This document shows positions 1 through 64,000 of a stretch of DNA of 64,000 nt, piece by piece. Position 1 is the stretch's first letter. Every line of letters starts with the position of its first letter. Origin of the DNA: Proteocatella sphenisci DSM 23131 (GTDB taxonomy: Bacteria; Bacillota; Clostridia; Peptostreptococcales; Filifactoraceae); the NCBI RefSeq assembly GCF_000423525.1, contig NZ_KE384028.1:60950-124949 (forward strand), given 5' to 3'. The notes below the pieces were generated by a model. It had not been told where the DNA came from. It did no database searches and saw nothing but the letters and a program-made list of their open reading frames with translations. Made by a program: the position numbers and the translations under genes.

Positions 1-1
1 T

Positions 2-172
2 AACCATATATCCAAAGGGCACAGGTCTAAGAGACCCGTGGAAATGATGGAATTGTTAGGATTAAAGCACAGACCGTTATTTAGGGATAATTATTTATTT
101 CTGGTACTGGAATATATTGAAATGAAAACACCTGATAATCCAAATAGTAGTAGGCAAAATAATTGCAGATAT
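2..172 (+). pseudogene. C-terminal remnant of an AAA_4/Fic-type ATP-binding protein
   Basis: An open frame enters from the window edge and ends at a stop near base 214. Its first 50 or so residues include RPVEMMELLGLKHR, RDNYL and IEMKTPDNPNSSRQ. These resemble the winged-helix tail of the divergent AAA_4 (AlbA_2/RecG-like) or Fic proteins, which usually read LGLKHRPTFRDNYL, then IEMTIPDKPNS. The stretch between these blocks is shortened and the residues after it fit poorly, so I read this as a decayed end. It could instead be the true end of a divergent gene lying mainly outside the window. Confidence 0.45.
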
Positions 173-395
173 CAAAATTTGAAATTAAAGATAATATTGC
201 TACCCCTATATTAGTCAGCAAAAGCCTGGTCAAAAGAACTCAACTTTGTTAGTTGGAATGATAAGGAACCAAAATGTGATTTTTAAGAAGTGCTTATGAC
301 AAAATTTACGGACGTCCCTGGGATGTTTTGATATTTTCTGTAAATAATAAAAAATTGCTACAATAACAGGTTTAAAAATAAACGGGAGAGATAAT
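173..395. other. Intergenic stretch with no supported gene
   Basis: AT-rich sequence between two gene remnants. A 67-codon minus-strand open frame here has no ribosome site and no recognisable protein character. The only useful signal is a GGGAGAG ribosome-site-like element at 384-390, which belongs to the DUF4236 remnant that follows. Confidence 0.5.
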
Positions 396-659
396 ATGGG
401 ATTGAGAATGAGAAAAAGTTTTTCTGTTGGCAAAGGTTAGAGTCAATATAGGAATACCTGGTACAGGCATCTCTTACGTGGACGCATCTACGGGAAAATG
501 TGAATTCAGTAGCGCCTAATGAAATCTACTGCAGATAAAAAAACATCAACAGCAGTTCCAACATTCTCGATAAATTTAACAAAAATAGCTGATTATGATT
601 TAATACAGGCTTATGTTTGTAGCGGGTCTAATAGAGAAATAATCAAAGGCCAAAATTAA
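396..659 (+). pseudogene. Broken DUF4236-domain gene
   Basis: Three pieces lie in order on one strand. MGLRMRKSFSVGKG starts at 396 behind a GGGAGAG site and stops at 438. RVNIGIPGTGISYVDAS follows in the +1 frame from 439. A 46-codon tail runs from 519 to 659. DUF4236 proteins begin with a G(L/F)R-(M/F)RKS motif and, about 45 residues later, carry an IPGTG(I/L)SY motif. Here the middle is missing and the frame changes, so the gene has lost a segment and picked up a stop. The tail is plausibly its former C-terminal region, but I cannot assign that part to a family. Confidence 0.6.
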
Positions 660-663
660 ACAC

Positions 664-692
664 TTGTGCAAAATGATTATATGGTGTATAAT
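664..692 (+). promoter_or_regulatory. Putative promoter of the cold-shock gene
   Basis: TTGTGC at 664-669, a 17-base spacer and a perfect TATAAT at 687-692. Transcription would start near 699, giving a leader of about 150 bases before the start codon at 851. Long leaders are usual for cold-shock mRNAs. Confidence 0.5.
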
Positions 693-743
693 AAGAATAT
701 AGTTTGTAATTTCAAGATATTCAGAAATATATTTAATTTTCGG

Positions 744-810
744 ATTCACGTCATATTAGAGATTATAAGCACACACTACGTGTAATCTGTAATATCATGT
801 GAATTTTTTT
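744..810 (+). promoter_or_regulatory. Long hairpin plus T-run in the cold-shock gene leader
   Basis: Bases 744-767 pair with 781-804 over about 24 positions with only two mismatches and a few G-T pairs. The loop is 13 bases, and a run of T follows at 804-810. It looks like an intrinsic terminator lying between the putative promoter (664-692) and the cold-shock gene. It may be an attenuator or temperature-sensitive structure in the leader, or the terminator of something upstream. Confidence 0.5.
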
Positions 811-850
811 CATGAAATAACAGAAACAGAATAAAAGGAGGTACCTCAAT

Positions 851-1048
851 ATGAATGGTACAGTAAAATGGTTTAACGCAGAAAAAGGTTTTGGATTTAT
901 TACAACAGAAAATGGTGAAGATGTTTTTGCTCACTTTTCACAGATTCAGTCTGATGGATACAAGTCATTAGACGAAGGTGATAGAGTAAGCTTTAATGTT
1001 GCAAAAGGCCCTCGTGGCGATCAAGCTGAAAATATAGTAAAGCTGTAA
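851..1048 (+). CDS. csp: Cold-shock protein, CspA family
   Basis: 65 residues, the full family length. It is a single OB-fold cold-shock domain that binds single-stranded RNA and DNA and melts mRNA structure in the cytoplasm. Both nucleic-acid motifs are present: RNP1 as KGFGFITTE (about residues 13-21) and RNP2 as VFAHFS (25-30). The N-terminus MNGTVKWFN and the C-terminal ENIVKL are typical. The ribosome site AAAGGAGGT ends nine bases before the ATG. The gene stands alone, with its own promoter, a hairpin-bearing leader and a terminator. It is the only intact recognisable gene among the remnants at this end of the window. Confidence 0.97.
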
Positions 1049-1090
1049 TAATATATAGTAAAGCTATAACCAATCTAAATATTGTAATTT

Positions 1091-1130
1091 AAAAAATAAA
1101 ACATTTTTAAAAATGTTTTATTTTTTTTTT
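1091..1130 (+). terminator. Intrinsic terminator of the cold-shock gene
   Basis: A perfect inverted repeat centred between 1108 and 1109, with AAAACATTTTT facing AAAAATGTTTT, followed by a T-run to 1130. The stem is AT-rich but long and directly follows the gene. Confidence 0.75.
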
Positions 1131-1150
1131 AAAAAAAGGAGGAAACAATT

Positions 1151-1667
1151 ATGAATATTTTTATAAATTTGACAATTATACTGTTATTAAATATATTAGG
1201 GTCTTGTTTAAAAAATCTAAAGACAGTTTTTCTGTCGCAAAATGCAATCAAACCTGTTTATATAACAACTTTTATAGATTCATTCAATTGTATTTTTTTA
1301 TGCTTTTAAAATCACTACCACTTCATCTGGAATTGCTTTTGTTTCGGTGTTTGCACTTGGTAAGTTGATAGGTGTGTTTTTAGGGAATAAAATAGAAAAC
1401 AAATTAGCTTATGGGCTTCTTGAAGTCGATGTGTATAAACATAAAGAACAAGGAAAGGCACTGGCTGATGAGCTACGTAATCAGGGATACTCAGTAACAA
1501 CAACAGTTGGTTATGGGGTTAATGGTCTCGAAAGATTGATGCTTAAAATAATATTGCCTCGTAATTGTTTTTCTGATTTACATGAAATATTGAAAACAGA
1601 TGGTAATGTGAATATGTCAATTAAAACTATTTCACAAATATACGGAAAAGTTGGTATAATAAACTAA
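1151..1667 (+). pseudogene. UPF0316/DUF5698 (YebE-like) membrane protein, frameshifted
   Basis: An ATG at 1151 with a GGAGGAAA site upstream opens a hydrophobic N-terminus (MNIFINLTIILLLNILGS) that stops at 1307. The same protein resumes in the +1 frame just before and continues to 1667. The resumed part has the family's ALGKLIGVFLGNKIENKLA block followed by the DUF2179-like LRNQGYSVTTTVGYG region. The frames join near the T7 run at about 1292-1300. A one-base slip there would restore a protein of about 171 residues, close to family length. It may be a real inactivation, a phase-variable T-run or a sequencing error. No function is known to me. Confidence 0.7.
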
Positions 1668-1731
1668 AATCAGCCTTAAGGTACTAGTAGTTCGCCATGA
1701 ACTGGCTAACGCATTAAACATGGAGAGAATT

Positions 1732-1968
1732 ATGGATTATCAGTTAAAGCTGGTGAAATTTTCAGGGAATTTCTCTGACATGATGCTTGCGTACTCCTTT
1801 TTAATCTGGGTATATATATAATTGAGAAAGTTTTTTAAAAAAAACAATAATAATTCAAATACTGTAAATAATAAAAGAAGTGCCATTGATGTATTAAATG
1901 AAAGATATGCAAAAGGCGAAATAGATGAGGACGAATATAAGAGAAGAAAACAGATACTCAAAGATTAA
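1732..1968 (+). pseudogene. SHOCT-domain membrane protein with an in-frame stop
   Basis: An ATG at 1732 with GGAGAG four bases upstream opens a 29-codon frame ending in a hydrophobic stretch (MMLAYSFLIWVYI) and a TAA at 1819. The same frame then continues without interruption through a Lys/Asn linker into a classic SHOCT domain (SAIDVLNERYAKGEIDEDEY) and ends at 1966. Reading through the single stop gives a 78-residue protein with one membrane segment and a C-terminal SHOCT domain, the same layout as the intact neighbour at 1985-2254. I infer a nonsense mutation in one copy of a tandem pair. Confidence 0.65.
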
Positions 1969-1984
1969 TGCCTAAGGAGGGACT

Positions 1985-2254
1985 ATGAATAGATATTGGG
2001 GTGGCGGTTTAAACGATATGATGAATTTTGGGAGTCATGCTGCTGGATGGTTTATTGCATTTGAAATGATAAAATTATTAATAATAGTTGCATTAGTAAT
2101 TTTTATAGCTAAAATGTTTATAAAAAATTCCAAAAATAATGTTGATTCAACTCCAAATACAAGCAGAGCAATTGAAATATTAAAGGAAAGATACGCTTCT
2201 GGGGAAATAACAGAAGAGGAATATAAAATCAAATTGAATAAACTGAGGGAGTGA
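1985..2254 (+). CDS. SHOCT-domain small membrane protein
   Basis: 89 residues. Residues about 25-47 form one membrane segment (IAFEMIKLLIIVALVIFIAK). A short polar linker leads to a C-terminal SHOCT domain with the motif ILKERYASGEITEEEY. SHOCT domains are short C-terminal helices found on many unrelated proteins, probably for oligomerisation; no enzyme activity is expected. An AAGGAGGG site lies just before the ATG. It is a paralogue of the broken copy upstream. The stop codon sits inside a hairpin shared with the convergent radical SAM operon. Role unknown. Confidence 0.8.
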   Translation: MNRYWGGGLNDMMNFGSHAAGWFIAFEMIKLLIIVALVIFIAKMFIKNSKNNVDSTPNTSRAIEILKERYASGEITEEEYKIKLNKLRE

Positions 2255-2272
2255 AATATAATCACTACCCTC
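2245..2272. terminator. Possible bidirectional hairpin between convergent genes
   Basis: GAGGG-A-GTGA (2245-2254) pairs with TCAC-TA-CCCTC (2262-2272) across a seven-base loop, overlapping the stop codons of the SHOCT gene and the last radical SAM gene. The T-tract is weak on both strands, so termination is uncertain. Confidence 0.4.
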
Positions 2273-3614
2273 CCTTTATCATAAGCCTTATATAATTTTT
2301 CGATGCCTTGATTGCACCTGTTGCAATTCTAAACACATTGCTAGGTCCGTATTTTTTGAGCATATCGGTATTGCTGTTTATAAACAGATTAACATAAAGA
2401 TAAGTTATCATCAGCTGATAGTAGTAGCTTCTGATGCTTATTTTTGATGGCCTTATTATCATCTGCCCAAAGCTCCATTTTTCGTAGTCATCGGCTTTAT
2501 AAAGGAGTCTGTCTTTATACTCTTCATACAAAGGTAATCCGGGAAATGGGGTAAGGGGGTTTATGGTTGTTATCTGAGGCTTTAGTTTTTTGATATATTT
2601 TCTGAAATTGACAAAGTCTTCTTTGTCCCAATCTGGGTGCGCCATAAAGGAAGCCCACACATCTATATTGAGGCTTTTCAACAGTTTGGATGCCTTCAGA
2701 TTGGAGAGGGTACTTATATTTTTATTATAGATTTCAAGTTCTTCGTCTTTAAAGGTTTCGTAGCCTATAAGTATGGCTTTTAATCCAAGGCTGGCAAATT
2801 CGCCGAGCAGGTCCTGATTTTCGAGGACTCCTTTTACTGAGCCATAGATTATATAGTTCTTTTTTAAATCAAGTTCTCTTATTATCTCAAGAAATCCTTC
2901 TAATTTTTGCCTGCTTGCCAAAAAATCATTATCTATAAACATAATGGTATCTTCTTCAATGTTTTCAAGGTCGGGGATGGTTATGTCTTTATCTATTTCG
3001 ACTTCTTTATAGCCCTCGATTCTCCATCTGAGGCAGAAGCTGCACCTGTTTTCGCATCCCAGTCCATATTCCATTATTGCTGCAGGGCGATATCCAAAAT
3101 AAGAATAGTAGGATCTGTATTTTTTTGTGCTCTTTCTGTCTGGCAGCAGGTATTGATTTTTGCCTTTTGGAAAAACGTCTTTGAATGCATTTTGTCTTTG
3201 ATAGACTCCTTCTATGTTTTTTTCCATCTTCAGGAATTTCAAAAGATTATCCTCTGTAGTATAGTTAAATACATAATCTATACATGGATGAAAGAAGCTC
3301 TCTGGTGAGAGCAGCGCCTGGGTTCCGCCTGTAAAGGTAATGATTTTTTCGTCACATTTTTTGATTTTTTCGCACAGGTCTATTACCTTCAGCACGTCTA
3401 TGCAAAGGCTTGTTATTCCAATCATATCTGGCTTAAAATCACTAATTTTATCCTCTATGGACATTTTTTCAATCATCATATCAAATATCTCTACGGTGTG
3501 ATTTTTCGTAAAAACGCCATAGATCATTTCTAATCCTAGTGGCTCGGAAAACATGAAGTTGCTTACGGTTATTGCCTGTTTTATCCTGGGCGGTCTGACT
3601 AATAGTATTTTCAT
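2265..3614 (-). CDS. B12-binding domain radical SAM protein (HpnR-like)
   Basis: 449 residues with an N-terminal cobalamin-binding Rossmann fold (about 1-110, ending in FTGGTQALLSPE, without the DxHxxG motif). A radical SAM TIM barrel follows with its cluster cysteines at 187, 191 and 194 (CENRCSFC), then a helical tail. The early EPLGLEMIY block and the LTPFPGLPLYEEY block recall class B radical SAM methylases such as the hopanoid methylase HpnR and other lipid-modifying enzymes. The probable reaction is methyl transfer to, or rearrangement of, an unactivated carbon; the substrate is unknown. It is the last gene of the operon, 10 bases after its neighbour. Confidence 0.9.
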   Translation of the reverse strand: MKILLVRPPRIKQAITVSNFMFSEPLGLEMIYGVFTKNHTVEIFDMMIEKMSIEDKISDFKPDMIGITSLCIDVLKVIDLCEKIKKCDEKIITFTGGTQALLSPESFFHPCIDYVFNYTTEDNLLKFLKMEKNIEGVYQRQNAFKDVFPKGKNQYLLPDRKSTKKYRSYYSYFGYRPAAIMEYGLGCENRCSFCLRWRIEGYKEVEIDKDITIPDLENIEEDTIMFIDNDFLASRQKLEGFLEIIRELDLKKNYIIYGSVKGVLENQDLLGEFASLGLKAILIGYETFKDEELEIYNKNISTLSNLKASKLLKSLNIDVWASFMAHPDWDKEDFVNFRKYIKKLKPQITTINPLTPFPGLPLYEEYKDRLLYKADDYEKWSFGQMIIRPSKISIRSYYYQLMITYLYVNLFINSNTDMLKKYGPSNVFRIATGAIKASKNYIRLMIKGG

Positions 3615-3624
3615 ATGCTTCTCC

Positions 3625-4947
3625 CTAAAATATATTTGGCGTTATTCTTCTTTTTATCTGCTCTCTATAATAGAGGTTTACAAACATATTAAATATATAC
3701 CTGAATGGGGTCTTTAAAATTTCTCTTCGCAGTATATTCCTTTTCAAGATGGATTTAATGGTGAAGAGGTCTCCATAAAGTTCCCAATATGCTTTTGTCA
3801 ATTCTTCTGGCGTCATGTTTTTGGGTTTGTAAACGGCGCTTGTTCCGTCATATGAATAGATATCATTATTTACAAGTCTGCCTGATGCTTTTATCTGATC
3901 AAAAAACCTGGTTCCTGGAAAGGGCGTCAAAATATAGAAGCGTGGTACTGAAATTTTGTTTTTTTCAATAAAGTCCTTTGTTTTTTTGATTGATTCTAAA
4001 GTATCTCCTTCTCCGCCAACTACCATCTCTGTGGAGACATCTATTCCGTGGTTTCTGATATTTTGAATAAGCTTGTCGTATTCATCTGGCCTTGCCCATG
4101 CCTTATCCATGGAAAGAAGGCTTTCTCTTGAAGTGCTCTCTAACCCAAAGCTTAGGGTCTGACAGCCACTTTCATAAAGCTTGCGAAGAAGCTGATCGTC
4201 TTTTCCGATGGTGATTTCACACTGGCTCATCCAGTTGATTTTGAGCTTTATAAAGGTATCTAAAAGCTTGTTAAGATAGACTCTGTCTGAAAATATATTG
4301 TCGTCTAAGAGGAGGATTTTTTTGTAGCCAAGTGATTTGATTTGCTCAATATCTCTGATAACTTCATCGAGTGGCCTTTTAATGTACCTTCCTTTATAAA
4401 GGCATGAAACGGAACAGAAGCTGCATGAGTTGGGGCATCCTCTTCCGGCCTGAACTGGAAGGAAATCTCCAATGTTTTTGCCTTTCAGAAGGTCAAATCT
4501 TGGCAGAGGCGTCGAAAAATAACCGTTTGGAAGGGGCTTCTCGTAAGTTTTTTTGAGTTCTCCGCTTATAAAGTCAAGCAGAAGATCCTGCCATACGAGC
4601 TCTGCATCTCCAACAACAAGGCTGTCGCAGTACTTTACGGCTTCGCTTGGCATGATGCTTGCCATGTACCCTCCCATGATTACGGTTTTTCCTCTTTTTC
4701 GAAACTCTTTTGCTATATCTATGGATCTGATTATTCCGTGGCCCATCGTGCTGACTCCGATAAGGTCTGCATCTGTGTCAAATGGCACGTCTTCTATTAC
4801 CTCATAGATCAGCTCAACTTCCCAGTCATCTGGCGTAAGTGCAGCGAGCAGTGGCAGGGATAATCCGACAAAATAAAGTTTTTTCTTTTTTACTACATTT
4901 CCGTCTTTCTGATATGGACTTGGTTGTATAAGCAGTAGTTTTTTCAT
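3625..4947 (-). CDS. B12-binding domain radical SAM protein
   Basis: 440 residues. The cobalamin-binding fold (about 1-115) carries MGGYMASIMPSEA, and the radical SAM core has cluster cysteines at 171, 175 and 178 (CPNSCSFC). The motifs LLLDDNIF and LTPFPGTRFF are typical of this superfamily. The C-terminus has the helical extension PKNMTPEELTKAYWELY seen on many cobalamin-type radical SAM enzymes. It lacks the EPLxLE block of its three operon neighbours and so belongs to a different branch. It begins one base after the stop of the upstream gene, so they are co-translated. Substrate unknown. Confidence 0.9.
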   Translation of the reverse strand: MKKLLLIQPSPYQKDGNVVKKKKLYFVGLSLPLLAALTPDDWEVELIYEVIEDVPFDTDADLIGVSTMGHGIIRSIDIAKEFRKRGKTVIMGGYMASIMPSEAVKYCDSLVVGDAELVWQDLLLDFISGELKKTYEKPLPNGYFSTPLPRFDLLKGKNIGDFLPVQAGRGCPNSCSFCSVSCLYKGRYIKRPLDEVIRDIEQIKSLGYKKILLLDDNIFSDRVYLNKLLDTFIKLKINWMSQCEITIGKDDQLLRKLYESGCQTLSFGLESTSRESLLSMDKAWARPDEYDKLIQNIRNHGIDVSTEMVVGGEGDTLESIKKTKDFIEKNKISVPRFYILTPFPGTRFFDQIKASGRLVNNDIYSYDGTSAVYKPKNMTPEELTKAYWELYGDLFTIKSILKRNILRREILKTPFRYIFNMFVNLYYREQIKRRITPNIF

Positions 4948-4948
4948 A

Positions 4949-6310
4949 TTAACCTCTTATTATTTTCTTTAAATATTGAAGACTGACTTTCTGGCTTCCC
5001 TTAAGCATTTTGATATTTTCTTTAAGGCCATATTTTTTTAAGAGTCTTATCGAATTTTTGGGCCTCATGACTACTTTGTAATAGCCCTTCAAAATTTCGA
5101 TGTAAAACTGCCTTACGCTCATATGAGAAGGTTTAAGAATTACGTGAGCCATATCAAACATGGTATATTCCTGTCTTGGAACCAAAAGATGCTTTTCGTA
5201 GTCTTTGAATATATCGGTTCCCGGGATAGGGGTCAGGGGCTGAAGATTTACAAAGGTAACCTTCATAGCTGTCAGCCATTTCGCGAGATCTCTAAAATCT
5301 TTTTTGGTAAAATCCATGGGAAGAATCATCGTTGCGTATAACTCAATATCTAATTCTCTTAGAATTTGGATGCAGCTTTCGTTTATATCGACGGTGGTTT
5401 TTTTGTTGTAGGTTTTGAGATCTTCTTTCCTTATGGATTCTATACCCACGATTACCGCTCTGAGTCCTACTTGTTTAAGTTCGGCGAGGAGCTCTCTGTT
5501 TTCAGCAACAAAATCTGCACGACCATATACAAGATAGTTTTTCTCTATTTTCTTTTCCTTTAACAGGGCAATGAATTTTCTCAGTCTGTCTTCTCCAAAT
5601 AGAAAATCGTCATCCACTATGTAAATTTCTTTCTCTTTTATTTTAGAAATTTCATCTACCACGTCTTCTATATCTCTTGTAAAATATTTGCCACCTGTGA
5701 TTTCTTTGCAAAAGCAGAAGCTGCAGTCATAAGGACAGCCATAAGACGTCTTTATGAGAGAACAGGGGTTGTGGAACATGTAGTAGTAGTTTTTTCTGTA
5801 TCTTTCTACCGCCTGCCTGTCAGGGTGATTGTAGTTATATTCAAAAGGCTTTTTTTCGATCAGCGAGATTGCTTCTTTTATTTGATTTTTATCAAGAATT
5901 TTTAAAATTCCGTCCAAGGTAGAATTAAAACCGTCTATGCCGTTTTTTCTGTATATAAAATCTATGTTGCTGTCTAAAAAATCATCTCCAACTACCTCTG
6001 CGTGAACTCCTCCAACGGCTGTAAAAATGTTTGGGTTAAACGATTTGACTTCTTTTGCCAGGTTTTTTACAGTTTCCACATGAGTAATGTATGCGGTAAA
6101 TGCAACGAAATCAGGGTTTTCTTCTTTAAGCATATCTTTAAAAGATTTTGTTTCGAGAATGAAATCGTATATTTTTATATCAACATCACTTTTCAAGTTT
6201 TCAGGGATATTGGAAACCAGGTATTCAAGTTCCAAGGGTTCGCATATCATTACATGCTGAAGGCCTATAGTCTCTTTGTCTGGCCTTGGTCTTATCAGTA
6301 AAACCTTCAT
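4949..6310 (-). CDS. B12-binding domain radical SAM protein (HpnR-like)
   Basis: 453 residues from the ATG at 6310, chosen because AAAGGTGG lies four bases upstream; an ATG five codons earlier has no such site. The N-terminal cobalamin-binding fold carries EPLELEYL and VGGVHAEVV. The radical SAM cluster cysteines are at 192, 196 and 199 (CPYDCSFC), followed by IVDDDFLF. LTPIPGTDIFKDYEKHLL and a basic helical C-terminus match the 449-residue protein closely, so the two are paralogues. It probably acts on a lipid-like or otherwise unactivated carbon; that is an inference from the HpnR-like branch. Confidence 0.9.
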   Translation of the reverse strand: MKVLLIRPRPDKETIGLQHVMICEPLELEYLVSNIPENLKSDVDIKIYDFILETKSFKDMLKEENPDFVAFTAYITHVETVKNLAKEVKSFNPNIFTAVGGVHAEVVGDDFLDSNIDFIYRKNGIDGFNSTLDGILKILDKNQIKEAISLIEKKPFEYNYNHPDRQAVERYRKNYYYMFHNPCSLIKTSYGCPYDCSFCFCKEITGGKYFTRDIEDVVDEISKIKEKEIYIVDDDFLFGEDRLRKFIALLKEKKIEKNYLVYGRADFVAENRELLAELKQVGLRAVIVGIESIRKEDLKTYNKKTTVDINESCIQILRELDIELYATMILPMDFTKKDFRDLAKWLTAMKVTFVNLQPLTPIPGTDIFKDYEKHLLVPRQEYTMFDMAHVILKPSHMSVRQFYIEILKGYYKVVMRPKNSIRLLKKYGLKENIKMLKGSQKVSLQYLKKIIRG

Positions 6311-6327
6311 TTTTCCACCTTTCATAT

Positions 6328-6948
6328 TTACACTTTTTTCAGAGAGTAAACCGCGATTGTCGGCATGTATGGCTTTATTTTTATTACTTCTCTTTTTTCG
6401 ATTTGAAACAGGCCATCAATTAGTTTTTTAAAATCCTTGTCACTTGGATAAGAGGCAGGGCCTGTAGTAAGTTTTACAAACAGCAATATTATCTTATCAA
6501 ACCAGTTGTTTCCACTGGCAAAGGCAAAAACAGCAAGTCCATCTTTTTCCAAAAGTGAGTGAATTTTTTTGATGATATCGCTTTGTGAAGGATAATAGGG
6601 AAGGGAGTGGGTGCAGGTTATAATATTGAACTTTCTCTCTATTTTATCCAGTTCTTGAACATCTAAGACATAATGCTTTATATCTTTGTTTTTTTTCTGG
6701 GATTCTTCTATCATTCCCTTGGAAAAATCCAGACCTGATCTTTGTAATCCTTTAACGCCTTGAAGCTCATACAGAAGTTCTCCAGTTCCGCAGCCTACGT
6801 CAAGCAGGCTCATTGCAGTTGATTCCTCAATGCTCAAGTAGCTTGATATTATGTGTTTTACTTTTGTTCTTGTTGGTCCCAGAGAATATTTTTGAACCCA
6901 CAATTTACTGTAGTTTTTGGCCCAAAAATCCCAGATTTTTTTCTTCAT
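6328..6948 (-). CDS. Class I SAM-dependent methyltransferase
   Basis: 206 residues. The SAM-binding motif I is LLDVGCGTGELLYEL (about 49-63), with an acidic motif II region near SGLDFSKGMIEE and a post-motif ITCTHSLPYYP. The first residues (IWDFWAKNYSKLW) match the UbiE/Coq5-like Methyltransf_11 group acting on small molecules. Its ATG overlaps the stop of the upstream radical SAM gene by four bases, so translation is coupled. In this operon it most simply supplies an O-, N- or S-methylation beside the carbon chemistry of the radical SAM enzymes; the substrate is not known. Confidence 0.9.
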   Translation of the reverse strand: MKKKIWDFWAKNYSKLWVQKYSLGPTRTKVKHIISSYLSIEESTAMSLLDVGCGTGELLYELQGVKGLQRSGLDFSKGMIEESQKKNKDIKHYVLDVQELDKIERKFNIITCTHSLPYYPSQSDIIKKIHSLLEKDGLAVFAFASGNNWFDKIILLFVKLTTGPASYPSDKDFKKLIDGLFQIEKREVIKIKPYMPTIAVYSLKKV

Positions 6949-8246
6949 AGTAATCCTCTTATCATTTTTCGTATTCTTTTAGATTTTAACAGCCTAAGGT
7001 GACCGATGTAAAATAAGGTATAAAAATACCATTTTGGAAGCTTTGATGGAATCACCAGATGGAGAAAATCGAATTTTGCAGGGTCTGTTGTTGTGAGGAG
7101 CTGTTTTTTGTTTTCATAGTCAAGAGTACCTTTTAGCGGAGTCATTATGGATAGGGTATAAACGCTTATATTAAGGGCTTCTATATATCTAAAAAGCCTC
7201 AAAAAATCTCCTGTATTATACTGTGGATCTACTATAAAAAGAGCAGTAAGCTCTATATTTTTTCTTTTTAATATTTCCGCAAGCCGTTTATAGATACTGG
7301 AGCTTTGCCCCTTATTATAGTCATTTAAAGTATCTGGATTTGGAGATTCAAATCCAACTATAACTTCATCAAGGCCGCAAGCTTTGAGCTCTGAGATCAG
7401 GTCTTCGTTTTCAACCAGGAAATCTGCTCTAAGGTATGCAATAAGGCTCTTTGCGCCGCCGCATTTTATAGGGGTTTTAGCGCCTGTTCCTGGGTCGCTG
7501 TATTTTTTGGAAGCTTTAATAAAGGAAAGGGCATCTTCTCTTGTGGTCAAAAAGCAATCGTCAATAAGCCATATGTACTCAGAATCTATATTATACACCT
7601 GACTCATCAGCTTGCCATAATCTGGTTTTATGTACTTGCCTTTGTTCAAAAGCCTGCAGTAACAAAAATTGCACTTATAGGGACAACCATGAGCTCCTTT
7701 TACAAGGGCCACTGATTTTTTGTCAATATATCTTGTTTTTTCTTTTATCAGATTGAAGAAACCCCTGCACGGAACTATATCCTCGCTGTTTTTAAGAAGG
7801 TCGTCTTCTCCTGTGGTCCAGGTTTTTGTATCTTTGTTGTAGATATCCATTCCTTTTGTAACCGTTTCTCCACCTAAAAAAATTTTGAAGGTTTCAAAGC
7901 CCTGAGAAAAATAGACAAAGTCAATGCCGCTCACTCTGAATGCTTGGCGGTTAATCTGTGCGTGGACTCCCGAGACCATGATTTTTGCAAGGGGGTATTT
8001 TCCTTTATAATCGTTTGCCCTTTTAATTATAAGATTTTCCGCCACATTATAGCCACTCAGGATGATGAGGTCAGGGATAATGCCGCCTGGTTTGTTCATT
8101 TTAAAGAGGGGATCTATTATATAGGACTCAATGCCTTCTTGTGACAACACTGTCTGTATGTAAATCAGCTCCAAAGGCTCGGTTATTATGGGGTCCAAAG
8201 CGGAAAAAAGCGTTTTTTCTCTTACTTTTTCTAAAAAAACTATCAT
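6945..8246 (-). CDS. B12-binding domain radical SAM protein (HpnR-like)
   Basis: 433 residues. It has EPLELIYIQ near residue 24 and a cobalamin-binding fold ending in VSGVHAQINRQA. The radical SAM cluster cysteines are at 188, 192 and 195 (CPYKCNFC), followed by WLIDDCFL. The C-terminal MTPLKGTLDYENK block and the stretch DFLHLVIPSKLPKWYFY resemble the tail of HpnR-type methylases. It is the most diverged of the three EPLxLE paralogues here. It overlaps both neighbours by four bases, upstream (transferase) and downstream (methyltransferase). Confidence 0.9.
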   Translation of the reverse strand: MIVFLEKVREKTLFSALDPIITEPLELIYIQTVLSQEGIESYIIDPLFKMNKPGGIIPDLIILSGYNVAENLIIKRANDYKGKYPLAKIMVSGVHAQINRQAFRVSGIDFVYFSQGFETFKIFLGGETVTKGMDIYNKDTKTWTTGEDDLLKNSEDIVPCRGFFNLIKEKTRYIDKKSVALVKGAHGCPYKCNFCYCRLLNKGKYIKPDYGKLMSQVYNIDSEYIWLIDDCFLTTREDALSFIKASKKYSDPGTGAKTPIKCGGAKSLIAYLRADFLVENEDLISELKACGLDEVIVGFESPNPDTLNDYNKGQSSSIYKRLAEILKRKNIELTALFIVDPQYNTGDFLRLFRYIEALNISVYTLSIMTPLKGTLDYENKKQLLTTTDPAKFDFLHLVIPSKLPKWYFYTLFYIGHLRLLKSKRIRKMIRGLL

Positions 8247-9184
8247 GAGTTCACCTTGTATACCCTGTGTTTATTCGGATATCCTTTATATGAAAAATAT
8301 GGAGTCAGTTTTTTGAGTGCCCATCCAAGTAAGGGGTTATTATGGTGAAGATACAAATACTTAGGTTCCTCAATGCATCCTATTTTAGACTTGGTTTCCT
8401 CTGATGTCTGTCCAAAATTTATAGTATCTGTGCCTCTTCTTATTCCTTCTTTCAGGATGAACTGCAGCATGTTGTAGTATATGTCATGATTTTTTACATC
8501 TTCTTCCTTAAATCCACAAAAAAGGAAAAGAAGCTCGTTTTTTCTTTCTAAAATCTGAACAAAAGCCAAAACCTCGTCCTTATGATCTTTAAATTCATAC
8601 AAGTCTGCACTAAATTCTTTGAAGAATTCCAGTGGAAGAATCTCGAGTTTGTTTTCTGATCTGTCAAATACGTCTTTATAAAGATTGTAATGATTTGAGC
8701 TAAAATCCTTATTTTCAAGCCTTTTAATATTTAAATTCTTTCCCTTTTCCTGAGCGATTTTAATTCTTCTCCTGTAGCTGCTCCTGAGGGAGTTAAGGTA
8801 TGTATCGTAGTCTGAAAACTGATTTTTGAATACGAAGCTAGAGAGGGTTTTTCCTCCATTGATGAACTTTTTATCACTGTTTAATATCAGGCTCAAACCA
8901 CTTAAAGATTTTAGGATTTTAAGGGCCGGACTCATGTCTCCAAATATCCCTGGCATTGCTATTGAAACAGGCAGACCGACTATTCTTAAAGGAAGTGAAA
9001 ATTTCAGCCCCTTTTTGAAATTAAACAGATTCAGGCGGTGAATATAAGTAACGATTACGGTGTCTTCTAATTTGTAATACATCTGTCCGCAGGGATTTAT
9101 TCTTTCCAGCAGCAGAAGGAGCTTCTTGATGTCATCTTGTATCTGGCAGTTTTCAATATCTGCTATGCTCGAGTATTCCTTCAT
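8243..9184 (-). CDS. GNAT/FemAB-like acyl- or aminoacyl-transferase
   Basis: 313 residues with no signal peptide or membrane segment. The C-terminal half looks like the GNAT fold of the BioF2-like (PF13480) and FemAB-type transferases: an SYRRRIKIAQEKG block near 135-150, a core strand LAFVQILERKNELLFLFCGF, then YYNMLQFILKEGIRRG and INFGQTSEETKSKIGC. Relatives move acyl or aminoacyl groups onto amines; the donor here is unknown. An AAAGGAG site precedes the ATG, which overlaps the upstream transferase by four bases. Family membership is judged by eye. Confidence 0.7.
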   Translation of the reverse strand: MKEYSSIADIENCQIQDDIKKLLLLLERINPCGQMYYKLEDTVIVTYIHRLNLFNFKKGLKFSLPLRIVGLPVSIAMPGIFGDMSPALKILKSLSGLSLILNSDKKFINGGKTLSSFVFKNQFSDYDTYLNSLRSSYRRRIKIAQEKGKNLNIKRLENKDFSSNHYNLYKDVFDRSENKLEILPLEFFKEFSADLYEFKDHKDEVLAFVQILERKNELLFLFCGFKEEDVKNHDIYYNMLQFILKEGIRRGTDTINFGQTSEETKSKIGCIEEPKYLYLHHNNPLLGWALKKLTPYFSYKGYPNKHRVYKVNS

Positions 9185-10263
9185 TTAAGCTCCTTTACAT
9201 ATGCCACATAGTTTTTTTCGACTCCATCTGCCCACTTGTAGCCAAAGTTGCCTGACATAATATTTTCTTTAAGAACCCAGCCGGATTCAAATGACTTGAA
9301 CCTGCCCTTTGTTACATTGAAACAGTAGTCAAAAAGCGCGAGGATAGCTCCTTTTTTCTGTTCTTCTTTGATTATGCCCATCTCAACTATCTTAAACTTG
9401 GTAAGTTTCTTTTTCTTTATAAGAGTATTAATTACCGTTTTTAGACCGATAGTCTCTCGTTGATCCATGATTTGATGAAAGTCTGGATACCATAACATAA
9501 ATCCAACTTCTTTTCCATCTCTTTCAACAAAGATGAGATTGTCTTTTTTCAAAAGCAGCTTAAAGTCTTTAAAAAGCTCAAGATCTTCTGCTTCCACCCT
9601 TTTGTAGTAGAAAGGATGATCTTTAAATGCATCATTGTTAATGCGTGTGTAGACTTTGGCCTCGTGCTCCATATTGTTGAAATCTGCAGGCCTTACCGTA
9701 TATCTTTTGCTGATTCTTGCCCTGAGTCTTTCATCAAGCAGCGTAAATTCCTTTTCCATATTCTTATAAAAAGTTACCATGGGAATAGGCTGGAAATTGT
9801 ACTCGTTAAAATAGCGGTGGATAAATTCATCGTTGTGAGCCATCCCAAAACTTTGGGGTTTGTCATATGAATCAGCCAAAAATCCCAGTCCGTAATTAAC
9901 ATGGATGTTTAATGAAGCGCATATCTTTTGGGTATTCCAGAGCTTGGAAATTTCAACCGCCTTACTGTATATTATATCAAATGCTTCTTTATTATATACT
10001 CTGGATTCAAAAAAACTTATCTGCAAATAATCTTCCATTCTAAGTGCCTTAGCAAGAATGCAACTCATTATGATTATTCCATCTTTTTTTACCATCAGCG
10101 GCAATATCTTTATAGACTGACTCATTACCGATGTTTCAAAGAGAATTCCTTTAAGGAGTCCAGATAATGAATCCCTTCTCAGTGGGTTATCAAGGTATTG
10201 TGACTTGTAAAACGTAAGTATTTCTATTTTTTCTTTCCTCGAATTTGCAATTATTAATTCCAT
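9181..10263 (-). CDS. GNAT-fold transferase, first gene of the radical SAM operon
   Basis: 360 residues from the ATG at 10263. AAAGGAAGG lies seven bases before it, whereas the ATG eight codons further upstream lacks a site. The protein has two halves. The C-terminal one has GNAT-like features (NDAFKDHPFYYKRVEAEDLELF, split by NLIFVERDGKEVGFMLWYPD) and ends with FESGWVLKENIMSGNFGYKW, a pattern of acyltransferases in natural-product and lipid clusters. No catalytic residues can be assigned. As the first gene of a seven-gene operon it probably acts early, or conditions the substrate. I do not recognise an exact family. Confidence 0.6.
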   Translation of the reverse strand: MELIIANSRKEKIEILTFYKSQYLDNPLRRDSLSGLLKGILFETSVMSQSIKILPLMVKKDGIIIMSCILAKALRMEDYLQISFFESRVYNKEAFDIIYSKAVEISKLWNTQKICASLNIHVNYGLGFLADSYDKPQSFGMAHNDEFIHRYFNEYNFQPIPMVTFYKNMEKEFTLLDERLRARISKRYTVRPADFNNMEHEAKVYTRINNDAFKDHPFYYKRVEAEDLELFKDFKLLLKKDNLIFVERDGKEVGFMLWYPDFHQIMDQRETIGLKTVINTLIKKKKLTKFKIVEMGIIKEEQKKGAILALFDYCFNVTKGRFKSFESGWVLKENIMSGNFGYKWADGVEKNYVAYVKELK

Positions 10264-10413
10264 AAGTTTACCTTCCTTTAAGTTCATTGAAACATAATGC
10301 CAAATAAGATGTCAAGATATTGTTTATTTTACAATGTAAGAACGCAAAGTCCGTTTTATTGGACACCTGATGTGATATGATTGAATTATTAGTTTACAAG
10401 AAGGAGGAAGACG

Positions 10414-10446
10414 ATGAGAAATAAAGTTTTGCATGCGGTAATATGA
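10414..10446 (+). CDS. Ten-codon leader peptide with a strong ribosome site
   Basis: An excellent AAGGAGGAAG site lies five bases before an ATG that opens MRNKVLHAVI and stops at 10444-10446. That TGA overlaps the ATG of the 67-codon gene at 10443 (ATGA). The downstream gene has no ribosome site of its own, so this short frame probably feeds ribosomes into it by coupling. A lost or shifted frame that once joined the two is the alternative. Confidence 0.5.
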   Translation: MRNKVLHAVI

Positions 10447-10646
10447 AATTTGGAGTAAGAACACCAAGTCTTAGTAAGAGAGTAAAAGCAAGGACCAGCG
10501 TGAAAAGGCAAATTGTTCACAGAGCTGGAATAAAGATGCCAAGAGGATACGGCTGGATTAGAAATCCCGAAAAGTATGCATACAACAAAGTATATAACAA
10601 AACTTCAGTAGACATTTTATCACTTCTGAAAAAATTGTTTAAATAG
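10443..10646 (+). CDS. Small basic conserved hypothetical protein
   Basis: 67 residues, strongly basic. The pattern GVRTPSLSKRVKARTS, then GYGWIRNPEKYAYNKVYNKT, matches a small family seen in many Firmicutes chromosomes and mobile regions, often labelled as a phage-type or hypothetical protein. I know of no assigned function. There is no signal peptide or membrane segment. The start overlaps the ten-codon frame upstream by four bases. A terminator follows at 10693. The charge suggests nucleic-acid contact, but nothing in the sequence proves it. Confidence 0.7.
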   Translation: MKFGVRTPSLSKRVKARTSVKRQIVHRAGIKMPRGYGWIRNPEKYAYNKVYNKTSVDILSLLKKLFK

Positions 10647-10692
10647 ATAGGGATGTGAATTCGGATTTTTCGTTTGAAAGATTAATAGTCCC

Positions 10693-10728
10693 AAAAAAGC
10701 TACCGGAGTTTTTCCAGTAGCTTTTTTT
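10693..10728. terminator. Bidirectional intrinsic terminator
   Basis: AAAAAAGCTAC-C-GGA pairs with TCC-A-GTAGCTTTTTT around a short T-rich loop. It has A- and T-tracts on both sides, so it can serve both the small gene and the convergent phosphatase. Confidence 0.85.
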
Positions 10729-10732
10729 GCGA

Positions 10733-11998
10733 TTATTTTTTAAGAGTTGTTGTATCTATCAGTACATTATTTACATCATATGCATTAACTACCAAGCTAC
10801 TGTCACTTACAGTAACTGCAACAAACATCTGTGTACCGGGCTGCAAATCTATTAATTGCCAGTAACGTGATTTTGTTGGGTAAAACTTTGCGCCTCCAGA
10901 ATTGGCAGTAATATAAACGGTTCCTTGTCCATTTTTGACTTTTGTTTTGTTTTTCATCGGATAAGTTCGCACATAATTGTGGTCATGACCCTGTAAAACA
11001 AGGTCTATCTTTAATTTATCAAAGACCGGTGTCAATTCATCTCTTATTGTAGAGGATTCGTGAACGGCGCCGTAAGGACCTCTGTGCAGGGCTACGATTT
11101 TCCACTGCTTATCTGTTTTAGCCATATCGGAACTCAGCCACTCGCCTTGTTTTTTAAGGTCGTATCGTTCAGATTCTGTATTCAGAACGGCTATATGTGC
11201 ATTACCATAATCAAATGAATATACGGCTACAGGAAGTGATTCCGCGTCGATTTCTTTTGCAATATTAAATCTGTCAGTAAAATTTTTCATGTTTGAATTT
11301 GTTCCATTTTTATTCATCGCATCGTGATTTCCCACAGCCGGTACAATTGGAATATTGATAAGCTCAGGCTTTACAGCGTTTGCAAAGAGATCCCATTGCT
11401 TTATTTTTTGGCCATCGTCTACCATGTCTCCTGTGTGAACTAAGAATTTTGCATCCGGAAATTTTTCGAATGCTTTTATCAGAGTGTTTTTCCATAGTTT
11501 ATAATCTTTTTCATCAGAACCCTGAGTGTCTGTTATTTGAATGAACGTAAATGGGTTCAATTTATTTTCTGCCGTTTTAAAGGTTCCTTGAGCGCTGATT
11601 ATGTCAGGTTTATTAACAACACGATAAATATATGTTGTTCCTGGTTTTAGTTTACTCAAAGCCACTTTATGAATCATTCTGCTGTCTGTGTCAGTTTTTA
11701 CTTTATAGCTTGTGGTCGTTACTTTGATAATGTTACTACTGTTAAAATTTTTGAATTCATTTTTTGGACAATACTGTATCATGCCTGTTTTATTTGATGG
11801 GGAAGTAATCCAAGTGAAATTACGATCGGTTGCAGGATCTTTGCCAAAATTATTGATAACACTAATGTCAGTGATTATCTGGGGTGGAGTTATTGGTGCA
11901 ATGGCAGAAGCTGCAAATGCACCATCGCCTGTCGAAAAAGTAAATACCAGACAAAGGACCGCTATAAAACTGGTAAATATTTTCAATTGTTTTTTCAT
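10733..11998 (-). CDS. Secreted purple-acid-phosphatase-like metallophosphoesterase
   Basis: 421 residues. A signal peptide covers about 1-30 (likely cut after GAFAA). An N-terminal fibronectin-III-like domain follows (about 40-145, with LKPGTTYIYRV), then a calcineurin-like phosphoesterase domain. Metal-site motifs appear in order: TDTQGSDEKDY, HTGDMVDDG, VGNHD, ALHRGPYG and GHDHNYVRTYP. This is the purple acid phosphatase layout, with a dinuclear metal centre that hydrolyses phosphate esters outside the cell. A C-terminal strand domain ends the protein. AGGAGG precedes the ATG. It is a single-gene unit, divergent from rbsK. Confidence 0.9.
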   Translation of the reverse strand: MKKQLKIFTSFIAVLCLVFTFSTGDGAFAASAIAPITPPQIITDISVINNFGKDPATDRNFTWITSPSNKTGMIQYCPKNEFKNFNSSNIIKVTTTSYKVKTDTDSRMIHKVALSKLKPGTTYIYRVVNKPDIISAQGTFKTAENKLNPFTFIQITDTQGSDEKDYKLWKNTLIKAFEKFPDAKFLVHTGDMVDDGQKIKQWDLFANAVKPELINIPIVPAVGNHDAMNKNGTNSNMKNFTDRFNIAKEIDAESLPVAVYSFDYGNAHIAVLNTESERYDLKKQGEWLSSDMAKTDKQWKIVALHRGPYGAVHESSTIRDELTPVFDKLKIDLVLQGHDHNYVRTYPMKNKTKVKNGQGTVYITANSGGAKFYPTKSRYWQLIDLQPGTQMFVAVTVSDSSLVVNAYDVNNVLIDTTTLKK

Positions 11999-12066
11999 AA
12001 TAGCCTCCTGAATCTATGGGTTAAATGTCTTATTTCATATATACATACTATTATATAATCAGATAA

Positions 12067-12122
12067 TTGTATATGAGCAAAATTTATTAATAATATAAAA
12101 GTTTGTAACTACATATATGTAG
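12067..12122 (+). promoter_or_regulatory. Putative ribose-operon promoter with a palindromic operator
   Basis: TTGTAT (12067-12072) and TAATAT (12091-12096) are spaced 18 bases apart, placing a start near 12103. A perfect 14-base palindrome, CTACATATATGTAG (12109-12122), lies directly downstream, where a bound repressor would block the polymerase. No repressor gene is nearby. Confidence 0.4.
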
Positions 12123-12170
12123 GGTATATCTATGATATATGAAATTGTTATGAAAAGAGGAGATTGCCAT

Positions 12171-13055
12171 ATGAAAATATCAGTTATTGGAAGCATTAAT
12201 ATGGATATGACTGTTACAGCAGAGAGAATTCCATTAAAGGGTGAAACCTTGAGAGGGAGTGCTATTAATTATATACCGGGTGGAAAAGGGGCAAATCAGG
12301 CGGTATCTATGGCAAAACTGGGAGCCAGGGTGGAGATGTTTGGTTGCATTGGTGATGATGACTCAGGAATAAAGCTATTAGAGAATCTTAAATCAGTGGG
12401 GGTTGGGACGTCTTATATAAAGGTAATAAAAGGGGTTGCAACCGGAATTGCACTTATAACTATTGGTGAGAATGACAACACTATAGTAGTTGTACCAGGT
12501 GCCAATGCTATGGTGGACAAAACGTATGTTGATAATATAGCAGAGTCCTTGCTGGAATCAGATATTGTACTTTTGCAGCATGAGATCCCTGTTGAGACTG
12601 TTGAATATGTGATTGATTTATGTACAAAACATGGAGTAAAAGTCGTTCTAAATCCTGCTCCGGCATATCCGCTTAAAAAGGAAACTATTGAAAAAGTTAC
12701 CTATCTGACACCGAATGAACATGAAGCGGTTATTTTATTTGGAAAAGAACTATCCATGGAAGAATTGTTAAAGAAATACCCTGAAAAGCTTATTATAACC
12801 TTGGGTTCTAAAGGGGTAACAACCTGTCTTGAAAGTGGAAAAGTATTACTTATTCCAGCTCGAAAAGCTGAAGTGGTAGACACTACTGGAGCTGGAGATA
12901 CTTTAAATGGGGCATTTACACTACAAATAGCTAAGGGAGCAGATATAAAGTCGGCTTTGGAATATGCCAATGTAGCGGCCAGTCTCTCAACGGAGAAATT
13001 TGGGGCTCAAGGCGGCATGCCAACAGATGAGGAAGTAAGAAACGAAATGAAATAA
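12171..13055 (+). CDS. rbsK: Ribokinase
   Basis: 294 residues, a PfkB-family kinase that phosphorylates D-ribose to ribose 5-phosphate. The ATG at 12171 is chosen because AGAGGAG lies just upstream and MKISVIGSINMDM is the family N-terminus; the longer frame from 12132 adds unrelated residues. The sugar-binding GGKGANQA is at 37-44, NPAPA near 151 and the catalytic DTTGAGD at 237-243, with Asp243 as the base. First gene of an rbsKDACB operon, 32 bases before rbsD. Confidence 0.97.
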   Translation: MKISVIGSINMDMTVTAERIPLKGETLRGSAINYIPGGKGANQAVSMAKLGARVEMFGCIGDDDSGIKLLENLKSVGVGTSYIKVIKGVATGIALITIGENDNTIVVVPGANAMVDKTYVDNIAESLLESDIVLLQHEIPVETVEYVIDLCTKHGVKVVLNPAPAYPLKKETIEKVTYLTPNEHEAVILFGKELSMEELLKKYPEKLIITLGSKGVTTCLESGKVLLIPARKAEVVDTTGAGDTLNGAFTLQIAKGADIKSALEYANVAASLSTEKFGAQGGMPTDEEVRNEMK

Positions 13056-13087
13056 AATAAAACAAAAAAAAGAAGGGTGGGTTACTG

Positions 13088-13483
13088 ATGAAGATATCAG
13101 GGATACTGAACAGTGATATTTCAAGAGTATTATCTTATATGGGGCATACGGACACCATATGCATTGCAGATTGCGGTCTTCCGGTGCCAGATGGTGTGGA
13201 AAGAATAGATCTGGCTTTAAAGTTTGGGACCCCGACTTTTGTGGAAACATTAACAGAAGTTGCTAAGAACATGAAGGTAGAAAAAATTATATTGGCAGAA
13301 GAAATAAAGCTGGCTAATCCGGAAATTATTAAAGATGTAATAACTTTGTTTCCAAATCTTGAAATCAGTTTTGAACCACATGATGATTTAAAGAAACTCA
13401 CAAAAGAGTGTAAAGCAGTTATTCGTACAGGTGAAAATACTCCATATGCCAATATTATTTTACAATCTGACTGCATTTTTTAG
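13088..13483 (+). CDS. rbsD: D-ribose pyranase
   Basis: 131 residues, full length for RbsD. It interconverts pyranose and furanose forms of ribose so that the kinase can use the imported sugar. The family N-terminus (GILNSDISRVLSYMGHTD) contains the catalytic His20. The CGLPVP segment and the C-terminal RTGENTPYANIIL loop are also conserved. An AAGGGTGG ribosome site precedes the ATG. It lies between rbsK and rbsA in the same operon. Confidence 0.96.
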   Translation: MKISGILNSDISRVLSYMGHTDTICIADCGLPVPDGVERIDLALKFGTPTFVETLTEVAKNMKVEKIILAEEIKLANPEIIKDVITLFPNLEISFEPHDDLKKLTKECKAVIRTGENTPYANIILQSDCIF

Positions 13484-13506
13484 CAGATTTAGAAAGGAAG
13501 ACTAAG

Positions 13507-14994
13507 ATGCATATAGCTATGAAAGGAATCAATAAATCCTTTGGAGGAGTCCAAGTTCTTAACGATGCTGAATTTGAAATCACTGATGGAGAAGTTCACG
13601 CTCTTATGGGAGAAAACGGGGCAGGAAAATCCACTTTGATGAAGATTCTCACAGGAGTATATACAAGAGACTCAGGAACTGTAATTGTAGATGGGCGTGA
13701 GGTTAGATACAAAAGTCCTCAGGAGGCTGAAAAAGATGGAATAGTATTTATTTATCAGGAGTTGAATTCCTTAGAAGACTTGACTGTGGAAGCCAATGTG
13801 TTTTTAGGAAAAGAAATACGCAATTCATTTGGAGTATGTGACAAGAAAGCTATGGCAGAAAAAACAAGGGAAATACTTAATAAATTAGGTGTTAATATTG
13901 AGCCTTCTGAGGTGATGTCTGACTTATCGGTAGGACAGCAGCAGATGATAGAGATTGCCAAGGCTCTCATGGTAGATGCCAAGGTAATAATAATGGATGA
14001 ACCTACAGCAGCGTTGACCCAGGGGGAGACTGTTATTCTCTTTGATGTAATTAAATCCTTGCGTGAAAAGGGCGTATCGATTGTATATATTTCTCACAGG
14101 ATGGAAGAGATTTTTCAGTTGTGTGATCGCATTACCATACTTCGAGATGGTAATTATATAGGAACTGAAAAGATAACAGATATTGATATAAACGAAGTTG
14201 TAAAGATGATGATTGGCAGAGAAATAGGAGAAAGGTATCCAAAGAGAAATACTCCTATTGGGGAAGAAATATTGAAAGTGGAAGCTTTGACTAAGAAGGG
14301 CAAATTTGAGAATATAAGTTTTTCTGTAAGAAAAGGTGAGGTGCTTGGAATTTCTGGACTCATGGGGTCGGGCAGGACAGAAATAATGCAGGCGATTTTT
14401 GGAAATCTGCCTTTTGAAAGTGGAAAGATTGAGATTGAGGGAAAGCCGGCAATAATAAGTTCGCCTGAACATGCAATTCGTTATGGTATTGGATTTATAA
14501 CAGAGGATAGAAAAGAAGAAGGACTCATGCTCGAGGAAAGTATTGAGAAAAATGTATCTCTTACGAATCTTGACAAGATATCTCGAAAAAATGTGGTAAT
14601 AGAGAAGAAAAAAGAAGATGAACTTGTGGAAAGGGCTATCAAAGACCTTAATATCAAATGTTTTGGACCATCACATGAATGCAATAAATTAAGTGGTGGA
14701 AATCAGCAAAAGGTAGTATTTGCAAAATGGATTTATTCTAATCCCAAAATACTACTATTGGATGAACCGACAAGGGGTGTGGATGTAGGAGCAAAAAAAG
14801 AAATCTACACAATAATGAATGAACTTGCCAGTAAAGGCCTGGCCATTGTAATGGCATCTTCTGATTTACCCGAGATTTTGGGCATGAGTGATAGAATTAT
14901 GGTCGTCAGAGAAGGTTTGATTCAAGGGATACTGGAGCAAAAAGAAGCGGATCAGGAAAAAATAATGATATTAGCAACTGGAGGTGTAATCTGA
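13507..14994 (+). CDS. rbsA: Ribose ABC importer ATP-binding protein
   Basis: 495 residues, a tandem two-domain ATPase of the carbohydrate-uptake CUT2 class. The first domain has Walker A GENGAGKST (35-43), signature LSVGQQQ and Walker B IIMDEPTAAL. The second domain has a degenerate P-loop (SGLMGSGRTE) but keeps LSGGNQQ and LLLDEPTRGVDVGAK, as is usual for RbsA. It powers ribose import with RbsC and RbsB. The stop codon TGA overlaps the ATG of rbsC by one base, consistent with coupled translation. Confidence 0.97.
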   Translation: MHIAMKGINKSFGGVQVLNDAEFEITDGEVHALMGENGAGKSTLMKILTGVYTRDSGTVIVDGREVRYKSPQEAEKDGIVFIYQELNSLEDLTVEANVFLGKEIRNSFGVCDKKAMAEKTREILNKLGVNIEPSEVMSDLSVGQQQMIEIAKALMVDAKVIIMDEPTAALTQGETVILFDVIKSLREKGVSIVYISHRMEEIFQLCDRITILRDGNYIGTEKITDIDINEVVKMMIGREIGERYPKRNTPIGEEILKVEALTKKGKFENISFSVRKGEVLGISGLMGSGRTEIMQAIFGNLPFESGKIEIEGKPAIISSPEHAIRYGIGFITEDRKEEGLMLEESIEKNVSLTNLDKISRKNVVIEKKKEDELVERAIKDLNIKCFGPSHECNKLSGGNQQKVVFAKWIYSNPKILLLDEPTRGVDVGAKKEIYTIMNELASKGLAIVMASSDLPEILGMSDRIMVVREGLIQGILEQKEADQEKIMILATGGVI

Positions 14995-15935
14995 TGGAAG
15001 AAAAAAACAGAAAAATAGTCAATTATATACAAGACTTTGGAGGTCTTATTGCATTGTTAATTCTGGTAATCGGAATAAGTATAGTAAGTTCGGATTTTCG
15101 TACTACAAACAACTTCCTTTCGTTGTTAAGACAATCCTCCATTAATGGCCTGATTGCATTTGGTATGACTGGAGTTATTTTGACAGGGGCCATTGATTTG
15201 TCAGTGGGTTCTGTACTGGCACTTACAACCGCGCTTTGTGCCGGGATGATTACACTTGGCATACCTGCAGGGTTGGCTATGATTCTGGCACTTATTTTGG
15301 GGACTATATTTGGTGGAGTAAGTGGGGTTTTGGTTGCAAAAGGCAGACTTCAGCCATTTATTGCGACTTTGATAACTATGACGATTTTTCGCGGATTCAC
15401 CTTAATTTATACTAATGGAAGTCCAATATCTAACCTTGGGAATAGTTTTATCTTAAGGTTTTTTGGAAAAGGTCATATTTTTGGGATTCCAGTCCCGGTG
15501 TGGATACTGATTATTGTATTTTGTTTATTCTTTTTTATGTTAAACAAAACCACATTTGGGCGTCGTATATATGCTACAGGGAGCAACCCCAGAGCTGCCA
15601 AATTAGCTGGGGTCAATATTCAGAAAACACAAATAGCAGTTTATGCAATTTCAGGACTTATGGCCTCGCTTGCCGGTCTGATACTTTTGTCAAGACTTGG
15701 ATCAGCTCAGCCAACCCTGGGAGTAGGATATGAATTAGATGCAATTGCCGCAGTTGCCCTTGGTGGTACCAGTATGAGTGGTGGGCGTGGAAGAATTTAT
15801 GGGACCTTGATCGGTGTTTTAATAATTGCTGTCTTGAATAATGGACTCAACATCCTTGGTGTATCTTCATATTATCAGGATGTAATAAAAGGGCTTGTTA
15901 TTCTTGCGGCAGTATTATCAGACCGAAAAAGATAA
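14994..15935 (+). CDS. rbsC: Ribose ABC importer permease
   Basis: 313 residues with eight to ten hydrophobic segments. It has the CUT2 permease signatures GMTGVILTGAIDLSVGS and AVALGGTSMSGGRG, the latter in the cytoplasmic loop that contacts RbsA. It forms the membrane channel for ribose. It overlaps rbsA by one base and precedes the binding-protein gene by 38 bases, within the same operon. Confidence 0.97.
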   Translation: MEEKNRKIVNYIQDFGGLIALLILVIGISIVSSDFRTTNNFLSLLRQSSINGLIAFGMTGVILTGAIDLSVGSVLALTTALCAGMITLGIPAGLAMILALILGTIFGGVSGVLVAKGRLQPFIATLITMTIFRGFTLIYTNGSPISNLGNSFILRFFGKGHIFGIPVPVWILIIVFCLFFFMLNKTTFGRRIYATGSNPRAAKLAGVNIQKTQIAVYAISGLMASLAGLILLSRLGSAQPTLGVGYELDAIAAVALGGTSMSGGRGRIYGTLIGVLIIAVLNNGLNILGVSSYYQDVIKGLVILAAVLSDRKR

Positions 15936-15973
15936 AACATCATTTTTTAATTTGTGGACAAAGGAGAAAAGTT

Positions 15974-16891
15974 ATGAAAATGCAAAGAAAAAGAATTTTA
16001 GCGATTATTTTAGCATTAGTGACAGCAGTATCTATGAGTGCATGTAGTACCGAAGAACCAACCGGTGAAGAGGGAATGGAGGCAGGGAGTTCTATTGGAT
16101 TTTCTGTATCTACTCTAAATAATCCATTTTTTGTAACTCTTGTAGATGGGGCCAAGGCAGCAGCTGCAGAAAACAATGTGGAGATTATAGTTTTAGATGC
16201 AGGGGATGATGCAGCAAAGCAAGCGAGTGACGTGGAAGATTTAATTTCTAAGAATATCGGTGTTTTAATCATTAACCCGGTTGACTCTGATGCAGCTGCA
16301 CCGGCTGTTAACGATGCTATTGCAGCAGGTATCAAAGTGGTTGCAGTTGACCGAATAGTAAATGGGGTAGACGTAGACTCTTCAATTGCATCCGATAATA
16401 TGGCAGGTGCAAAAATGGCAACTGAATATTTGGTAGAGCTTGTTGGAAAAGGATCGAAAGTAGCAGAGCTTCAAGGTGTTCCAGGGGCTTCAGCAACTAT
16501 TGACAGAGGTGCAGGATTCCATGAAATCGCAGACGTGGATTTAGACGTTGTAGCAAGTCAGACAGCGAATTTTAACCGCGCTGAAGGCTTGAATGTAATG
16601 GAAAATATTTTACAGGCTTCAGGCGACATAAAAGGTGTCTTTGCACACAATGATGAAATGGCACTAGGAGCAGTAGAAGCGGCAAGTGCTTCTAATAAAG
16701 ATATCAAGATTATAGGCTTTGATGCAACTGATGACGCAATAGCTGCGGTAAAAGAAGGCAAGTTGGCCGCAACAGTAGCTCAGCAACCAGATAAAATGGG
16801 TATGACTGCAGTTGAAACAGCTGTAAAGCTTATGGCTGGAGAAATGGTAGAAAAATCAATACCTGTAGAAGTTAAACTTATAAAAGAATAA
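15974..16891 (+). CDS. rbsB: Ribose-binding lipoprotein
   Basis: 305 residues. A lipoprotein signal ends at VSMSAC (lipidated Cys about 23). The mature protein is a periplasmic-binding-protein type I fold: IGFSVSTLNNPFF at the start, DAGDDAAKQASDVEDLI, then VAVDR and FAHNDEMALGAVEAA, all typical of RbsB. It is anchored outside the membrane and hands ribose to RbsC. Last gene of the operon. A hairpin terminator follows at 16923. Confidence 0.97.
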   Translation: MKMQRKRILAIILALVTAVSMSACSTEEPTGEEGMEAGSSIGFSVSTLNNPFFVTLVDGAKAAAAENNVEIIVLDAGDDAAKQASDVEDLISKNIGVLIINPVDSDAAAPAVNDAIAAGIKVVAVDRIVNGVDVDSSIASDNMAGAKMATEYLVELVGKGSKVAELQGVPGASATIDRGAGFHEIADVDLDVVASQTANFNRAEGLNVMENILQASGDIKGVFAHNDEMALGAVEAASASNKDIKIIGFDATDDAIAAVKEGKLAATVAQQPDKMGMTAVETAVKLMAGEMVEKSIPVEVKLIKE

Positions 16892-16922
16892 ATAATTTGT
16901 AATTCTGATTTCAGGATAAAGT

Positions 16923-16965
16923 AAAGTGGAGAATCTCGAGCCGAGACCTCCGCTTTATTTTGTTT
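16923..16965 (+). terminator. Ribose operon terminator
   Basis: AAAGTGGAG pairs with CTCCGCTTT, enclosing an inner stem TCTCG-AGC-CGAGA, followed by a T-rich tail. It ends the rbs operon. Confidence 0.85.
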
Positions 16966-17063
16966 TACTGTAACCTCAATCAAATGTAAATAAATCTGTT
17001 ATCAATCCATAATTATTGGTATAATAAGATACGCAAAGATTATTATGAAAGGGTTGATTTAAT

Positions 17064-19064
17064 ATGGTAGAAAAAACAAATAAATTGAGAAAGATTTCGG
17101 GTACTTTGTCTCTTATCTTTGTAATCATACTCAGTCTACTTATAGCCTTTCCTCCTGACTTTGTTGAGAGGGTTGAAACATATCTTCTTGGAAGCAGTCA
17201 TATAAATCTAATGGAAATTTCTGACAAAAAAACCGGAAGAGGATGGAGAAGCTTTGATTTGAGCGACATGGAAAAAGATGACTGGAGCAAAAATGTTGTA
17301 TATGTTGATTTTCCTAATGACGAGGGAATAAGAGTATATCAACCGATAGTGGGAGAGAACCTTCACAAGGAGATAAGAGCATCAAGAAATATCCTAAAGA
17401 CTTACTACATGCTCTCTGACGATTTTGACCCTGAGAGAAGCCTCTTCATATTTGTAGACAATCCGGGAGAGGACATTGAGATAAATTTTTCTAATTATGA
17501 TGATTTTTCCAGGATACAGAATCTGGAAATTATTTTTATTGCAGTTATACTCGGGTTCATATGTGCATTTTTTATTATAAATCTCATACTGTACAAGTCT
17601 AATGGGGAAACTATCTATGTTTGGCATGCAATCTATGTAGCTATAATAATGGTCACTTTGTATTATTACTCTGGAATGAAGTTTTTTCTTACTGGAATGA
17701 GGACAAGTTACACTTTACTGAGCCTAATGAAAATCTTAACAGTGCTTTTTTCTCTTAATTTTACCTATAGATATCTTACATTTGGAAAAAAATCAGAAAC
17801 GATAGAAAAAATTTATACGTTTGCTTCTTTTTTCTTTGTGATTATTTCTGTAATAATGGTTGTTTCCATGGACAGGAATATATCTATGGAACTAGAAACA
17901 TTATTTATGGCAGCTTATATTCTAATCATAGTGAGTGCACTTGTTTTTTACTACAAGTATGATCATGTATCGATATATTACCTGGCAGGAACTCTTCTTC
18001 TGGAGTTTGGAGCTATATTAAATGGGGCATCTGATTTTAACTGGATTAAAAGCAGCGTCATTATAAGAATGTTCTTTTATCTTTCAATAGGACTGGAAGG
18101 GCTTCTTTTTACTATGGGTATAATTGAGAATGCTAAAATGCAAAAGATACTACATCAAGATCTTGAGGATAAGGTAGCAACAGATGCCCTTACTGGATTA
18201 AAAAACAGATATTACTGTGATACCCATATTAAGGATGAATTTTTTGGAAAAGATTCTGAAGAAAAGATAATCTCGATGCTAATTATTGATATAGATTATT
18301 TCAAGAATGTAAATGACAAATATGGTCATGATGTAGGAGATAGCGTTTTATCTGAAATGTCTGATATATTTGCTTCTTCGGTAAGAAGCAGTGATATTGT
18401 AATGAGATGGGGCGGGGAGGAGTTTGTTATCCTTCTTCCGGATGTAAGACTTTCTGATGCAAATTCAATTGCGAATAAGATAAATAAAAGAGTAAGAGCC
18501 AATGTTTTTAAGACGGTAAATAAGATTACAGTCAGTATAGGCGTTGCACAAAAACAAAGCAAAGAAAGCTTTGAATCCTTATTTAAGAGATGTGACAGTG
18601 CGCTTTATGTTGCAAAGGAAAACGGTAGAAATACGGTTGTAAGTTCGCGTGGGGTTTCGGATAAAGCTATCCCTCTTGCGCTGGAATGGTCGGAATCGCT
18701 TGAATGTGGGAATGAACTGATTGATATGCAGCACCGCAAAATGCATTCAATGATGAATGATTTGTTAGAGAACTATTTTGAGTATGGTTTGGATGACAAA
18801 TTTGAGAAGAAGTTTAATGAGGCTATGAATTTTATTCAGGAGCATTTTAATGATGAAGAAAACCTGCTTCGAGAATGGGGATATCCCAAACTGGCAGAGC
18901 ATAGTAAAATGCATGCAGAGCTTCTTGATCATACTGTTATTCTCAGAAAAAAAGTCGAGAAAAAAACCATGAGCGAAGGTGAACTCGTGTCATATGTAGT
19001 CAATGAAGTGGTTTTTGGACACCTTGTAAATGAGGATAGGGATTTTTACAAGTACGTTAAATAA
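17064..19064 (+). CDS. 7TM-GGDEF-hemerythrin diguanylate cyclase
   Basis: 666 residues: an N-terminal membrane anchor, an extracytoplasmic region (about 30-150), seven hydrophobic segments of 7TMR-DISM type (about 155-365), a GGDEF domain and a C-terminal bacteriohemerythrin domain (about 540-666). The catalytic GGEEF is at 460-464, and an inhibitory RxxD (RSSD, 451-454) lies five residues upstream, so product feedback by c-di-GMP is expected. The hemerythrin domain keeps its di-iron ligands (IDMQHRKMH, HFNDEE, HSKMH, HLVNED). Oxygen or redox state sensed there probably tunes c-di-GMP synthesis. It lies 17 bases before a second cyclase. A TATAAT at 17020-17025 may be its promoter. Confidence 0.93.
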   Translation: MVEKTNKLRKISGTLSLIFVIILSLLIAFPPDFVERVETYLLGSSHINLMEISDKKTGRGWRSFDLSDMEKDDWSKNVVYVDFPNDEGIRVYQPIVGENLHKEIRASRNILKTYYMLSDDFDPERSLFIFVDNPGEDIEINFSNYDDFSRIQNLEIIFIAVILGFICAFFIINLILYKSNGETIYVWHAIYVAIIMVTLYYYSGMKFFLTGMRTSYTLLSLMKILTVLFSLNFTYRYLTFGKKSETIEKIYTFASFFFVIISVIMVVSMDRNISMELETLFMAAYILIIVSALVFYYKYDHVSIYYLAGTLLLEFGAILNGASDFNWIKSSVIIRMFFYLSIGLEGLLFTMGIIENAKMQKILHQDLEDKVATDALTGLKNRYYCDTHIKDEFFGKDSEEKIISMLIIDIDYFKNVNDKYGHDVGDSVLSEMSDIFASSVRSSDIVMRWGGEEFVILLPDVRLSDANSIANKINKRVRANVFKTVNKITVSIGVAQKQSKESFESLFKRCDSALYVAKENGRNTVVSSRGVSDKAIPLALEWSESLECGNELIDMQHRKMHSMMNDLLENYFEYGLDDKFEKKFNEAMNFIQEHFNDEENLLREWGYPKLAEHSKMHAELLDHTVILRKKVEKKTMSEGELVSYVVNEVVFGHLVNEDRDFYKYVK

Positions 19065-19081
19065 GTTGACAAAAGGATTAG

Positions 19082-20410
19082 ATGATGAAAAACAAAATTA
19101 TATCAATATCGGTAGCTACAATAGTTGTTTTTGCCCTTATATGGAACTTTAGCGTCCTCAATGGCGAACAAATAGATTCGCTTTCAAGAAAGAACCGGTT
19201 GCTTGCAATGCAGGAACTTACATTTTTCAGTGACAGGATTCAGATGAAACTTAATACTAATATACAGTATGCAGATTTTTTTGCTGTGCTTCTTTCTAGA
19301 AATCCAGATCTTTCAAAAGAGGAACTTAAGGAATACGCTGATCTTTTTCTTGAGGAAAACGGTGTAATAAAAAATGTTGCATTTGCTCCAGACGGAATAG
19401 TTGAGACTGTATTTCCACTGGAAGGAAATGAGGCTGCTCTTGGACATGATCTATTTAATGACGTCAAAAGGAGCTCTTTTGTTAAGGATGCACTCGAAAA
19501 CAGGAAATCCGTAACGCAAGGACCTGTTGAGGCTATGCAGGGCGGGCATATGGTTTTCAACAGAAAGGCAGTTTTCATAAATGACAATGGTACAGAGAAA
19601 TTCTGGGGCCTCACTGTAATTACAATAGACTTTGAAGAGCTCGTAAGTGAAATTGAGATAACAAGCAAGAAAGATGGATATCTAATTGCTCTTAGAGCTC
19701 CCAAAACTGATGGTACAAATGATTTTTTATGGGGAAGCACGCAGATTTTTGAAAATAAATATATAAGCAAGATGATAAACCTTCCAGACCAGCAGTGGGA
19801 GCTGGCGATATATCCAGAAAAAGGCTGGACTTATGGAGCTGATACTTTGACAAGGGTAAATTGGCTTTTTATTGCACTTATTGTAGGGGCTTTTTACACT
19901 GTATACAGGCATGCACAAAATTATCAGGATAATGTGATGACATCTAGGAAAGATCCATTAACGGGAACGCTCAACAAGACTGCTTTTAGAGCATTTGCAA
20001 AAAAACAGCTATCTCACAAAGAGAAAAAACATGGGATATGTGTAATGGATTTTAATGGATTTAAAATGATAAATGATACCTACGGCCATCCAGTAGGTGA
20101 TAAGGTTCTTATAGAAATAGCTCAAAGAATTCAGAGTGTTTTACGAGAAGCTGACAGGGTATCGAGGTTTGGTGGAGACGAATATATCGTTTTCTTGTCT
20201 GACATTGAAGGAGAAAATGATATAAAAAGCATATTGGAAAGAATATCTGATGTTATATCAGAACCTTTGGTATATGATGATATTAAAATAAATATAAGCA
20301 TTGCCTGGGGATATGCACTATCCCCAGATGACTCAAATGCTTATGAGGAGCTTTATGAAACGGCAGACCGTAGAATGTATGAAAACAAATCGCGTTTAAA
20401 GGCGCTTTAG
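19082..20410 (+). CDS. CHASE-domain diguanylate cyclase
   Basis: 442 residues. A membrane segment at about 8-26 and another at about 262-280 flank an extracytoplasmic CHASE domain (SRNPDLSKEELKEYADLF, then NVAFAPDGIVETVFP). A cytoplasmic GGDEF domain follows. The active site GGDEY is intact, with an inhibitory READ motif five residues before it. It makes c-di-GMP in response to an unknown external small ligand. A second ATG three bases downstream has better spacing from the AAAAGGA site, so the protein may be one residue shorter. Probably co-transcribed with the hemerythrin cyclase. Its stop overlaps that of the convergent rhodanese gene. Confidence 0.92.
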   Translation: MMKNKIISISVATIVVFALIWNFSVLNGEQIDSLSRKNRLLAMQELTFFSDRIQMKLNTNIQYADFFAVLLSRNPDLSKEELKEYADLFLEENGVIKNVAFAPDGIVETVFPLEGNEAALGHDLFNDVKRSSFVKDALENRKSVTQGPVEAMQGGHMVFNRKAVFINDNGTEKFWGLTVITIDFEELVSEIEITSKKDGYLIALRAPKTDGTNDFLWGSTQIFENKYISKMINLPDQQWELAIYPEKGWTYGADTLTRVNWLFIALIVGAFYTVYRHAQNYQDNVMTSRKDPLTGTLNKTAFRAFAKKQLSHKEKKHGICVMDFNGFKMINDTYGHPVGDKVLIEIAQRIQSVLREADRVSRFGGDEYIVFLSDIEGENDIKSILERISDVISEPLVYDDIKINISIAWGYALSPDDSNAYEELYETADRRMYENKSRLKAL

Positions 20411-20841
20411 TATGGCCAGTCGATTATTCCGCCAAAGTCATAGACTTTAGTATATCCCATACTTATGAGCTCGGCTGCTGCCATCTGGCTGCGGTTTCCG
20501 CTTCGGCAGTATACCAGGATTTTCTGGTCTTTGTCTTTGAGGACGTCTTTTGCTTTGTCTCTGATTTCTGTATTAGGAATCAGAACCGCTCCTTCAATAT
20601 GGCCGGTGTCAAATTCTTCCTGCGTTCTTACGTCAAGGATTATTATATCATCTTCTGTGTCCATAATTTCCTTGGCTTGTTCAGGGGTGAGTTTTATATA
20701 AGTTGAGCTTTCTGTTTCCGATGGAGCCTGTTCCTGTGATTCTGGTGATGAATCTGGATCGGATTCATTTGTAGCTTTGCATCCTGAGAGCATGAATACT
20801 GAAAGAAGTGCTATCAAAACAGTTATTATTATTTTTCTCAT
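20407..20841 (-). CDS. Rhodanese-domain lipoprotein
   Basis: 144 residues from the ATG at 20841, preceded by AAAGGAGA; a longer frame from 20895 lacks a site. A lipoprotein signal ends at the lipobox LSGC. A Ser/Glu-rich linker leads to a single rhodanese domain (about 55-144) with active-site loop CRSGNRS and the LDVRTQEEFDTGHIEGA motif. It is anchored outside the membrane. Single-domain rhodaneses carry sulfane sulfur on the loop cysteine; the acceptor is unknown. Its stop overlaps the convergent cyclase stop by three bases, with no terminator visible. Confidence 0.93.
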   Translation of the reverse strand: MRKIIITVLIALLSVFMLSGCKATNESDPDSSPESQEQAPSETESSTYIKLTPEQAKEIMDTEDDIIILDVRTQEEFDTGHIEGAVLIPNTEIRDKAKDVLKDKDQKILVYCRSGNRSQMAAAELISMGYTKVYDFGGIIDWPY

Positions 20842-20946
20842 GTGAGTCTCCTTTTCTAAAACAATTAATATTATTTGATTTATACCCAATTTCATACGAT
20901 TTTATGGGTATAAAATAAATATAAAACTTGAAGGGAGGTTTTGCAA

Positions 20947-21780
20947 ATGTTTGAAAAAATTATAATTGCATCAGAGTTACCCAAAGATATGGAGGTTTTT
21001 ATCAGATCTTTAGGTGACCTGAAGAGGATTGGTACAAGAGAATGTATTGTTTTACAATGCATCGAATCTGATGATATGATCAGTCAGCTCATACAGATGT
21101 TAAAAGAAGCTTACCAGGGAAACCTGGACCGCGAAATTGAAATACTTCAGGAGATGGGATTTGAAGCATCTGGAAGACTCATCGAGGGCGAATTGAAACA
21201 TGTAGTCAATAGAATTGCAACTGAAGAGAACATGGAGCTGATAGTTGTCGGATCTCGAAATACCAATAAATTTGGTGACGCGATTTGGGGAGGTGCTGCG
21301 CATGAGGTAATTCATCGTCCCAGTAAGCCAGTACTGCAAATTAGAATCCATGACAAGAATGAGGTAGATAAAGATGCTCAGGAAAAAGAGGATCTTTTGA
21401 GCCACATTTTATTTCCAACAGATTTTTCAGATAATGCTGACATTGCATATGACTTATTGCTCAAGATGGCTAGCTTTGGTCTTAAAAAAATAACGCTTGC
21501 TCATGTTTGTGAAAGTGAAGATCAGATGAAAGAGGCAGAAGAAAAACTAATTTCTTTAAAATTAAAGCTGGAGCATGCAGGCGCAAAAGATGTAAGCTAC
21601 AAATTATTAGAAGGCCATCCAACTAAATCACTCATAAATCTGATGGAGACAGATAAAATATCATTGGTGATCATGGGAAGCCAGGGAAGAGGCCGGATTG
21701 AAGGTGTTTTTCTTGGAAGCTTGAGCCACAATATTGCAAGGCATTCGGATGCATCGGTTCTGCTTGTTCCTTCCAGGTAA
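20947..21780 (+). CDS. Tandem universal-stress (UspA) protein
   Basis: 277 residues from the ATG at 20947, eight bases after GGGAGG; an in-frame TTG two codons earlier is too close to the site. It holds two UspA domains. The second carries the nucleotide-binding pattern G-2x-G-9x-GS (MGSQGRGRIEGVFLGSLSHN), so it should bind ATP. The first has a relaxed version (VGSRNTNKFGDAIWGGAAHE). Cytoplasmic; likely a stress or energy-state protein. Single-gene unit ended by a strong terminator. Confidence 0.92.
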   Translation: MFEKIIIASELPKDMEVFIRSLGDLKRIGTRECIVLQCIESDDMISQLIQMLKEAYQGNLDREIEILQEMGFEASGRLIEGELKHVVNRIATEENMELIVVGSRNTNKFGDAIWGGAAHEVIHRPSKPVLQIRIHDKNEVDKDAQEKEDLLSHILFPTDFSDNADIAYDLLLKMASFGLKKITLAHVCESEDQMKEAEEKLISLKLKLEHAGAKDVSYKLLEGHPTKSLINLMETDKISLVIMGSQGRGRIEGVFLGSLSHNIARHSDASVLLVPSR

Positions 21781-21807
21781 TTGAATAAAATGACTTATAT
21801 TTTGCTT

Positions 21808-21850
21808 AACAAATTAAAAGAGTCATATGGGCTCTTTTAATTTGTTTTTA
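21808..21850 (+). terminator. Strong terminator after the UspA gene
   Basis: AACAAATTAAAAGAG (21808-21822) pairs perfectly with CTCTTTTAATTTGTT (21832-21846), nine-base loop, followed by T residues. It ends 16 bases before tag, leaving almost no room for a separate tag promoter. Confidence 0.9.
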
Positions 21851-21865
21851 AGAACGAGGTAAAGT

Positions 21866-22414
21866 ATGAAACGCTGTAATTGGTGCAAAGATGATCCGCT
21901 TTATGTTAAATATCATGATGAAGAATGGGGTGTACCTGTTCACGATGACAGGACGCTGTTTGAATTTCTCTTGCTTGAAGGTGCTCAGGCCGGACTGAGC
22001 TGGATAACTATACTTAGAAAAAGAGAAGGCTACAAAAAGGCTTATGACGACTTTGACTTTCAGAAAGTTGCTGATTATGATGAAGAAAAAATAGACGAGC
22101 TTCTTTTGAATCCAGGTATTGTAAGAAATAAACTAAAAGTAAGATCGTCTATTAACAATGCAAGGTTATTTATGGATATACAAAAAGAGTTTGGTAGTTT
22201 TGACAGCTATATTTGGGGATTTACGGACAATCTCCAAGTTGAAAACAACTGGGATGATGTGTCTCAAATGCCTGCTACATCGGAGCTATCGGATAAAGTA
22301 AGTAAAGACCTCAAAAAGCGGGGCTTCAAGTTTACTGGCTCGACAATAATGTATTCATATCTTCAGGCGGTGGGGATAATAAATGATCACATGGTTTGGT
22401 GCGGCTTCAGATAA
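21866..22414 (+). CDS. tag: DNA-3-methyladenine glycosylase I
   Basis: 182 residues. Tag removes 3-methyladenine from alkylated DNA in base excision repair. The N-terminal CNWCKDDPLYVKYHDEEWG includes the zinc ligands Cys4 and His17, and the C-terminal NDHMVWC supplies the second His/Cys pair. LEGAQAGLSWITILRKR is the family's signature. It follows a strong terminator closely, so its expression may depend on read-through or on a promoter hidden in the terminator region. Its end overlaps the convergent Crp/Fnr gene by eight bases. Confidence 0.96.
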   Translation: MKRCNWCKDDPLYVKYHDEEWGVPVHDDRTLFEFLLLEGAQAGLSWITILRKREGYKKAYDDFDFQKVADYDEEKIDELLLNPGIVRNKLKVRSSINNARLFMDIQKEFGSFDSYIWGFTDNLQVENNWDDVSQMPATSELSDKVSKDLKKRGFKFTGSTIMYSYLQAVGIINDHMVWCGFR

Positions 22415-23078
22415 TGGAGTCGTCGAGAATTGTGATGCTGGTTGAATCAAATTCTATAAGGTTTTCGCTGCGCATTCTGGCGAGCTCTCTGCTAAGGGAG
22501 GTCCTTTGCACTCCAAAGTTTTCAGCAAGGTCTTTTTTGGACATGCCAAGAAGGATTTTGCCAGTTCCCTGGAGTTTGGCCTGATAACTTAGATAGTCTG
22601 TGATTCTCTCACGTACGGTTTTTAGAGATATAGAATCGATTTTGTCTGTGAGTACAAGGGTCTTGTCTGATATAACGCTGAGGAGTTCTGTTATAAAATG
22701 GGTATTAAGTTTGCTGAGCTCGAGCACCAGCTCTTTTTTTATGTGCATTACCGTTGCAGGGGTCTCTGCTAAAACGGTCATGGGATAGGTATTCCTGCTT
22801 GAGAACATTAGATTTACTCCAAATATGTTTCCTTTGGAAAATACAGCTATTTTGAATGTATTTCCTTCTATATCGATTTTTTGAACTGATACCCTGCCCT
22901 CGAGTATTATATCCATGGTCGAACAAGCTTCGCCCTGGAGATTGATTACCTGTCCTTTGGAGTATTTGGTGATTTTATATTTTGGATATGTGAACAGATC
23001 TATTATCTGTTCTTTTTTTATTTCTCTAAATAAGTTTATGCTGATAAGCTGGGGTATATATTTTTCTATGTTTATAAT
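22407..23078 (-). CDS. Crp/Fnr-family regulator with a non-canonical start codon
   Basis: About 223 residues: an N-terminal cyclic-nucleotide-type effector domain (about 20-130, with a beta-roll at KYSKGQVINLQGE and SKGNIFGVNLMF), a dimerisation helix and a C-terminal winged helix (MSKKDLAENFGVQRTSLSREL). The frame is open to a TGA at 23082-23084, but no ATG, GTG or TTG occurs before an internal ATG at 22916 that would delete half of the effector domain. AAGGAG at 23085-23090 is six bases from an ATT (23076-23078) and nine from an ATA. I take ATT as the start. There is no FNR-type N-terminal cysteine cluster. It probably controls the divergent permease pair. Confidence 0.85.
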   Translation of the reverse strand: MINIEKYIPQLISINLFREIKKEQIIDLFTYPKYKITKYSKGQVINLQGEACSTMDIILEGRVSVQKIDIEGNTFKIAVFSKGNIFGVNLMFSSRNTYPMTVLAETPATVMHIKKELVLELSKLNTHFITELLSVISDKTLVLTDKIDSISLKTVRERITDYLSYQAKLQGTGKILLGMSKKDLAENFGVQRTSLSRELARMRSENLIEFDSTSITILDDSII

Positions 23079-23093
23079 AATTCACTCCTTATT

Positions 23094-23109
23094 AGTTACC
23101 CTGGTAACT
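23094..23109. promoter_or_regulatory. Probable Crp/Fnr operator between divergent genes
   Basis: A perfect inverted repeat AGTTACC-CT-GGTAACT; read as GTTAC-N4-GTAAC it has the usual Crp/Fnr layout of two five-base arms with a four-base spacer. It lies just upstream of the regulator's own ribosome site. A TATACT at 23131-23136 on the plus strand would place the permease start near 23143, putting the operator centre at about -41, the class II activator position. Confidence 0.55.
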
Positions 23110-23169
23110 TTCTAATTTTGATTCTTAGAGTATACTATAAGAAAACAGTAAATGAAAGGGGTTTTAGAA

Positions 23170-23652
23170 ATGGATATTTTCACTAAGGTATTTTGGGCAA
23201 TTACTCTGTTGTGGTTTGCAGGGTCTATGATTAAGGACAGAAAGAAAACACTGGATTCTGTAAAAATGTCTACAGGGATGATGAAAGGTATGGGGAGCGA
23301 AATTGTGGCCATATTGTTTCTTATAGGTCTGATACTCACATTCATACCGCCAGAGACAATTAAGCAATTTATGGGAGGCAGCAATGTTCTTTTGTCCACT
23401 GTGGTATTTGCATTTGTGGGGTCCATTACTTTGATACCAGCATTTGTAGCTTTTCCACTTGCTGGATCTTTAATGGATTCAGGAGCAAGCATAGTTCCTG
23501 TTGTGGCCTTTATTACTACTCTTACTATGGTAGGGGTGGTTACATTTCCTCTTGAGAAGAAGGAGTTTGGTGTGAAATTCACGATAACAAGAAATCTTCT
23601 CAGTTTTGCTTTTGCAATAATTATTGCGCTTGTTATGGGGGTGTTGATATGA
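23170..23652 (+). CDS. Permease, N-terminal half (DUF318/ArsP-like)
   Basis: 160 residues from the ATG at 23170, preceded by AAAGGGG; an ATG 18 bases earlier lacks a site. It has four to five hydrophobic segments and the family's FVGSITLIPAFVAFPLAGSL motif. PF03773 permeases normally hold two such halves in one chain of about 300 residues; here the halves are separate genes that overlap by four bases. Some full-length relatives export organoarsenicals; the substrate here is unknown. Likely activated by the divergent Crp/Fnr protein. Confidence 0.85.
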   Translation: MDIFTKVFWAITLLWFAGSMIKDRKKTLDSVKMSTGMMKGMGSEIVAILFLIGLILTFIPPETIKQFMGGSNVLLSTVVFAFVGSITLIPAFVAFPLAGSLMDSGASIVPVVAFITTLTMVGVVTFPLEKKEFGVKFTITRNLLSFAFAIIIALVMGVLI

Positions 23653-24413
23653 TAAGGATTAGACGTAAAATAAAAGATAATAAGATGCTGGCCTTTGTTT
23701 TTATGGCATATGTGCTGCTTTTCATATTTATGCCAGAAAAAGCTTCTGCATCCTTTGAAAACAGTATGTATTATGTTAAAGAAATGCTTATGATAATGCC
23801 TGTTATACTCCTGCTGACCTCTTTGATAAATGCATGGGTTCCAAGAAAGACAATAGAGAACAGTTTTGGGAAACAATCGGGAGCTAAAGGGGCGATACTG
23901 TCATTTCTGCTTGGAAGTTTTTCAGCTGGACCTATATATGCAGCTTTTCCTGTGTGCAAGATGCTGCTTGGAAAGGGCGCAAGTATTTCGAATATAGTTA
24001 TTATTCTTAGTACTTGGGCAGTAGTAAAAATCCCCATGCTTATAAATGAGGCAAAATTTCTCAGCCCAAGGTTCATGGTTTTAAGATGGATACTGACAAC
24101 TATATCAATATTTATAATTGGCTATTTGACGTCTTTAATTGTAAAAGAAAAGGATTTGCCAGCTTCTGAAAAAAGTGACTCAGAGGCCTTGGCAGAACTT
24201 TCAATTGATACTGATTATTGCATTGGTTGTGGCCTTTGCAACAAGATAGCTCCGGAAAATTTTGCCATGGCTGACAAAAAGGCTTATGTTATAGGCGATG
24301 AGATAAAAGCTAAGCAAAGAGATGCAGTAAAAAAAGCTTCAGAAAAATGTCCGGCATCGGTCATAAAATATTCAGATTTTTCACAAAATCTTCCAAAAAA
24401 TCATAAAATGTAG
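23649..24413 (+). CDS. Permease, C-terminal half with a fused ferredoxin domain
   Basis: 254 residues. Residues about 1-170 are a second DUF318-type permease half (LLGSFSAGPIYAAFPVCKML). Residues about 185-254 form a single-cluster [4Fe-4S] ferredoxin with CIGCGLC, then KCPASVI about 40 residues later. The ferredoxin should face the cytoplasm after the last membrane segment. This could tie transport to electron supply or make the transporter redox-sensing. The overlap with the first half (ATGA) implies stoichiometric synthesis. A ferredoxin tail on this permease family is unusual to my knowledge. Confidence 0.85.
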   Translation: MIRIRRKIKDNKMLAFVFMAYVLLFIFMPEKASASFENSMYYVKEMLMIMPVILLLTSLINAWVPRKTIENSFGKQSGAKGAILSFLLGSFSAGPIYAAFPVCKMLLGKGASISNIVIILSTWAVVKIPMLINEAKFLSPRFMVLRWILTTISIFIIGYLTSLIVKEKDLPASEKSDSEALAELSIDTDYCIGCGLCNKIAPENFAMADKKAYVIGDEIKAKQRDAVKKASEKCPASVIKYSDFSQNLPKNHKM

Positions 24414-24481
24414 TACAATTATACTATAGGGCGCACAGCGGGGATTTTATTTAGGATTTGTGAAAGAAAGGTATAGAATTT

Positions 24482-25207
24482 ATGATTGCAGAAAACATAT
24501 CTTTGGTCAACAAACACTCTAAAACAAAGAAAAATATGGATTTTTATGCAAAGTATGTTGAGATTTCCGAGCTTGACAATGTACTGGCACTTCAAGATTA
24601 TATATATGAAAGAATTCAAAATAAAGAAATATTTGTAAGAGATACTATGGAGGATTTTCTCGAAGCCTTTGAAAATAATGGACGAATATTTGGGATATAC
24701 ACAAATGAAGGGAGACTTATCGCATACAGGTTTATAGCTGTGCCTGGAGAAAGCGAAAAGAACATGGGAAATGATGTATATCTTCCACACCGTGAATTTC
24801 ATAAGGTGGTGCATTTGGAGACTACAGTAGTTCACCCTGATTTTCGTGGAATGGGCCTTCAGCGGCTGACTCTTGATTATGCTATAAAATGGACTATAGC
24901 AAATGGATACAGATATCTTTTTTGTACAGTATCTCCATACAACCCAGTGAGTCTTAGCAACATAATGTCTGGCGGTCTCAAGATAAAAGATCTGAAAATG
25001 AAATATGGAGATGATGAGCATCCCGGATATCTGAGGTATGTGCTTTTCAGGGATCTGAGCATTTCGTGTTCGGAGTGCTGGCCAACATTTACAATGCTTC
25101 CTGTATTGGACATAGAAGGACAACAGAGACTAATCGAAAAGGGATACACAGGACATCATTATCTAAAGACTTCACAAAGCATTGCTTATGCAAAATGTAT
25201 CTGCTGA
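24482..25207 (+). CDS. GNAT-family N-acetyltransferase
   Basis: 241 residues. The acetyl-CoA-binding core is TTVVHPDFRGMGLQRLTL (about 116-133), with the variant loop RGMGLQ of GNAT motif A. The N-terminal part (ISELDNVLALQDYIYERI) and the late motif YRYLFCTVSPYNPVSL fit a GNAT that modifies an amine on a small molecule. It is cytoplasmic, with several C-terminal cysteines (SCSECW). It is followed after 24 bases by a TIM-barrel protein and shares its terminator, so the two very likely act together. Substrate unknown. Confidence 0.88.
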   Translation: MIAENISLVNKHSKTKKNMDFYAKYVEISELDNVLALQDYIYERIQNKEIFVRDTMEDFLEAFENNGRIFGIYTNEGRLIAYRFIAVPGESEKNMGNDVYLPHREFHKVVHLETTVVHPDFRGMGLQRLTLDYAIKWTIANGYRYLFCTVSPYNPVSLSNIMSGGLKIKDLKMKYGDDEHPGYLRYVLFRDLSISCSECWPTFTMLPVLDIEGQQRLIEKGYTGHHYLKTSQSIAYAKCIC

Positions 25208-25231
25208 ATATAGATTAAAAAGGAATTTGAC

Positions 25232-26248
25232 ATGAAAAAATTAATGCATATATTAAAACATGAGCATACACTGGATCAATATCAGTCTTCTGATGATCTG
25301 GTGTATGTTTTGAATAAATATAATTTTGATGGCTTTGAAATAATATGCTGTGGAGATGAAAACAGCAATAAAATTCCCGAGGACAAAATTACGGGATATC
25401 ACATGAGTTTTTATTCATACTGGATAGATATGTGGAATTACAACCCAAAAAGGCTTATCTTGGAGTACGGGGATTTAGAGACCTGCATGGAATTCTATCA
25501 AATGGACTACAGCGAATTTGAGTGTGCGGATAATAGGCAAGAATATATAAGACATAAGATGGTAGACAGTTTTAGGAATGACTGTGATCATGCGGATCTT
25601 CTTGGAGCTTCGTATGTTGTTTTTCATGTCTCTAATGTAAATTCGAAAGAGACTTTTAACTACGAACTTGAGAATGAGAATAAAGTAATAATTGACGCAG
25701 CTGCAGAGATTATAAACCAGATACTTGACGGCCGCAGCTATGATTTTGAGTTTCTGCTGGAGAATCTCTGGTGGAGTGGACTGGATTTTTTAGATCCAGA
25801 AGATACTGTGCATCTTTTTGATTTGGTTAATTATGAAAAGAAAGGATTTATGCTTGATATAGGCCACCTACTTAATTCAAATCCTAATCTTGGGGATGAA
25901 AAAGAAGCCTTGATTTATATAAATGAGGTTATTGAAAGATATGATGGAAAATTTGACATAAAAAAACATATTCGGGGTATACACCTGCATCAGTCTCTAA
26001 CGGGAAAGTATGTGCTTGATTTTTTAAAAAATTTTCCGGACGAAATATATGGAATGAGTTATTATGAAAAGTTTGCAAAGTTATATGATCATGTGCTTCA
26101 AATAGATACACATTCACCTATGGTTTTTGATGGTACTAGGGATTTTATTAATATGATAGATCCAGAGTATCTTGTTTACGAGATAACAGAAAGTAACAGA
26201 AGCCAGCTGATGCAGCTGCTTGATCTTCAAGATTCGATCTTTGTATAA
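25232..26248 (+). CDS. Xylose-isomerase-like TIM-barrel protein
   Basis: 338 residues. The AP-endonuclease-2/xylose-isomerase-like fold is suggested by FDGFEIICCGDE near the start, YVVFHVSN in mid-barrel, FEFLLENLWW, FMLDIGHLLN and IRGIHLHQSL. These supply acidic and His residues in the right order for a metal-dependent isomerase, epimerase or hydrolase. It is longer than typical sugar-phosphate isomerases (about 280). Paired with the GNAT gene and closed by a strong terminator. The natural substrate cannot be read from the sequence. Confidence 0.8.
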   Translation: MKKLMHILKHEHTLDQYQSSDDLVYVLNKYNFDGFEIICCGDENSNKIPEDKITGYHMSFYSYWIDMWNYNPKRLILEYGDLETCMEFYQMDYSEFECADNRQEYIRHKMVDSFRNDCDHADLLGASYVVFHVSNVNSKETFNYELENENKVIIDAAAEIINQILDGRSYDFEFLLENLWWSGLDFLDPEDTVHLFDLVNYEKKGFMLDIGHLLNSNPNLGDEKEALIYINEVIERYDGKFDIKKHIRGIHLHQSLTGKYVLDFLKNFPDEIYGMSYYEKFAKLYDHVLQIDTHSPMVFDGTRDFINMIDPEYLVYEITESNRSQLMQLLDLQDSIFV

Positions 26249-26294
26249 AAAAGTCTATCTTAAATACAATAAACCGTATTTAAGATAGACTTTT
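26249..26294. terminator. Strong bidirectional terminator
   Basis: A perfect 19-base stem: 26249-26267 pairs with 26276-26294 around an eight-base loop, with A- and T-tracts at its ends. It serves the TIM-barrel gene and the convergent CAP-domain gene. Confidence 0.92.
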
Positions 26295-26311
26295 ATAAAT
26301 GTGTTCATATT

Positions 26312-27160
26312 TTATTTAGTAAACATCTGAGTTATATAGAATTTGTATTGAGATGAGGAATTGTTTACATATCCATTACCCATAGTGCCGTGTTTTCCAA
26401 GCATGTTGTCTCTGTGTGGCTTGGAGTTTACCCAGTCGTTGAATGCTTCGACGCCGATCATTCTTCCGGCTGAAAGGTTTTCTCCAGAGAAAGAACCATA
26501 AGTATTTGTTTTACTTGCAACTTTTCGGTATCTGTCAACTGGTGAAGATCCCTTAGGGCTTATGTGAGAAAAATAGTTATTATTTGCCATGTCAGAACTA
26601 TGTTTTTTTGCTGCGATTGATGTAAGGTAGTTATACTTCAGGATATTTAGACCGCTGTTTGCCCTGAATGCATTGGTTGCATCAAAGGCTTCAAGCTCCT
26701 GAGCTTTGCAGAAGGCCGGGGAATAACTGGACATATTTTTTTCTTTAGAAGTAGTAACCAAAATAGCATGCACCTTGTTTCCGTTGTTTGAGTCAGAATA
26801 GATTCGCACGTTAGGGTTAGACGATTTTTTGCCTATGTCTCCATAAGATGCTATGTCAGATTTGAAACCCTTAGCGCTTGTGTATATTCCCTTTACGACG
26901 CCGTTACTTATTCCTACCATGACAAAGCGATTGTAGTTTGAGCTGTATACATGCCAGTCAAAGTCAAAAGGGCTTGGATCAATTCTTTTTGGATTTCCAA
27001 GTTTTGCAATGACTTGTTGTGTACTGTCTCCAATAGATATATTTGTTTCGCCGATAGATAGGGTGAAATCTTTTACAGAATCATCTGCAAAAGCTGTATT
27101 TAATGGAAAAAGTAGCAATGCCATAATAATCTGAGTGATTATAAGTGATTTTAATTTCAT
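26312..27160 (-). CDS. Secreted CAP-domain (SCP/PR-1) protein
   Basis: 282 residues. A signal peptide covers about 1-25 (cut after TAFA). A CAP-associated N-terminal domain follows (about 33-140, with SIGETNISIGDSTQQV). The C-terminal CAP domain (about 155-282) has NAFRANSGLN, KKHSSDMANNNYFSHISP and SGENLSAG, keeping the His and Glu residues of the CAP cavity. The architecture matches spore-coat and cell-surface CAP proteins such as B. subtilis YkwD. Single gene with AAGGAAGG before the ATG. Confidence 0.93.
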   Translation of the reverse strand: MKLKSLIITQIIMALLLFPLNTAFADDSVKDFTLSIGETNISIGDSTQQVIAKLGNPKRIDPSPFDFDWHVYSSNYNRFVMVGISNGVVKGIYTSAKGFKSDIASYGDIGKKSSNPNVRIYSDSNNGNKVHAILVTTSKEKNMSSYSPAFCKAQELEAFDATNAFRANSGLNILKYNYLTSIAAKKHSSDMANNNYFSHISPKGSSPVDRYRKVASKTNTYGSFSGENLSAGRMIGVEAFNDWVNSKPHRDNMLGKHGTMGNGYVNNSSSQYKFYITQMFTK

Positions 27161-27339
27161 GATTTAAATCCTTCCTTGCCTTTACATTGTTAAGATTGCT
27201 TTACTTCAAATTCGCAGTGAACTACTGCTGTAATCTCTTTTTCTATGGAAGAGGTGTCGTTCATTCCCTCATTATAGATATAAAAGTTTGACATATGTAC
27301 TTTAACATATTTTTACCCATGAAACAAGGGTCTAACGCA

Positions 27340-27606
27340 TTAATCCTTAATTAGTGGTTCAAGGCAGTACCAACATTCTACTCTCTGATCCATTCTGGAA
27401 TAAATCACTGGAAACTGTTCGCCACACGCTGGACATTTCCAGTATTTAAAACTAAGATGAAGATATATAAGAAAGAACATTACTCCTGTAACTGCGCACA
27501 AGATCATTACCAGTTCGAGTTTAAAAGTCGCTATAGAAAGCGATATAAGCGCCATACTCGCATAAAGGCATTTTATAGCCTGTTTTCTTTTTTCTATTAT
27601 ATTCAT
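27340..27606 (-). CDS. Small membrane protein with a C-terminal zinc ribbon
   Basis: 88 residues. Two adjacent hydrophobic segments (about 13-30 and 34-52) are followed by a short cytoplasmic zinc ribbon made of CPACG and CWYC, separated by 20 residues. AAAGGAGA precedes the ATG. I do not recognise an exact family. Such proteins often bind zinc structurally. It lies alone between the CAP-protein gene and the divergent DUF1538 operon. Confidence 0.75.
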   Translation of the reverse strand: MNIIEKRKQAIKCLYASMALISLSIATFKLELVMILCAVTGVMFFLIYLHLSFKYWKCPACGEQFPVIYSRMDQRVECWYCLEPLIKD

Positions 27607-27635
27607 GGTTTATCTCCTTTGTACCATTATACCAT

Positions 27636-27702
27636 TTGAAAAAGTCGGAATATATAGTAAAATGTATATTAGGTGATATTTATTATCAAAATCATGATTT
27701 TG
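27636..27702 (+). promoter_or_regulatory. Putative DUF1538 promoter and adjacent palindrome
   Basis: TTGAAA (27636-27641), 16-base spacer and TAAAAT (27658-27663). Downstream lies a perfect 16-base palindrome, CAAAATCATGATTTTG (27687-27702), well placed for a repressor or for a leader hairpin. Confidence 0.4.
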
Positions 27703-27740
27703 TACGCAATCATTTTTATCAGAAAGGATAAGGACTCGAT

Positions 27741-29234
27741 TTGAATATACTTAGCGAAAAACTGAGGGAAGTATTTTTCTCTGTGCTTCCTGTTACTTTC
27801 ATAGTTATCTTGCTCAAATTTACGCTCATACCGCTGGACGGTATCCAGATAGTAAAGTTTCTTGCAGGGACTGTTTTTGTTGTATTTGGGCTGACACTTT
27901 TTCTTACTGGGGTGGACCTTGGAATAACTCCCCTTGGAGAACATCTGGGTCCGGCCATAACTAAAAGAAACAAGCTCTGGATTGTTATTTTTGCCGGATT
28001 TGTACTTGGATTTTTTATATCTTTTGCAGAACCAGGCCTGCTTATTTTGTCCAGTCAGATAGACACCATAACAAGCGGGGCGGTTTCCAGCCTTAAGATA
28101 CTTGTTGTTGTTTCACTTGGAATCGCAGTAATGATGGTACTTGGATTTTTGAGAATGCTTTTTAACCTTCCTCTTTATATAATATTAAACATATGTTACT
28201 TTATAATACTTCTACTTGGAATAAAGACTTCTCCTGAGTTTCTTGGAATTGCATTTGATGCATCGGGGTCCACGACGGGAGTACTGGCGGTGCCTTTTAT
28301 ACTTGCACTTTCTCTTGGTATAACTTCCCGGAAAAAAGATAGCAAATCTTCAGAAAAGGACAGTTTTGGATTGGTTTCTATAGTTTCGGTAGGGGCGGTT
28401 ATGTCAGTAATGCTGATTAACGTATTTGGTTCAAATCACAATTTCACTGGTGAGCTTAAGGCTGGTGCTGCATCTAACATGCCTGTTATAGAAACTTTTG
28501 CAAAGATGGCGCCCGATGCCTTTAAAGACAGCATAGTCGCATTCTTTCCTCTGGTTGTTATATTTATTGTAATGAACGTATTCGCATTTTCTCTGAGTTC
28601 AAGAGAAAGAAGAAAAATGTCATTTGGTTTCATATATGGTTTTATTGGATTGTTTCTTTTCTTCATAGGTGTCAATGCTGGTTTTATGGAGATTGGAACT
28701 GTTTCAGGAAGTTACCTTGCAACCATGGACAATGGATTTTTTCTGGTCGCAACGGGTTTTGTTTTAGGAGTAGTGACTATACTTGCCGAACCTGCTGTAC
28801 ACGTGCTTACCCATCAAATAGAGACGGTAACCGCTGGATATGTAAGAAAAAAATCAGTGCTTTTTGCTCTTTCATCTGGGGTAGGACTTGCAGTTGCTCT
28901 TTCCATGATAAGAATACTCGTGCCTCAGATTCAGCTTTGGCATTATCTTTTACCTGGTTACGCACTTGCACTGGCCCTTACTTTTATTGTACCAAAGTTG
29001 TTTGTCGGTATAGCATTTGATGCGGGAGGAGTAGCTACAGGCCCTATAACGGCTACTTTTATACTGGCATTTACCCATGGAGCTGCAAATGCAAGGGTGG
29101 GTGCGGATCTTCTTGTGGATGGGTTTGGGATGATAGCAATGGTAGCTCTCATGCCTATAATTACTCTTCAAATCCTGGGTCTGGTTTTTAAGATGAAGAC
29201 TAAGAAAAATAAAAAGAAAAAGGATGTGTCATGA
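27741..29234 (+). CDS. DUF1538 membrane protein, two repeats
   Basis: 497 residues with 12 or so hydrophobic segments arranged as two DUF1538 repeats. Each repeat contains an EPGLLILSSQIDTIT or EPAVHVLTHQIETVT motif and a later GIAFDASGSTTG or GIAFDAGGVATG motif. These internal duplicates imply an inverted or tandem-repeat transporter. It starts at TTG, six bases after AAGGA. The substrate is unknown. A PII-type gene follows immediately, as is common for this family, so transport may be controlled by nitrogen or energy state. Confidence 0.92.
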   Translation: MNILSEKLREVFFSVLPVTFIVILLKFTLIPLDGIQIVKFLAGTVFVVFGLTLFLTGVDLGITPLGEHLGPAITKRNKLWIVIFAGFVLGFFISFAEPGLLILSSQIDTITSGAVSSLKILVVVSLGIAVMMVLGFLRMLFNLPLYIILNICYFIILLLGIKTSPEFLGIAFDASGSTTGVLAVPFILALSLGITSRKKDSKSSEKDSFGLVSIVSVGAVMSVMLINVFGSNHNFTGELKAGAASNMPVIETFAKMAPDAFKDSIVAFFPLVVIFIVMNVFAFSLSSRERRKMSFGFIYGFIGLFLFFIGVNAGFMEIGTVSGSYLATMDNGFFLVATGFVLGVVTILAEPAVHVLTHQIETVTAGYVRKKSVLFALSSGVGLAVALSMIRILVPQIQLWHYLLPGYALALALTFIVPKLFVGIAFDAGGVATGPITATFILAFTHGAANARVGADLLVDGFGMIAMVALMPIITLQILGLVFKMKTKKNKKKKDVS

Positions 29235-29235
29235 T

Positions 29236-29898
29236 ATGGAGCTAAATAGATTTGATTTTGATATGAATGTTGTGATAGTCAAATGTGGCATGGGAAGCAA
29301 GGTGCTCTCTATAGCGAGGAGTAGCGGCATTTGCGGAGGGACTATAATCATAGGTAGAGGGACTGTAAAAAATGCTTTTCTTAAGTTTTTTGAACTTGAT
29401 CAGAGCCGGAAGGAAATAGTTATGGTTATTTCCAACCGTAAATCTGGATGTTCTTTTTTGGAAAAAATATATAAAGAATTAAAACTTGATAAACAGGGGA
29501 ATGGAATTGCCTTTTCAATTCCTGTAATTAATGTAATAGGGACCAAACATTGTATGGGAGATGAAGAACAGGATTGCAAAGGAGATAATAAAATGTTTTT
29601 ATATAATTCGATTTTCGTAATAGTTGAAAGAGGAAACGCACAGACTGTGGTTGATGTGGCAAATGATGCCGGAGCAAGAGGTGCGACTATAATAAATGCA
29701 AGAGGTGCCGGGGTACATGAGACACAAAAAATATTTGCCATTGAAATAGAACCAGAAAAAGAGATAGTGCTTCTTCTAGTGGACAGCGCAAAAACAGAAA
29801 AAGTATGCGAGCATATTTCTAACCAGTTGGAATTAGAAGAACCAGGTAAAGGAATAATGTTTGTACAAGGAGTAAATAAGGTATATGGACTTTACTAA
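29236..29898 (+). CDS. Double PII-family regulatory protein
   Basis: 220 residues from the ATG at 29236; an in-frame ATG at 29224 overlaps the upstream gene and is the alternative start. It contains two PII-like ferredoxin folds in one chain, one at about 10-100 with GICGGTIIIGRGT and one at about 125-215 with GARGATIINARGAG and LELEEPGKGIMFVQ. Classical PII proteins are single domains of about 112 residues that bind ATP/ADP and 2-oxoglutarate and form trimers. The long T-loop seems to be missing. Directly after DUF1538, so it probably gates that transporter. Confidence 0.85.
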   Translation: MELNRFDFDMNVVIVKCGMGSKVLSIARSSGICGGTIIIGRGTVKNAFLKFFELDQSRKEIVMVISNRKSGCSFLEKIYKELKLDKQGNGIAFSIPVINVIGTKHCMGDEEQDCKGDNKMFLYNSIFVIVERGNAQTVVDVANDAGARGATIINARGAGVHETQKIFAIEIEPEKEIVLLLVDSAKTEKVCEHISNQLELEEPGKGIMFVQGVNKVYGLY

Positions 29899-29965
29899 AC
29901 TGATATAGTTTTGTTTCTTTGGGTATACTAAAAGCATAACAAAACATACAAAAGGGGATAAAATT

Positions 29966-30472
29966 ATGAAAAGAATAAGACTTGTTCTGGGAGACATAAG
30001 CAGACAAAATACGGATGCCATAGTAAATTCTGCCCACGAATCACTTGCGCCTGGAGGAGGAGTGTCTGGGGCGATTCACGCGGCTGCAGGACGCGAACTT
30101 GCAAAAGAGTGCCAGGAATTTGAGGGACTAAGTGCAGGGGAGGCTGTAATGACAAAGGGTTATAATCTTCTTGCAAGGCATGTTATACACACGGTAGCCC
30201 CAAGATGGTACGAAGGAGCTGCTGACAGAGAACAAAAACTTGGCAGTTGCTACATCAATAGCCTCAAGCTTGCTGATGAATATGGTATTGAGACGATATC
30301 ATTTCCATCAATTGGTACTGGTATATTCAAAACTCCTGTGGAAACGGGTGCAAGAATAGCAGTAAGCGCTGTAAAAGATTTTCTTAAAGACAACGATTCT
30401 ATAGATTATGTAGTTTTTGTGCTGTATTCCGATAAAGTTATGAAAATATATCAGGAGCTGATTTATCAGTAG
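29966..30472 (+). CDS. Macro-domain ADP-ribose hydrolase
   Basis: 168 residues, a single macro domain. The ADP-ribose-binding motifs GDISRQNTDAIVNSAH (about 8-23) and LAPGGGVSGAIHAAAG are intact, as is the late FPSIGTGIF. Relatives such as YmdB remove the acetyl group from O-acetyl-ADP-ribose or ADP-ribose from proteins. AAAGGGGA precedes the ATG. It is followed nine bases later by a nucleotide pyrophosphohydrolase and a few other small genes with tight spacing. A likely role is cleaning up ADP-ribose-type metabolites. Confidence 0.94.
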   Translation: MKRIRLVLGDISRQNTDAIVNSAHESLAPGGGVSGAIHAAAGRELAKECQEFEGLSAGEAVMTKGYNLLARHVIHTVAPRWYEGAADREQKLGSCYINSLKLADEYGIETISFPSIGTGIFKTPVETGARIAVSAVKDFLKDNDSIDYVVFVLYSDKVMKIYQELIYQ

Positions 30473-30480
30473 AGGAGAAC

Positions 30481-30804
30481 ATGATGAACAAGATAACCTA
30501 TAACAGGCTTGTAAGAAACAAAATTCCACATATAATTGAAGCTGATGACAAAGAAGTAGTATATGAGGTGCTGTCAACTGATGATTATATGACTATGCTT
30601 GATGAAAAGCTGATCGAAGAGATGATGGAATATCAGGACAGCAAGGATTCAGAAAAGCTTGCAGATATATTAGAGGTTGTATACACCATTGCAAGGCTTA
30701 AGGGAGTGTCTTCATCAGAACTTGAAGATATGCGTAAGCAAAAAGCAGAGCAAAAAGGAGATTTTTCAGAAAAAATATTTTTGAAAGAAGTCATAATAAA
30801 ATAG
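30481..30804 (+). CDS. MazG-like nucleoside triphosphate pyrophosphohydrolase
   Basis: 107 residues, an all-alpha MazG/PRA-PH-like domain. The metal-binding carboxylates appear as LIEEMMEY (about 41-48) and KLADILEVVYTIA, the E-x2-E-12x-D pattern of this fold. The N-terminal YNRLVRNKIP is the hallmark of the short phosphoribosyl-ATP-pyrophosphatase-like clade of house-cleaning enzymes. Paired with the macro-domain gene. Confidence 0.9.
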   Translation: MMNKITYNRLVRNKIPHIIEADDKEVVYEVLSTDDYMTMLDEKLIEEMMEYQDSKDSEKLADILEVVYTIARLKGVSSSELEDMRKQKAEQKGDFSEKIFLKEVIIK

Positions 30805-30852
30805 ATATAAAATCACATTTCAAAAATGTATTTCATGAGGGGGTGTAAATAC

Positions 30853-31356
30853 ATGCAAATATGTTGCACAAAAAAGCTCACCAATGTATCTGGGGTAGAA
30901 GTAGATGATACTTACAGTGAAAAAAACAAATTTTTTATATGGAGTGCAAACATAACCTGTGTAAGATGCAGGAAAATGCTTGTAGCAGTAAACGATTGTA
31001 CAGATTTTTGTTTTGTGAAATATGGAATAGAAATTGAGGATTTTAAAAATCTTGAAAATTATCTAAGGTCAGGAATAAGAAAAGCATTTTTAGACGAACT
31101 TATTGAAGCAAAAGTTATAGATGATTATCTTGATAATGCCGGTAAAATAGTTTTTTCATGCACAAAGGGACCGTCTCATGTGTCAAAACTCAATATGGCA
31201 GTAATGAGGGCTGAGTCATACTGCAGATGTTTTGATGCCAGCCAGATATATCAATTAGAGGCAACAAGGATGACCAACGGACATGTAGATTATTATTATG
31301 GTGAAGGGAAAAAGCCATACGAAAACCTTAGAAGGCAGATAAGGCTTATGAAATAA
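30853..31356 (+). CDS. DUF6933-type conserved protein
   Basis: 167 residues from the ATG at 30853, preceded by GAGGGGGTG; the longer frame starting at 30826 has no site. The N-terminal MQICCTKKL, then FIWSANITCVRCRKMLVAVND matches DUF6933, whose members start with a short CTQKL-type strand followed by W-x-A-N-x2 and a strand for binding. Unusually rich in Cys (CVRCRK, CTDFC). No function is assigned to the family as far as I know. Confidence 0.65.
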   Translation: MQICCTKKLTNVSGVEVDDTYSEKNKFFIWSANITCVRCRKMLVAVNDCTDFCFVKYGIEIEDFKNLENYLRSGIRKAFLDELIEAKVIDDYLDNAGKIVFSCTKGPSHVSKLNMAVMRAESYCRCFDASQIYQLEATRMTNGHVDYYYGEGKKPYENLRRQIRLMK

Positions 31357-31368
31357 AGGAGCTGCAAT

Positions 31369-31872
31369 ATGAAGATAGGAGACACAAAAAGGCTGTATAT
31401 AGTGGAAGCGAAAGAATCAGACATAGATATGATAATGGAGATAGAAAATCATAAAGACAACAGGGATTTCATATGGCAGGGGACAGTCGAACAGCATATA
31501 AATGAGATAAATAGCGATGACAGTATGCTTCTTAAATTTGAAGCAAAAAAAGATAAACATTGCATCGGATATTGTCTTGTAGCCTTGGACAGGAAGTCTG
31601 AAAGATTTGAACTAAGACGAATAGCCATAACTGAAAAAGGAAAAGGTTATGGAAGAGAAGCAATCAGCGCTTTGATAAAATATGCATTTAAAGAGCTGGG
31701 AATGAATAAATTTTGGCTCGATGTTTATCCGGACAACAAAGTTGGAATTGTATTATATGAAAGCCTTGGCCTTAAAAAAGAAGGAGTACTTAGACAAAAT
31801 TATAAATCAGACAGAGGTTATCTTGATCAGATTGTATATTCCATGCTCAGGTCAGAGTATAAGGAATTTTAA
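31369..31872 (+). CDS. GNAT-family N-acetyltransferase
   Basis: 167 residues. Motif A is LRRIAITEKGKGYGREAISAL (acetyl-CoA loop GKGYGRE, about 91-97), and motif B is LDVYPDNKVGIVLYESLGL. The closing LRQNYKSDRGYLDQIVYSML places it with the RimJ/RimL-like group that acetylates protein N-termini or amino compounds. AAAGGAG precedes the ATG. It follows the DUF6933 gene by 12 bases and is probably in the same transcript. Confidence 0.93.
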   Translation: MKIGDTKRLYIVEAKESDIDMIMEIENHKDNRDFIWQGTVEQHINEINSDDSMLLKFEAKKDKHCIGYCLVALDRKSERFELRRIAITEKGKGYGREAISALIKYAFKELGMNKFWLDVYPDNKVGIVLYESLGLKKEGVLRQNYKSDRGYLDQIVYSMLRSEYKEF

Positions 31873-31892
31873 ATAAGAAAGGCAGGTTTATA

Positions 31893-33449
31893 ATGTCTTA
31901 CAGTCCAAATTTAGGAAGCAGTATAACTAACACAAAGATGAGGACTCCGAATAATATTTCGGATTTTTCGGGGATGTGCGCGGTATGTTCGATGAACTGT
32001 ACAGGAAGCTGTGAAATAGGGCTTTCTGCACTCAGGGGTTCGGAGGCTATATATCCATATGAACTCAACAACAACCAGTTTGCATCCGAAAAAACTTATC
32101 CTCTGGATTTTTCACACTTCAGCATCAATGGCAGAGTTTTTGGAGCAAAGGGATGCCCGGAGAATTCATATTCGGTGACTTTTCCAAATGCAGATATAAG
32201 CTGCGATTTTGGAGTCAGGGCCAAGATAAAGCTCAAGGCTCCAATAATACTTCCGGCAATGGCAAAGCTCAACTGGAAGGACTATTTTGCAGGGGCTGCA
32301 CTTGCGGGTGTGCTTGTAGTGATTGGTGAAGATGTAGCTGGAAAAGACAAAAACCTCGTACTTGAAAATGGCAGAGTGGTTTCATCGCCTCTTATAGAGG
32401 AGATGCTAGGCGCATTTCGTGATTATGACAGAGGATTTGGCGATATAATTCTTCAGGCAAACTATGACGACGAAAATTTAGGCGTGCTTGATTATGGTAT
32501 TACAAAGCTTGGCGTTAAGTCTGTAGAGCTAAAATTCGGACAAGCAGCCAAGGGGATTCAGGGAATGGGAAGAGTAAAGACTATAGAAGAAGCTCTTGCA
32601 CTTCAGGAAAAAGGCTACATAGTTCATCCGGATCCTTCGGATCCTGTGGTAGCCAGTGACTATATAGATGGTAAAGGACCAGTATTTGAAAAGATAGGAA
32701 AACTTCCTGTATGGAATGAAGAGATTCTCTCTAGCCGAATTGCGCAGTTAAGAAAGCTTGGAGCAGAAAGAATCTGTTTTAAAACAGGGCCTTTTGCTAC
32801 GGAAGATATTATTAGGATACTAAAGATAGCTTCTGTAAATGACATTGACCTTGTGACAATAGATACCGCCGGAGGGGGATCTGGAAACAGTCCTGTGAAA
32901 ATGATGAACGAGTGGGGAATACCCGCGGTTTATCAGGAGAGCATAGTTTATAATATACTCAAAAAAATGGAAAGCCGTAATTACAGAATTCCTGCAGTAG
33001 CTATTGCAGGAGGCTTTGCTATGGAAGATCATGTGCTTAAGAGTCTTGCTCTTGGAGCTCCTTATGTCAAGCTTATAGGTATAGGCCGCGCTGCTATGGC
33101 AGCTGCACTTTCGGGTAAAAAAGTGGGTGAGCTTATTGAAGAGGGAAATGTTCCTAAGGAATATCAGAGATTTGGGAATACAAAAGAAGCGATATTTGGA
33201 GAATTGCCACAACTGAGAAAGTTGTATGGCGAAAGAGCCAATCAAATGTCCACTGGGGCTGTAGGTCTTTATTCATATATCAACAGAATTTCAGATGGAG
33301 TGAAACAGCTTATGGCACTCAACAGAAAGTTTGCTCTTGAGTATATAGACAGATCGGATATAGTCCCTCTTACAGATATTGCAGCGAGAGTCTCTGGAAT
33401 AGATGATCCTATGAAATCTGCAGAAAAAGCCATTGACTTATTCATATAA
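31893..33449 (+). CDS. FMN-binding glutamate-synthase-family oxidoreductase
   Basis: 518 residues. After a short Cys-rich head (CAVCSMNCTGSCEIG, about 28-42) that looks able to hold an iron-sulfur cluster, most of the chain is the FMN-binding alpha/beta barrel of the glutamate-synthase large subunit: PAMAKLNWKDYFAGAALAG, KFGQAAKGIQGMG, DTAGGGSGNSPVKM and AGGFAMEDHVLKSLALGA. The N-terminal amidotransferase and the C-terminal GXGXG domain of full GltB are missing. This archaeal-type shorter form may act with a separate glutaminase or on another substrate. A terminator follows. Confidence 0.9.
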   Translation: MSYSPNLGSSITNTKMRTPNNISDFSGMCAVCSMNCTGSCEIGLSALRGSEAIYPYELNNNQFASEKTYPLDFSHFSINGRVFGAKGCPENSYSVTFPNADISCDFGVRAKIKLKAPIILPAMAKLNWKDYFAGAALAGVLVVIGEDVAGKDKNLVLENGRVVSSPLIEEMLGAFRDYDRGFGDIILQANYDDENLGVLDYGITKLGVKSVELKFGQAAKGIQGMGRVKTIEEALALQEKGYIVHPDPSDPVVASDYIDGKGPVFEKIGKLPVWNEEILSSRIAQLRKLGAERICFKTGPFATEDIIRILKIASVNDIDLVTIDTAGGGSGNSPVKMMNEWGIPAVYQESIVYNILKKMESRNYRIPAVAIAGGFAMEDHVLKSLALGAPYVKLIGIGRAAMAAALSGKKVGELIEEGNVPKEYQRFGNTKEAIFGELPQLRKLYGERANQMSTGAVGLYSYINRISDGVKQLMALNRKFALEYIDRSDIVPLTDIAARVSGIDDPMKSAEKAIDLFI

Positions 33450-33463
33450 AATATGGTATTTTT

Positions 33464-33494
33464 AAATCGGTTAGTCAAAACTAACCGATTTTTT
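33464..33494 (+). terminator. Terminator after the glutamate-synthase-like gene
   Basis: AAATCGGTTAG (33464-33474) pairs perfectly with CTAACCGATTT, six-base loop, then a T-run. Confidence 0.9.
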
Positions 33495-33550
33495 AATGAC
33501 ATTTTCTAATTATTGTATTAAAATAGAGAGAGAAGTGGAGGATTGATTTT

Positions 33551-34516
33551 ATGAAAAAAAGGATATTGATGATAATTCTTGCATCTGTACTTGGTCTTAC
33601 TGCATGCAGCAGTGAAACGCTAGAAAGCCAGACAGAGAATAATGAAGGAAAATTTAAAATTGTTTCTACGGTTTTCCCAGGTTATGATTTTGCAAAAAAT
33701 ATAGCTGGTGAAAATGCTCAAATCTCGCTTCTTCTTCCGCCTGGGTCAGAGAGCCATTCCTATGAGCCTTCTCCACAGGACATAATAAAAATTCAAAATG
33801 CGGATCTTTTTATATATGTTGGAGGAGAATCTGAAGACTGGGTTTCGAGAATACTTGACACCATGGAGACTAAGGTGAAGACTCTTAGTATGATGGAAGT
33901 GGTAGAGGTATATGAAGAAGAGACAGTAGAAGGTATGCAGCACGACCATGATGAATCTGATCACGATGAATCGGGCCACGATGAAGTTGCTTATGATGAA
34001 CATGTGTGGACTTCTCCTGTCAATGCAATAAAGATAAGCAGGGCTATTTCTGACATGCTTGTAGAGACGGATCCTGAAAATGCTCAGCTTTATTCTGAAA
34101 ATGCAGAGGTCTACATCCAAAAACTGGATAAGCTGGATAAAGATTTTAAAGAGTTTTTTGATACTGTGGACAATAAGCTCCTTATTTTTGGAGACCGTTT
34201 CCCGCTAAGGTATTTTGTTGAAGAATATGGTCTGGATTATTATGCAGCATTTCCAGGCTGCAGTTCGGAGTCTGAACCAAGTGCGGCTACTATAGCTTTT
34301 TTGATTGATAAGGCAAAAGAAGAAAATATTAGTACTATATTTAATATAGAGTTTTCAAATCACAGGATTTCTGACAGTATAGCTGAGGCTACGGGAAGCG
34401 AGACAGCACTTTTTCATACGTGTCACAACGTATCTAAAGAAGAAATGGATGCTGGAGAGGATTATATATCTCTCATGACTCAGAATCTTGAAAGGCTGAA
34501 AGGGGCAATGAAGTAA
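33551..34516 (+). CDS. znuA: Zinc-type ABC importer binding lipoprotein
   Basis: 321 residues. A lipoprotein signal ends at LTAC. It is a cluster A-I metal-binding protein (ZnuA/TroA fold) with SHSYEPSP, DEHVWTSPVNA and a late SNHRISDS. A His/Asp-rich loop near 130-150 (HDHDESDHDESGHDE) lies before the second ligand, which is a feature of zinc-specific ZnuA rather than manganese-type proteins. Anchored outside the membrane, it hands metal to the permease. The next gene starts at its stop (TAATG), so the operon is tight. Confidence 0.93.
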   Translation: MKKRILMIILASVLGLTACSSETLESQTENNEGKFKIVSTVFPGYDFAKNIAGENAQISLLLPPGSESHSYEPSPQDIIKIQNADLFIYVGGESEDWVSRILDTMETKVKTLSMMEVVEVYEEETVEGMQHDHDESDHDESGHDEVAYDEHVWTSPVNAIKISRAISDMLVETDPENAQLYSENAEVYIQKLDKLDKDFKEFFDTVDNKLLIFGDRFPLRYFVEEYGLDYYAAFPGCSSESEPSAATIAFLIDKAKEENISTIFNIEFSNHRISDSIAEATGSETALFHTCHNVSKEEMDAGEDYISLMTQNLERLKGAMK

Positions 34517-35223
34517 TGGCACTTATTGACTGCAGAAACATTAGCCTTTCTTATGAAAATAATGTGGTTATCTCGGATCTTTCATTCAAGGTTTGTCAGG
34601 GCGACTATATATGTATAGCGGGCGAAAATGGGTCTGGAAAGAGCACTATGTTAAAGTCCATGCTTTCTCTCAAGGATCTTTCGGATGGAGAGATTATTTT
34701 TGGAGATGGACTTCAAAAAAATGAAGTAGGGTATCTTCCCCAGCAGACAGATATACAAAAAGACTTTCCTGCAAGTGTATGGGAAATAGTACTATCTGGT
34801 TGCCTGAATTCAAGAGGACTGAGACCTTTTTATTCGAAATCAGATAAGGCAAAAGCTAAGAATAATATTGAGAAATTAAGCATAGGCCACCTTATATCTG
34901 CTCCATATAATGAACTTTCGGGAGGCCAGCAGCAGAGGGTCTTACTTGCAAGGGCGCTTTGTGCTACTAAAAAGATACTTCTGCTGGATGAACCTGTATC
35001 TGGGCTGGATCCCCTTGTTACAGCTGAGCTTTATCAGATAATAAAAGGCATAAATGATGAGGGAATAACGATAGTAATGGTTTCTCATGACGTAAAAACG
35101 GCAGTAAAATTTGCTTCTCATATACTTCATCTTAGGAACAAGTCTGGATTTTTTGGGACTAAAGAGGATTATATAAAAAGCAGGGAATACAAGATTTTCA
35201 TGGGAGGTGCAGAGATTGATTGA
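34516..35223 (+). CDS. znuC: Zinc-type ABC importer ATPase
   Basis: 235 residues. Walker A GENGSGKST (about 34-42), the Q-loop YLPQQTD, signature LSGGQQQR, Walker B ILLLDEPVSGLD and the switch His in VSHDV are all present. It is the ATPase of the metal importer. The overlap with znuA is one base and with znuB eight bases, so all three are one operon. A metal-responsive repressor is expected, but no clear operator is visible. Confidence 0.95.
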   Translation: MALIDCRNISLSYENNVVISDLSFKVCQGDYICIAGENGSGKSTMLKSMLSLKDLSDGEIIFGDGLQKNEVGYLPQQTDIQKDFPASVWEIVLSGCLNSRGLRPFYSKSDKAKAKNNIEKLSIGHLISAPYNELSGGQQQRVLLARALCATKKILLLDEPVSGLDPLVTAELYQIIKGINDEGITIVMVSHDVKTAVKFASHILHLRNKSGFFGTKEDYIKSREYKIFMGGAEID

Positions 35224-36043
35224 TATTTTCATGGAGATGCTTTCTTATCCTTTCATGATGAGGGCTATAATAGTTGGAGTCCTGGTTGCTCTTTGCAGTG
35301 CGCTTCTTGGAGTGAGCCTTGTACTCAAGCGATATTCTATGATCGGGGACGGCCTTTCTCATGTGGGGTTTGGGGCACTTGCAATAGCAACAGCCACAAG
35401 ATGGGCCCCTCTTGCGGTTTCTATACCACTCGTGCTTGCTGCTGCATTTTTTCTGCTCAGGATAAGTGAGAACAGCAAGATAAAGGGAGATTCGGCTATA
35501 GCCCTTATTTCGACGGGTTCGCTTGCTATAGGGGTAATGGTCATATCTATGACATCTGGCATGAATATAGACGTGTACAACTACATGTTTGGAAGTATAT
35601 TGGCAATAAACAAAAGCGATGTAGTACTAAGCGTGATACTCTCTTTAATAGTCTTGGTGCTCTACCTGTTTTTCTACTCCAGGATATTTGCAGTAACATT
35701 TGACGAGAGTTTTGCAAAGGCTACGGGTATAAATGCGGGTATGTATAACATGCTTATTGCACTGCTTACGGCGGTTACCATAGTGCTTGGGATGAGGCTT
35801 GTCGGAGCGCTTCTTATTTCGAGCCTTATAGTATTTCCGGCTGTAACTTCGATGAGGCTCTTTAAGAGTTTCAGATCTGTAGTAATATCTTCTGCAATTA
35901 TTTCGGTGGTGTCATTTCTTGTAGGAATAATGGCCTCATATATTTATGCAACACCAGCTGGAGCAAGTGTTGTAACTTTTAATATAATGTTATTTTTTAT
36001 CTTTTCATTTACTGGATTTGTTACAAGAAGGAACCGAGTTTAG
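35216..36043 (+). CDS. znuB: Zinc-type ABC importer permease
   Basis: 275 residues from a TTG at 35216 that lies eight bases after GGGAGG; a GTG nine bases earlier sits within the site, and the ATG at 35231 is another option. It has eight or so hydrophobic segments of the ABC-3 family and begins with the family's GDGLSHVGFGALAIA and the loop RLVGALLISSLIVFPA. It forms the channel of the zinc importer. Last gene of the operon, with no clear terminator behind it. Confidence 0.94.
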   Translation: MIDIFMEMLSYPFMMRAIIVGVLVALCSALLGVSLVLKRYSMIGDGLSHVGFGALAIATATRWAPLAVSIPLVLAAAFFLLRISENSKIKGDSAIALISTGSLAIGVMVISMTSGMNIDVYNYMFGSILAINKSDVVLSVILSLIVLVLYLFFYSRIFAVTFDESFAKATGINAGMYNMLIALLTAVTIVLGMRLVGALLISSLIVFPAVTSMRLFKSFRSVVISSAIISVVSFLVGIMASYIYATPAGASVVTFNIMLFFIFSFTGFVTRRNRV

Positions 36044-36046
36044 GTG

Positions 36047-36074
36047 TTGACATATGAGTTAATCGGAGTATAAT
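36047..36074 (+). promoter_or_regulatory. Strong promoter of the Mrp gene
   Basis: TTGACA (36047-36052), 16-base spacer and TATAAT (36069-36074): both boxes are perfect. The start would be near 36081, giving a leader of about 60 bases to the ATG at 36142. Confidence 0.75.
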
Positions 36075-36141
36075 TAAAATGTATGGGGCATATGCCTGAA
36101 ACTCGGAAATTTTAAAATTCAAGAATAGAGGAGATAATAAT

Positions 36142-36975
36142 ATGAGTGATAGCTGTACACAAAACTGCGGAAGTTGTTCAACTGAATGTGGGGACAGAAC
36201 GGAAAAATTTAATGATTTTGCAGAAACACCTCACGATCTGAGCAATATAAAGAAGGTAATTGGTATAGTAAGTGGCAAGGGCGGAGTTGGAAAATCGCTT
36301 GTGACTTCTATGATGGCTGTAACTATGCAAAGAAGAGGACATAATGCGGCAATACTGGATGCGGACATAACTGGACCTTCTATACCTAAGGCATTTGGGA
36401 TAAAGGAAAAAGCTCATGCAACTGAGGTGGGACTTTATCCTATAAAGACAAAAACTGGTATAGATGTAATGTCTGTGAATTTGCTGCTTGAAAATGATAC
36501 TGACCCAGTTGTATGGAGAGGGCCTATAATTGCAAATGCAGTAAAGCAGTTTTGGACTGATGTTATATGGGAAGATGTGGATTATATGTTCATAGACATG
36601 CCTCCTGGAACAGGCGATGTTCCTCTTACTGTATTTCAGTCAATAAGAGTGGATGGTATAATAATAGTTACTTCTCCCCAGGAACTTGTTTCTATGATTG
36701 TGACAAAGGCAGTAAAGATGGCAGAAATGATGAATATTCCTATAGTTGGGCTTGTGGAGAATATGTCATATTTCAAATGTCCTGATTGCGAAGTAGAGCA
36801 CAGGATTTTTGGAGATTCCAACATAGATAAGATAGCGCAGGATCACAACTTGAAAGTGCTTGCAAAACTTCCTATGAATCCTCAATTTGCAGCTGGATGT
36901 GACAGAGGTATGATAGAGCTTTTTGGTGGAAACTGGTTTGACAATCTGGCTCAAAATCTGGAAGACAATTATTAA
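36142..36975 (+). CDS. mrp: Mrp/NBP35-family iron-sulfur carrier ATPase
   Basis: 277 residues. The P-loop deviant Walker A GKGGVGKS (45-52) is followed by the Mrp signature VIWEDVDYMFIDMPPGTGDVP. The C-terminal CPDC is the cluster-bridging motif of the ApbC/Nbp35 family. The N-terminal CTQNCGSCSTEC resembles the Nbp35 cluster-binding head, so the protein probably carries an additional [4Fe-4S]. It delivers clusters to apoproteins; the cluster-rich enzymes in this window are plausible clients. Single-gene unit with its own promoter and terminator. Confidence 0.95.
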   Translation: MSDSCTQNCGSCSTECGDRTEKFNDFAETPHDLSNIKKVIGIVSGKGGVGKSLVTSMMAVTMQRRGHNAAILDADITGPSIPKAFGIKEKAHATEVGLYPIKTKTGIDVMSVNLLLENDTDPVVWRGPIIANAVKQFWTDVIWEDVDYMFIDMPPGTGDVPLTVFQSIRVDGIIIVTSPQELVSMIVTKAVKMAEMMNIPIVGLVENMSYFKCPDCEVEHRIFGDSNIDKIAQDHNLKVLAKLPMNPQFAAGCDRGMIELFGGNWFDNLAQNLEDNY

Positions 36976-36993
36976 AGACGATTATTAAAAATT

Positions 36994-37021
36994 AAAGCCT
37001 CTCATATAGGGAGGCTTTTTT
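36994..37021 (+). terminator. Terminator after mrp
   Basis: AAAGCCTC (36994-37001) pairs with GAGGCTTT (37011-37018) and is followed by a T-run. Confidence 0.85.
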
Positions 37022-37054
37022 AGAATCTGAGCATATAATAAAGGAGAAATGATA

Positions 37055-37534
37055 ATGGCTATTGAAAGAGCAAAAACATATCTTGAAAAATGGGGTATGG
37101 ATAAAAAGGTAATGGAATTTGATGTTTCAAGTGCAACTGTGGAGCTTGCAGCTCGGGCGCTTGGATGTGAAATGGCAAGGATTGCAAAGACTCTTTCTTT
37201 TAGAAAAGATGAAGGGTGCATGCTGGTTGTATGTGCAGGCGATGCAAGAATAGATAATTCGAAATACAAAAAGAAGTTTGAGAAAAAAGCAAAGATGCTG
37301 ACGCCAGATGAAGTCTGTGAAATGGTGGGTCATGATGTGGGAGGAGTTTGTCCGTTTGGGGTTAAGGAAGGTGTGGAAATTTTTTTGGACGAATCCCTAA
37401 AGCGCTTTGATACTGTGTTTCCGGCATGTGGAAGCTCTAACAGTGCTATAGAGTTAACTATTGCTGAACTTGAAATTATGTCAGGATCTTATGGATGGGT
37501 AGATGTCTGCAAAGCCTGGGAAAGCGGGGAATAA
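37055..37534 (+). CDS. YbaK/EbsC-type aminoacyl-tRNA deacylase
   Basis: 159 residues from the ATG at 37055, eight bases after AAGGAG; the ATG six bases upstream is too close. It is a YbaK/prolyl-tRNA-synthetase-associated domain: an early hydrophobic strand, ALGCEMARIAKTLSFR (the conserved lysine near 45), and VGGVCPFG, which is the family's G-x-x-x-P loop. It hydrolyses mischarged tRNA. The stop TAA overlaps the ATG of the photolyase gene by one base, so the two are co-translated. Confidence 0.92.
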   Translation: MAIERAKTYLEKWGMDKKVMEFDVSSATVELAARALGCEMARIAKTLSFRKDEGCMLVVCAGDARIDNSKYKKKFEKKAKMLTPDEVCEMVGHDVGGVCPFGVKEGVEIFLDESLKRFDTVFPACGSSNSAIELTIAELEIMSGSYGWVDVCKAWESGE

Positions 37535-38895
37535 TGATAGAGACAGAGCGCATTAGATTTTTGAATTCACAAGATATAAAAGACAGACCCTATGTGGTTT
37601 ACTGGATGCAGAGCGCACAAAGAGTCGAGTACAATCATGCCTTAATCTATGCGATAAATGAGGCTAACAGGTTAAAAAAAGACTTGCTTGTTTATCTGGG
37701 GATAACAGATTCTTATCCAGAGGCAAATTTGAGGCATTATAGATTTATGTTAGAGGGTATAAATGAAGTGAAAAGCAGGCTTGAAACGCTGGGCATAAGG
37801 ATGATTGTATGCAGGTGTTCTCCTGAAGAGGGAATGATTGTCCTGAGTAAAAAAGCGGCACTTGCTGTTGTAGATATGGGCTACATGAAACATGAAAGAG
37901 CCTGGAGAAGCAGGTGTGCATCTTTGATTGACTCCAGGTTTGCTCAAATAGAGACCAATGTTATAGTGCCTGTGGAAACAGCATCTGTTAAGGAAGAATA
38001 TTCTGCGGCTACTCTAAGAAGAAAGCTGGACAAGATAAAAGATCCTTTTATAGTTCTGCCCGAGGAAGAAGATTATCTGGGTGCCTATGTAAGCAAGGAA
38101 CTGATCCCTGAGTTTGATATTTCTGATATTGACAGTGCACTCAGTAAGCTTGAAATTGACCATTCAGTAGGAGCAGTTGATGAATTCAAAGGGGGGACAG
38201 CAAAAGCCAAAGAGCTCCTTGATTATTTTCTTGAGGAGAGTTTTCTTTATTATAGTTCCAAAAGAAATGATCCGTCTTATGACTATTGTTCAAACCTAAG
38301 CCCCTATCTTCATTTTGGACAAATTTCACCAATATATGTATACATAAGAGCGCTCAATTATGAAACTGCAGACCCTGATTTTTCTGATTCTAGAAAATCT
38401 TTTTTAGAAGAGCTGTTTGTAAGACGAGAGCTGGCTATAAATTTTGTCTATTACAATCCGCTTTATGACTCTTATGAATGCCTTCCTGACTGGGCGAAAA
38501 AGACGCTTGCAAAGCACAGCGCTGATTTAAGGCCTTACATTTATTCTAAAGAAGATTTGGAAAGAGGCCTGACCCATGATGAATACTGGAATGCAGCTCA
38601 GTTGCAAATGGTAAAAAATGGCAAAATGCATGGATACATGAGGATGTATTGGGGCAAGAAGGTTCTTGAATGGAGGCCTTCTCCAATGGATGCATATAAT
38701 ACTCTCTTATATCTAAATAATAAATATGAGCTTGATGGAAGGGATCCAAACGGATTTGCAGGAGTGGCATGGTGTTTTGGAAAGCACGACAGGCCGTGGG
38801 GAGAGAGGGATGTATTTGGAAATGTCAGATACATGGTATACTCAGGACTCAAGCGTAAATTTTCTATGGAAAAATACCTGGACAAAGTAAAGTGA
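37534..38895 (+). CDS. phr: Class II DNA photolyase
   Basis: 453 residues; the ATG at 37534 is chosen since GGGGAA lies just before it and a longer frame from 37495 reads into the upstream gene. It opens with the class II signature VVYWMQSAQRVEYNHAL and carries FLEELFVRRELAINF, HDEYWNAAQLQMVKNGKMHG and WGKKVLEW near the FAD-binding site. It repairs cyclobutane pyrimidine dimers with light and FAD. Co-translated with the deacylase. A light-dependent repair enzyme is notable in an organism with otherwise anaerobic features. Confidence 0.95.
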   Translation: MIETERIRFLNSQDIKDRPYVVYWMQSAQRVEYNHALIYAINEANRLKKDLLVYLGITDSYPEANLRHYRFMLEGINEVKSRLETLGIRMIVCRCSPEEGMIVLSKKAALAVVDMGYMKHERAWRSRCASLIDSRFAQIETNVIVPVETASVKEEYSAATLRRKLDKIKDPFIVLPEEEDYLGAYVSKELIPEFDISDIDSALSKLEIDHSVGAVDEFKGGTAKAKELLDYFLEESFLYYSSKRNDPSYDYCSNLSPYLHFGQISPIYVYIRALNYETADPDFSDSRKSFLEELFVRRELAINFVYYNPLYDSYECLPDWAKKTLAKHSADLRPYIYSKEDLERGLTHDEYWNAAQLQMVKNGKMHGYMRMYWGKKVLEWRPSPMDAYNTLLYLNNKYELDGRDPNGFAGVAWCFGKHDRPWGERDVFGNVRYMVYSGLKRKFSMEKYLDKVK

Positions 38896-38908
38896 TAAGA
38901 ATCAATTC

Positions 38909-38938
38909 TTGACAAAAAGCGTCCTTATCATTTATATT
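38909..38938 (+). promoter_or_regulatory. Putative promoter of the SEC-C gene
   Basis: A perfect TTGACA at 38909-38914, 18-base spacer and TATATT at 38933-38938. TGATAAG (38893-38899) and CTTATCA (38924-38930) form an inverted repeat around the -35 box, a possible operator. Confidence 0.5.
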
Positions 38939-39006
38939 AAACTGTAAAGAAAAAATATTGTAAAGAAAAAGCAATGTATGAAATAGAAATTGAGAGGAAG
39001 TCGACA

Positions 39007-40134
39007 ATGAGTAACAAACCGTTTAACACTAAGGAAGGTAATTTTGATTTTACTGTCTATAGAATGCTTTCTGAGAAAAACGTAACCACCCTTAGAAAAA
39101 TTGCTAAGCATCACAAGTTAAAGGGATACAGCAAAATGAAAAAAGATGAGCTGCAAAGCTGTCTTGGAGGCGTGATTTGTGAAAAAGAAAGACTGCCGGA
39201 ATCGTTGTATTTATTAGATAATAAAAAATGGACATTTTTTAAAGAACTTATTTGCGAAGATTATATGGAGCTTGACCAAAAGCTTGATGAGACAGCGACA
39301 TATCTTGAAAACCTTGGTATAGCATTCAGGTTTTCTGATAAGAAGCTCAACTATGCCACAATCCCTGCTGAAATTAAAACAATATTTGCAGAGATATGTG
39401 ACTCAAAGTTTTTGGAAAAAAGAGAGAGGTTTTCTCTTTACGATGATTATGCAAATGCATCTATGGCTCTTTATGGTCTCGTAAGGACTGATGAGCTTGT
39501 TGAGATTTTTGAAAGTCTAAACAAAAGAGTAAAAGAATCTGGAGACATAATCGAGGCAATAGAAGGTTTTTCCAAAAATGGAGCGGACTACTGCATATTT
39601 GAGGATTATATAGTAAGCAGGGCTTTTGAAGATAATGATTTTGAAGATGTCCCAACATTCGCAGACATAATATACGCCAATCCAAGATATGCTCCTGCTG
39701 AAAAGGAGTTTTTGAAATATAGATCTTATGAATATTATGAAATAACACCTCAGATAAGAGCACTAAAAAAGTATCTTTTAACTAACACTAAAACAGAAAA
39801 TTTTGTTGCAAATATTATTGTGGATGAAATTCATCATCTGAGTGCTGTTAAGGGTAGTCCTCAGGAATTTGTGGATGTTTTTAATAAGTATAAGATAATT
39901 ACAAAAGAAGAACAGGTTTATGATTTGATGAATCTAGTCCATGAGGTGAGCCTGAATACCAGACTGGTAGGAAATCACGGTCATACCCAACTGGAGATAA
40001 TGGAAATAAACGGAGTAGTCCCTGAAAAGAAAACTCCTGAGAAAAAAATGCCTGTAATCTCAGAAAAGACTGGAAGAAATGAGCCGTGCATCTGCGGAAG
40101 CGGAAAGAAATACAAAAAATGCTGCGGAGTATAA
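39007..40134 (+). CDS. SEC-C-motif protein with a SAP/Rho-N-like head
   Basis: 375 residues from the ATG at 39007, behind GAGAGGAAG; a frame starting 33 bases earlier has no site. The N-terminal [21 protein letters not shown] (about 28-48) resembles a Rho-N/SAP-type nucleic-acid-binding helix pair. The middle is an unknown, mostly helical domain. The last 20 residues form a zinc-binding SEC-C motif, [20 protein letters not shown] tails occur on SecA and on many unknown proteins. Function unknown; own promoter and terminator. Confidence 0.85.
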
Positions 40135-40145
40135 ATAAAGACACG

Positions 40146-40174
40146 AAGAAAGCTTTGTTAAGAGCTTTCTTTTA
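40146..40174 (+). terminator. Terminator after the SEC-C gene
   Basis: AGAAAGCT (40147-40154) pairs with AGCTTTCT (40163-40170), then TTTT. The ruvC promoter follows immediately. Confidence 0.8.
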
Positions 40175-40176
40175 GT

Positions 40177-40205
40177 TTGCAAAAACAGTAAAATGATTAT
40201 ATAAT
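40177..40205 (+). promoter_or_regulatory. Promoter of the ruvC operon
   Basis: TTGCAA (40177-40182), 17-base spacer and perfect TATAAT (40200-40205). The start near 40212 serves ruvC and the genes behind it. Confidence 0.7.
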
Positions 40206-40252
40206 AGACAGATACGATTAAAATTTAATTTAGGCAAGGACAGTGAAAAGAC

Positions 40253-40744
40253 ATGGTGGTACTTGGAATAGATCCAGGGCTTGCAATAGTAGGTTATGGA
40301 ATAATTGAACATATTGGAAACAGCTACAAGGTACTTGATTATGGAGTTATAAATACTCCGGCAAAAACGAGTTATGCTATAAGAATAAAGATGATATATG
40401 ATGCTATGAACAAACTTCTTGCTACATATGAAATTGATGAGGTAGCCATCGAAGAACTGTTTTTTAACAAGAATACAAAAACGGCTATGGACGTGGCTCA
40501 GGCCAGGGGAGCGATTGTACTGTCTTGTATGAACAGCAATCTTAAAATATTTGAATATACTCCACTGCAGGTAAAGCAGGGTATATGCGGATACGGAAGG
40601 GCTGACAAAAAACAGGTTCAGAGCATGGTCAAGAGTCTGCTCAACCTAAAAGAAATACCAAAGCCGGACGATGCGGCAGATGCACTCGCTATTGCTATTG
40701 GCCACTTGAGCACAAGACGATTTTCAAGTATGTTTCAAGTTTAA
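40253..40744 (+). CDS. ruvC: Holliday junction resolvase RuvC
   Basis: 163 residues, full length. Catalytic acidic residues: Asp7 (GIDPGLAIVGYG), Glu in AIEELFFNKN (about 67) and the pair in PDDAADALAIAIGH (about 139-142). It cuts Holliday junctions after RuvAB migration. The ribosome site is weak (AAGGA lies 13 bases away), and GTG at 40256 may also serve. First gene of the operon, 21 bases before ruvA. Confidence 0.97.
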   Translation: MVVLGIDPGLAIVGYGIIEHIGNSYKVLDYGVINTPAKTSYAIRIKMIYDAMNKLLATYEIDEVAIEELFFNKNTKTAMDVAQARGAIVLSCMNSNLKIFEYTPLQVKQGICGYGRADKKQVQSMVKSLLNLKEIPKPDDAADALAIAIGHLSTRRFSSMFQV

Positions 40745-40765
40745 AAACATTATTAAGGAGAAAAA

Positions 40766-41359
40766 ATGTTTGGATATATAAAAGGTATTGTAACTGAGAT
40801 TTTCCTCAATTATGTTATAATTGAAAACTCAGATATTGGTTTCAAGCTTTCTACGTCTCAGTTCACCAACCGAAAGCTGGAGATTGGCAAAGAGGCAAAG
40901 CTGTACACAAAGCTAAATGTAAGAGAAGATGATATATCACTTTTGGGATTTGCTGACAGAAGAGAGCTCAAGATGTATGAACTGTTGAACAGTGTTTCTA
41001 AGGTGGGGCCAAAGGTCGCATTTTCAGTACTTTCGACATATGATACAGATTCGCTGCAAGCTATAATAAACAACTCAGATGCTACACTTCTTGCAAAATC
41101 ACCCGGAGTGGGCAAAAAAACTGCGGAGAGGATTATACTCGAACTCAGGGACAAGGTAGACAAAAAGGCCGTGGGAATGCAGCCAAGCATATATAATATA
41201 TTTGAGGCTGATTACGATGAAGCTATAGAGGTTTTAATCAGTCTTGGATTTAGCAAGATGGAATCATCAAAGGCAGTAGAAGCTGCAAAGGCTGAAAATC
41301 TGGCGTCTGATACAAGTGAAATCATAAAGATCTCACTGGGGAAATTAAGCAAGATTTAG
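40766..41359 (+). CDS. ruvA: Holliday junction branch-migration protein RuvA
   Basis: 197 residues in the usual three domains: an OB-fold (about 1-62, with MFGYIKGIVTEI), a double helix-hairpin-helix (about 70-140, with SVSKVGPKVAFSVLS and KSPGVGKKTAERIILELRDK), and a C-terminal domain that grips RuvB (YDEAIEVLISLGFSKMESS). Binds four-way junctions and loads RuvB. AAGGAG precedes the ATG. Tight spacing to ruvC and ruvB. Confidence 0.98.
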   Translation: MFGYIKGIVTEIFLNYVIIENSDIGFKLSTSQFTNRKLEIGKEAKLYTKLNVREDDISLLGFADRRELKMYELLNSVSKVGPKVAFSVLSTYDTDSLQAIINNSDATLLAKSPGVGKKTAERIILELRDKVDKKAVGMQPSIYNIFEADYDEAIEVLISLGFSKMESSKAVEAAKAENLASDTSEIIKISLGKLSKI

Positions 41360-41375
41360 ATAGTTTGGAGGAGCA

Positions 41376-42398
41376 ATGTTTGGAGGAGCAATATTTGATG
41401 AAGACAGACTGATAAGTTCTTCTTATCAGAAAGATGATAATGAGATTGAAAATTCGCTAAGGCCCAAGAGTCTGGATGAATATATAGGGCAGACTCAGGT
41501 AAAAGAGCAACTGGATATTTTTATAAAAGCGGCAAGGTTAAGAGGGGAGCAGCTTGACCACGTGCTTCTTTATGGACCTCCAGGACTTGGAAAAACTACG
41601 CTCTCAGCAATAATTGCCAATGAGATGGGTGCCAATTTCAAGATAACTTCGGGGCCGGCTATTGGTCACTCTGGAGATTTGGCTGCAATACTTACTAATC
41701 TTATGGATAATGACGTGCTTTTCATAGACGAGATACACAGACTAAACAGAACTGTAGAAGAAATACTCTACCCTGCCATGGAGGACGGCTGCCTGGATAT
41801 AATAATTGGAAAGGGGCCTTCTGCAAGATCGATAAGACTAGATCTTCCAAAGTTTACTCTAGTTGGCGCTACTACAAGGAGCGGAATGCTGACTTCTCCA
41901 CTGCGAGACAGGTTTGGGGTAATACTCAATTTGGATCTTTATGATCCTGAGGATCTGTTTAAGATAATAAACAGGTCTGCTGGAATTCTTGGAGTCGAAA
42001 TAGATGATGAGTCTGGAGTAGAGCTTGCAAGAAGGTCCAGAGGAACACCAAGGATTGCAAACAGGTTGCTTAAAAGGGTAAGAGATTATGCCCAGGTAAG
42101 AGGCGATGGCTCTATAACCCTTGGCACTGCCAGGGATGCCCTTACTATGTTTCAGGTTGACGAAGAAGGACTGGACATGGTGGATAAGAGGCTTATGCTT
42201 GCTATAATAAATAAGTTTTCTGGTGGTCCTGTGGGAGTTGAAACTCTTGCGGCATCAGTTGGAGAAGATAGAGAGACTATCGAAGAAGTATATGAGCCAT
42301 ATTTGATACAAAAGGGTTTTCTCGATAGAACCCCAAGAGGCAGAGTGGCTACAGAAACTGCTTATGAACATTTTGGGATAAAGAGAGCGAGGGATTAA
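41376..42398 (+). CDS. ruvB: Holliday junction branch-migration helicase RuvB
   Basis: 340 residues. The RuvB AAA+ core has SLDEYIGQ, Walker [10 protein letters not shown], Walker [11 protein letters not shown], sensor GATTRSG and the C-terminal winged helix with [14 protein letters not shown]. Works as hexamers on RuvA-bound junctions. Its ribosome site and first codons sit within a tandem 15-base repeat (41363-41392). The gene ends one base before the next start, so translation is coupled. Confidence 0.98.
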
Positions 42399-42399
42399 G

Positions 42400-43857
42400 A
42401 TGATGGCTAAGAATAATTCTCATATTATTTCTGTTCTTATCATTTCAGTATTTATGTTTATGCTAAATCCGTATGTTTCATATTCGCAAAGTCGCTATGA
42501 CAACAGTTTTCCTGTGAGAGTGGGAATTTTTTATGGATCTGTTTCAAAGGCTTCATATGCTGTGTCTGGGACCAATATACAAATATATGATTCTTCTAAA
42601 AAAGCTATAGAAACGGGAGCCGCTTCTTTAAAGGTTTCGCTCAGTTCCAATATATATGTAAGTTCTATGTCGGAAAACTCATATGAAGATGCTGTGCAGT
42701 CAGCAAAAAAATATTCAGACAAGGCTCTCGTTTATTACAACAATGGGGAGTTTTATGCAGGGAGCACAGTTCCAAATGCAGATTTAATTCCTGCACTTGG
42801 ATCTAAGGCCATTTTTACGCTCGATGATGGAAGATTGATTGCTTGTGAGGGGAGTAAAGTCATAGGCCTTTCTTCGGAGGATTCTGTAACGGCTCTGGAG
42901 AATGTAAAATATAGAGGCAAGTTAAATTTTTATATAAAAGGATCTAGTTTGTATGCCATAAATGAGGTTGGGATGCAGGACTATCTATATGGGGTGGTTC
43001 CTAAGGAAATGGTGTCAAGCTGGGAAATAGAAGCCCTCAAAGCTCAGGCGATTGTGGCAAAAAACCATACTATAACAAACTATAACAAACATGCGGCTGA
43101 TGGATTTAATGTATGCAAGAGTACTCACTGCCAAGTTTATGGTGGTTACAGCGCTGAGCAGGAAAAAACCAATCAGAGTGTGGATAAAACTGAGGGCATT
43201 GTTATGATGTATAAGGGGGCTCCGGCTGAGGCTTATTTTCATTCCAGCAGTGGAGGACGCACTGAATCCATAGGTAACATGTGGAATTATGGACTTGATT
43301 ATATGTCTGGGGTAAAGGATCCATATTCTACTGGAACGCCTTATGACAACTGGGAGGCTATTCTTTCTGCTTCTGAAATTGAGCAGGCCCTGCTCAGATA
43401 CAACTACGATGTGGGCACGGTAGTTGGCATAAAGATACTTGAGATTTCGGAAAATGACAGAGTAATGAAGCTTGGGGTGCTTGGAACAAAGGGAATGAAA
43501 ATCCTTGAAAAAGATGGGATAAGAACTGTACTGGGATCTTCAAAATTCAAGAGCACTTATTTTACATTAACAGATACAGGTGTTCGGAGCAGCTCAGCAT
43601 TAGAGCGAAATAGATCAGACATTAATATACAAGACAATGGACTCAAGAATGCATTTGACAAACTGGATAGTTTTGTAAGTACGAGAATTTCGGATGAAGC
43701 GCAGAACTTCGTTTCGGGAAGCTCATTTGTATTCAGTGGAAGAGGATTTGGACATGGGATAGGCCTTAGTCAGTATGGTGCCAACAACATGGCCAAAGAA
43801 GGAAATGATTTTAAGGATATAATAAATTATTATTTTAAAGGTGTTACAATAGGATAA
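42400..43857 (+). CDS. SpoIID/LytB-domain protein, secreted
   Basis: 485 residues. A signal anchor covers about 8-28. The middle region holds the SpoIID core with GVVPKEMVSSWEIEALKAQAIVAKNHT, whose Glu sits in the place of SpoIID's catalytic residue. VMMYKGAPAEAYFHSSSGGRTES follows, and the C-terminus has FSGRGFGHGIGLSQYGA. SpoIID is a lytic transglycosylase that acts on stem-peptide-free peptidoglycan during engulfment. The gene follows ruvB and precedes queA, as in many Clostridia. Longer than B. subtilis SpoIID (343), with an extra N-terminal region; a vegetative wall role is possible. Confidence 0.92.
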   Translation: MMAKNNSHIISVLIISVFMFMLNPYVSYSQSRYDNSFPVRVGIFYGSVSKASYAVSGTNIQIYDSSKKAIETGAASLKVSLSSNIYVSSMSENSYEDAVQSAKKYSDKALVYYNNGEFYAGSTVPNADLIPALGSKAIFTLDDGRLIACEGSKVIGLSSEDSVTALENVKYRGKLNFYIKGSSLYAINEVGMQDYLYGVVPKEMVSSWEIEALKAQAIVAKNHTITNYNKHAADGFNVCKSTHCQVYGGYSAEQEKTNQSVDKTEGIVMMYKGAPAEAYFHSSSGGRTESIGNMWNYGLDYMSGVKDPYSTGTPYDNWEAILSASEIEQALLRYNYDVGTVVGIKILEISENDRVMKLGVLGTKGMKILEKDGIRTVLGSSKFKSTYFTLTDTGVRSSSALERNRSDINIQDNGLKNAFDKLDSFVSTRISDEAQNFVSGSSFVFSGRGFGHGIGLSQYGANNMAKEGNDFKDIINYYFKGVTIG

Positions 43858-43890
43858 TCTAAATATATAATTAAGGAATGGGAATATACA

Positions 43891-44910
43891 GTGAATACAA
43901 AAGATTTTTATTACGATCTGCCACAAGAAAGGATCGCACAGACTCCTCTCAAGGACAGGAGCAAGTCAAAGCTGATGGATTTTGACAAAAACACAGGAAG
44001 TGTCAGTCACAGGATTTTTGAAGATATTGTAAATGATTTTGGTGAAAACGATCTACTGGTTTTAAATAATACGAGAGTGCTTCCTGCAAGAATGTATGGA
44101 ATAAAAGAGGAAACCGGGGCAAAGATAGAAATACTGCTTACAAAGAGGATAGCTCTTAAAACGTGGGAAGTAATGGCAAAACCTGCAAAAAGGCTGCGTC
44201 ATGGCGCTAAGGTAAAATTTTCAGATGAGCTTTCAGCAAGGGTAACTGAAGAACTTGAAGAAGGGATGAGAATTCTCGAGTTTGAATATGAGGGTGTGTT
44301 TGAAGAGATTATAGAAAAAATAGGAACTATGCCCCTGCCTCCATATATAAAAGAAAAACTTACAGACCAGGAGAGATACCAAACTGTATATTCTAAAATA
44401 AAAGGCTCATCGGCCGCTCCTACAGCAGGGCTTCACTTTACTGAGGAAATTCTTGATATACTTGAAAAAAAAGGAGTACAGATAGAGTACGTGACTCTGC
44501 ATGTGGGCCTTGGAACCTTTAAGACGGTTTCTGTGGAAGATGTGGAGAACCATGTTATGCACAGTGAGTATTACAAGATTGACGAAGAAACTGCAAATAG
44601 AATAAATCTTGCGAAGGCTAAGGGTAAAAAGATTACATGTGTTGGTACTACTAGTGTGAGGACTATTGAGTCTGCTGCAGTTGATGGAAAACTGAAAAAT
44701 CTTGAAGGAGAGACTCAGATATTTATCTATCCTCCTTATAAATTCAAGATGGTGGACGCGCTTGTTACTAATTTTCATCTTCCTGAGTCTACTCTGATAA
44801 TGCTTATATCAGCTTTTTCTGACAGAGAAAAGATTCTAAATGCATATGATACAGCGGTAGAGGAAAAATACAGGTTCTTCAGTTTTGGGGATGCCATGTA
44901 TATTCATTAG
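43891..44910 (+). CDS. queA: tRNA preQ1-34 ribosyltransferase-isomerase
   Basis: 339 residues starting at GTG. It opens with DFYYDLPQERIAQTPLKDRS and contains NNTRVLPARMYG, PPYIKEKL, YQTVYSKIKGSSAAPTAGLHFT and the late FHLPESTLIMLISAF, all QueA signatures. It moves ribose from SAM to preQ1 at tRNA position 34 to make epoxyqueuosine. Next to tgt, which installs preQ1; both act on the same tRNAs. Confidence 0.98.
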   Translation: MNTKDFYYDLPQERIAQTPLKDRSKSKLMDFDKNTGSVSHRIFEDIVNDFGENDLLVLNNTRVLPARMYGIKEETGAKIEILLTKRIALKTWEVMAKPAKRLRHGAKVKFSDELSARVTEELEEGMRILEFEYEGVFEEIIEKIGTMPLPPYIKEKLTDQERYQTVYSKIKGSSAAPTAGLHFTEEILDILEKKGVQIEYVTLHVGLGTFKTVSVEDVENHVMHSEYYKIDEETANRINLAKAKGKKITCVGTTSVRTIESAAVDGKLKNLEGETQIFIYPPYKFKMVDALVTNFHLPESTLIMLISAFSDREKILNAYDTAVEEKYRFFSFGDAMYIH

Positions 44911-44930
44911 ATAAAAACGATTTAAATTAA

Positions 44931-46061
<1,131 letters not shown>

Positions 46062-46118
46062 ATTTATAATCTAAAATGTAGTATTATCTAATAAGACGTA
46101 CATTTTAAGGAGGATGAA

Positions 46119-46391
46119 ATGGGAGCACAACAAATTGTAAATCTTGTAATACCTGTAGGTTTTCTTGCAGTTTTTTATTTTTTACTTATCAGGCCTCAGC
46201 AAAAAAGAGACAAATCGATAAAGTCTATGAGGGAAACTCTTAAGCCAGGTGACGATGTTGTCACGATTGGTGGTATAGTTGGAAAAATAACTAAAGTAAC
46301 TGATGAAAGCGTGACTATTGAGGTTGGAGCCGACAAGACTCGAATTATAGTAGAAAAGTGGGCGATTGGAAAATTGCTTGAATCAAAGTAG
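46119..46391 (+). CDS. yajC: Preprotein translocase subunit YajC
   Basis: 90 residues. One N-terminal membrane segment (about 5-23) is followed by RPQQKRDKSIKSM and the cytoplasmic beta domain with LKPGDDVVTIGGIVGKI and VEVGADKTRIIVEKWAI, the full YajC pattern. An accessory of the SecDF-YajC complex that helps protein export. Separated from secD by a terminator and a carbonic-anhydrase-like gene. Confidence 0.97.
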   Translation: MGAQQIVNLVIPVGFLAVFYFLLIRPQQKRDKSIKSMRETLKPGDDVVTIGGIVGKITKVTDESVTIEVGADKTRIIVEKWAIGKLLESK

Positions 46392-46418
46392 AATAGTTTA
46401 AAAATTTGATTAATTTCT

Positions 46419-46454
46419 AAAAATCTTCTGCTTATGCAAGTGGAAGATTTTTTT
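46419..46454 (+). terminator. Terminator after yajC
   Basis: AAAAATCTTC (46419-46428) pairs with GAAGATTTTT (46443-46452), with a small inner CTT/AAG pairing, followed by T residues. It may end or attenuate the ruvC-yajC transcript before the carbonic-anhydrase-like gene and secDF. Confidence 0.75.
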
Positions 46455-46495
46455 GGATATAATCTGATGGTTTTTATAAAAAAGGAGAAATTGTA

Positions 46496-46999
46496 ATGAA
46501 TATAGAATTTATGGGAAACAGCCCAAACATTTCAAAAAACGCTTTTTGTGCACCAAATGCCGCAATAATTGGGTCTGCAGAAATAAGTGATGATGCAAGC
46601 ATATGGTTTGGAGCATGTATAAGGGCCGACAACAATAAAATATTCATAGGAAAAGGAACCAACATACAAGATCTTACCATTATACATGTCGACGATGATA
46701 CTCCTGTACATATAGGAGAAAATGTGACTGTGGGCCATAGCTGTATAATACATGGGGCTAACATTGAAGACAATGTGCTTGTTGGTATGGGTTCACTTAT
46801 TATGGACAGAGCAAAGGTTGGCAGAGACACTATAATTGGAGCAGGGTCTTTAATTCCATCTGGCAAAGAAATTCCTTCTGGAGTTCTTGTTATGGGTAGA
46901 CCGGCAAAAGTAGTTAGAGAACTTACACAAGAAGAGATTTTAAGTATTACAAAATCTGCGGTAGATTATGCTGCAAATTCAAAAAAATATATATTATAA
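46496..46999 (+). CDS. Gamma-class carbonic anhydrase homologue
   Basis: 167 residues forming a left-handed beta-helix of hexapeptide repeats (IGKGTNIQD, IGENVTVGHS, VGRDTIIGAG). The three zinc-ligand histidines of the Cam/YrdA family are in place in IIHVDDDTP, VGHSCIIH. It would form a trimer with zinc or iron at the subunit faces. Several relatives are active on CO2, others have unknown activity. Placed between yajC and secD, with a terminator in front, and nine bases from the next start. Confidence 0.92.
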   Translation: MNIEFMGNSPNISKNAFCAPNAAIIGSAEISDDASIWFGACIRADNNKIFIGKGTNIQDLTIIHVDDDTPVHIGENVTVGHSCIIHGANIEDNVLVGMGSLIMDRAKVGRDTIIGAGSLIPSGKEIPSGVLVMGRPAKVVRELTQEEILSITKSAVDYAANSKKYIL

Positions 47000-47008
47000 G
47001 GAGTATTT

Positions 47009-48265
47009 ATGAAAAACTCGAGGAGCAAATCAGCTTTTTTTCTTGTTGTGATTTTAATTGCAACTTTTGCATATACTGCTTTTGCAGGAATAAGTGCTGG
47101 AAATTTTGAAATTAGCAGTGCGGTTTCGAAAATAAAGCAGGGTCTGGATCTCAAAGGTGGAGTTTTTGTACTTTATGAGGCAGAAACAGAACTAAAAGGT
47201 AGTGAACTTAGTGATATAATGGATCAGACTATAGCGGTTTTCAGAAAGAGAATTGACTCTATGGGACTGACGGAACCATTTATAGTTAGAGAGGGAGAAA
47301 AAAGAATACGTATTGAGCTTCCTGGGGTGGAAAATGCTCAACAGGCACTTGACACCATAGGAAAGACTGCTCAGCTCCAGTTTATGACTATAAGAGAAGA
47401 AGTGGTTGTAACAGGAGCAGATGTAAAAAATGCCAAGGTTGTGATAGACACGCAAGATAATAAACCTATAGTGTCACTGGAGTTCACTCCTGAAGGAGTA
47501 AAGAAGTTTGCAGATGCTACGGCCAAACTTGCTGTTAATCAGGAACCTCTTTTGATAGTGCTTGATAAGGAAGTAATATCAAGTCCTACAGTTAATGTTG
47601 CCATACCTGATGGAAATGCAACTATTTCTGGTAATTTTACAATAGAAAGTGCATCTGAACTGGCAAATCTCATACGTGGAGGCGCGCTTCCTGTCAATTT
47701 CACGGAGGTACAAAGCTCTATAGTAACAGCGACCCTTGGAGAGGATGCTCTTGCAAGGAGCATTACAGGTGCCCTTATTGGTATAGCCCTTGTTATGATT
47801 TTTATGATAGTTTACTATAAAATACTAGGACTTTCTGCAGCTATTGCGCTTACTGGATATATGGTAATAGTAGCATATATATATCAGCTTATAGGAGTGA
47901 CACTTACTCTTCCTGGAATTGCGGCACTTATTCTTTCGATTGGTATGGCAGTAGATGCGAATGTAATAATATTTGAGAGAATAAAAGAAGAAATAAGAGA
48001 CGGTAAATCTGTAAGGGTTTCCATAGATACTGGATTCAAAAAAGCCATGTCAACAATACTTGATTCTCAGATAACAACCTTTATAGCAGGAACAGTACTC
48101 TACTATTTTGGAACGGGCCAGATAAAAGGATTTGCAATAACTCTTATGATAGGTATTGTTGCTTCTATGTTTACGGCACTCTTAGTAACAAAATTAATTC
48201 TCAGAAACATGGTAAATGGATTTTCAATTAAAGACAAAAAATTTTTTGGCGTTAAGGAGGATTAA
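47009..48265 (+). CDS. secD: Protein-export membrane protein SecD
   Basis: 418 residues. A first membrane helix (about 8-28) is followed by GLDLKGGVFVLYEAE, a large external P1 domain, then five helices including DEDALARSITGALIG, and the R/K-rich loop FERIKEEIRDGKS. Works with SecF to pull exported proteins across the membrane using the ion gradient. AAGGAG precedes the ATG. Directly followed by secF, three bases away. Confidence 0.97.
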   Translation: MKNSRSKSAFFLVVILIATFAYTAFAGISAGNFEISSAVSKIKQGLDLKGGVFVLYEAETELKGSELSDIMDQTIAVFRKRIDSMGLTEPFIVREGEKRIRIELPGVENAQQALDTIGKTAQLQFMTIREEVVVTGADVKNAKVVIDTQDNKPIVSLEFTPEGVKKFADATAKLAVNQEPLLIVLDKEVISSPTVNVAIPDGNATISGNFTIESASELANLIRGGALPVNFTEVQSSIVTATLGEDALARSITGALIGIALVMIFMIVYYKILGLSAAIALTGYMVIVAYIYQLIGVTLTLPGIAALILSIGMAVDANVIIFERIKEEIRDGKSVRVSIDTGFKKAMSTILDSQITTFIAGTVLYYFGTGQIKGFAITLMIGIVASMFTALLVTKLILRNMVNGFSIKDKKFFGVKED

Positions 48266-48268
48266 TTT

Positions 48269-49183
48269 ATGAAACTAAAAAAAGACCTTAAAGTAATTGC
48301 AAATTACAAAAAATATTTCACTGTTTCTCTTGTTATAATCCTAATTGGAATGGCTCTTGCAGGTATTAGGGGCTTTAACTACGGGATAGACTTTACTGGA
48401 GGTACTCTGATAGAGATAAATATGAGACAGTACGTAACTACAGAAGAGATAAAAGAAATAACAGATAAATTTGACCCTGGCATGCAGATAAACTACATTG
48501 GTGAAGAAAAAGATGGAGTACAGCTAAAGACTACAATTGATCTCAATAATAAAAACAGGTCTGAGCTTTTTGGAGAATTTGCTTCGAAATACGATCTTAG
48601 CCAAAAAGACCTTGTAAAGTCTGAGCAATTTGGACCATCTATTGGAAAAGAGATAAAGACGAAGGCTATTGTTTCGGTTCTTATTGCAACAATTGCTATG
48701 CTTGTATATATTTCTTTCAGATTCAAATTGAATTTTGGAATAGCAGCTATAGCAGCGCTTATACACGATGTATTGTTTGTGCTTGCCCTATATTCTATAT
48801 TTCAGATTCCGCTTAACAGTCCCTTTGTAGCAGCTATGCTTACTGTGGTTGGATATTCAATAAATGATACTATTGTTGTATTTGACAGGATAAGAGAAAA
48901 TATGATAGGTGCAAAAAGAGATTCTTTTGGAGAAGTCGCAGATTTATCCATAAATCAGACAATTTCAAGATCTGTAAATACATCGCTTACTACACTTCTT
49001 GCAATAATAGCGCTTTATGTTATGGGTGTGGAATCCATTAAGGAATTTACTCTGCCCCTTATAGCAGGAATATCTGTAGGAGTATATTCTTCTATTTTTA
49101 TTGCGAGTCCAATCTGGGTGCTTATAAACAGAGCCAGTCGAAAGAATCAGATAAAGAATCTGGGGTCAGCAAGCTATAAATAA
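48269..49183 (+). CDS. secF: Protein-export membrane protein SecF
   Basis: 304 residues with six membrane helices. It begins with the D1 motif GFNYGIDFTGGTLIEI. The conserved VVGYSINDTIVVFDRIREN comes between helices 4 and 5, and INQTISRSVNTSLTTLLA follows. Forms the SecDF proton- or sodium-driven export partner. The gene closes the block; no clear terminator is visible in the 124 bases before the next gene, which hold a plausible promoter region without a strong match. Confidence 0.97.
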   Translation: MKLKKDLKVIANYKKYFTVSLVIILIGMALAGIRGFNYGIDFTGGTLIEINMRQYVTTEEIKEITDKFDPGMQINYIGEEKDGVQLKTTIDLNNKNRSELFGEFASKYDLSQKDLVKSEQFGPSIGKEIKTKAIVSVLIATIAMLVYISFRFKLNFGIAAIAALIHDVLFVLALYSIFQIPLNSPFVAAMLTVVGYSINDTIVVFDRIRENMIGAKRDSFGEVADLSINQTISRSVNTSLTTLLAIIALYVMGVESIKEFTLPLIAGISVGVYSSIFIASPIWVLINRASRKNQIKNLGSASYK

Positions 49184-49307
49184 AATGATACTAATTGATA
49201 AATAATTTTTATGTTTTTATACTTTTATATGTTTTATTTGTGTGTCAAATGGCTATATAAATATTGTGGGCTATTTTATTCAATTATTTATATAAGGAGG
49301 ATTTGAT

Positions 49308-49820
49308 ATGGGATCAAGAGCTATAGAAATTGCTAATCTGGATGTAGAAAAACTTATTGAGATTTTGAATTCGGCGCTTGCTGAGGAATGGCTGGCTTAT
49401 TATCAGTACTGGATAGGTGCAAGGCTTATGGAAGGCCCAATGAGATCTGAAGTAGAACCTGAACTTTTGCTTCATGCTGATCAGGAGCTTAATCATGCGG
49501 TATTGGTTGTAGGAAGGATAATTCAGCTTGGAGGAACTCCTGTAATAGACCCTAAAGACTGGTTAAAGCATGCAGGATGTGCATATGAGGCGCCGTCTGA
49601 TCCATATATTGAAGAGATACTTAAACAAAACCTCAATGGAGAAAGATGCGCTATATCTCGTTATCAGCAGATTGCAGAGATGACAAACGGGAAAGACTAT
49701 GCAACTTATCAGATGGCAGTTACCATACTCAATGAAGAACTGGAACACGAAGAAGACATTGAGGCTTGGCTGAAAGACATAGAAAGATTGAGAGATGATA
49801 TAAGAAAATTAAGACTTTAA
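49308..49820 (+). CDS. Ferritin-like (Dps-like) di-iron protein
   Basis: 170 residues, a four-helix ferritin-like fold. Ligand motifs are LAEEWLAYYQYW on helix 1, HADQELNHAVLV on helix 2, NGERCAISRYQ on helix 3 and NEELEHEEDIEAWL on helix 4. The pattern resembles the bacterioferritin/DpsL-type group found in anaerobes, which detoxifies peroxide or stores iron. AAGGAGG precedes the ATG. Stands alone and is closed by a bidirectional terminator against the LysR gene. Confidence 0.92.
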   Translation: MGSRAIEIANLDVEKLIEILNSALAEEWLAYYQYWIGARLMEGPMRSEVEPELLLHADQELNHAVLVVGRIIQLGGTPVIDPKDWLKHAGCAYEAPSDPYIEEILKQNLNGERCAISRYQQIAEMTNGKDYATYQMAVTILNEELEHEEDIEAWLKDIERLRDDIRKLRL

Positions 49821-49842
49821 TAAATAAAATATGCTTAAAAAC

Positions 49843-49886
49843 AAATAACCACGACTCCAGAAATTTTACTGGGGCCTTGGTTATTT
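49843..49886. terminator. Bidirectional terminator
   Basis: AAATAACC and CTCCAG pair with CTGGGG and GGTTATTT around an eight-base A/T loop, with a four-base internal loop. It lies between the ferritin-like gene and the convergent LysR gene. Confidence 0.8.
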
Positions 49887-49901
49887 CCAGGTTATAAAAT
49901 C

Positions 49902-50789
49902 TTATTTAAAATTTTCCTGAATGAAATCCATGAACCTGGTTTCTATAGGGGTGAGGATCGCTTTTTTTTGAACTACAAAATAAAAAGCTCTATGAGTGTC
50001 AAAATCAGAAATGTCATATATGCATGTGCTGGTGTCATTTGAGATGCAGTTTGCGGAGCTTGCAGGTATAAAGGCATATCCAACACCATTTGAGACAAGG
50101 CTTTTTGCAACATTAAAGCTCTCCGTTATTACTACTGTATTGAGGTCGGATATGCTTTTGTTGTATTTTTTGAGTTCTTTTGAAAAAATTTTGCCACTGC
50201 CCGAACCTTCTTCTCTCATGATAAGAGGAAGGGTAAGTATTTCTTCAAATGTTATAGAAGCGCGGCAGCTTTCATCTTTCTTTGGACCAATTAGCACCAT
50301 ATGATCTTCAAATACTTTGATGGCCTCAAATTCGCTTCCGGGCTTTGAACCTGTGAAACCCATAGAATACTTATTGTCAGCAATTGATTCCAGGACATCT
50401 TGTGAATCTAGATGGTATATTTTAAATTTAATTCCAGGGAATTTTTTTGAAAATCCTGAAATAATGTCTGGAACTACAAATTCTTCGGGAACAGAGCTGG
50501 ATGGAAGTTCGAGCAAACCGTCAAAATTTCCGATTATATCATTTATTACAAATATGGCGCTGTCTCTTTTCTTTATTATTTCTATCGCATGATTTTTAAA
50601 GGTTCTACCGGCATCTGTGAGTTGGATTGTTTTTCCTTTGCGGTCAAAGAGCAGTATGCCAAGCTCACTTTCCAGGTTCTGTATATGATTGGAAAGTGTA
50701 GGTTGCGTAAGGTAAAGTTCACGGGCAGCCTTGGAGAAACTGTTATATTTAGCTATTGTTACAAAACTTTCTAATTGCCTGAAGTCCAT
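49902..50789 (-). CDS. LysR-family transcriptional regulator
   Basis: 295 residues. The N-terminal winged helix (about 1-60) reads MDFRQLESFVTIAKYNSFSK and ARELYLTQPTLSNHIQNLE. A linker leads to the two-lobed effector domain (about 90-295), with PLIMREEGSGSG and GVGYAFIPAS, features shared with the CysB/CysL-like group. AAGGAG precedes the ATG. No obvious divergent target: purR starts 226 bases away on the other strand. Its effector cannot be told from the sequence. Confidence 0.95.
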   Translation of the reverse strand: MDFRQLESFVTIAKYNSFSKAARELYLTQPTLSNHIQNLESELGILLFDRKGKTIQLTDAGRTFKNHAIEIIKKRDSAIFVINDIIGNFDGLLELPSSSVPEEFVVPDIISGFSKKFPGIKFKIYHLDSQDVLESIADNKYSMGFTGSKPGSEFEAIKVFEDHMVLIGPKKDESCRASITFEEILTLPLIMREEGSGSGKIFSKELKKYNKSISDLNTVVITESFNVAKSLVSNGVGYAFIPASSANCISNDTSTCIYDISDFDTHRAFYFVVQKKAILTPIETRFMDFIQENFK

Positions 50790-50944
50790 ATATTTACTCC
50801 TTAATTTTTAGTATGCTTTATTATAGCATCAAAAACAGGCTATTTGTAAAAATAAGGATAGATATAGATTATGGTAATTTATAATACTTATAGAAAATGT
50901 TTATATGTGAAAACAAAATATATATAATTTAGTAAAAATTGATA

Positions 50945-50973
50945 TTGAAATGTTTTTTGTGATATATTATAAT
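50945..50973 (+). promoter_or_regulatory. Promoter of purR
   Basis: TTGAAA (50945-50950), 17-base spacer and perfect TATAAT (50968-50973). The start would be near 50980, 35 bases before the ATG at 51015. Confidence 0.7.
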
Positions 50974-51014
50974 AATATACGGATAAATACGAATTTTATA
51001 TGGAAGGATATACA

Positions 51015-51827
51015 ATGAAGTTAAGAAAAAGCGAAAGAATAGGGGCTATTGTTAAGGTGCTTTCGGATAATCCGAACAAAATCTTTACTTTAGGTTATTT
51101 TACTGAGAAATTTGATACGGCAAAATCTACTCTCAGTGAAGATATATCGGTAGTCAAAAATGTTTTTGAAAAACTCGAACTTGGAAAGGTTATAACTATT
51201 TCCGGAGCTTCTGGTGGTATAAAATTCATACCAATGTTTACTAAGAATCAGGCAATCGCAAAAATAGAAGAAATGTGCGAAAAAATTGTAAATCCAGACA
51301 GAAAACTAGTCGGGGGCTTTTTATATATGAATGACATTATTTCAAGCCCTGATATTGCTGAGGCGGTAGGGGAAATTTTTGCTTCTGTCATTGATTACAA
51401 AGATGCAGATTATGTAGTTACTATTGAGGCTAAAGGCATTCCGATTGCCATGATGACAGCTAAGGCCATGAATCTTCCTCTTATAATAGTCAGAAAAAAT
51501 GCAATGATAACAGAGGGGCCTTCTCTTGCCATAAATTATCTTTCAAGTACCAGCGGAAAAATACAGAGCATGAATCTTCCAAGAAGAGCAATAAAACAAG
51601 GATCCAAGGTTATTTTGGTGGATGATTTTATGAGGGCTGGGGGAACACTTAAAGGAATGGAAGACCTTATGAGGGAGTTTGATGCTAAGGTACTTGATCG
51701 GGCCGTGCTTATAGAGCTTGAATGTGAAAAAAATGCTTCGGATTATTTTTCGCTCATGACACTTAAAGATAGCAAGGATGATACACAGATAGAGATAAGC
51801 AAAAACTTTTTTGAACGATTTAAATAA
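51015..51827 (+). CDS. purR: Purine operon regulator of the Bacillus PurR type
   Basis: 270 residues from the ATG at 51015, six bases after AAGGA; the longer frame from 51000 lacks a site. The N-terminal winged helix (about 1-75) is KLRKSERIGAIVKVL and TLGYFTEKFDTAKSTLSEDI. The phosphoribosyltransferase-fold effector domain carries the PRPP motif VILVDDFMRAGGT. It represses purine genes and is released by PRPP. It precedes spoVG here, as in Bacillus and Clostridia. Confidence 0.97.
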   Translation: MKLRKSERIGAIVKVLSDNPNKIFTLGYFTEKFDTAKSTLSEDISVVKNVFEKLELGKVITISGASGGIKFIPMFTKNQAIAKIEEMCEKIVNPDRKLVGGFLYMNDIISSPDIAEAVGEIFASVIDYKDADYVVTIEAKGIPIAMMTAKAMNLPLIIVRKNAMITEGPSLAINYLSSTSGKIQSMNLPRRAIKQGSKVILVDDFMRAGGTLKGMEDLMREFDAKVLDRAVLIELECEKNASDYFSLMTLKDSKDDTQIEISKNFFERFK

Positions 51828-51937
51828 AATATTCAGAAAATTACTTTATTTATTATTGCATATGTTAAAAATATATAGTAAACTAACTATAATAAGTTGT
51901 GGAAACTATATTACATAGCAAAAGGAGAGTAATGACT

Positions 51938-52249
51938 ATGCAAATTACAGACGTTCGAGTAAGAAAGTTATCAGAAGAAGGTAAAATGAGAGGTATTGTA
52001 TCAGTAACTTTCGATAATGCATTTGTTGTTCATGACATCAAAATCATTGAGGGGCAAAATGGGTTATTTATTGCAATGCCAAGCAGAAAAGTTTCTGAGG
52101 GGGAATTCAGAGACATAGCGCATCCTATTAACGCAGAAATGAGACATGAATTACAAGATGAAATTCTCAGAGCTTATGAAGAAGCCAGAGACAAAGCTGT
52201 AGATATGGATATTGACGGAAGTGATAGTGATTATATAACTCAGGAATAA
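51938..52249 (+). CDS. spoVG: SpoVG RNA-binding regulatory protein
   Basis: 103 residues from the ATG at 51938, which matches the family N-terminus ([11 protein letters not shown]); an ATG six bases earlier is closer to GGAG and could serve. Conserved blocks are [20 protein letters not shown] and [10 protein letters not shown], both nearly identical to Bacillus SpoVG. It is a small dimeric regulator that binds RNA or DNA and affects septation and virulence traits. A TATAAT at 51888-51893 with a weak TTAAAA may be its promoter. Confidence 0.97.
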
Positions 52250-52285
52250 TAACTTGTAATATAATTTTTAAATTTTGAAGTTTTC

Positions 52286-52333
52286 AACTGTCTTGCTGGA
52301 TGAACTTGTTCATTTAATAAGACAGTTTTTTGT
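52286..52333 (+). terminator. Terminator after spoVG
   Basis: AACTGTCTT (52286-52294) pairs with AAGACAGTT (52319-52327) and encloses an inner ATGAAC/GTTCAT stem, followed by T residues. Confidence 0.85.
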
Positions 52334-52357
52334 TTTTTTATAAATATTTTTACATAA

Positions 52358-52386
52358 TTTACAATACAATTACAAAAGATTATAAC
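52358..52386 (+). promoter_or_regulatory. Putative promoter of the amidase gene
   Basis: TTTACA (52358-52363), 17-base spacer and TATAAC (52381-52386). A leader of about 50 bases follows. Confidence 0.45.
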
Positions 52387-52440
52387 AATTGAAAAATAAC
52401 GGATTTAATGATAAGCTATAGGGGAGACTAGGAGGTACTT

Positions 52441-53469
52441 ATGAGAAGAAATTGTACTATAAGGAGAATTTTTGCAATTACGGCTGCAATTACGCTTTTT
52501 GCATCAGGTTCTGCTTATGCAGAAAATATAGGTAAAATTGACAATGAAGTTTACAAGGGATTGGGTGAAGTGCTTGAAAACAGGCAGCCGGAGGAAGCTG
52601 TACCAGTTAATTCTAACTTTATGGACAGGATTGATTATAAAAAAGACAGAGTTACTGCCAGGTTTTTGATAAAGCTTCCAGGAGCAGAAGAAGTAAAGGC
52701 TGATAGTTCTGAACTCAATTCTGTAAGAGTAGAAATACCGTCTGGAATAATGAGGACATCAGATCTATCTAAAGATGTAAATGACAGGTACATAAAGTCT
52801 TATAATCTTTACAGCAGTGGTGACACATATGTTTTTGAGATGAAGCTTCAAGATAATGTGAAAGCTGACAGTTTTGTAAATGAAGCAACAGGGGAGATTT
52901 CAATTTCACTCGAAAAACAGGTGAATAGCCCACCAATAATAGTAGTCGATGCAGGTCACGGGGGAACGGATCCGGGCGCTGTGAACAGCTCGGCGGGAAT
53001 TGATGAGAAAACTCTGAATTTAAAGGTTTCAGAGCTTCTGGGCGACATGCTTTCTCAGAGAGGATATGAAGTGGTAATGAACAGAGATTCGGACTATTTT
53101 GTTCCACTTAAGGACAGATATAATAATGCAAACACTATAGATGCGGACTTGTTCGTAAGCGTACATCACAATTCTGCTGGAAGTGCTGCAGTTTCAGGGA
53201 TAGAGACACTTCGTCCAAATTCTGCGGAAAATAAGATTGTAGCAGACTATATACAAGAGGAACTTATAAAAAATACAGGAGCAGTGAATAGAGGAACAAA
53301 GATCAGAACTGACCTTGCGGTATTAAATGGTACCAGAATGCCTGCTGTTTTATTAGAACTTGGATTTATGTCAAATGCAAATGAAGTAACGCGCCTTAAA
53401 GACAGTTCATACCAGAACATACTGGCAAACTCAGTAGCAGATGGTATAGATAAATATTTTGGAAGATAA
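52441..53469 (+). CDS. N-acetylmuramoyl-L-alanine amidase (AMIN plus Amidase_3)
   Basis: 342 residues. A signal peptide covers about 1-28 (SGSAYA). An AMIN-like domain (about 55-155) is followed by a zinc-dependent Amidase_3 domain (about 165-342) with VVDAGHGGTDPG, EKTLNL, SVHHNSAG and LLELGFMSN, keeping all metal ligands and the catalytic Glu. Cleaves stem peptides from the wall glycan. Related CwlD proteins act in spore cortex maturation; that specific role is an inference. Followed 12 bases later by the RNase PH fusion. Confidence 0.94.
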   Translation: MRRNCTIRRIFAITAAITLFASGSAYAENIGKIDNEVYKGLGEVLENRQPEEAVPVNSNFMDRIDYKKDRVTARFLIKLPGAEEVKADSSELNSVRVEIPSGIMRTSDLSKDVNDRYIKSYNLYSSGDTYVFEMKLQDNVKADSFVNEATGEISISLEKQVNSPPIIVVDAGHGGTDPGAVNSSAGIDEKTLNLKVSELLGDMLSQRGYEVVMNRDSDYFVPLKDRYNNANTIDADLFVSVHHNSAGSAAVSGIETLRPNSAENKIVADYIQEELIKNTGAVNRGTKIRTDLAVLNGTRMPAVLLELGFMSNANEVTRLKDSSYQNILANSVADGIDKYFGR

Positions 53470-53481
53470 GAAGGAGTAATC

Positions 53482-54894
53482 GTGCAAAAGGAAAATAAGG
53501 GACTTAGAGATATAAAATTTACAAAAGCTTATACAAAGCATGCAGAAGGCTCTGTCCTTGTTGAATTTGGGGACACTAAGGTTATATGCACAGCTTCTAT
53601 AGAGGACAAAGTGCCACCTTTTTTAAAGAATTCAGGAACCGGGTGGATTACGGCGGAGTATTCAATGCTTCCCAGATCTACACATCAGAGAAAGATAAGA
53701 GAATCATCAAGGGGTAAAGTGGATGGCAGAACTCATGAGATTCAAAGGCTCATTGGACGTTCGCTCAGATCAGTAATAGACCTTAAAAGTCTTGGAGAAA
53801 AAACCATATGGATAGATTGTGATGTAATACAGGCAGATGGTGGAACAAGGACAGCTTCGATAAGTGGAGCTTTTGTAGCACTTGCGCTGGCATGTGAAAA
53901 ACTTTACAAATCCAAACATCTAAAAAAATTCCCAATCAAGGAATTTATAAGTGCGGTAAGTGTAGGCATAGTTAAGGACCAGTGCGTACTGGATTTGTGT
54001 TATGAGCAAGACTCTGGTGCTCATGTGGATATGAATGTAGTCATGACTGGTAAAGGCGAGTTTGTTGAAATACAGTCCACTGGAGAAGAAAAACCATTTA
54101 CGAGGACTCAGTTCAACGATCTTTTGGAGCTTGCGGAAAATGGCTGTGCCCAGATTATAGACATACAAAAAGAGGTACTTGGTCAGGAAATTACAAACCG
54201 CATATCAGGTATAGTTCCAAAACCTCAGGTAGTAAAAAAAGAGAGAATAAAACATGATAATACAGCATATATAAATTCTGAAGGTAAAATAGAATTTGTA
54301 ATAGCATCATCCAACGAACATAAAATCGAAGAAATAAATGCTATACTTTTTGAGCATGACATAAAATTGCTTTCTCTTGAAGATGTAGGGCTTAAAGGAA
54401 TTGAAATAGAAGAAACTGGATCCACATTTGAAGAAAATGCTATGATCAAAGCAAAAAAGATAATGGAGCTCACAGGAAAAATTGCTATAGCTGATGATTC
54501 TGGACTTGTAGTTGATGTGCTGGGTGGAGAACCTGGAGTTTATTCTGCAAGGTATGCAGGCGAAGATGCAAATGATGACAAAAACAATCAGTTGCTTAAG
54601 AAAAAACTTGCAGATGTAAACTGGAATGACAGAACGGCGAGATTTGTAAGTGTAATAGCACTTGCTTTGCCTGATGGAAGAGAAGGTGTTTTTAAAGGTA
54701 TATGTGAGGGAATTATAGGATTTGCGGAATCTGGAAAAAATGGATTTGGTTATGATCCTCTCTTTATTCCTGATACAAATTATGAAAGCGACAAAACCTT
54801 TGCTGAGCTTACATCAGAAGAGAAAAACAAGATAAGTCACAGATCAAGAGCACTTAAGATAATGAGTAAAAAACTGCAAGATATACTATACTAA
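53482..54894 (+). CDS. rph: RNase PH fused to XTP/dITP diphosphatase
   Basis: 470 residues, GTG start behind AAGGAG. Residues about 1-245 form RNase PH, with the N-terminus [32 protein letters not shown] and [14 protein letters not shown]; it trims tRNA 3' ends with phosphate. A linker of about 25 residues joins residues about 270-470, an RdgB/HAM1-type diphosphatase ([58 protein letters not shown]) that clears XTP and dITP. Both active regions look intact. The fusion occurs in some Firmicutes. Confidence 0.95.
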
Positions 54895-54915
54895 AAAGTG
54901 GAGCAGGGTGACTAT

Positions 54916-55557
54916 ATGAAAAGCAGATACAAGAATATGGTGGTGGCGCTTATAATAACAGGTATTTCGAGTACAAATATTTCATATGCTGAAAATGGCA
55001 TGGACAGTGTGTTCAAAAGACTTAATAATTTTATGGGAACAACTCACTTTGATTTGGTCAATACACAAAAGACCAATCCTGTTTTGGACCTTGCTATAAG
55101 CAGTATAATTGTAAGATACGCACTGGAAGAATTAGATAAGCCTTATGTTTACGGAAGTACAGGACCTCAGTCATATGATTGTTCGGGTCTTACTTATTCT
55201 GTCTTTGCAAAAGCAGATATAAGCATTCCCAGAGTATCATCTGATCAGGGCATATCGGGAGAATCAGTTGAAAGAGACCGTCTTATGCCAGGAGATCTTA
55301 TATTTTTTGACACGAGAAACAGTAACGATGAAACTGATATAAGTGTGGACACGAGTGATATAATTTCACTGTTTCCATCAGATGAACCAGTAGGAGTTGC
55401 GGAGTTTGTCCCTAGAAAAGTTACTCATGTGGGTATATATGTAGCTGAAGGTAAGTTTATCCATGCTTCTTCTGGAAATGAGATGAAAGTGGTCATAGCG
55501 GATCTTAGCAACAAGTATTATAATCAAAGATATCTTTTTGCAAAGCGATATATATAG
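54916..55557 (+). CDS. NlpC/P60-family cell-wall endopeptidase
   Basis: 213 residues from the ATG at 54916; an in-frame GTG 18 bases upstream is an alternative start. A signal anchor covers about 5-25 (cut after SYA). The NlpC/P60 domain (about 75-213) has the catalytic Cys in YDCSGLTYSVF, the His in THVGIYVAE and the third residue in FIHASS. Hydrolyses peptide cross-links of the wall. Follows the RNase PH gene by 21 bases and precedes the radical SAM gene by 31, probably one transcript. Confidence 0.93.
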   Translation: MKSRYKNMVVALIITGISSTNISYAENGMDSVFKRLNNFMGTTHFDLVNTQKTNPVLDLAISSIIVRYALEELDKPYVYGSTGPQSYDCSGLTYSVFAKADISIPRVSSDQGISGESVERDRLMPGDLIFFDTRNSNDETDISVDTSDIISLFPSDEPVGVAEFVPRKVTHVGIYVAEGKFIHASSGNEMKVVIADLSNKYYNQRYLFAKRYI

Positions 55558-55588
55558 ATGCATTTTAAGAAGCAAAGAAAGGTAATTT

Positions 55589-57391
55589 ATGAAAATACTC
55601 CTTACTACTTTAAACTCAAAGTTTATCCACTCAAATCTTGCGATAAAATATTTGGATGCGATGATAAGAGACAAGGTAGACTCGGTTGTAGAGGAATTTA
55701 CTATAAATGAAGATATAGAAGATATATTGAGCAAAATAATGATTGGTGGCTACGATATGGTAGCCTTTTCGTGTTATATATGGAACATTGAAAGAACCAT
55801 GAAAATTGCTGAGAACATAAAAAAAATATCACCGGAGACACTTATACTAATTGGAGGTCCCGAGGTAACATATGATGCAGAGTCTACTTTACAAAGACAC
55901 GACTTTATTGACTTTATAATAGCTGGAGAAGGAGAAAAAGCGCTTTCGGATCTGGTGGATATCATAAAGGAACCAGAAAGATTTAAGGAAATAACCAATC
56001 TGTACTCAAGGTATTCTTCGGAGGATATGGACTTTGAGTCAAGAAGTCTCGTGGTGACCGATCTTTCTATAATCCCGCCCGTTTATCTGGATACAAAAAA
56101 AGAAGACATAGAAAACAAAATAGTATACTATGAGACCTCAAGGGGGTGTACTTTCAGCTGCTCTTATTGCCTTTCTTCAACGACAAAAGGCGTGAGATTT
56201 TTTGATTACGAGAGAATAAAAGCAGAACTCAGTCATCTTGTTAAGCTGGGGGCCAGGCAGGTTAAATTTGTTGACAGGACTTTTAATTCGGACGAAAAAA
56301 AAGCTATTGAAATCATAAGCTTTTTAATGGAAATAGATGATGGTAATATTAACTTTCATTTCGAAATAACGGCGCATCTGCTTCAAAAACCTGTACTTGA
56401 CCTTATAAAAAAAGCAAGAAGAGGGCTCTTTCAGTTTGAGATAGGAGTTCAGTCTACTAACGACGAAACGCTAAATGAAGTAAGAAGGGCTAATAAATTT
56501 GAAGAAGTCAGCAAAAATGTACTCGAAATAAAGTCTTACGCAAATATACATCAGCATCTGGACCTTATAGCGGGACTTCCATACGAAGGACTGACGCGTT
56601 TCAAAAAATCCTTTAATGATGTTTTTTCGCTAAAGCCTGATGCCCTGCAGCTGGGTTTTTTAAAGATTTTAAAAGGCAGCCCTATTGAAAACACTATTGA
56701 AAAGCATGGATATAAATACAGGTCTTATCCTCCTTATGAGGTTCTAAGCAATAAATATATGACTTACAAAGACATGGATAAACTTAAAACTGTGGAAAAC
56801 GTACTGGATCGATTTTATAACACAGGAAGATTTAAATATAGCATAGAATATCTTTATGACAGGGTTTATGAAAATACAGGATATAATCTTTTTGAAGATC
56901 TGGCAGCAGTAATATCTGATAATAATATAAATACTATAAAAAAAGAAGAAGAATTTCGAGCTATGAAGATACTGGGAATGAACCGGGTCTCTAAGGAAAA
57001 TTCAAATCCGGATTTCAATATTGACTTTTTTGTGGAGCTGTTGAGATTGGATTATATCAATATGGGTAGAAATCCCAATATTCCGGCCTTTCTTACTAAG
57101 AAAAATGAAGATGAAACTGAACGCGAACTTAAGGAGTTTATATTTGAATTTACCAGAAATCAGGAAAATCTCATACAGCTTGGCTTTAAAGAAGATGTTC
57201 ACTATAAAGATGCATATAAGAAAATAAACTGGTCAATATTTGAATATGATATGGTACAATATATATCAGAGATCAGAAAACCTGGTGTCGTGAATATAAA
57301 AAAAGAAAAAAATGTACTGATAGTAAACTATGATTCAAAGAAGGGTCATAATGGTGATTACAAAATGTTAAGGAGACTTTATGAGATCTAA
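55589..57391 (+). CDS. DUF4080 B12-binding radical SAM protein
   Basis: 600 residues. The N-terminal cobalamin-binding fold starts MKILLTTLNSKFIHSN and includes LIGGPEVTYDAE. The radical SAM barrel has cluster cysteines in RGCTFSCSYC (about 184-190). A long C-terminal region (about 370-600), covering the DUF4080 domain, ends with a strand-rich piece. DUF4080 proteins are widespread in Clostridia, with no known substrate. The gene precedes a TPR protein whose start overlaps its end by 11 bases, an arrangement that suggests a working pair. Confidence 0.93.
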   Translation: MKILLTTLNSKFIHSNLAIKYLDAMIRDKVDSVVEEFTINEDIEDILSKIMIGGYDMVAFSCYIWNIERTMKIAENIKKISPETLILIGGPEVTYDAESTLQRHDFIDFIIAGEGEKALSDLVDIIKEPERFKEITNLYSRYSSEDMDFESRSLVVTDLSIIPPVYLDTKKEDIENKIVYYETSRGCTFSCSYCLSSTTKGVRFFDYERIKAELSHLVKLGARQVKFVDRTFNSDEKKAIEIISFLMEIDDGNINFHFEITAHLLQKPVLDLIKKARRGLFQFEIGVQSTNDETLNEVRRANKFEEVSKNVLEIKSYANIHQHLDLIAGLPYEGLTRFKKSFNDVFSLKPDALQLGFLKILKGSPIENTIEKHGYKYRSYPPYEVLSNKYMTYKDMDKLKTVENVLDRFYNTGRFKYSIEYLYDRVYENTGYNLFEDLAAVISDNNINTIKKEEEFRAMKILGMNRVSKENSNPDFNIDFFVELLRLDYINMGRNPNIPAFLTKKNEDETERELKEFIFEFTRNQENLIQLGFKEDVHYKDAYKKINWSIFEYDMVQYISEIRKPGVVNIKKEKNVLIVNYDSKKGHNGDYKMLRRLYEI

Positions 57392-58514
57392 TTTAGATAA
57401 CTTTTTTTTATCGCTTACAGACAAGCTTGTATTTATTGAAATTGAGGATAAGAATATACTAAGGAGATTTGGAGATACTGACAGTGAATTTATGGTTCCC
57501 GTATTTTCCAAAGATATAGTAAAGATGGCTACAGATGATGATGCAGGAGTATCCACACTTCAGATAGCAGAGGCTATACTCTATCTTTTGGGAGCAGACA
57601 GCCAGTTTAAGTACAACCCTCAATATGTTAATTTTATAAATACAAATATAGAAAAACCAGAAATTCTGGTTTCGAGTCTTGCAAAGAAAAAGTACGAAAA
57701 CAGGAACTATATAGATGCGCTTGCGTTTCTAAGGGCTGGAATGTTATTGTCAGATGAAAATACAGATATAATATACAATTATGCACATATTTGTAAGGAA
57801 TACCTTGCACAAGTCGAGGATAAGGAACTAAAAAACCTTCTATTCAAGGAATCTCAGGAATTTTTTGAAGCAGTGCTTGATTTGGACGAAGACAACTTCC
57901 TTGCCAATTATCAACTTTCTTTTTTCAAGATAAATCAAGGAGAGATAGATGATGCAATGGAGCATCTTAAAAAAGTTGCACTTAACACTGATGACGGGGA
58001 AATAGCACAGGAGGCAGAGAACCTTATTATGAAACTCAATACTGGTGAAATGATAGAAAAAGTCGAAGCATATGTCGATGAGATGAAGCTTGAAGAAGCA
58101 CTCGATATACTCGAGGAAATGCAAGAGATAACAGAAGATAAAGATCTTATGTATAGGATGAATTATGCAAAGGGATTCTGTTACAAAGCATTTTCTGAAT
58201 TTGAAGAAGCTATAGAAGCTTATGAAAAGGCTCTTTTGGTAAACAATACCGACACACTTCTTTTGTGTGAACTGGGAATTTGTTATGCATATATAGGAGA
58301 CTTTGATCAGGCTCTTGAATTCTATATGTCAGCACTCGACATAGAACCTAAAAGCACAGAGATACTAAGTAATATAGCAGTTGTCTATCTCAATATGAAA
58401 GATCTTACAAATGCCAAACTTTACATTAAAAAGGCTATGGAGATAGATCCTCATGATGAAATAATAGAGTCAACTCTCAAAGTGATAAGAACAATCGAAG
58501 AAACAGAACAATAA
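57381..58514 (+). CDS. TPR-repeat protein
   Basis: 377 residues, no signal peptide. A non-repeat N-terminal part (about 1-95) is followed by about six tetratricopeptide helices, for example NRNYIDALAFLRAGMLLSDE and FSEFEEAIEAYEKALLVN, then AYIGDFDQALEFYMSALDIE near the end. A cytoplasmic protein-binding scaffold. Overlap with the DUF4080 gene by 11 bases and the next gene ten bases later suggest coupled synthesis. Its partner is not known. Confidence 0.9.
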   Translation: MRSNLDNFFLSLTDKLVFIEIEDKNILRRFGDTDSEFMVPVFSKDIVKMATDDDAGVSTLQIAEAILYLLGADSQFKYNPQYVNFINTNIEKPEILVSSLAKKKYENRNYIDALAFLRAGMLLSDENTDIIYNYAHICKEYLAQVEDKELKNLLFKESQEFFEAVLDLDEDNFLANYQLSFFKINQGEIDDAMEHLKKVALNTDDGEIAQEAENLIMKLNTGEMIEKVEAYVDEMKLEEALDILEEMQEITEDKDLMYRMNYAKGFCYKAFSEFEEAIEAYEKALLVNNTDTLLLCELGICYAYIGDFDQALEFYMSALDIEPKSTEILSNIAVVYLNMKDLTNAKLYIKKAMEIDPHDEIIESTLKVIRTIEETEQ

Positions 58515-58524
58515 AGGAGATACT

Positions 58525-58959
58525 ATGAAAGAACATGGAGTAGTCGTTAGTATTGTTGATGACAAAGCTGTTGTTAATGTAAAACGCCAGTCAGCATGTG
58601 GAAAATGTAAGGCCTGTGATATGGGAAAAGGCGATCAAAAAGAGATAAATATAACTGCGAAAAACACATTGGGGGCAAAGGTAAATGATAATGTGGACCT
58701 TTTGATTGAAACACCTGATGTGCTCAAAGCAGCTATGATAGTATATCTTATACCCCTTTGTGCACTTTTGGCAGGAATTGCGATCCCAACACTTATAGCT
58801 GATTCCAGAGGAGTTGATGGTGAGACCATAAGCATAATATCAGGACTTGTGCTAATGTCGCTGTCATATCTTTTTGTAAGAAGTAAGGACAAAAAACTTA
58901 AAGGTACAAATAAGTACGAACCTGTTATTACCGAAATACTTGGACATAATATAATTTAG
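58525..58959 (+). CDS. RseC/MucC-family membrane protein
   Basis: 144 residues. An N-terminal soluble part with CGKCKACDMGKG (about 25-36) resembles the Cys motif of RseC, followed by two membrane helices (about 70-90 and 97-115) and a basic tail. RseC helps keep SoxR reduced or tunes sigma-E in Proteobacteria; in Clostridia it often lies beside Rnf-type electron carriers, which are not seen here. AAGGAG precedes the ATG. The last gene before recA. Confidence 0.9.
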   Translation: MKEHGVVVSIVDDKAVVNVKRQSACGKCKACDMGKGDQKEINITAKNTLGAKVNDNVDLLIETPDVLKAAMIVYLIPLCALLAGIAIPTLIADSRGVDGETISIISGLVLMSLSYLFVRSKDKKLKGTNKYEPVITEILGHNII

Positions 58960-59023
58960 TCAATTGACTATATATATTTAATAAGATATACTTTAAAAAA
59001 ATGCCAAATTAGTCTTAATTTGG
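58957..59023 (+). promoter_or_regulatory. recA promoter with a palindrome and a leader hairpin
   Basis: TTGACT (58964-58969), 17-base spacer and TATACT (58987-58992) make a good promoter. The perfect palindrome TAGTCAATTGACTA (58957-58970) overlaps the -35 box. Downstream, CCAAATTA-GTCT-TAATTTGG (59004-59023) forms a hairpin just before the ribosome site. No LexA-type GAAC-N4-GTTC box is visible. Confidence 0.6.
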
Positions 59024-59035
59024 GTAGGAGGAAGC

Positions 59036-60082
59036 ATGCAGGAAGAAAAAAGAAAAGCGATCGAAAGTACCATGGCAAAGATTGAAAAGGAGTTTGGAAA
59101 AGGATCTGTAATGATGCTTGGAGAAAACGCAAAGATGAATCTGGAAGTTATATCCACAGGTTCTTTAGGACTTGATCTTGCCATAGGTATTGGAGGAATC
59201 CCAAAGGGAAGAATCGTAGAAGTATATGGACCTGAATCTTCAGGTAAGACGACTGTGGCTCTTCATGCAGTTGCAGAAGCTCAAAAAGCAGGTGGAGTGG
59301 CTGCATTTATAGATGCAGAGCATGCACTTGACCCCGCTTACGCAAAAGCCCTTGGAGTCGACATAGACAGTCTTATTATTTCTCAGCCGGACACAGGAGA
59401 ACAGGCCCTTGAAATAACGGATACGCTTGTAAGCAGTGGTGTAGTAGATATCATAGTAGTGGACTCTGTAGCAGCACTTGTTCCAAAAGCAGAGATTGAA
59501 GGAGAAATGGGAGATTCACACATGGGTCTTCAGGCAAGACTTATGTCACAGGCTCTTCGAAAACTGGCAAGCTCTACAAACAAGTCAAAGACTATAATTA
59601 TATTTATAAACCAGCTTAGAGAAAAAATAGGAATAGTATTTGGAAACCCAGAGACTACTACGGGCGGAAGGGCCCTTAAATTCTACGCTTCTATAAGGAT
59701 TGATGTAAGAAGAATTGATTCTATCAAGCAGGGAGATCAGATAATCGGTAATAGAACAAGAGCCAAAATAGTTAAGAATAAAGTTGCTCCGCCGTTTAGA
59801 CAATGTGAATTTGACATCATGTACGGCCAGGGTATATCTAAAGTGGGAGAGCTTGTGGACCTTGCGGCTGATATAGATGTTATAAAGAAATCGGGTTCAT
59901 GGTATGCTTATAATGACAATAAACTTGGACAGGGAAGAGAAAATGTAAAGACATATTTACTTGATAATAAAGATATAATGGATGAGATAGAAAAGAAAGT
60001 AAGAGCTTTCTATGACAAGACAGTGGATGTAGAAGCTGAGCCAGAAAAAGAAGTTAGTAATCAAGAACTTCCTGCTAAATAA
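59036..60082 (+). CDS. recA: Recombinase RecA
   Basis: 348 residues. Walker A GPESSGKT (65-72), Walker [11 protein letters not shown], the L2 loop [22 protein letters not shown] and an acidic C-terminus are all as in bacterial RecA. It forms filaments on single-stranded DNA for recombination and SOS signalling. The ribosome site AGGAGG lies just before the ATG. It has its own promoter and a strong terminator, although read-through from the RseC gene is possible. Confidence 0.99.
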
Positions 60083-60102
60083 GAAAATATAATATAAAAA
60101 CA

Positions 60103-60142
60103 CACAAAAATACAGGGAAATTTCCTGTATTTTTGTGCTTTT
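60103..60142 (+). terminator. recA terminator
   Basis: CACAAAAATACAGG (60103-60116) pairs perfectly with CCTGTATTTTTGTG (60124-60137), followed by CTTTTC. Confidence 0.9.
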
Positions 60143-60144
60143 CA

Positions 60145-60200
60145 TTGACAGTTTAAGATATTGATATTAGAATATATATATGTATCCACGTTTTGGATAC
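60145..60200 (+). promoter_or_regulatory. Promoter and leader hairpin of rny
   Basis: Perfect TTGACA (60145-60150), 17-base spacer and TAGAAT (60168-60173). The start is near 60180. A small hairpin GTATCC-N7-GGATAC (60182-60200) lies in the short leader. Confidence 0.65.
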
Positions 60201-60248
60201 TTGACTATGGACAATTAAAAGAAAAAATCAGAAAAGGAGGTGGGTAAG

Positions 60249-61790
60249 ATAGACCAGATAATGATAATAATAATAGCACTGCTTATAGCAGTTGTATCAG
60301 TAGCCGCAGGTTATATTGTAAGAAAAAAGATAGCTGAAGGCAAACTGAATGAAGCAGAGACAGTGGTTACACGTATGATAGATGACGCAGAGAAAAAAGC
60401 AGAATCAGTCAAAAAAGAGAAGCTAGTTGAAGCTAAGGAGGAAGTCCACAAACTTAGAGCTGAAGCCGAGAAAGAATACAAAGAAAGACGAAACGAACTT
60501 CAGAAATATGAAAAGAGAGTACTCCAAAAAGAAGAAACACTCGACAAGAAAATAGGTCAGGTGGAAGAAAAAGATAACAGATATAATGACAAATTCAAGA
60601 AACTTCAGGAAAAAGAAGAGGATATATCAAAACTTGTAGATGCGCAAATGCAAAAACTTGAAGAAGTATCCAAGCTTACTCTTGATGAAGCCAAAAAAGA
60701 TATTCTTTCTATGGCAGAAAGAGAAGTAAGACAGGAAATGGCTATAATGGTTAAAGATCTTGAAAGCAAAGCTAAAGATGAAGCTGAAAAGAAGGCCAGA
60801 GAGATCGTATCCTACGCAATTCAAAGGTGTGCAGCAGACCATGTTGCCGAAACAACAGTATCAGTAGTTAGTCTTCCTAACGATGAAATGAAGGGAAGAA
60901 TAATAGGTAGAGAGGGTAGAAATATCAGGACCCTTGAAACACTTACAGGAGTGGACTTTATTATTGATGATACACCAGAAGCAGTAGTTTTATCTGCATT
61001 TGATCCAATAAGAAGAGAAATCGCAAGAATCGCACTTGAAAGATTGATATCTGATGGTAGAATACATCCATCAAGAATCGAAGAGATGGTTGAAAAAGCA
61101 AAAGTTGAAGTTGACACAATGATCAAAGAAGAAGGAGAAAAAGCTTCTTTTGAAACAGGGGTATTTGGATTACATCCAGAACTCATTAAATTATTAGGTA
61201 GACTAAAATACAGAACCAGCTACGGCCAGAATGTGCTAAAGCATTCTGTTGAAATATCTCATTTATGCGGAATTATGGCCACCGAAATTGGTGCGGACCC
61301 TAAACTTGCAAAAAGAGCGGGGCTTCTACATGACATAGGTAAGGCAGTTGACCATGAAATGGAAGGAACTCACGTAGAAATCGGTATGGACCTGCTTAGA
61401 AGATATAAAGAATCTAAAGATGTAATACATGCAATGTCGACTCATCACGGTGACTATGAACCGCAGTCAGTAGAAGCAGTGCTTGTAACTGCTGCAGATG
61501 CAATTTCAGCAGCAAGACCAGGTGCAAGAGGAGAGACACTGGAATCTTACATCAAGAGACTGGAAAAACTCGAAGAAATTTCTAATGATTTTGAAGGTGT
61601 TGACAAATCATATGCAATTCAGGCAGGAAGAGAAGTAAGAATTCTTGTTAAACCTGATGATATAAATGATGCAGGTCTTCCACTTCTGGCTAGAGAAATT
61701 ACAAAGAGAATTGAAAAAGAAATGGAATATCCAGGTCAGATCAAAGTTAATATAATAAGAGAAACAAGAGCAATAGATTACGCAAAATAA
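60249..61790 (+). CDS. rny: Ribonuclease Y, apparently starting at ATA
   Basis: 513 residues. An N-terminal membrane helix (about 2-22) is followed by a long charged coiled coil (about 30-200), a KH domain ([19 protein letters not shown]) and an HD domain with [12 protein letters not shown]. Membrane-bound endonuclease that starts decay of many mRNAs. The site AAAGGAGGTG (60233-60242) is a near-perfect anti-SD match and contains the in-frame GTG at 60240. The codon at normal distance is ATA (60249), giving the family-like N-terminus (M)[11 protein letters not shown]. The in-frame ATG at 60261 is 20 bases away. Alternatives are GTG or ATG starts. Confidence 0.95.
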
Positions 61791-61845
61791 TCAAAAACTC
61801 AAAGATAATCAACTCAAAAACTCAAAGATAATCAACTCAAAAACT
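61791..61845. repeat. Tandem 23-base repeat after rny
   Basis: TCAAAAACTCAAAGATAATC plus AAC occurs at 61791-61813 and again exactly at 61814-61836, with a partial third copy to 61845. It starts on the base after the rny stop. Looks like a recent slippage duplication. Confidence 0.9.
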
Positions 61846-61854
61846 TCAATACAG

Positions 61855-61895
61855 GAACTAATTTCGGTTACAAACTGGAGTTAGTTCTTTTTTTA
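61855..61895 (+). terminator. rny terminator
   Basis: GAACTAA (61855-61861) pairs with TTAGTTC (61881-61887), with a weaker inner TTTC/GGAG pairing, followed by a long T-run. Only ten bases separate it from the ligA start, so ligA may rely on read-through. Confidence 0.8.
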
Positions 61896-61896
61896 A

Positions 61897-63927
<2,031 letters not shown>

Positions 63928-64000
63928 TCTGGCATCGACTTTCATTATTCGCAATATTTCGAAAAATGAATCAAAAAGCATATATTGAACAAAGTGCTGT

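Follow-up and report, generated by a model that had tools for sequence, protein, structure and literature searches.

In the thienamycin, polytheonamide and similar clusters, a single product is tailored successively by several B12 radical SAM enzymes, and its scaffold is a carbapenem, a RiPP or the output of another dedicated pathway. The B12-binding radical SAM superfamily also includes HpnR, the hopanoid C-3 methylase, as well as BchE, HpnJ, PhpK, ApyD, AprD4 and CysS. A different group of enzymes, the GNAT-fold transferases that depend on aminoacyl-tRNA, occurs according to a 2026 review (PMC12945691) in the pathways of dehydrophos (DhpH/DhpK), pacidamycin (PacB), valanimycin (VlmA) and BD-12 (Orf11). 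The streptothricin-type ligases Sbb17 and Sba18 and their kin have a double-GNAT fold and serve natural-product operons. To our knowledge, none of the pathways of this group has a second tandem GNAT protein and four B12-type radical SAM enzymes alongside.

We analyzed a window of 64,000 nucleotides from Proteocatella sphenisci DSM 23131 (contig NZ_KE384028.1), in which ORF calling returned seven minus-strand genes, g1 to g7, that run in one direction from position 10263 to 2265. Coordinates, overlaps and gaps bear out the tight packing reported in a preliminary description of this DNA: g1/g2, g2/g3 and g3/g4 overlap by 4 bases, and the remaining genes are separated by 2 bases (g4/g5; 17 with an inner g5 start), 1 base (g5/g6) and 10 bases (g6/g7). 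When read from its first ATG, g1 spans 9181-10287 (368 aa), but the inner ATG (9181-10263, 360 aa) is the better start because most homologues begin there. Scans for promoters (40, as compared to 33.2 in shuffled sequence, sd 5.6) and terminators (9, as compared to 7.5, sd 2.6) stayed near shuffle level, and we therefore claim no operon boundary from them. A search of positions 1-14000 against Rfam (E ≤ 0.1) returned no riboswitch or other RNA upstream of g1; the sole match in that region was a cspA-like element at 765-1022, under its gathering score.

Unlike thienamycin- and polytheonamide-type clusters, this operon combines its radical enzymes with two transferases only, plus an ACP and a ligase in some relatives. 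The seven genes apparently constitute one complete, undescribed pathway, which may couple an acyl group to an amino acid before several B12 radical enzymes remodel the product. We give a probability of roughly 50% to the reading that this is a self-contained acyl/aminoacyl pathway, independent of NRPS and PKS and with serial B12-radical tailoring, whose product is a small molecule or a lipid. Among the titles listed in searches of the open-access literature, with narrow terms and with subscription papers mostly outside the scope, we found no description of the gene set, in line with its earlier designation as a candidate undescribed system.

The radical SAM enzymes are encoded by g3 (6945-8246, 433 aa), g5 (4949-6325, 458 aa), g6 (3625-4947, 440 aa) and g7 (2265-3614, 449 aa), the last a paralogue of g5. 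All four exceed the Pfam cut-off for Radical_SAM (PF04055; 45.9, 65.8, 65.1 and 50.0 bits, respectively), and the CxxxCxxC motif is present in 85 of 86 aligned members (23/23, 20/20, 22/22 and 20/21). The B12-binding domain (PF02310, cut-off 32.1) is detected in g5 and g7 (47.5 and 44.1 bits), while g6 (27.8 bits) and g3 (20.6 bits) fall under the cut-off. The only g6 orthologue that we tried (locus L097) passes it with 36.0 bits. The preliminary description had placed all four cores behind cobalamin-binding folds: the cores are indeed found in all four proteins and the fold is clear for g5 and g7, whereas judging from sequence it is only likely that g3 and g6 carry the domain as well.

Within NCBIfam, g3, g5 and g7 all score best against HpnR (TIGR04367). 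For g5 and g7, which have the B12-binding plus radical SAM architecture in common with it, the alignment extends over most of the model. However, the scores of 189.1 (g5), 147.1 (g7), 69.6 (g3) and 44.2 bits (g6) are far under the cut-off of 650, and none of the seven genes of the operon is a hopanoid gene. Similarly, the PhpK P-methyltransferase model (TIGR04479, cut-off 600) gives 96.3 bits for g6, which forms a tight family of its own, and 90.2 for g5. Among the matches listed, none attains the curated cut-off of HpnR, BchE, HpnJ or PhpK, and the solved relatives found by sequence include AprD4 (6fd2), CysS (9n1b) and TokK (7kdx). The likeness of the four proteins to characterised enzymes is remote in every case. 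We also considered a defence-system role and rejected it, since PADLOC returned only generic radical SAM and methyltransferase matches (35-47 bits).

The preference of three proteins for HpnR raises the alternative that the operon remodels membrane lipids, with g2 as an MprF-like aminoacyl-lipid transferase, g1 as an N-acyltransferase and the HpnR-like enzymes methylating or cyclising acyl chains, to yield a structural membrane aminolipid. The absence of a transporter family inside the gene set would agree with such a product. Nevertheless, we hold this to be rather unlikely, given the distance of the HpnR scores from the cut-off and the lack of any known lipid-backbone enzyme among the seven genes (Pfam; the flanks of relatives are annotated only in part and could still contain a recurring lipid gene). 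Two flanking transporter-like families were evaluated as members of the set and rejected because their presence is too inconsistent: F2, ABC-ATPase-like by eye, lies one or three to four genes off in 12 loci, and F34, EamA-like by eye, adjoins the set in 3 loci.

The fifth enzyme that would use SAM, g4 (6328-6948, 206 aa), is assigned to the class I methyltransferases by PF13489 (54.8 bits, cut-off 27). Its best NCBIfam match is BchM/ChlM, at 49.6 of the 158.9 bits required, and the second-best match of g5, which is also the highest score of any of the proteins against this model, is BchE (TIGR02026; 104.6 of 481.35). By analogy with BchE and BchM, the operon could be pictured as a pathway for a tetrapyrrole-like or other cofactor. 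We regard this as highly improbable, as both scores are far under cut-off and neither the two transferases nor the sporadic presence of the genes would fit it.

The first two genes of the operon encode the transferases. The AF2 model of g2 (8243-9184, 313 aa; pLDDT 91.2) matches Sbb17/Sba18 (Z 18.3-17.9; for 9wqw, Z 18.3 and rmsd 3.1 over 243 residues) and FemX (7z5y, Z 16.8), and g2 is accordingly predicted to have a double-GNAT fold of the FemX type, with 11-13% identity to Sbb17/Sba18. Pfam places FemAB_like (PF04339, 18.5 bits) and Acetyltransf_6 (PF13480, 16.8 bits) under their cut-offs, and a sequence search of solved structures gave no match. Profile comparison with three FemAB-like proteins aligned 259 columns (hhalign E 1.3e-5, probability 81%). 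Lys265 of g2 is invariant (23/23), and by eye its spacing resembles that of FemAB relatives (catalytic Lys305 in FemX), at a point where the hhalign alignment is gapped and does not pair the two lysines. From the modelled fold, we propose that g2 is an amide ligase that depends on aminoacyl-tRNA. The MprF/L-PGS domains that also appear among its fold matches (Z 15.9-14.8) speak for the lipid alternative.

No Pfam or NCBIfam family matched g1 at E ≤ 0.1, and the sequence search of solved structures gave no convincing match. Its AF2 model (pLDDT 89.5) aligns end to end with the tandem GNAT protein 7q3a (Z 23.6, rmsd 3.3, 299 residues), followed by glucosamine N-acetyltransferase (5kga, Z 21.6) and mycothiol synthase (2c27, Z 21.5); the model thus predicts two GNAT domains in one chain. 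The two transferases show no recognisable relation to each other in a profile comparison (probability 0.95%). In an alignment, the pyrophosphate loop of g1 agrees only in part with the canonical GNAT motif, and its acyl donor therefore stays a proposal. A plasmid collection held two g1-like records, namely a 2.6 Mb Acetoanaerobium noterae record and a weak Rubrobacter match.

The folds of FemX and glucosamine N-acetyltransferase could be taken to suggest the tailoring of cell wall or glycoconjugates, in which a peptidoglycan precursor would be the substrate of g2 and an amino sugar that of g1, with the radical enzymes altering the peptide or the sugar. With identities of just 11% (g2 with FemX) and 15% (g1 with glucosamine N-acetyltransferase), we consider this improbable; moreover, we know of no radical SAM enzymes that act on wall precursors.

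The preliminary description had assigned all seven genes to one pathway, to be refuted by relatives that lack a common set. We surveyed 247 genomes of the order and found 24 with a strong g1 (E ≤ 9e-46) and exactly the same 24 with a strong g6 (> 750 bits), both thresholds having been chosen after the score gap became visible. The 24 exclude three of the 27 genomes that match g1 at E ≤ 0.001 (G013, G029 and G172), which are weak matches and have no cluster in the retrieved stretches. In 398 genomes of the phylum, all 8 with g6 above 690 bits also have g1 at E ≤ 1e-70, and a single genome (G624) has a strong g1 without g6. Overall, g6 scores separate into two groups, of at least 696 and at most 316 bits.

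To describe the gene content, we retrieved the g6 loci of the best 80 of 226 relatives in one representative-genome collection, a sample that is therefore biased to close relatives and that has some genomes in common with the order survey. In 61 of the 80 loci, the sequence around g6 extends for 8 kb or more upstream and 1 kb or more downstream; the full set, or most of it, can be recognised even so in several of the other 19. Among the 61, g5 is present in all, g2 and a g3-type gene in 60 each, g1 in 59, g4 in 42 and a g7-type gene in 30, where g3 and g7 are paralogues told apart by whichever profile scores best. The set is therefore common to the relatives, with g1, g2, g5 and the marker g6 as its core and some members optional: g3-type genes vary from 0 to 3 per relative, one locus (L092) has g1, g2, g5 and g6 alone, and another (L124) has no ORF above the g2 threshold. 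The variation of g4 and of the number of extra radical SAM genes is like that of tailoring steps.

Clusters that are complete but rearranged occur in some relatives, and genes of the set are fused in two ways: g4 with g5 in two loci of one genus (L041 and L042), and g5 with g6 in L047, from the same genome as L074. Tree distances of g1, g2, g5 and g6 in 77 loci correlate with r 0.82-0.92, a comparison that has no control set and counts some genomes twice. The seven genes thus behave as one unit, which is conserved across numerous anaerobes of the Clostridia and related groups, and the assignment to one pathway gains support from the shared g1 and g6 genomes, the rearranged complete clusters and the fusions. 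The same three observations already contradict a chance grouping of unrelated enzymes, whose probability we consider negligible; we found nothing in its favour, as the variable g3, g4 and g7 indicate only optionality. A structural lipid would not normally be expected to show so patchy a spread (24 of 247 genomes).

Directly upstream of g1 and on the same strand, an ACP and an AMP-forming ligase are encoded together in 14 Lachnospiraceae-type loci, and each occurs in one further locus. The ACP family (PF00550) has its Ser in 15 of 15 members, and the ligase family (PF00501) reaches 173.7 bits in L091. Each family was seen in 15 loci only: both are absent from the cluster of the window and from the other loci of the order, and Lachnospiraceae loci devoid of them exist (for example, L120). 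The 12 best solved relatives of the ligase (81-88 bits) comprise malonyl-CoA, succinylbenzoate, feruloyl and fatty-acyl ligases, chimeras and luciferases, and are too diverse for a substrate to be named. The acyl-transfer chemistry suggested at the outset finds support in this association. An ACP and a ligase would fit lipid remodelling too, but they do not fit the wall or cofactor alternatives.

Two absences noted earlier also held. No NRPS or PKS domain is found in the seven proteins (Pfam, E ≤ 0.1), the flanks of relatives being annotated only in part. In a limited scan of 95 loci for precursor peptides (24-75 aa, with a ribosome-site filter), no conserved ORF emerged, although the filter or a distant gene could hide one; the scan yielded 121 candidates, and the eight largest families shown are either fragments of the ligase or ACP, or copies that stem from one genome or from closely related genomes.

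For the self-contained acyl/aminoacyl pathway, we infer the following scheme, from all the substrates and the sequence of reactions to what each radical enzyme does. An acyl group held as an acyl-ACP or acyl-CoA thioester would be moved by g1, a putative N-acyltransferase, onto an amine; the donor would come from the upstream ligase and ACP in Lachnospiraceae-type relatives and from housekeeping carriers elsewhere. The ligase g2 would add an amino acid from aminoacyl-tRNA, so that the two transferases together would build a small N-acyl/aminoacyl amide scaffold. Then g5, g6 and the variable g3 and g7 paralogues would C-methylate, cross-link or rearrange unactivated carbons of the scaffold, at one position each, and g4, where present, would add a conventional methyl group. 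Weighing against this reading are the limited spread of the ACP and ligase, the partly canonical loop of g1, the fold-based assignment of g2, the deviating cases L124, L092 and G624, the remote homology of the radical enzymes and the low B12-binding scores of g3 and g6.

Tentatively, this scheme may define a large class of clostridial metabolites, N-acyl aminoacyl amides made by a tandem GNAT protein and a tRNA-dependent FemX-like ligase with no NRPS, PKS or ribosomal precursor. Two constant B12 radical SAM enzymes and at most three exchangeable ones would elaborate these amides, with product variation encoded by the number and kind of the radical enzymes, and the class would extend across many families, including rumen Lachnospiraceae. 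Strains that differ in g3, g7 or g4 should then differ by defined mass steps within one product series. With 226 relatives of the g6 marker in the collection, the unit is widespread; its enzyme classes catalyse reactions at carbon that rank among the most difficult, and its carriers are anaerobes of many families.

The g6 searches also reached a second cluster in the same order, composed of four g6-like radical SAM genes and a GH3-family acyl-adenylating gene (L135 and L136 by Pfam; also L137 and L139 by position and likeness). Its radical SAM proteins score 219-292 bits, as compared to true g6 scores from about 700 upwards; its stretches contain no g1 or g2, with the GH3 protein instead, and profile comparison revealed no clear relation between g1 or g2 and its partner proteins. 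In spite of these differences, this cluster, too, brings four B12-type radical SAM genes together with an acyl-activating gene.

ORF calling returned the seven minus-strand genes of the window (g1-g7, 10263 down to 2265) as previously described; for g1, most homologues favour the inner start, at 10263. Pfam and NCBIfam classified four products as radical SAM enzymes (g3, g5, g6 and g7) and one as a class I methyltransferase (g4), and recognised the transferases g1 and g2 barely or not at all. None of the NCBIfam matches listed (best 25 of 30 for g4 and g5, best 25 of 33 for g6) reached its curated cut-off. The preliminary description had placed all four radical enzymes behind cobalamin-binding folds. 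The radical SAM assignment holds for all four, and the Pfam B12-binding cut-off was passed by g5 and g7 only; g6 and g3 scored lower, and one g6 orthologue passed. A cobalamin synthase gene in the genome (PF02654, 175.2 bits) makes cobalamin plausible in the cell. A further radical SAM protein (600 aa) is encoded at 55589-57391 on the plus strand, distant from the operon.

A search with g1 in 247 genomes of the order Peptostreptococcales gave 27 matches, 24 of them strong (E <= 9e-46). The g6 profile scored above 750 bits in 24 of the same genomes, with the next score at 302 bits, and the two sets of 24 are identical. Among 398 genomes of the phylum Bacillota, g6 exceeded 690 bits in eight, and all eight have a strong g1. 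A ninth genome with strong g1 (G624, 84% complete; L142 1847-2914, 319 bits) is without g6, and the fetched 8 kb of a 21 kb contig show none of the other cluster genes. All seven genes occur in 20 of the 23 order loci besides the window, counting fused genes, a g7 truncated where the fetched stretch ends in one locus and a short g7 ORF in another. We did not see g7 within 20 kb each of L035 and L038, and L049 breaks off within g2 where its contig ends, that genome having its g6 on a different contig. Because BLAST places the g3-slot gene of L044-L048, L050 and L051 closer to g5 than to g3, its orthology to g3 is uncertain, and it is best read as a paralogue within this group.

In the representative-genome collection 226 relatives matched the g6 profile, and we fetched the loci of the best 80. 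Their titles include Sedimentibacter, Tissierella, Desulfosporosinus, Youngiibacter, Fusibacter, Acetoanaerobium, Clostridium, Geosporobacter, Alkaliphilus, Acetivibrio and many Lachnospiraceae, plus one bin each labelled, by bin label only, Kiritimatiellia, Spirochaetes and Melainabacteria. Of these loci, 61 extend at least 8 kb upstream and at least 1 kb downstream of g6. They contain g5 (61), g2 (60), g3-type (60), g1 (59), g4 (42) and g7-type genes (30). Relatives without the gene set would have refuted the single pathway of the preliminary description; they share it, with optional members. The two loci without g1 (L102, L111) start inside g2, and their g1 may lie outside the fetched stretch; no ORF of L124 passed the g2 threshold. 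The most frequent make-up is g1, g2, g5, g4, one g3-type and one g7-type gene (27 loci), followed by g1, g2, g5 and three g3-type genes without g4 (13 loci). The core is therefore g1, g2, g5 and g6, while the methyltransferase and the count of extra radical enzymes vary. Gene order and flanking genes shift across families, and the gene set persists.

Two kinds of gene fusion occur: g4 with g5 in two loci of one genus (L041, L042), and g5 with g6 in L047, which comes from the same genome as L074. Pairwise tree distances of g1, g2, g5 and g6 correlate at 0.82-0.92 over 77 loci; as this comparison has no control set and counts some genomes twice, it is a supporting sign only of one unit.

The window had been described as free of precursor peptide, NRPS, PKS and transporter genes. 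A filtered scan of 95 loci (121 candidates) revealed no small peptide gene that is conserved; a precursor gene could escape the filter or lie farther off. The seven proteins contain no NRPS or PKS domain, and no transporter lies inside the gene set in the loci. No regulatory RNA was found upstream of g1. Elsewhere in the window, a cspA thermoregulator match (765-1022, plus strand) scores 39.9 bits, below the gathering threshold of 78. The flanking genes that were annotated, a minority, include what look like local additions. A metallophosphatase accompanies the cluster in a single genus, in L044, L045, L047 and the duplicates of these loci. An ABC-type ATPase, a CobW-like GTPase and a small Fe-S protein, possibly a cofactor or reactivation module, lie between g7 and g6 (L102 6697-8791, with Pfam; L095 7305-9435). 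An arginase-family gene near g1, on the strand opposite to the operon, occurs in two different families (L048 8320; L050 8279, with Pfam; L030 11653), possibly by chance, possibly pointing to a polyamine.

The strongest hint at function comes from some relatives, in which an ACP gene and an AMP-forming ligase directly precede g1 on its own strand. These loci are titled Lachnospiraceae, Butyrivibrio, Oscillospiraceae or Ruminococcus, some with rumen, omasum or abomasum; other Lachnospiraceae loci are without the pair. Both genes occur in 14 loci, only the ligase was called as an ORF in L112, and L099, close to its contig start, has the ACP only. The ACPs measure 73-87 aa, with the serine within L-x-S-F-D in 15/15; one ACP and one ligase were identified through Pfam and NCBIfam. 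Because the pair adjoins g1, g1 would take an acyl thioester. Tandem GNATs are the structural matches of the g1 model (pLDDT 89.5), namely 7q3a at Z 23.6 with rmsd 3.3 over 299 residues, the glucosamine N-acetyltransferase 5kga at Z 21.6 and the mycothiol synthase 2c27 at Z 21.5. The g2 model (pLDDT 91.2) matches best the aminoacyl-tRNA-dependent ligases Sbb17 and Sba18 (Z 18.3, rmsd 3.1, 243 residues), followed by FemX (Z 16.8), then FemA and MprF domains; Foldseek alone ranks FemX first. Use of tRNA by g2 is suggested by this modelled fold. Three FemAB-like proteins of relatives align with g2 over 259 columns (E 1.3e-5, probability 81%), an alignment that does not fix the catalytic lysine.

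We propose that acyl and aminoacyl transfer by g1 and g2 would come first, followed by serial B12-radical tailoring by the core g5 and g6 and the variable g3 and g7, with optional methylation by g4. A lipid, which the preliminary description had named beside an acylated amine, is the main rival product. Methylation by the radical enzymes would be the commonest expectation and no certainty, because PMC13331322 gives methyl transfer, ring contraction, thioether formation and ring formation for the class. A full-text search of an open-access library listed no description of the seven-gene set; its parts are of known kinds, and what appears new is their union in one closed, widespread pathway.

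Besides four g6-like B12-type radical SAM genes, a second recurring cluster (L135 6189-14982, L136 4737-13663, L137 5957-14637, L139 5307-13706) carries an acyl-adenylating gene of the GH3 family, assigned by Pfam in L135 and L136. Its two other proteins, about 235 and 356 aa long, drew no Pfam match where run. The cluster appears to be a parallel pathway of the acyl/radical type. Three g6-like radical SAM genes of L138 (955-17265) share a cluster with, among other genes, a ketoacyl synthase, a component of a 2-hydroxyacyl-CoA dehydratase and, judged by eye, an ACP-like gene.
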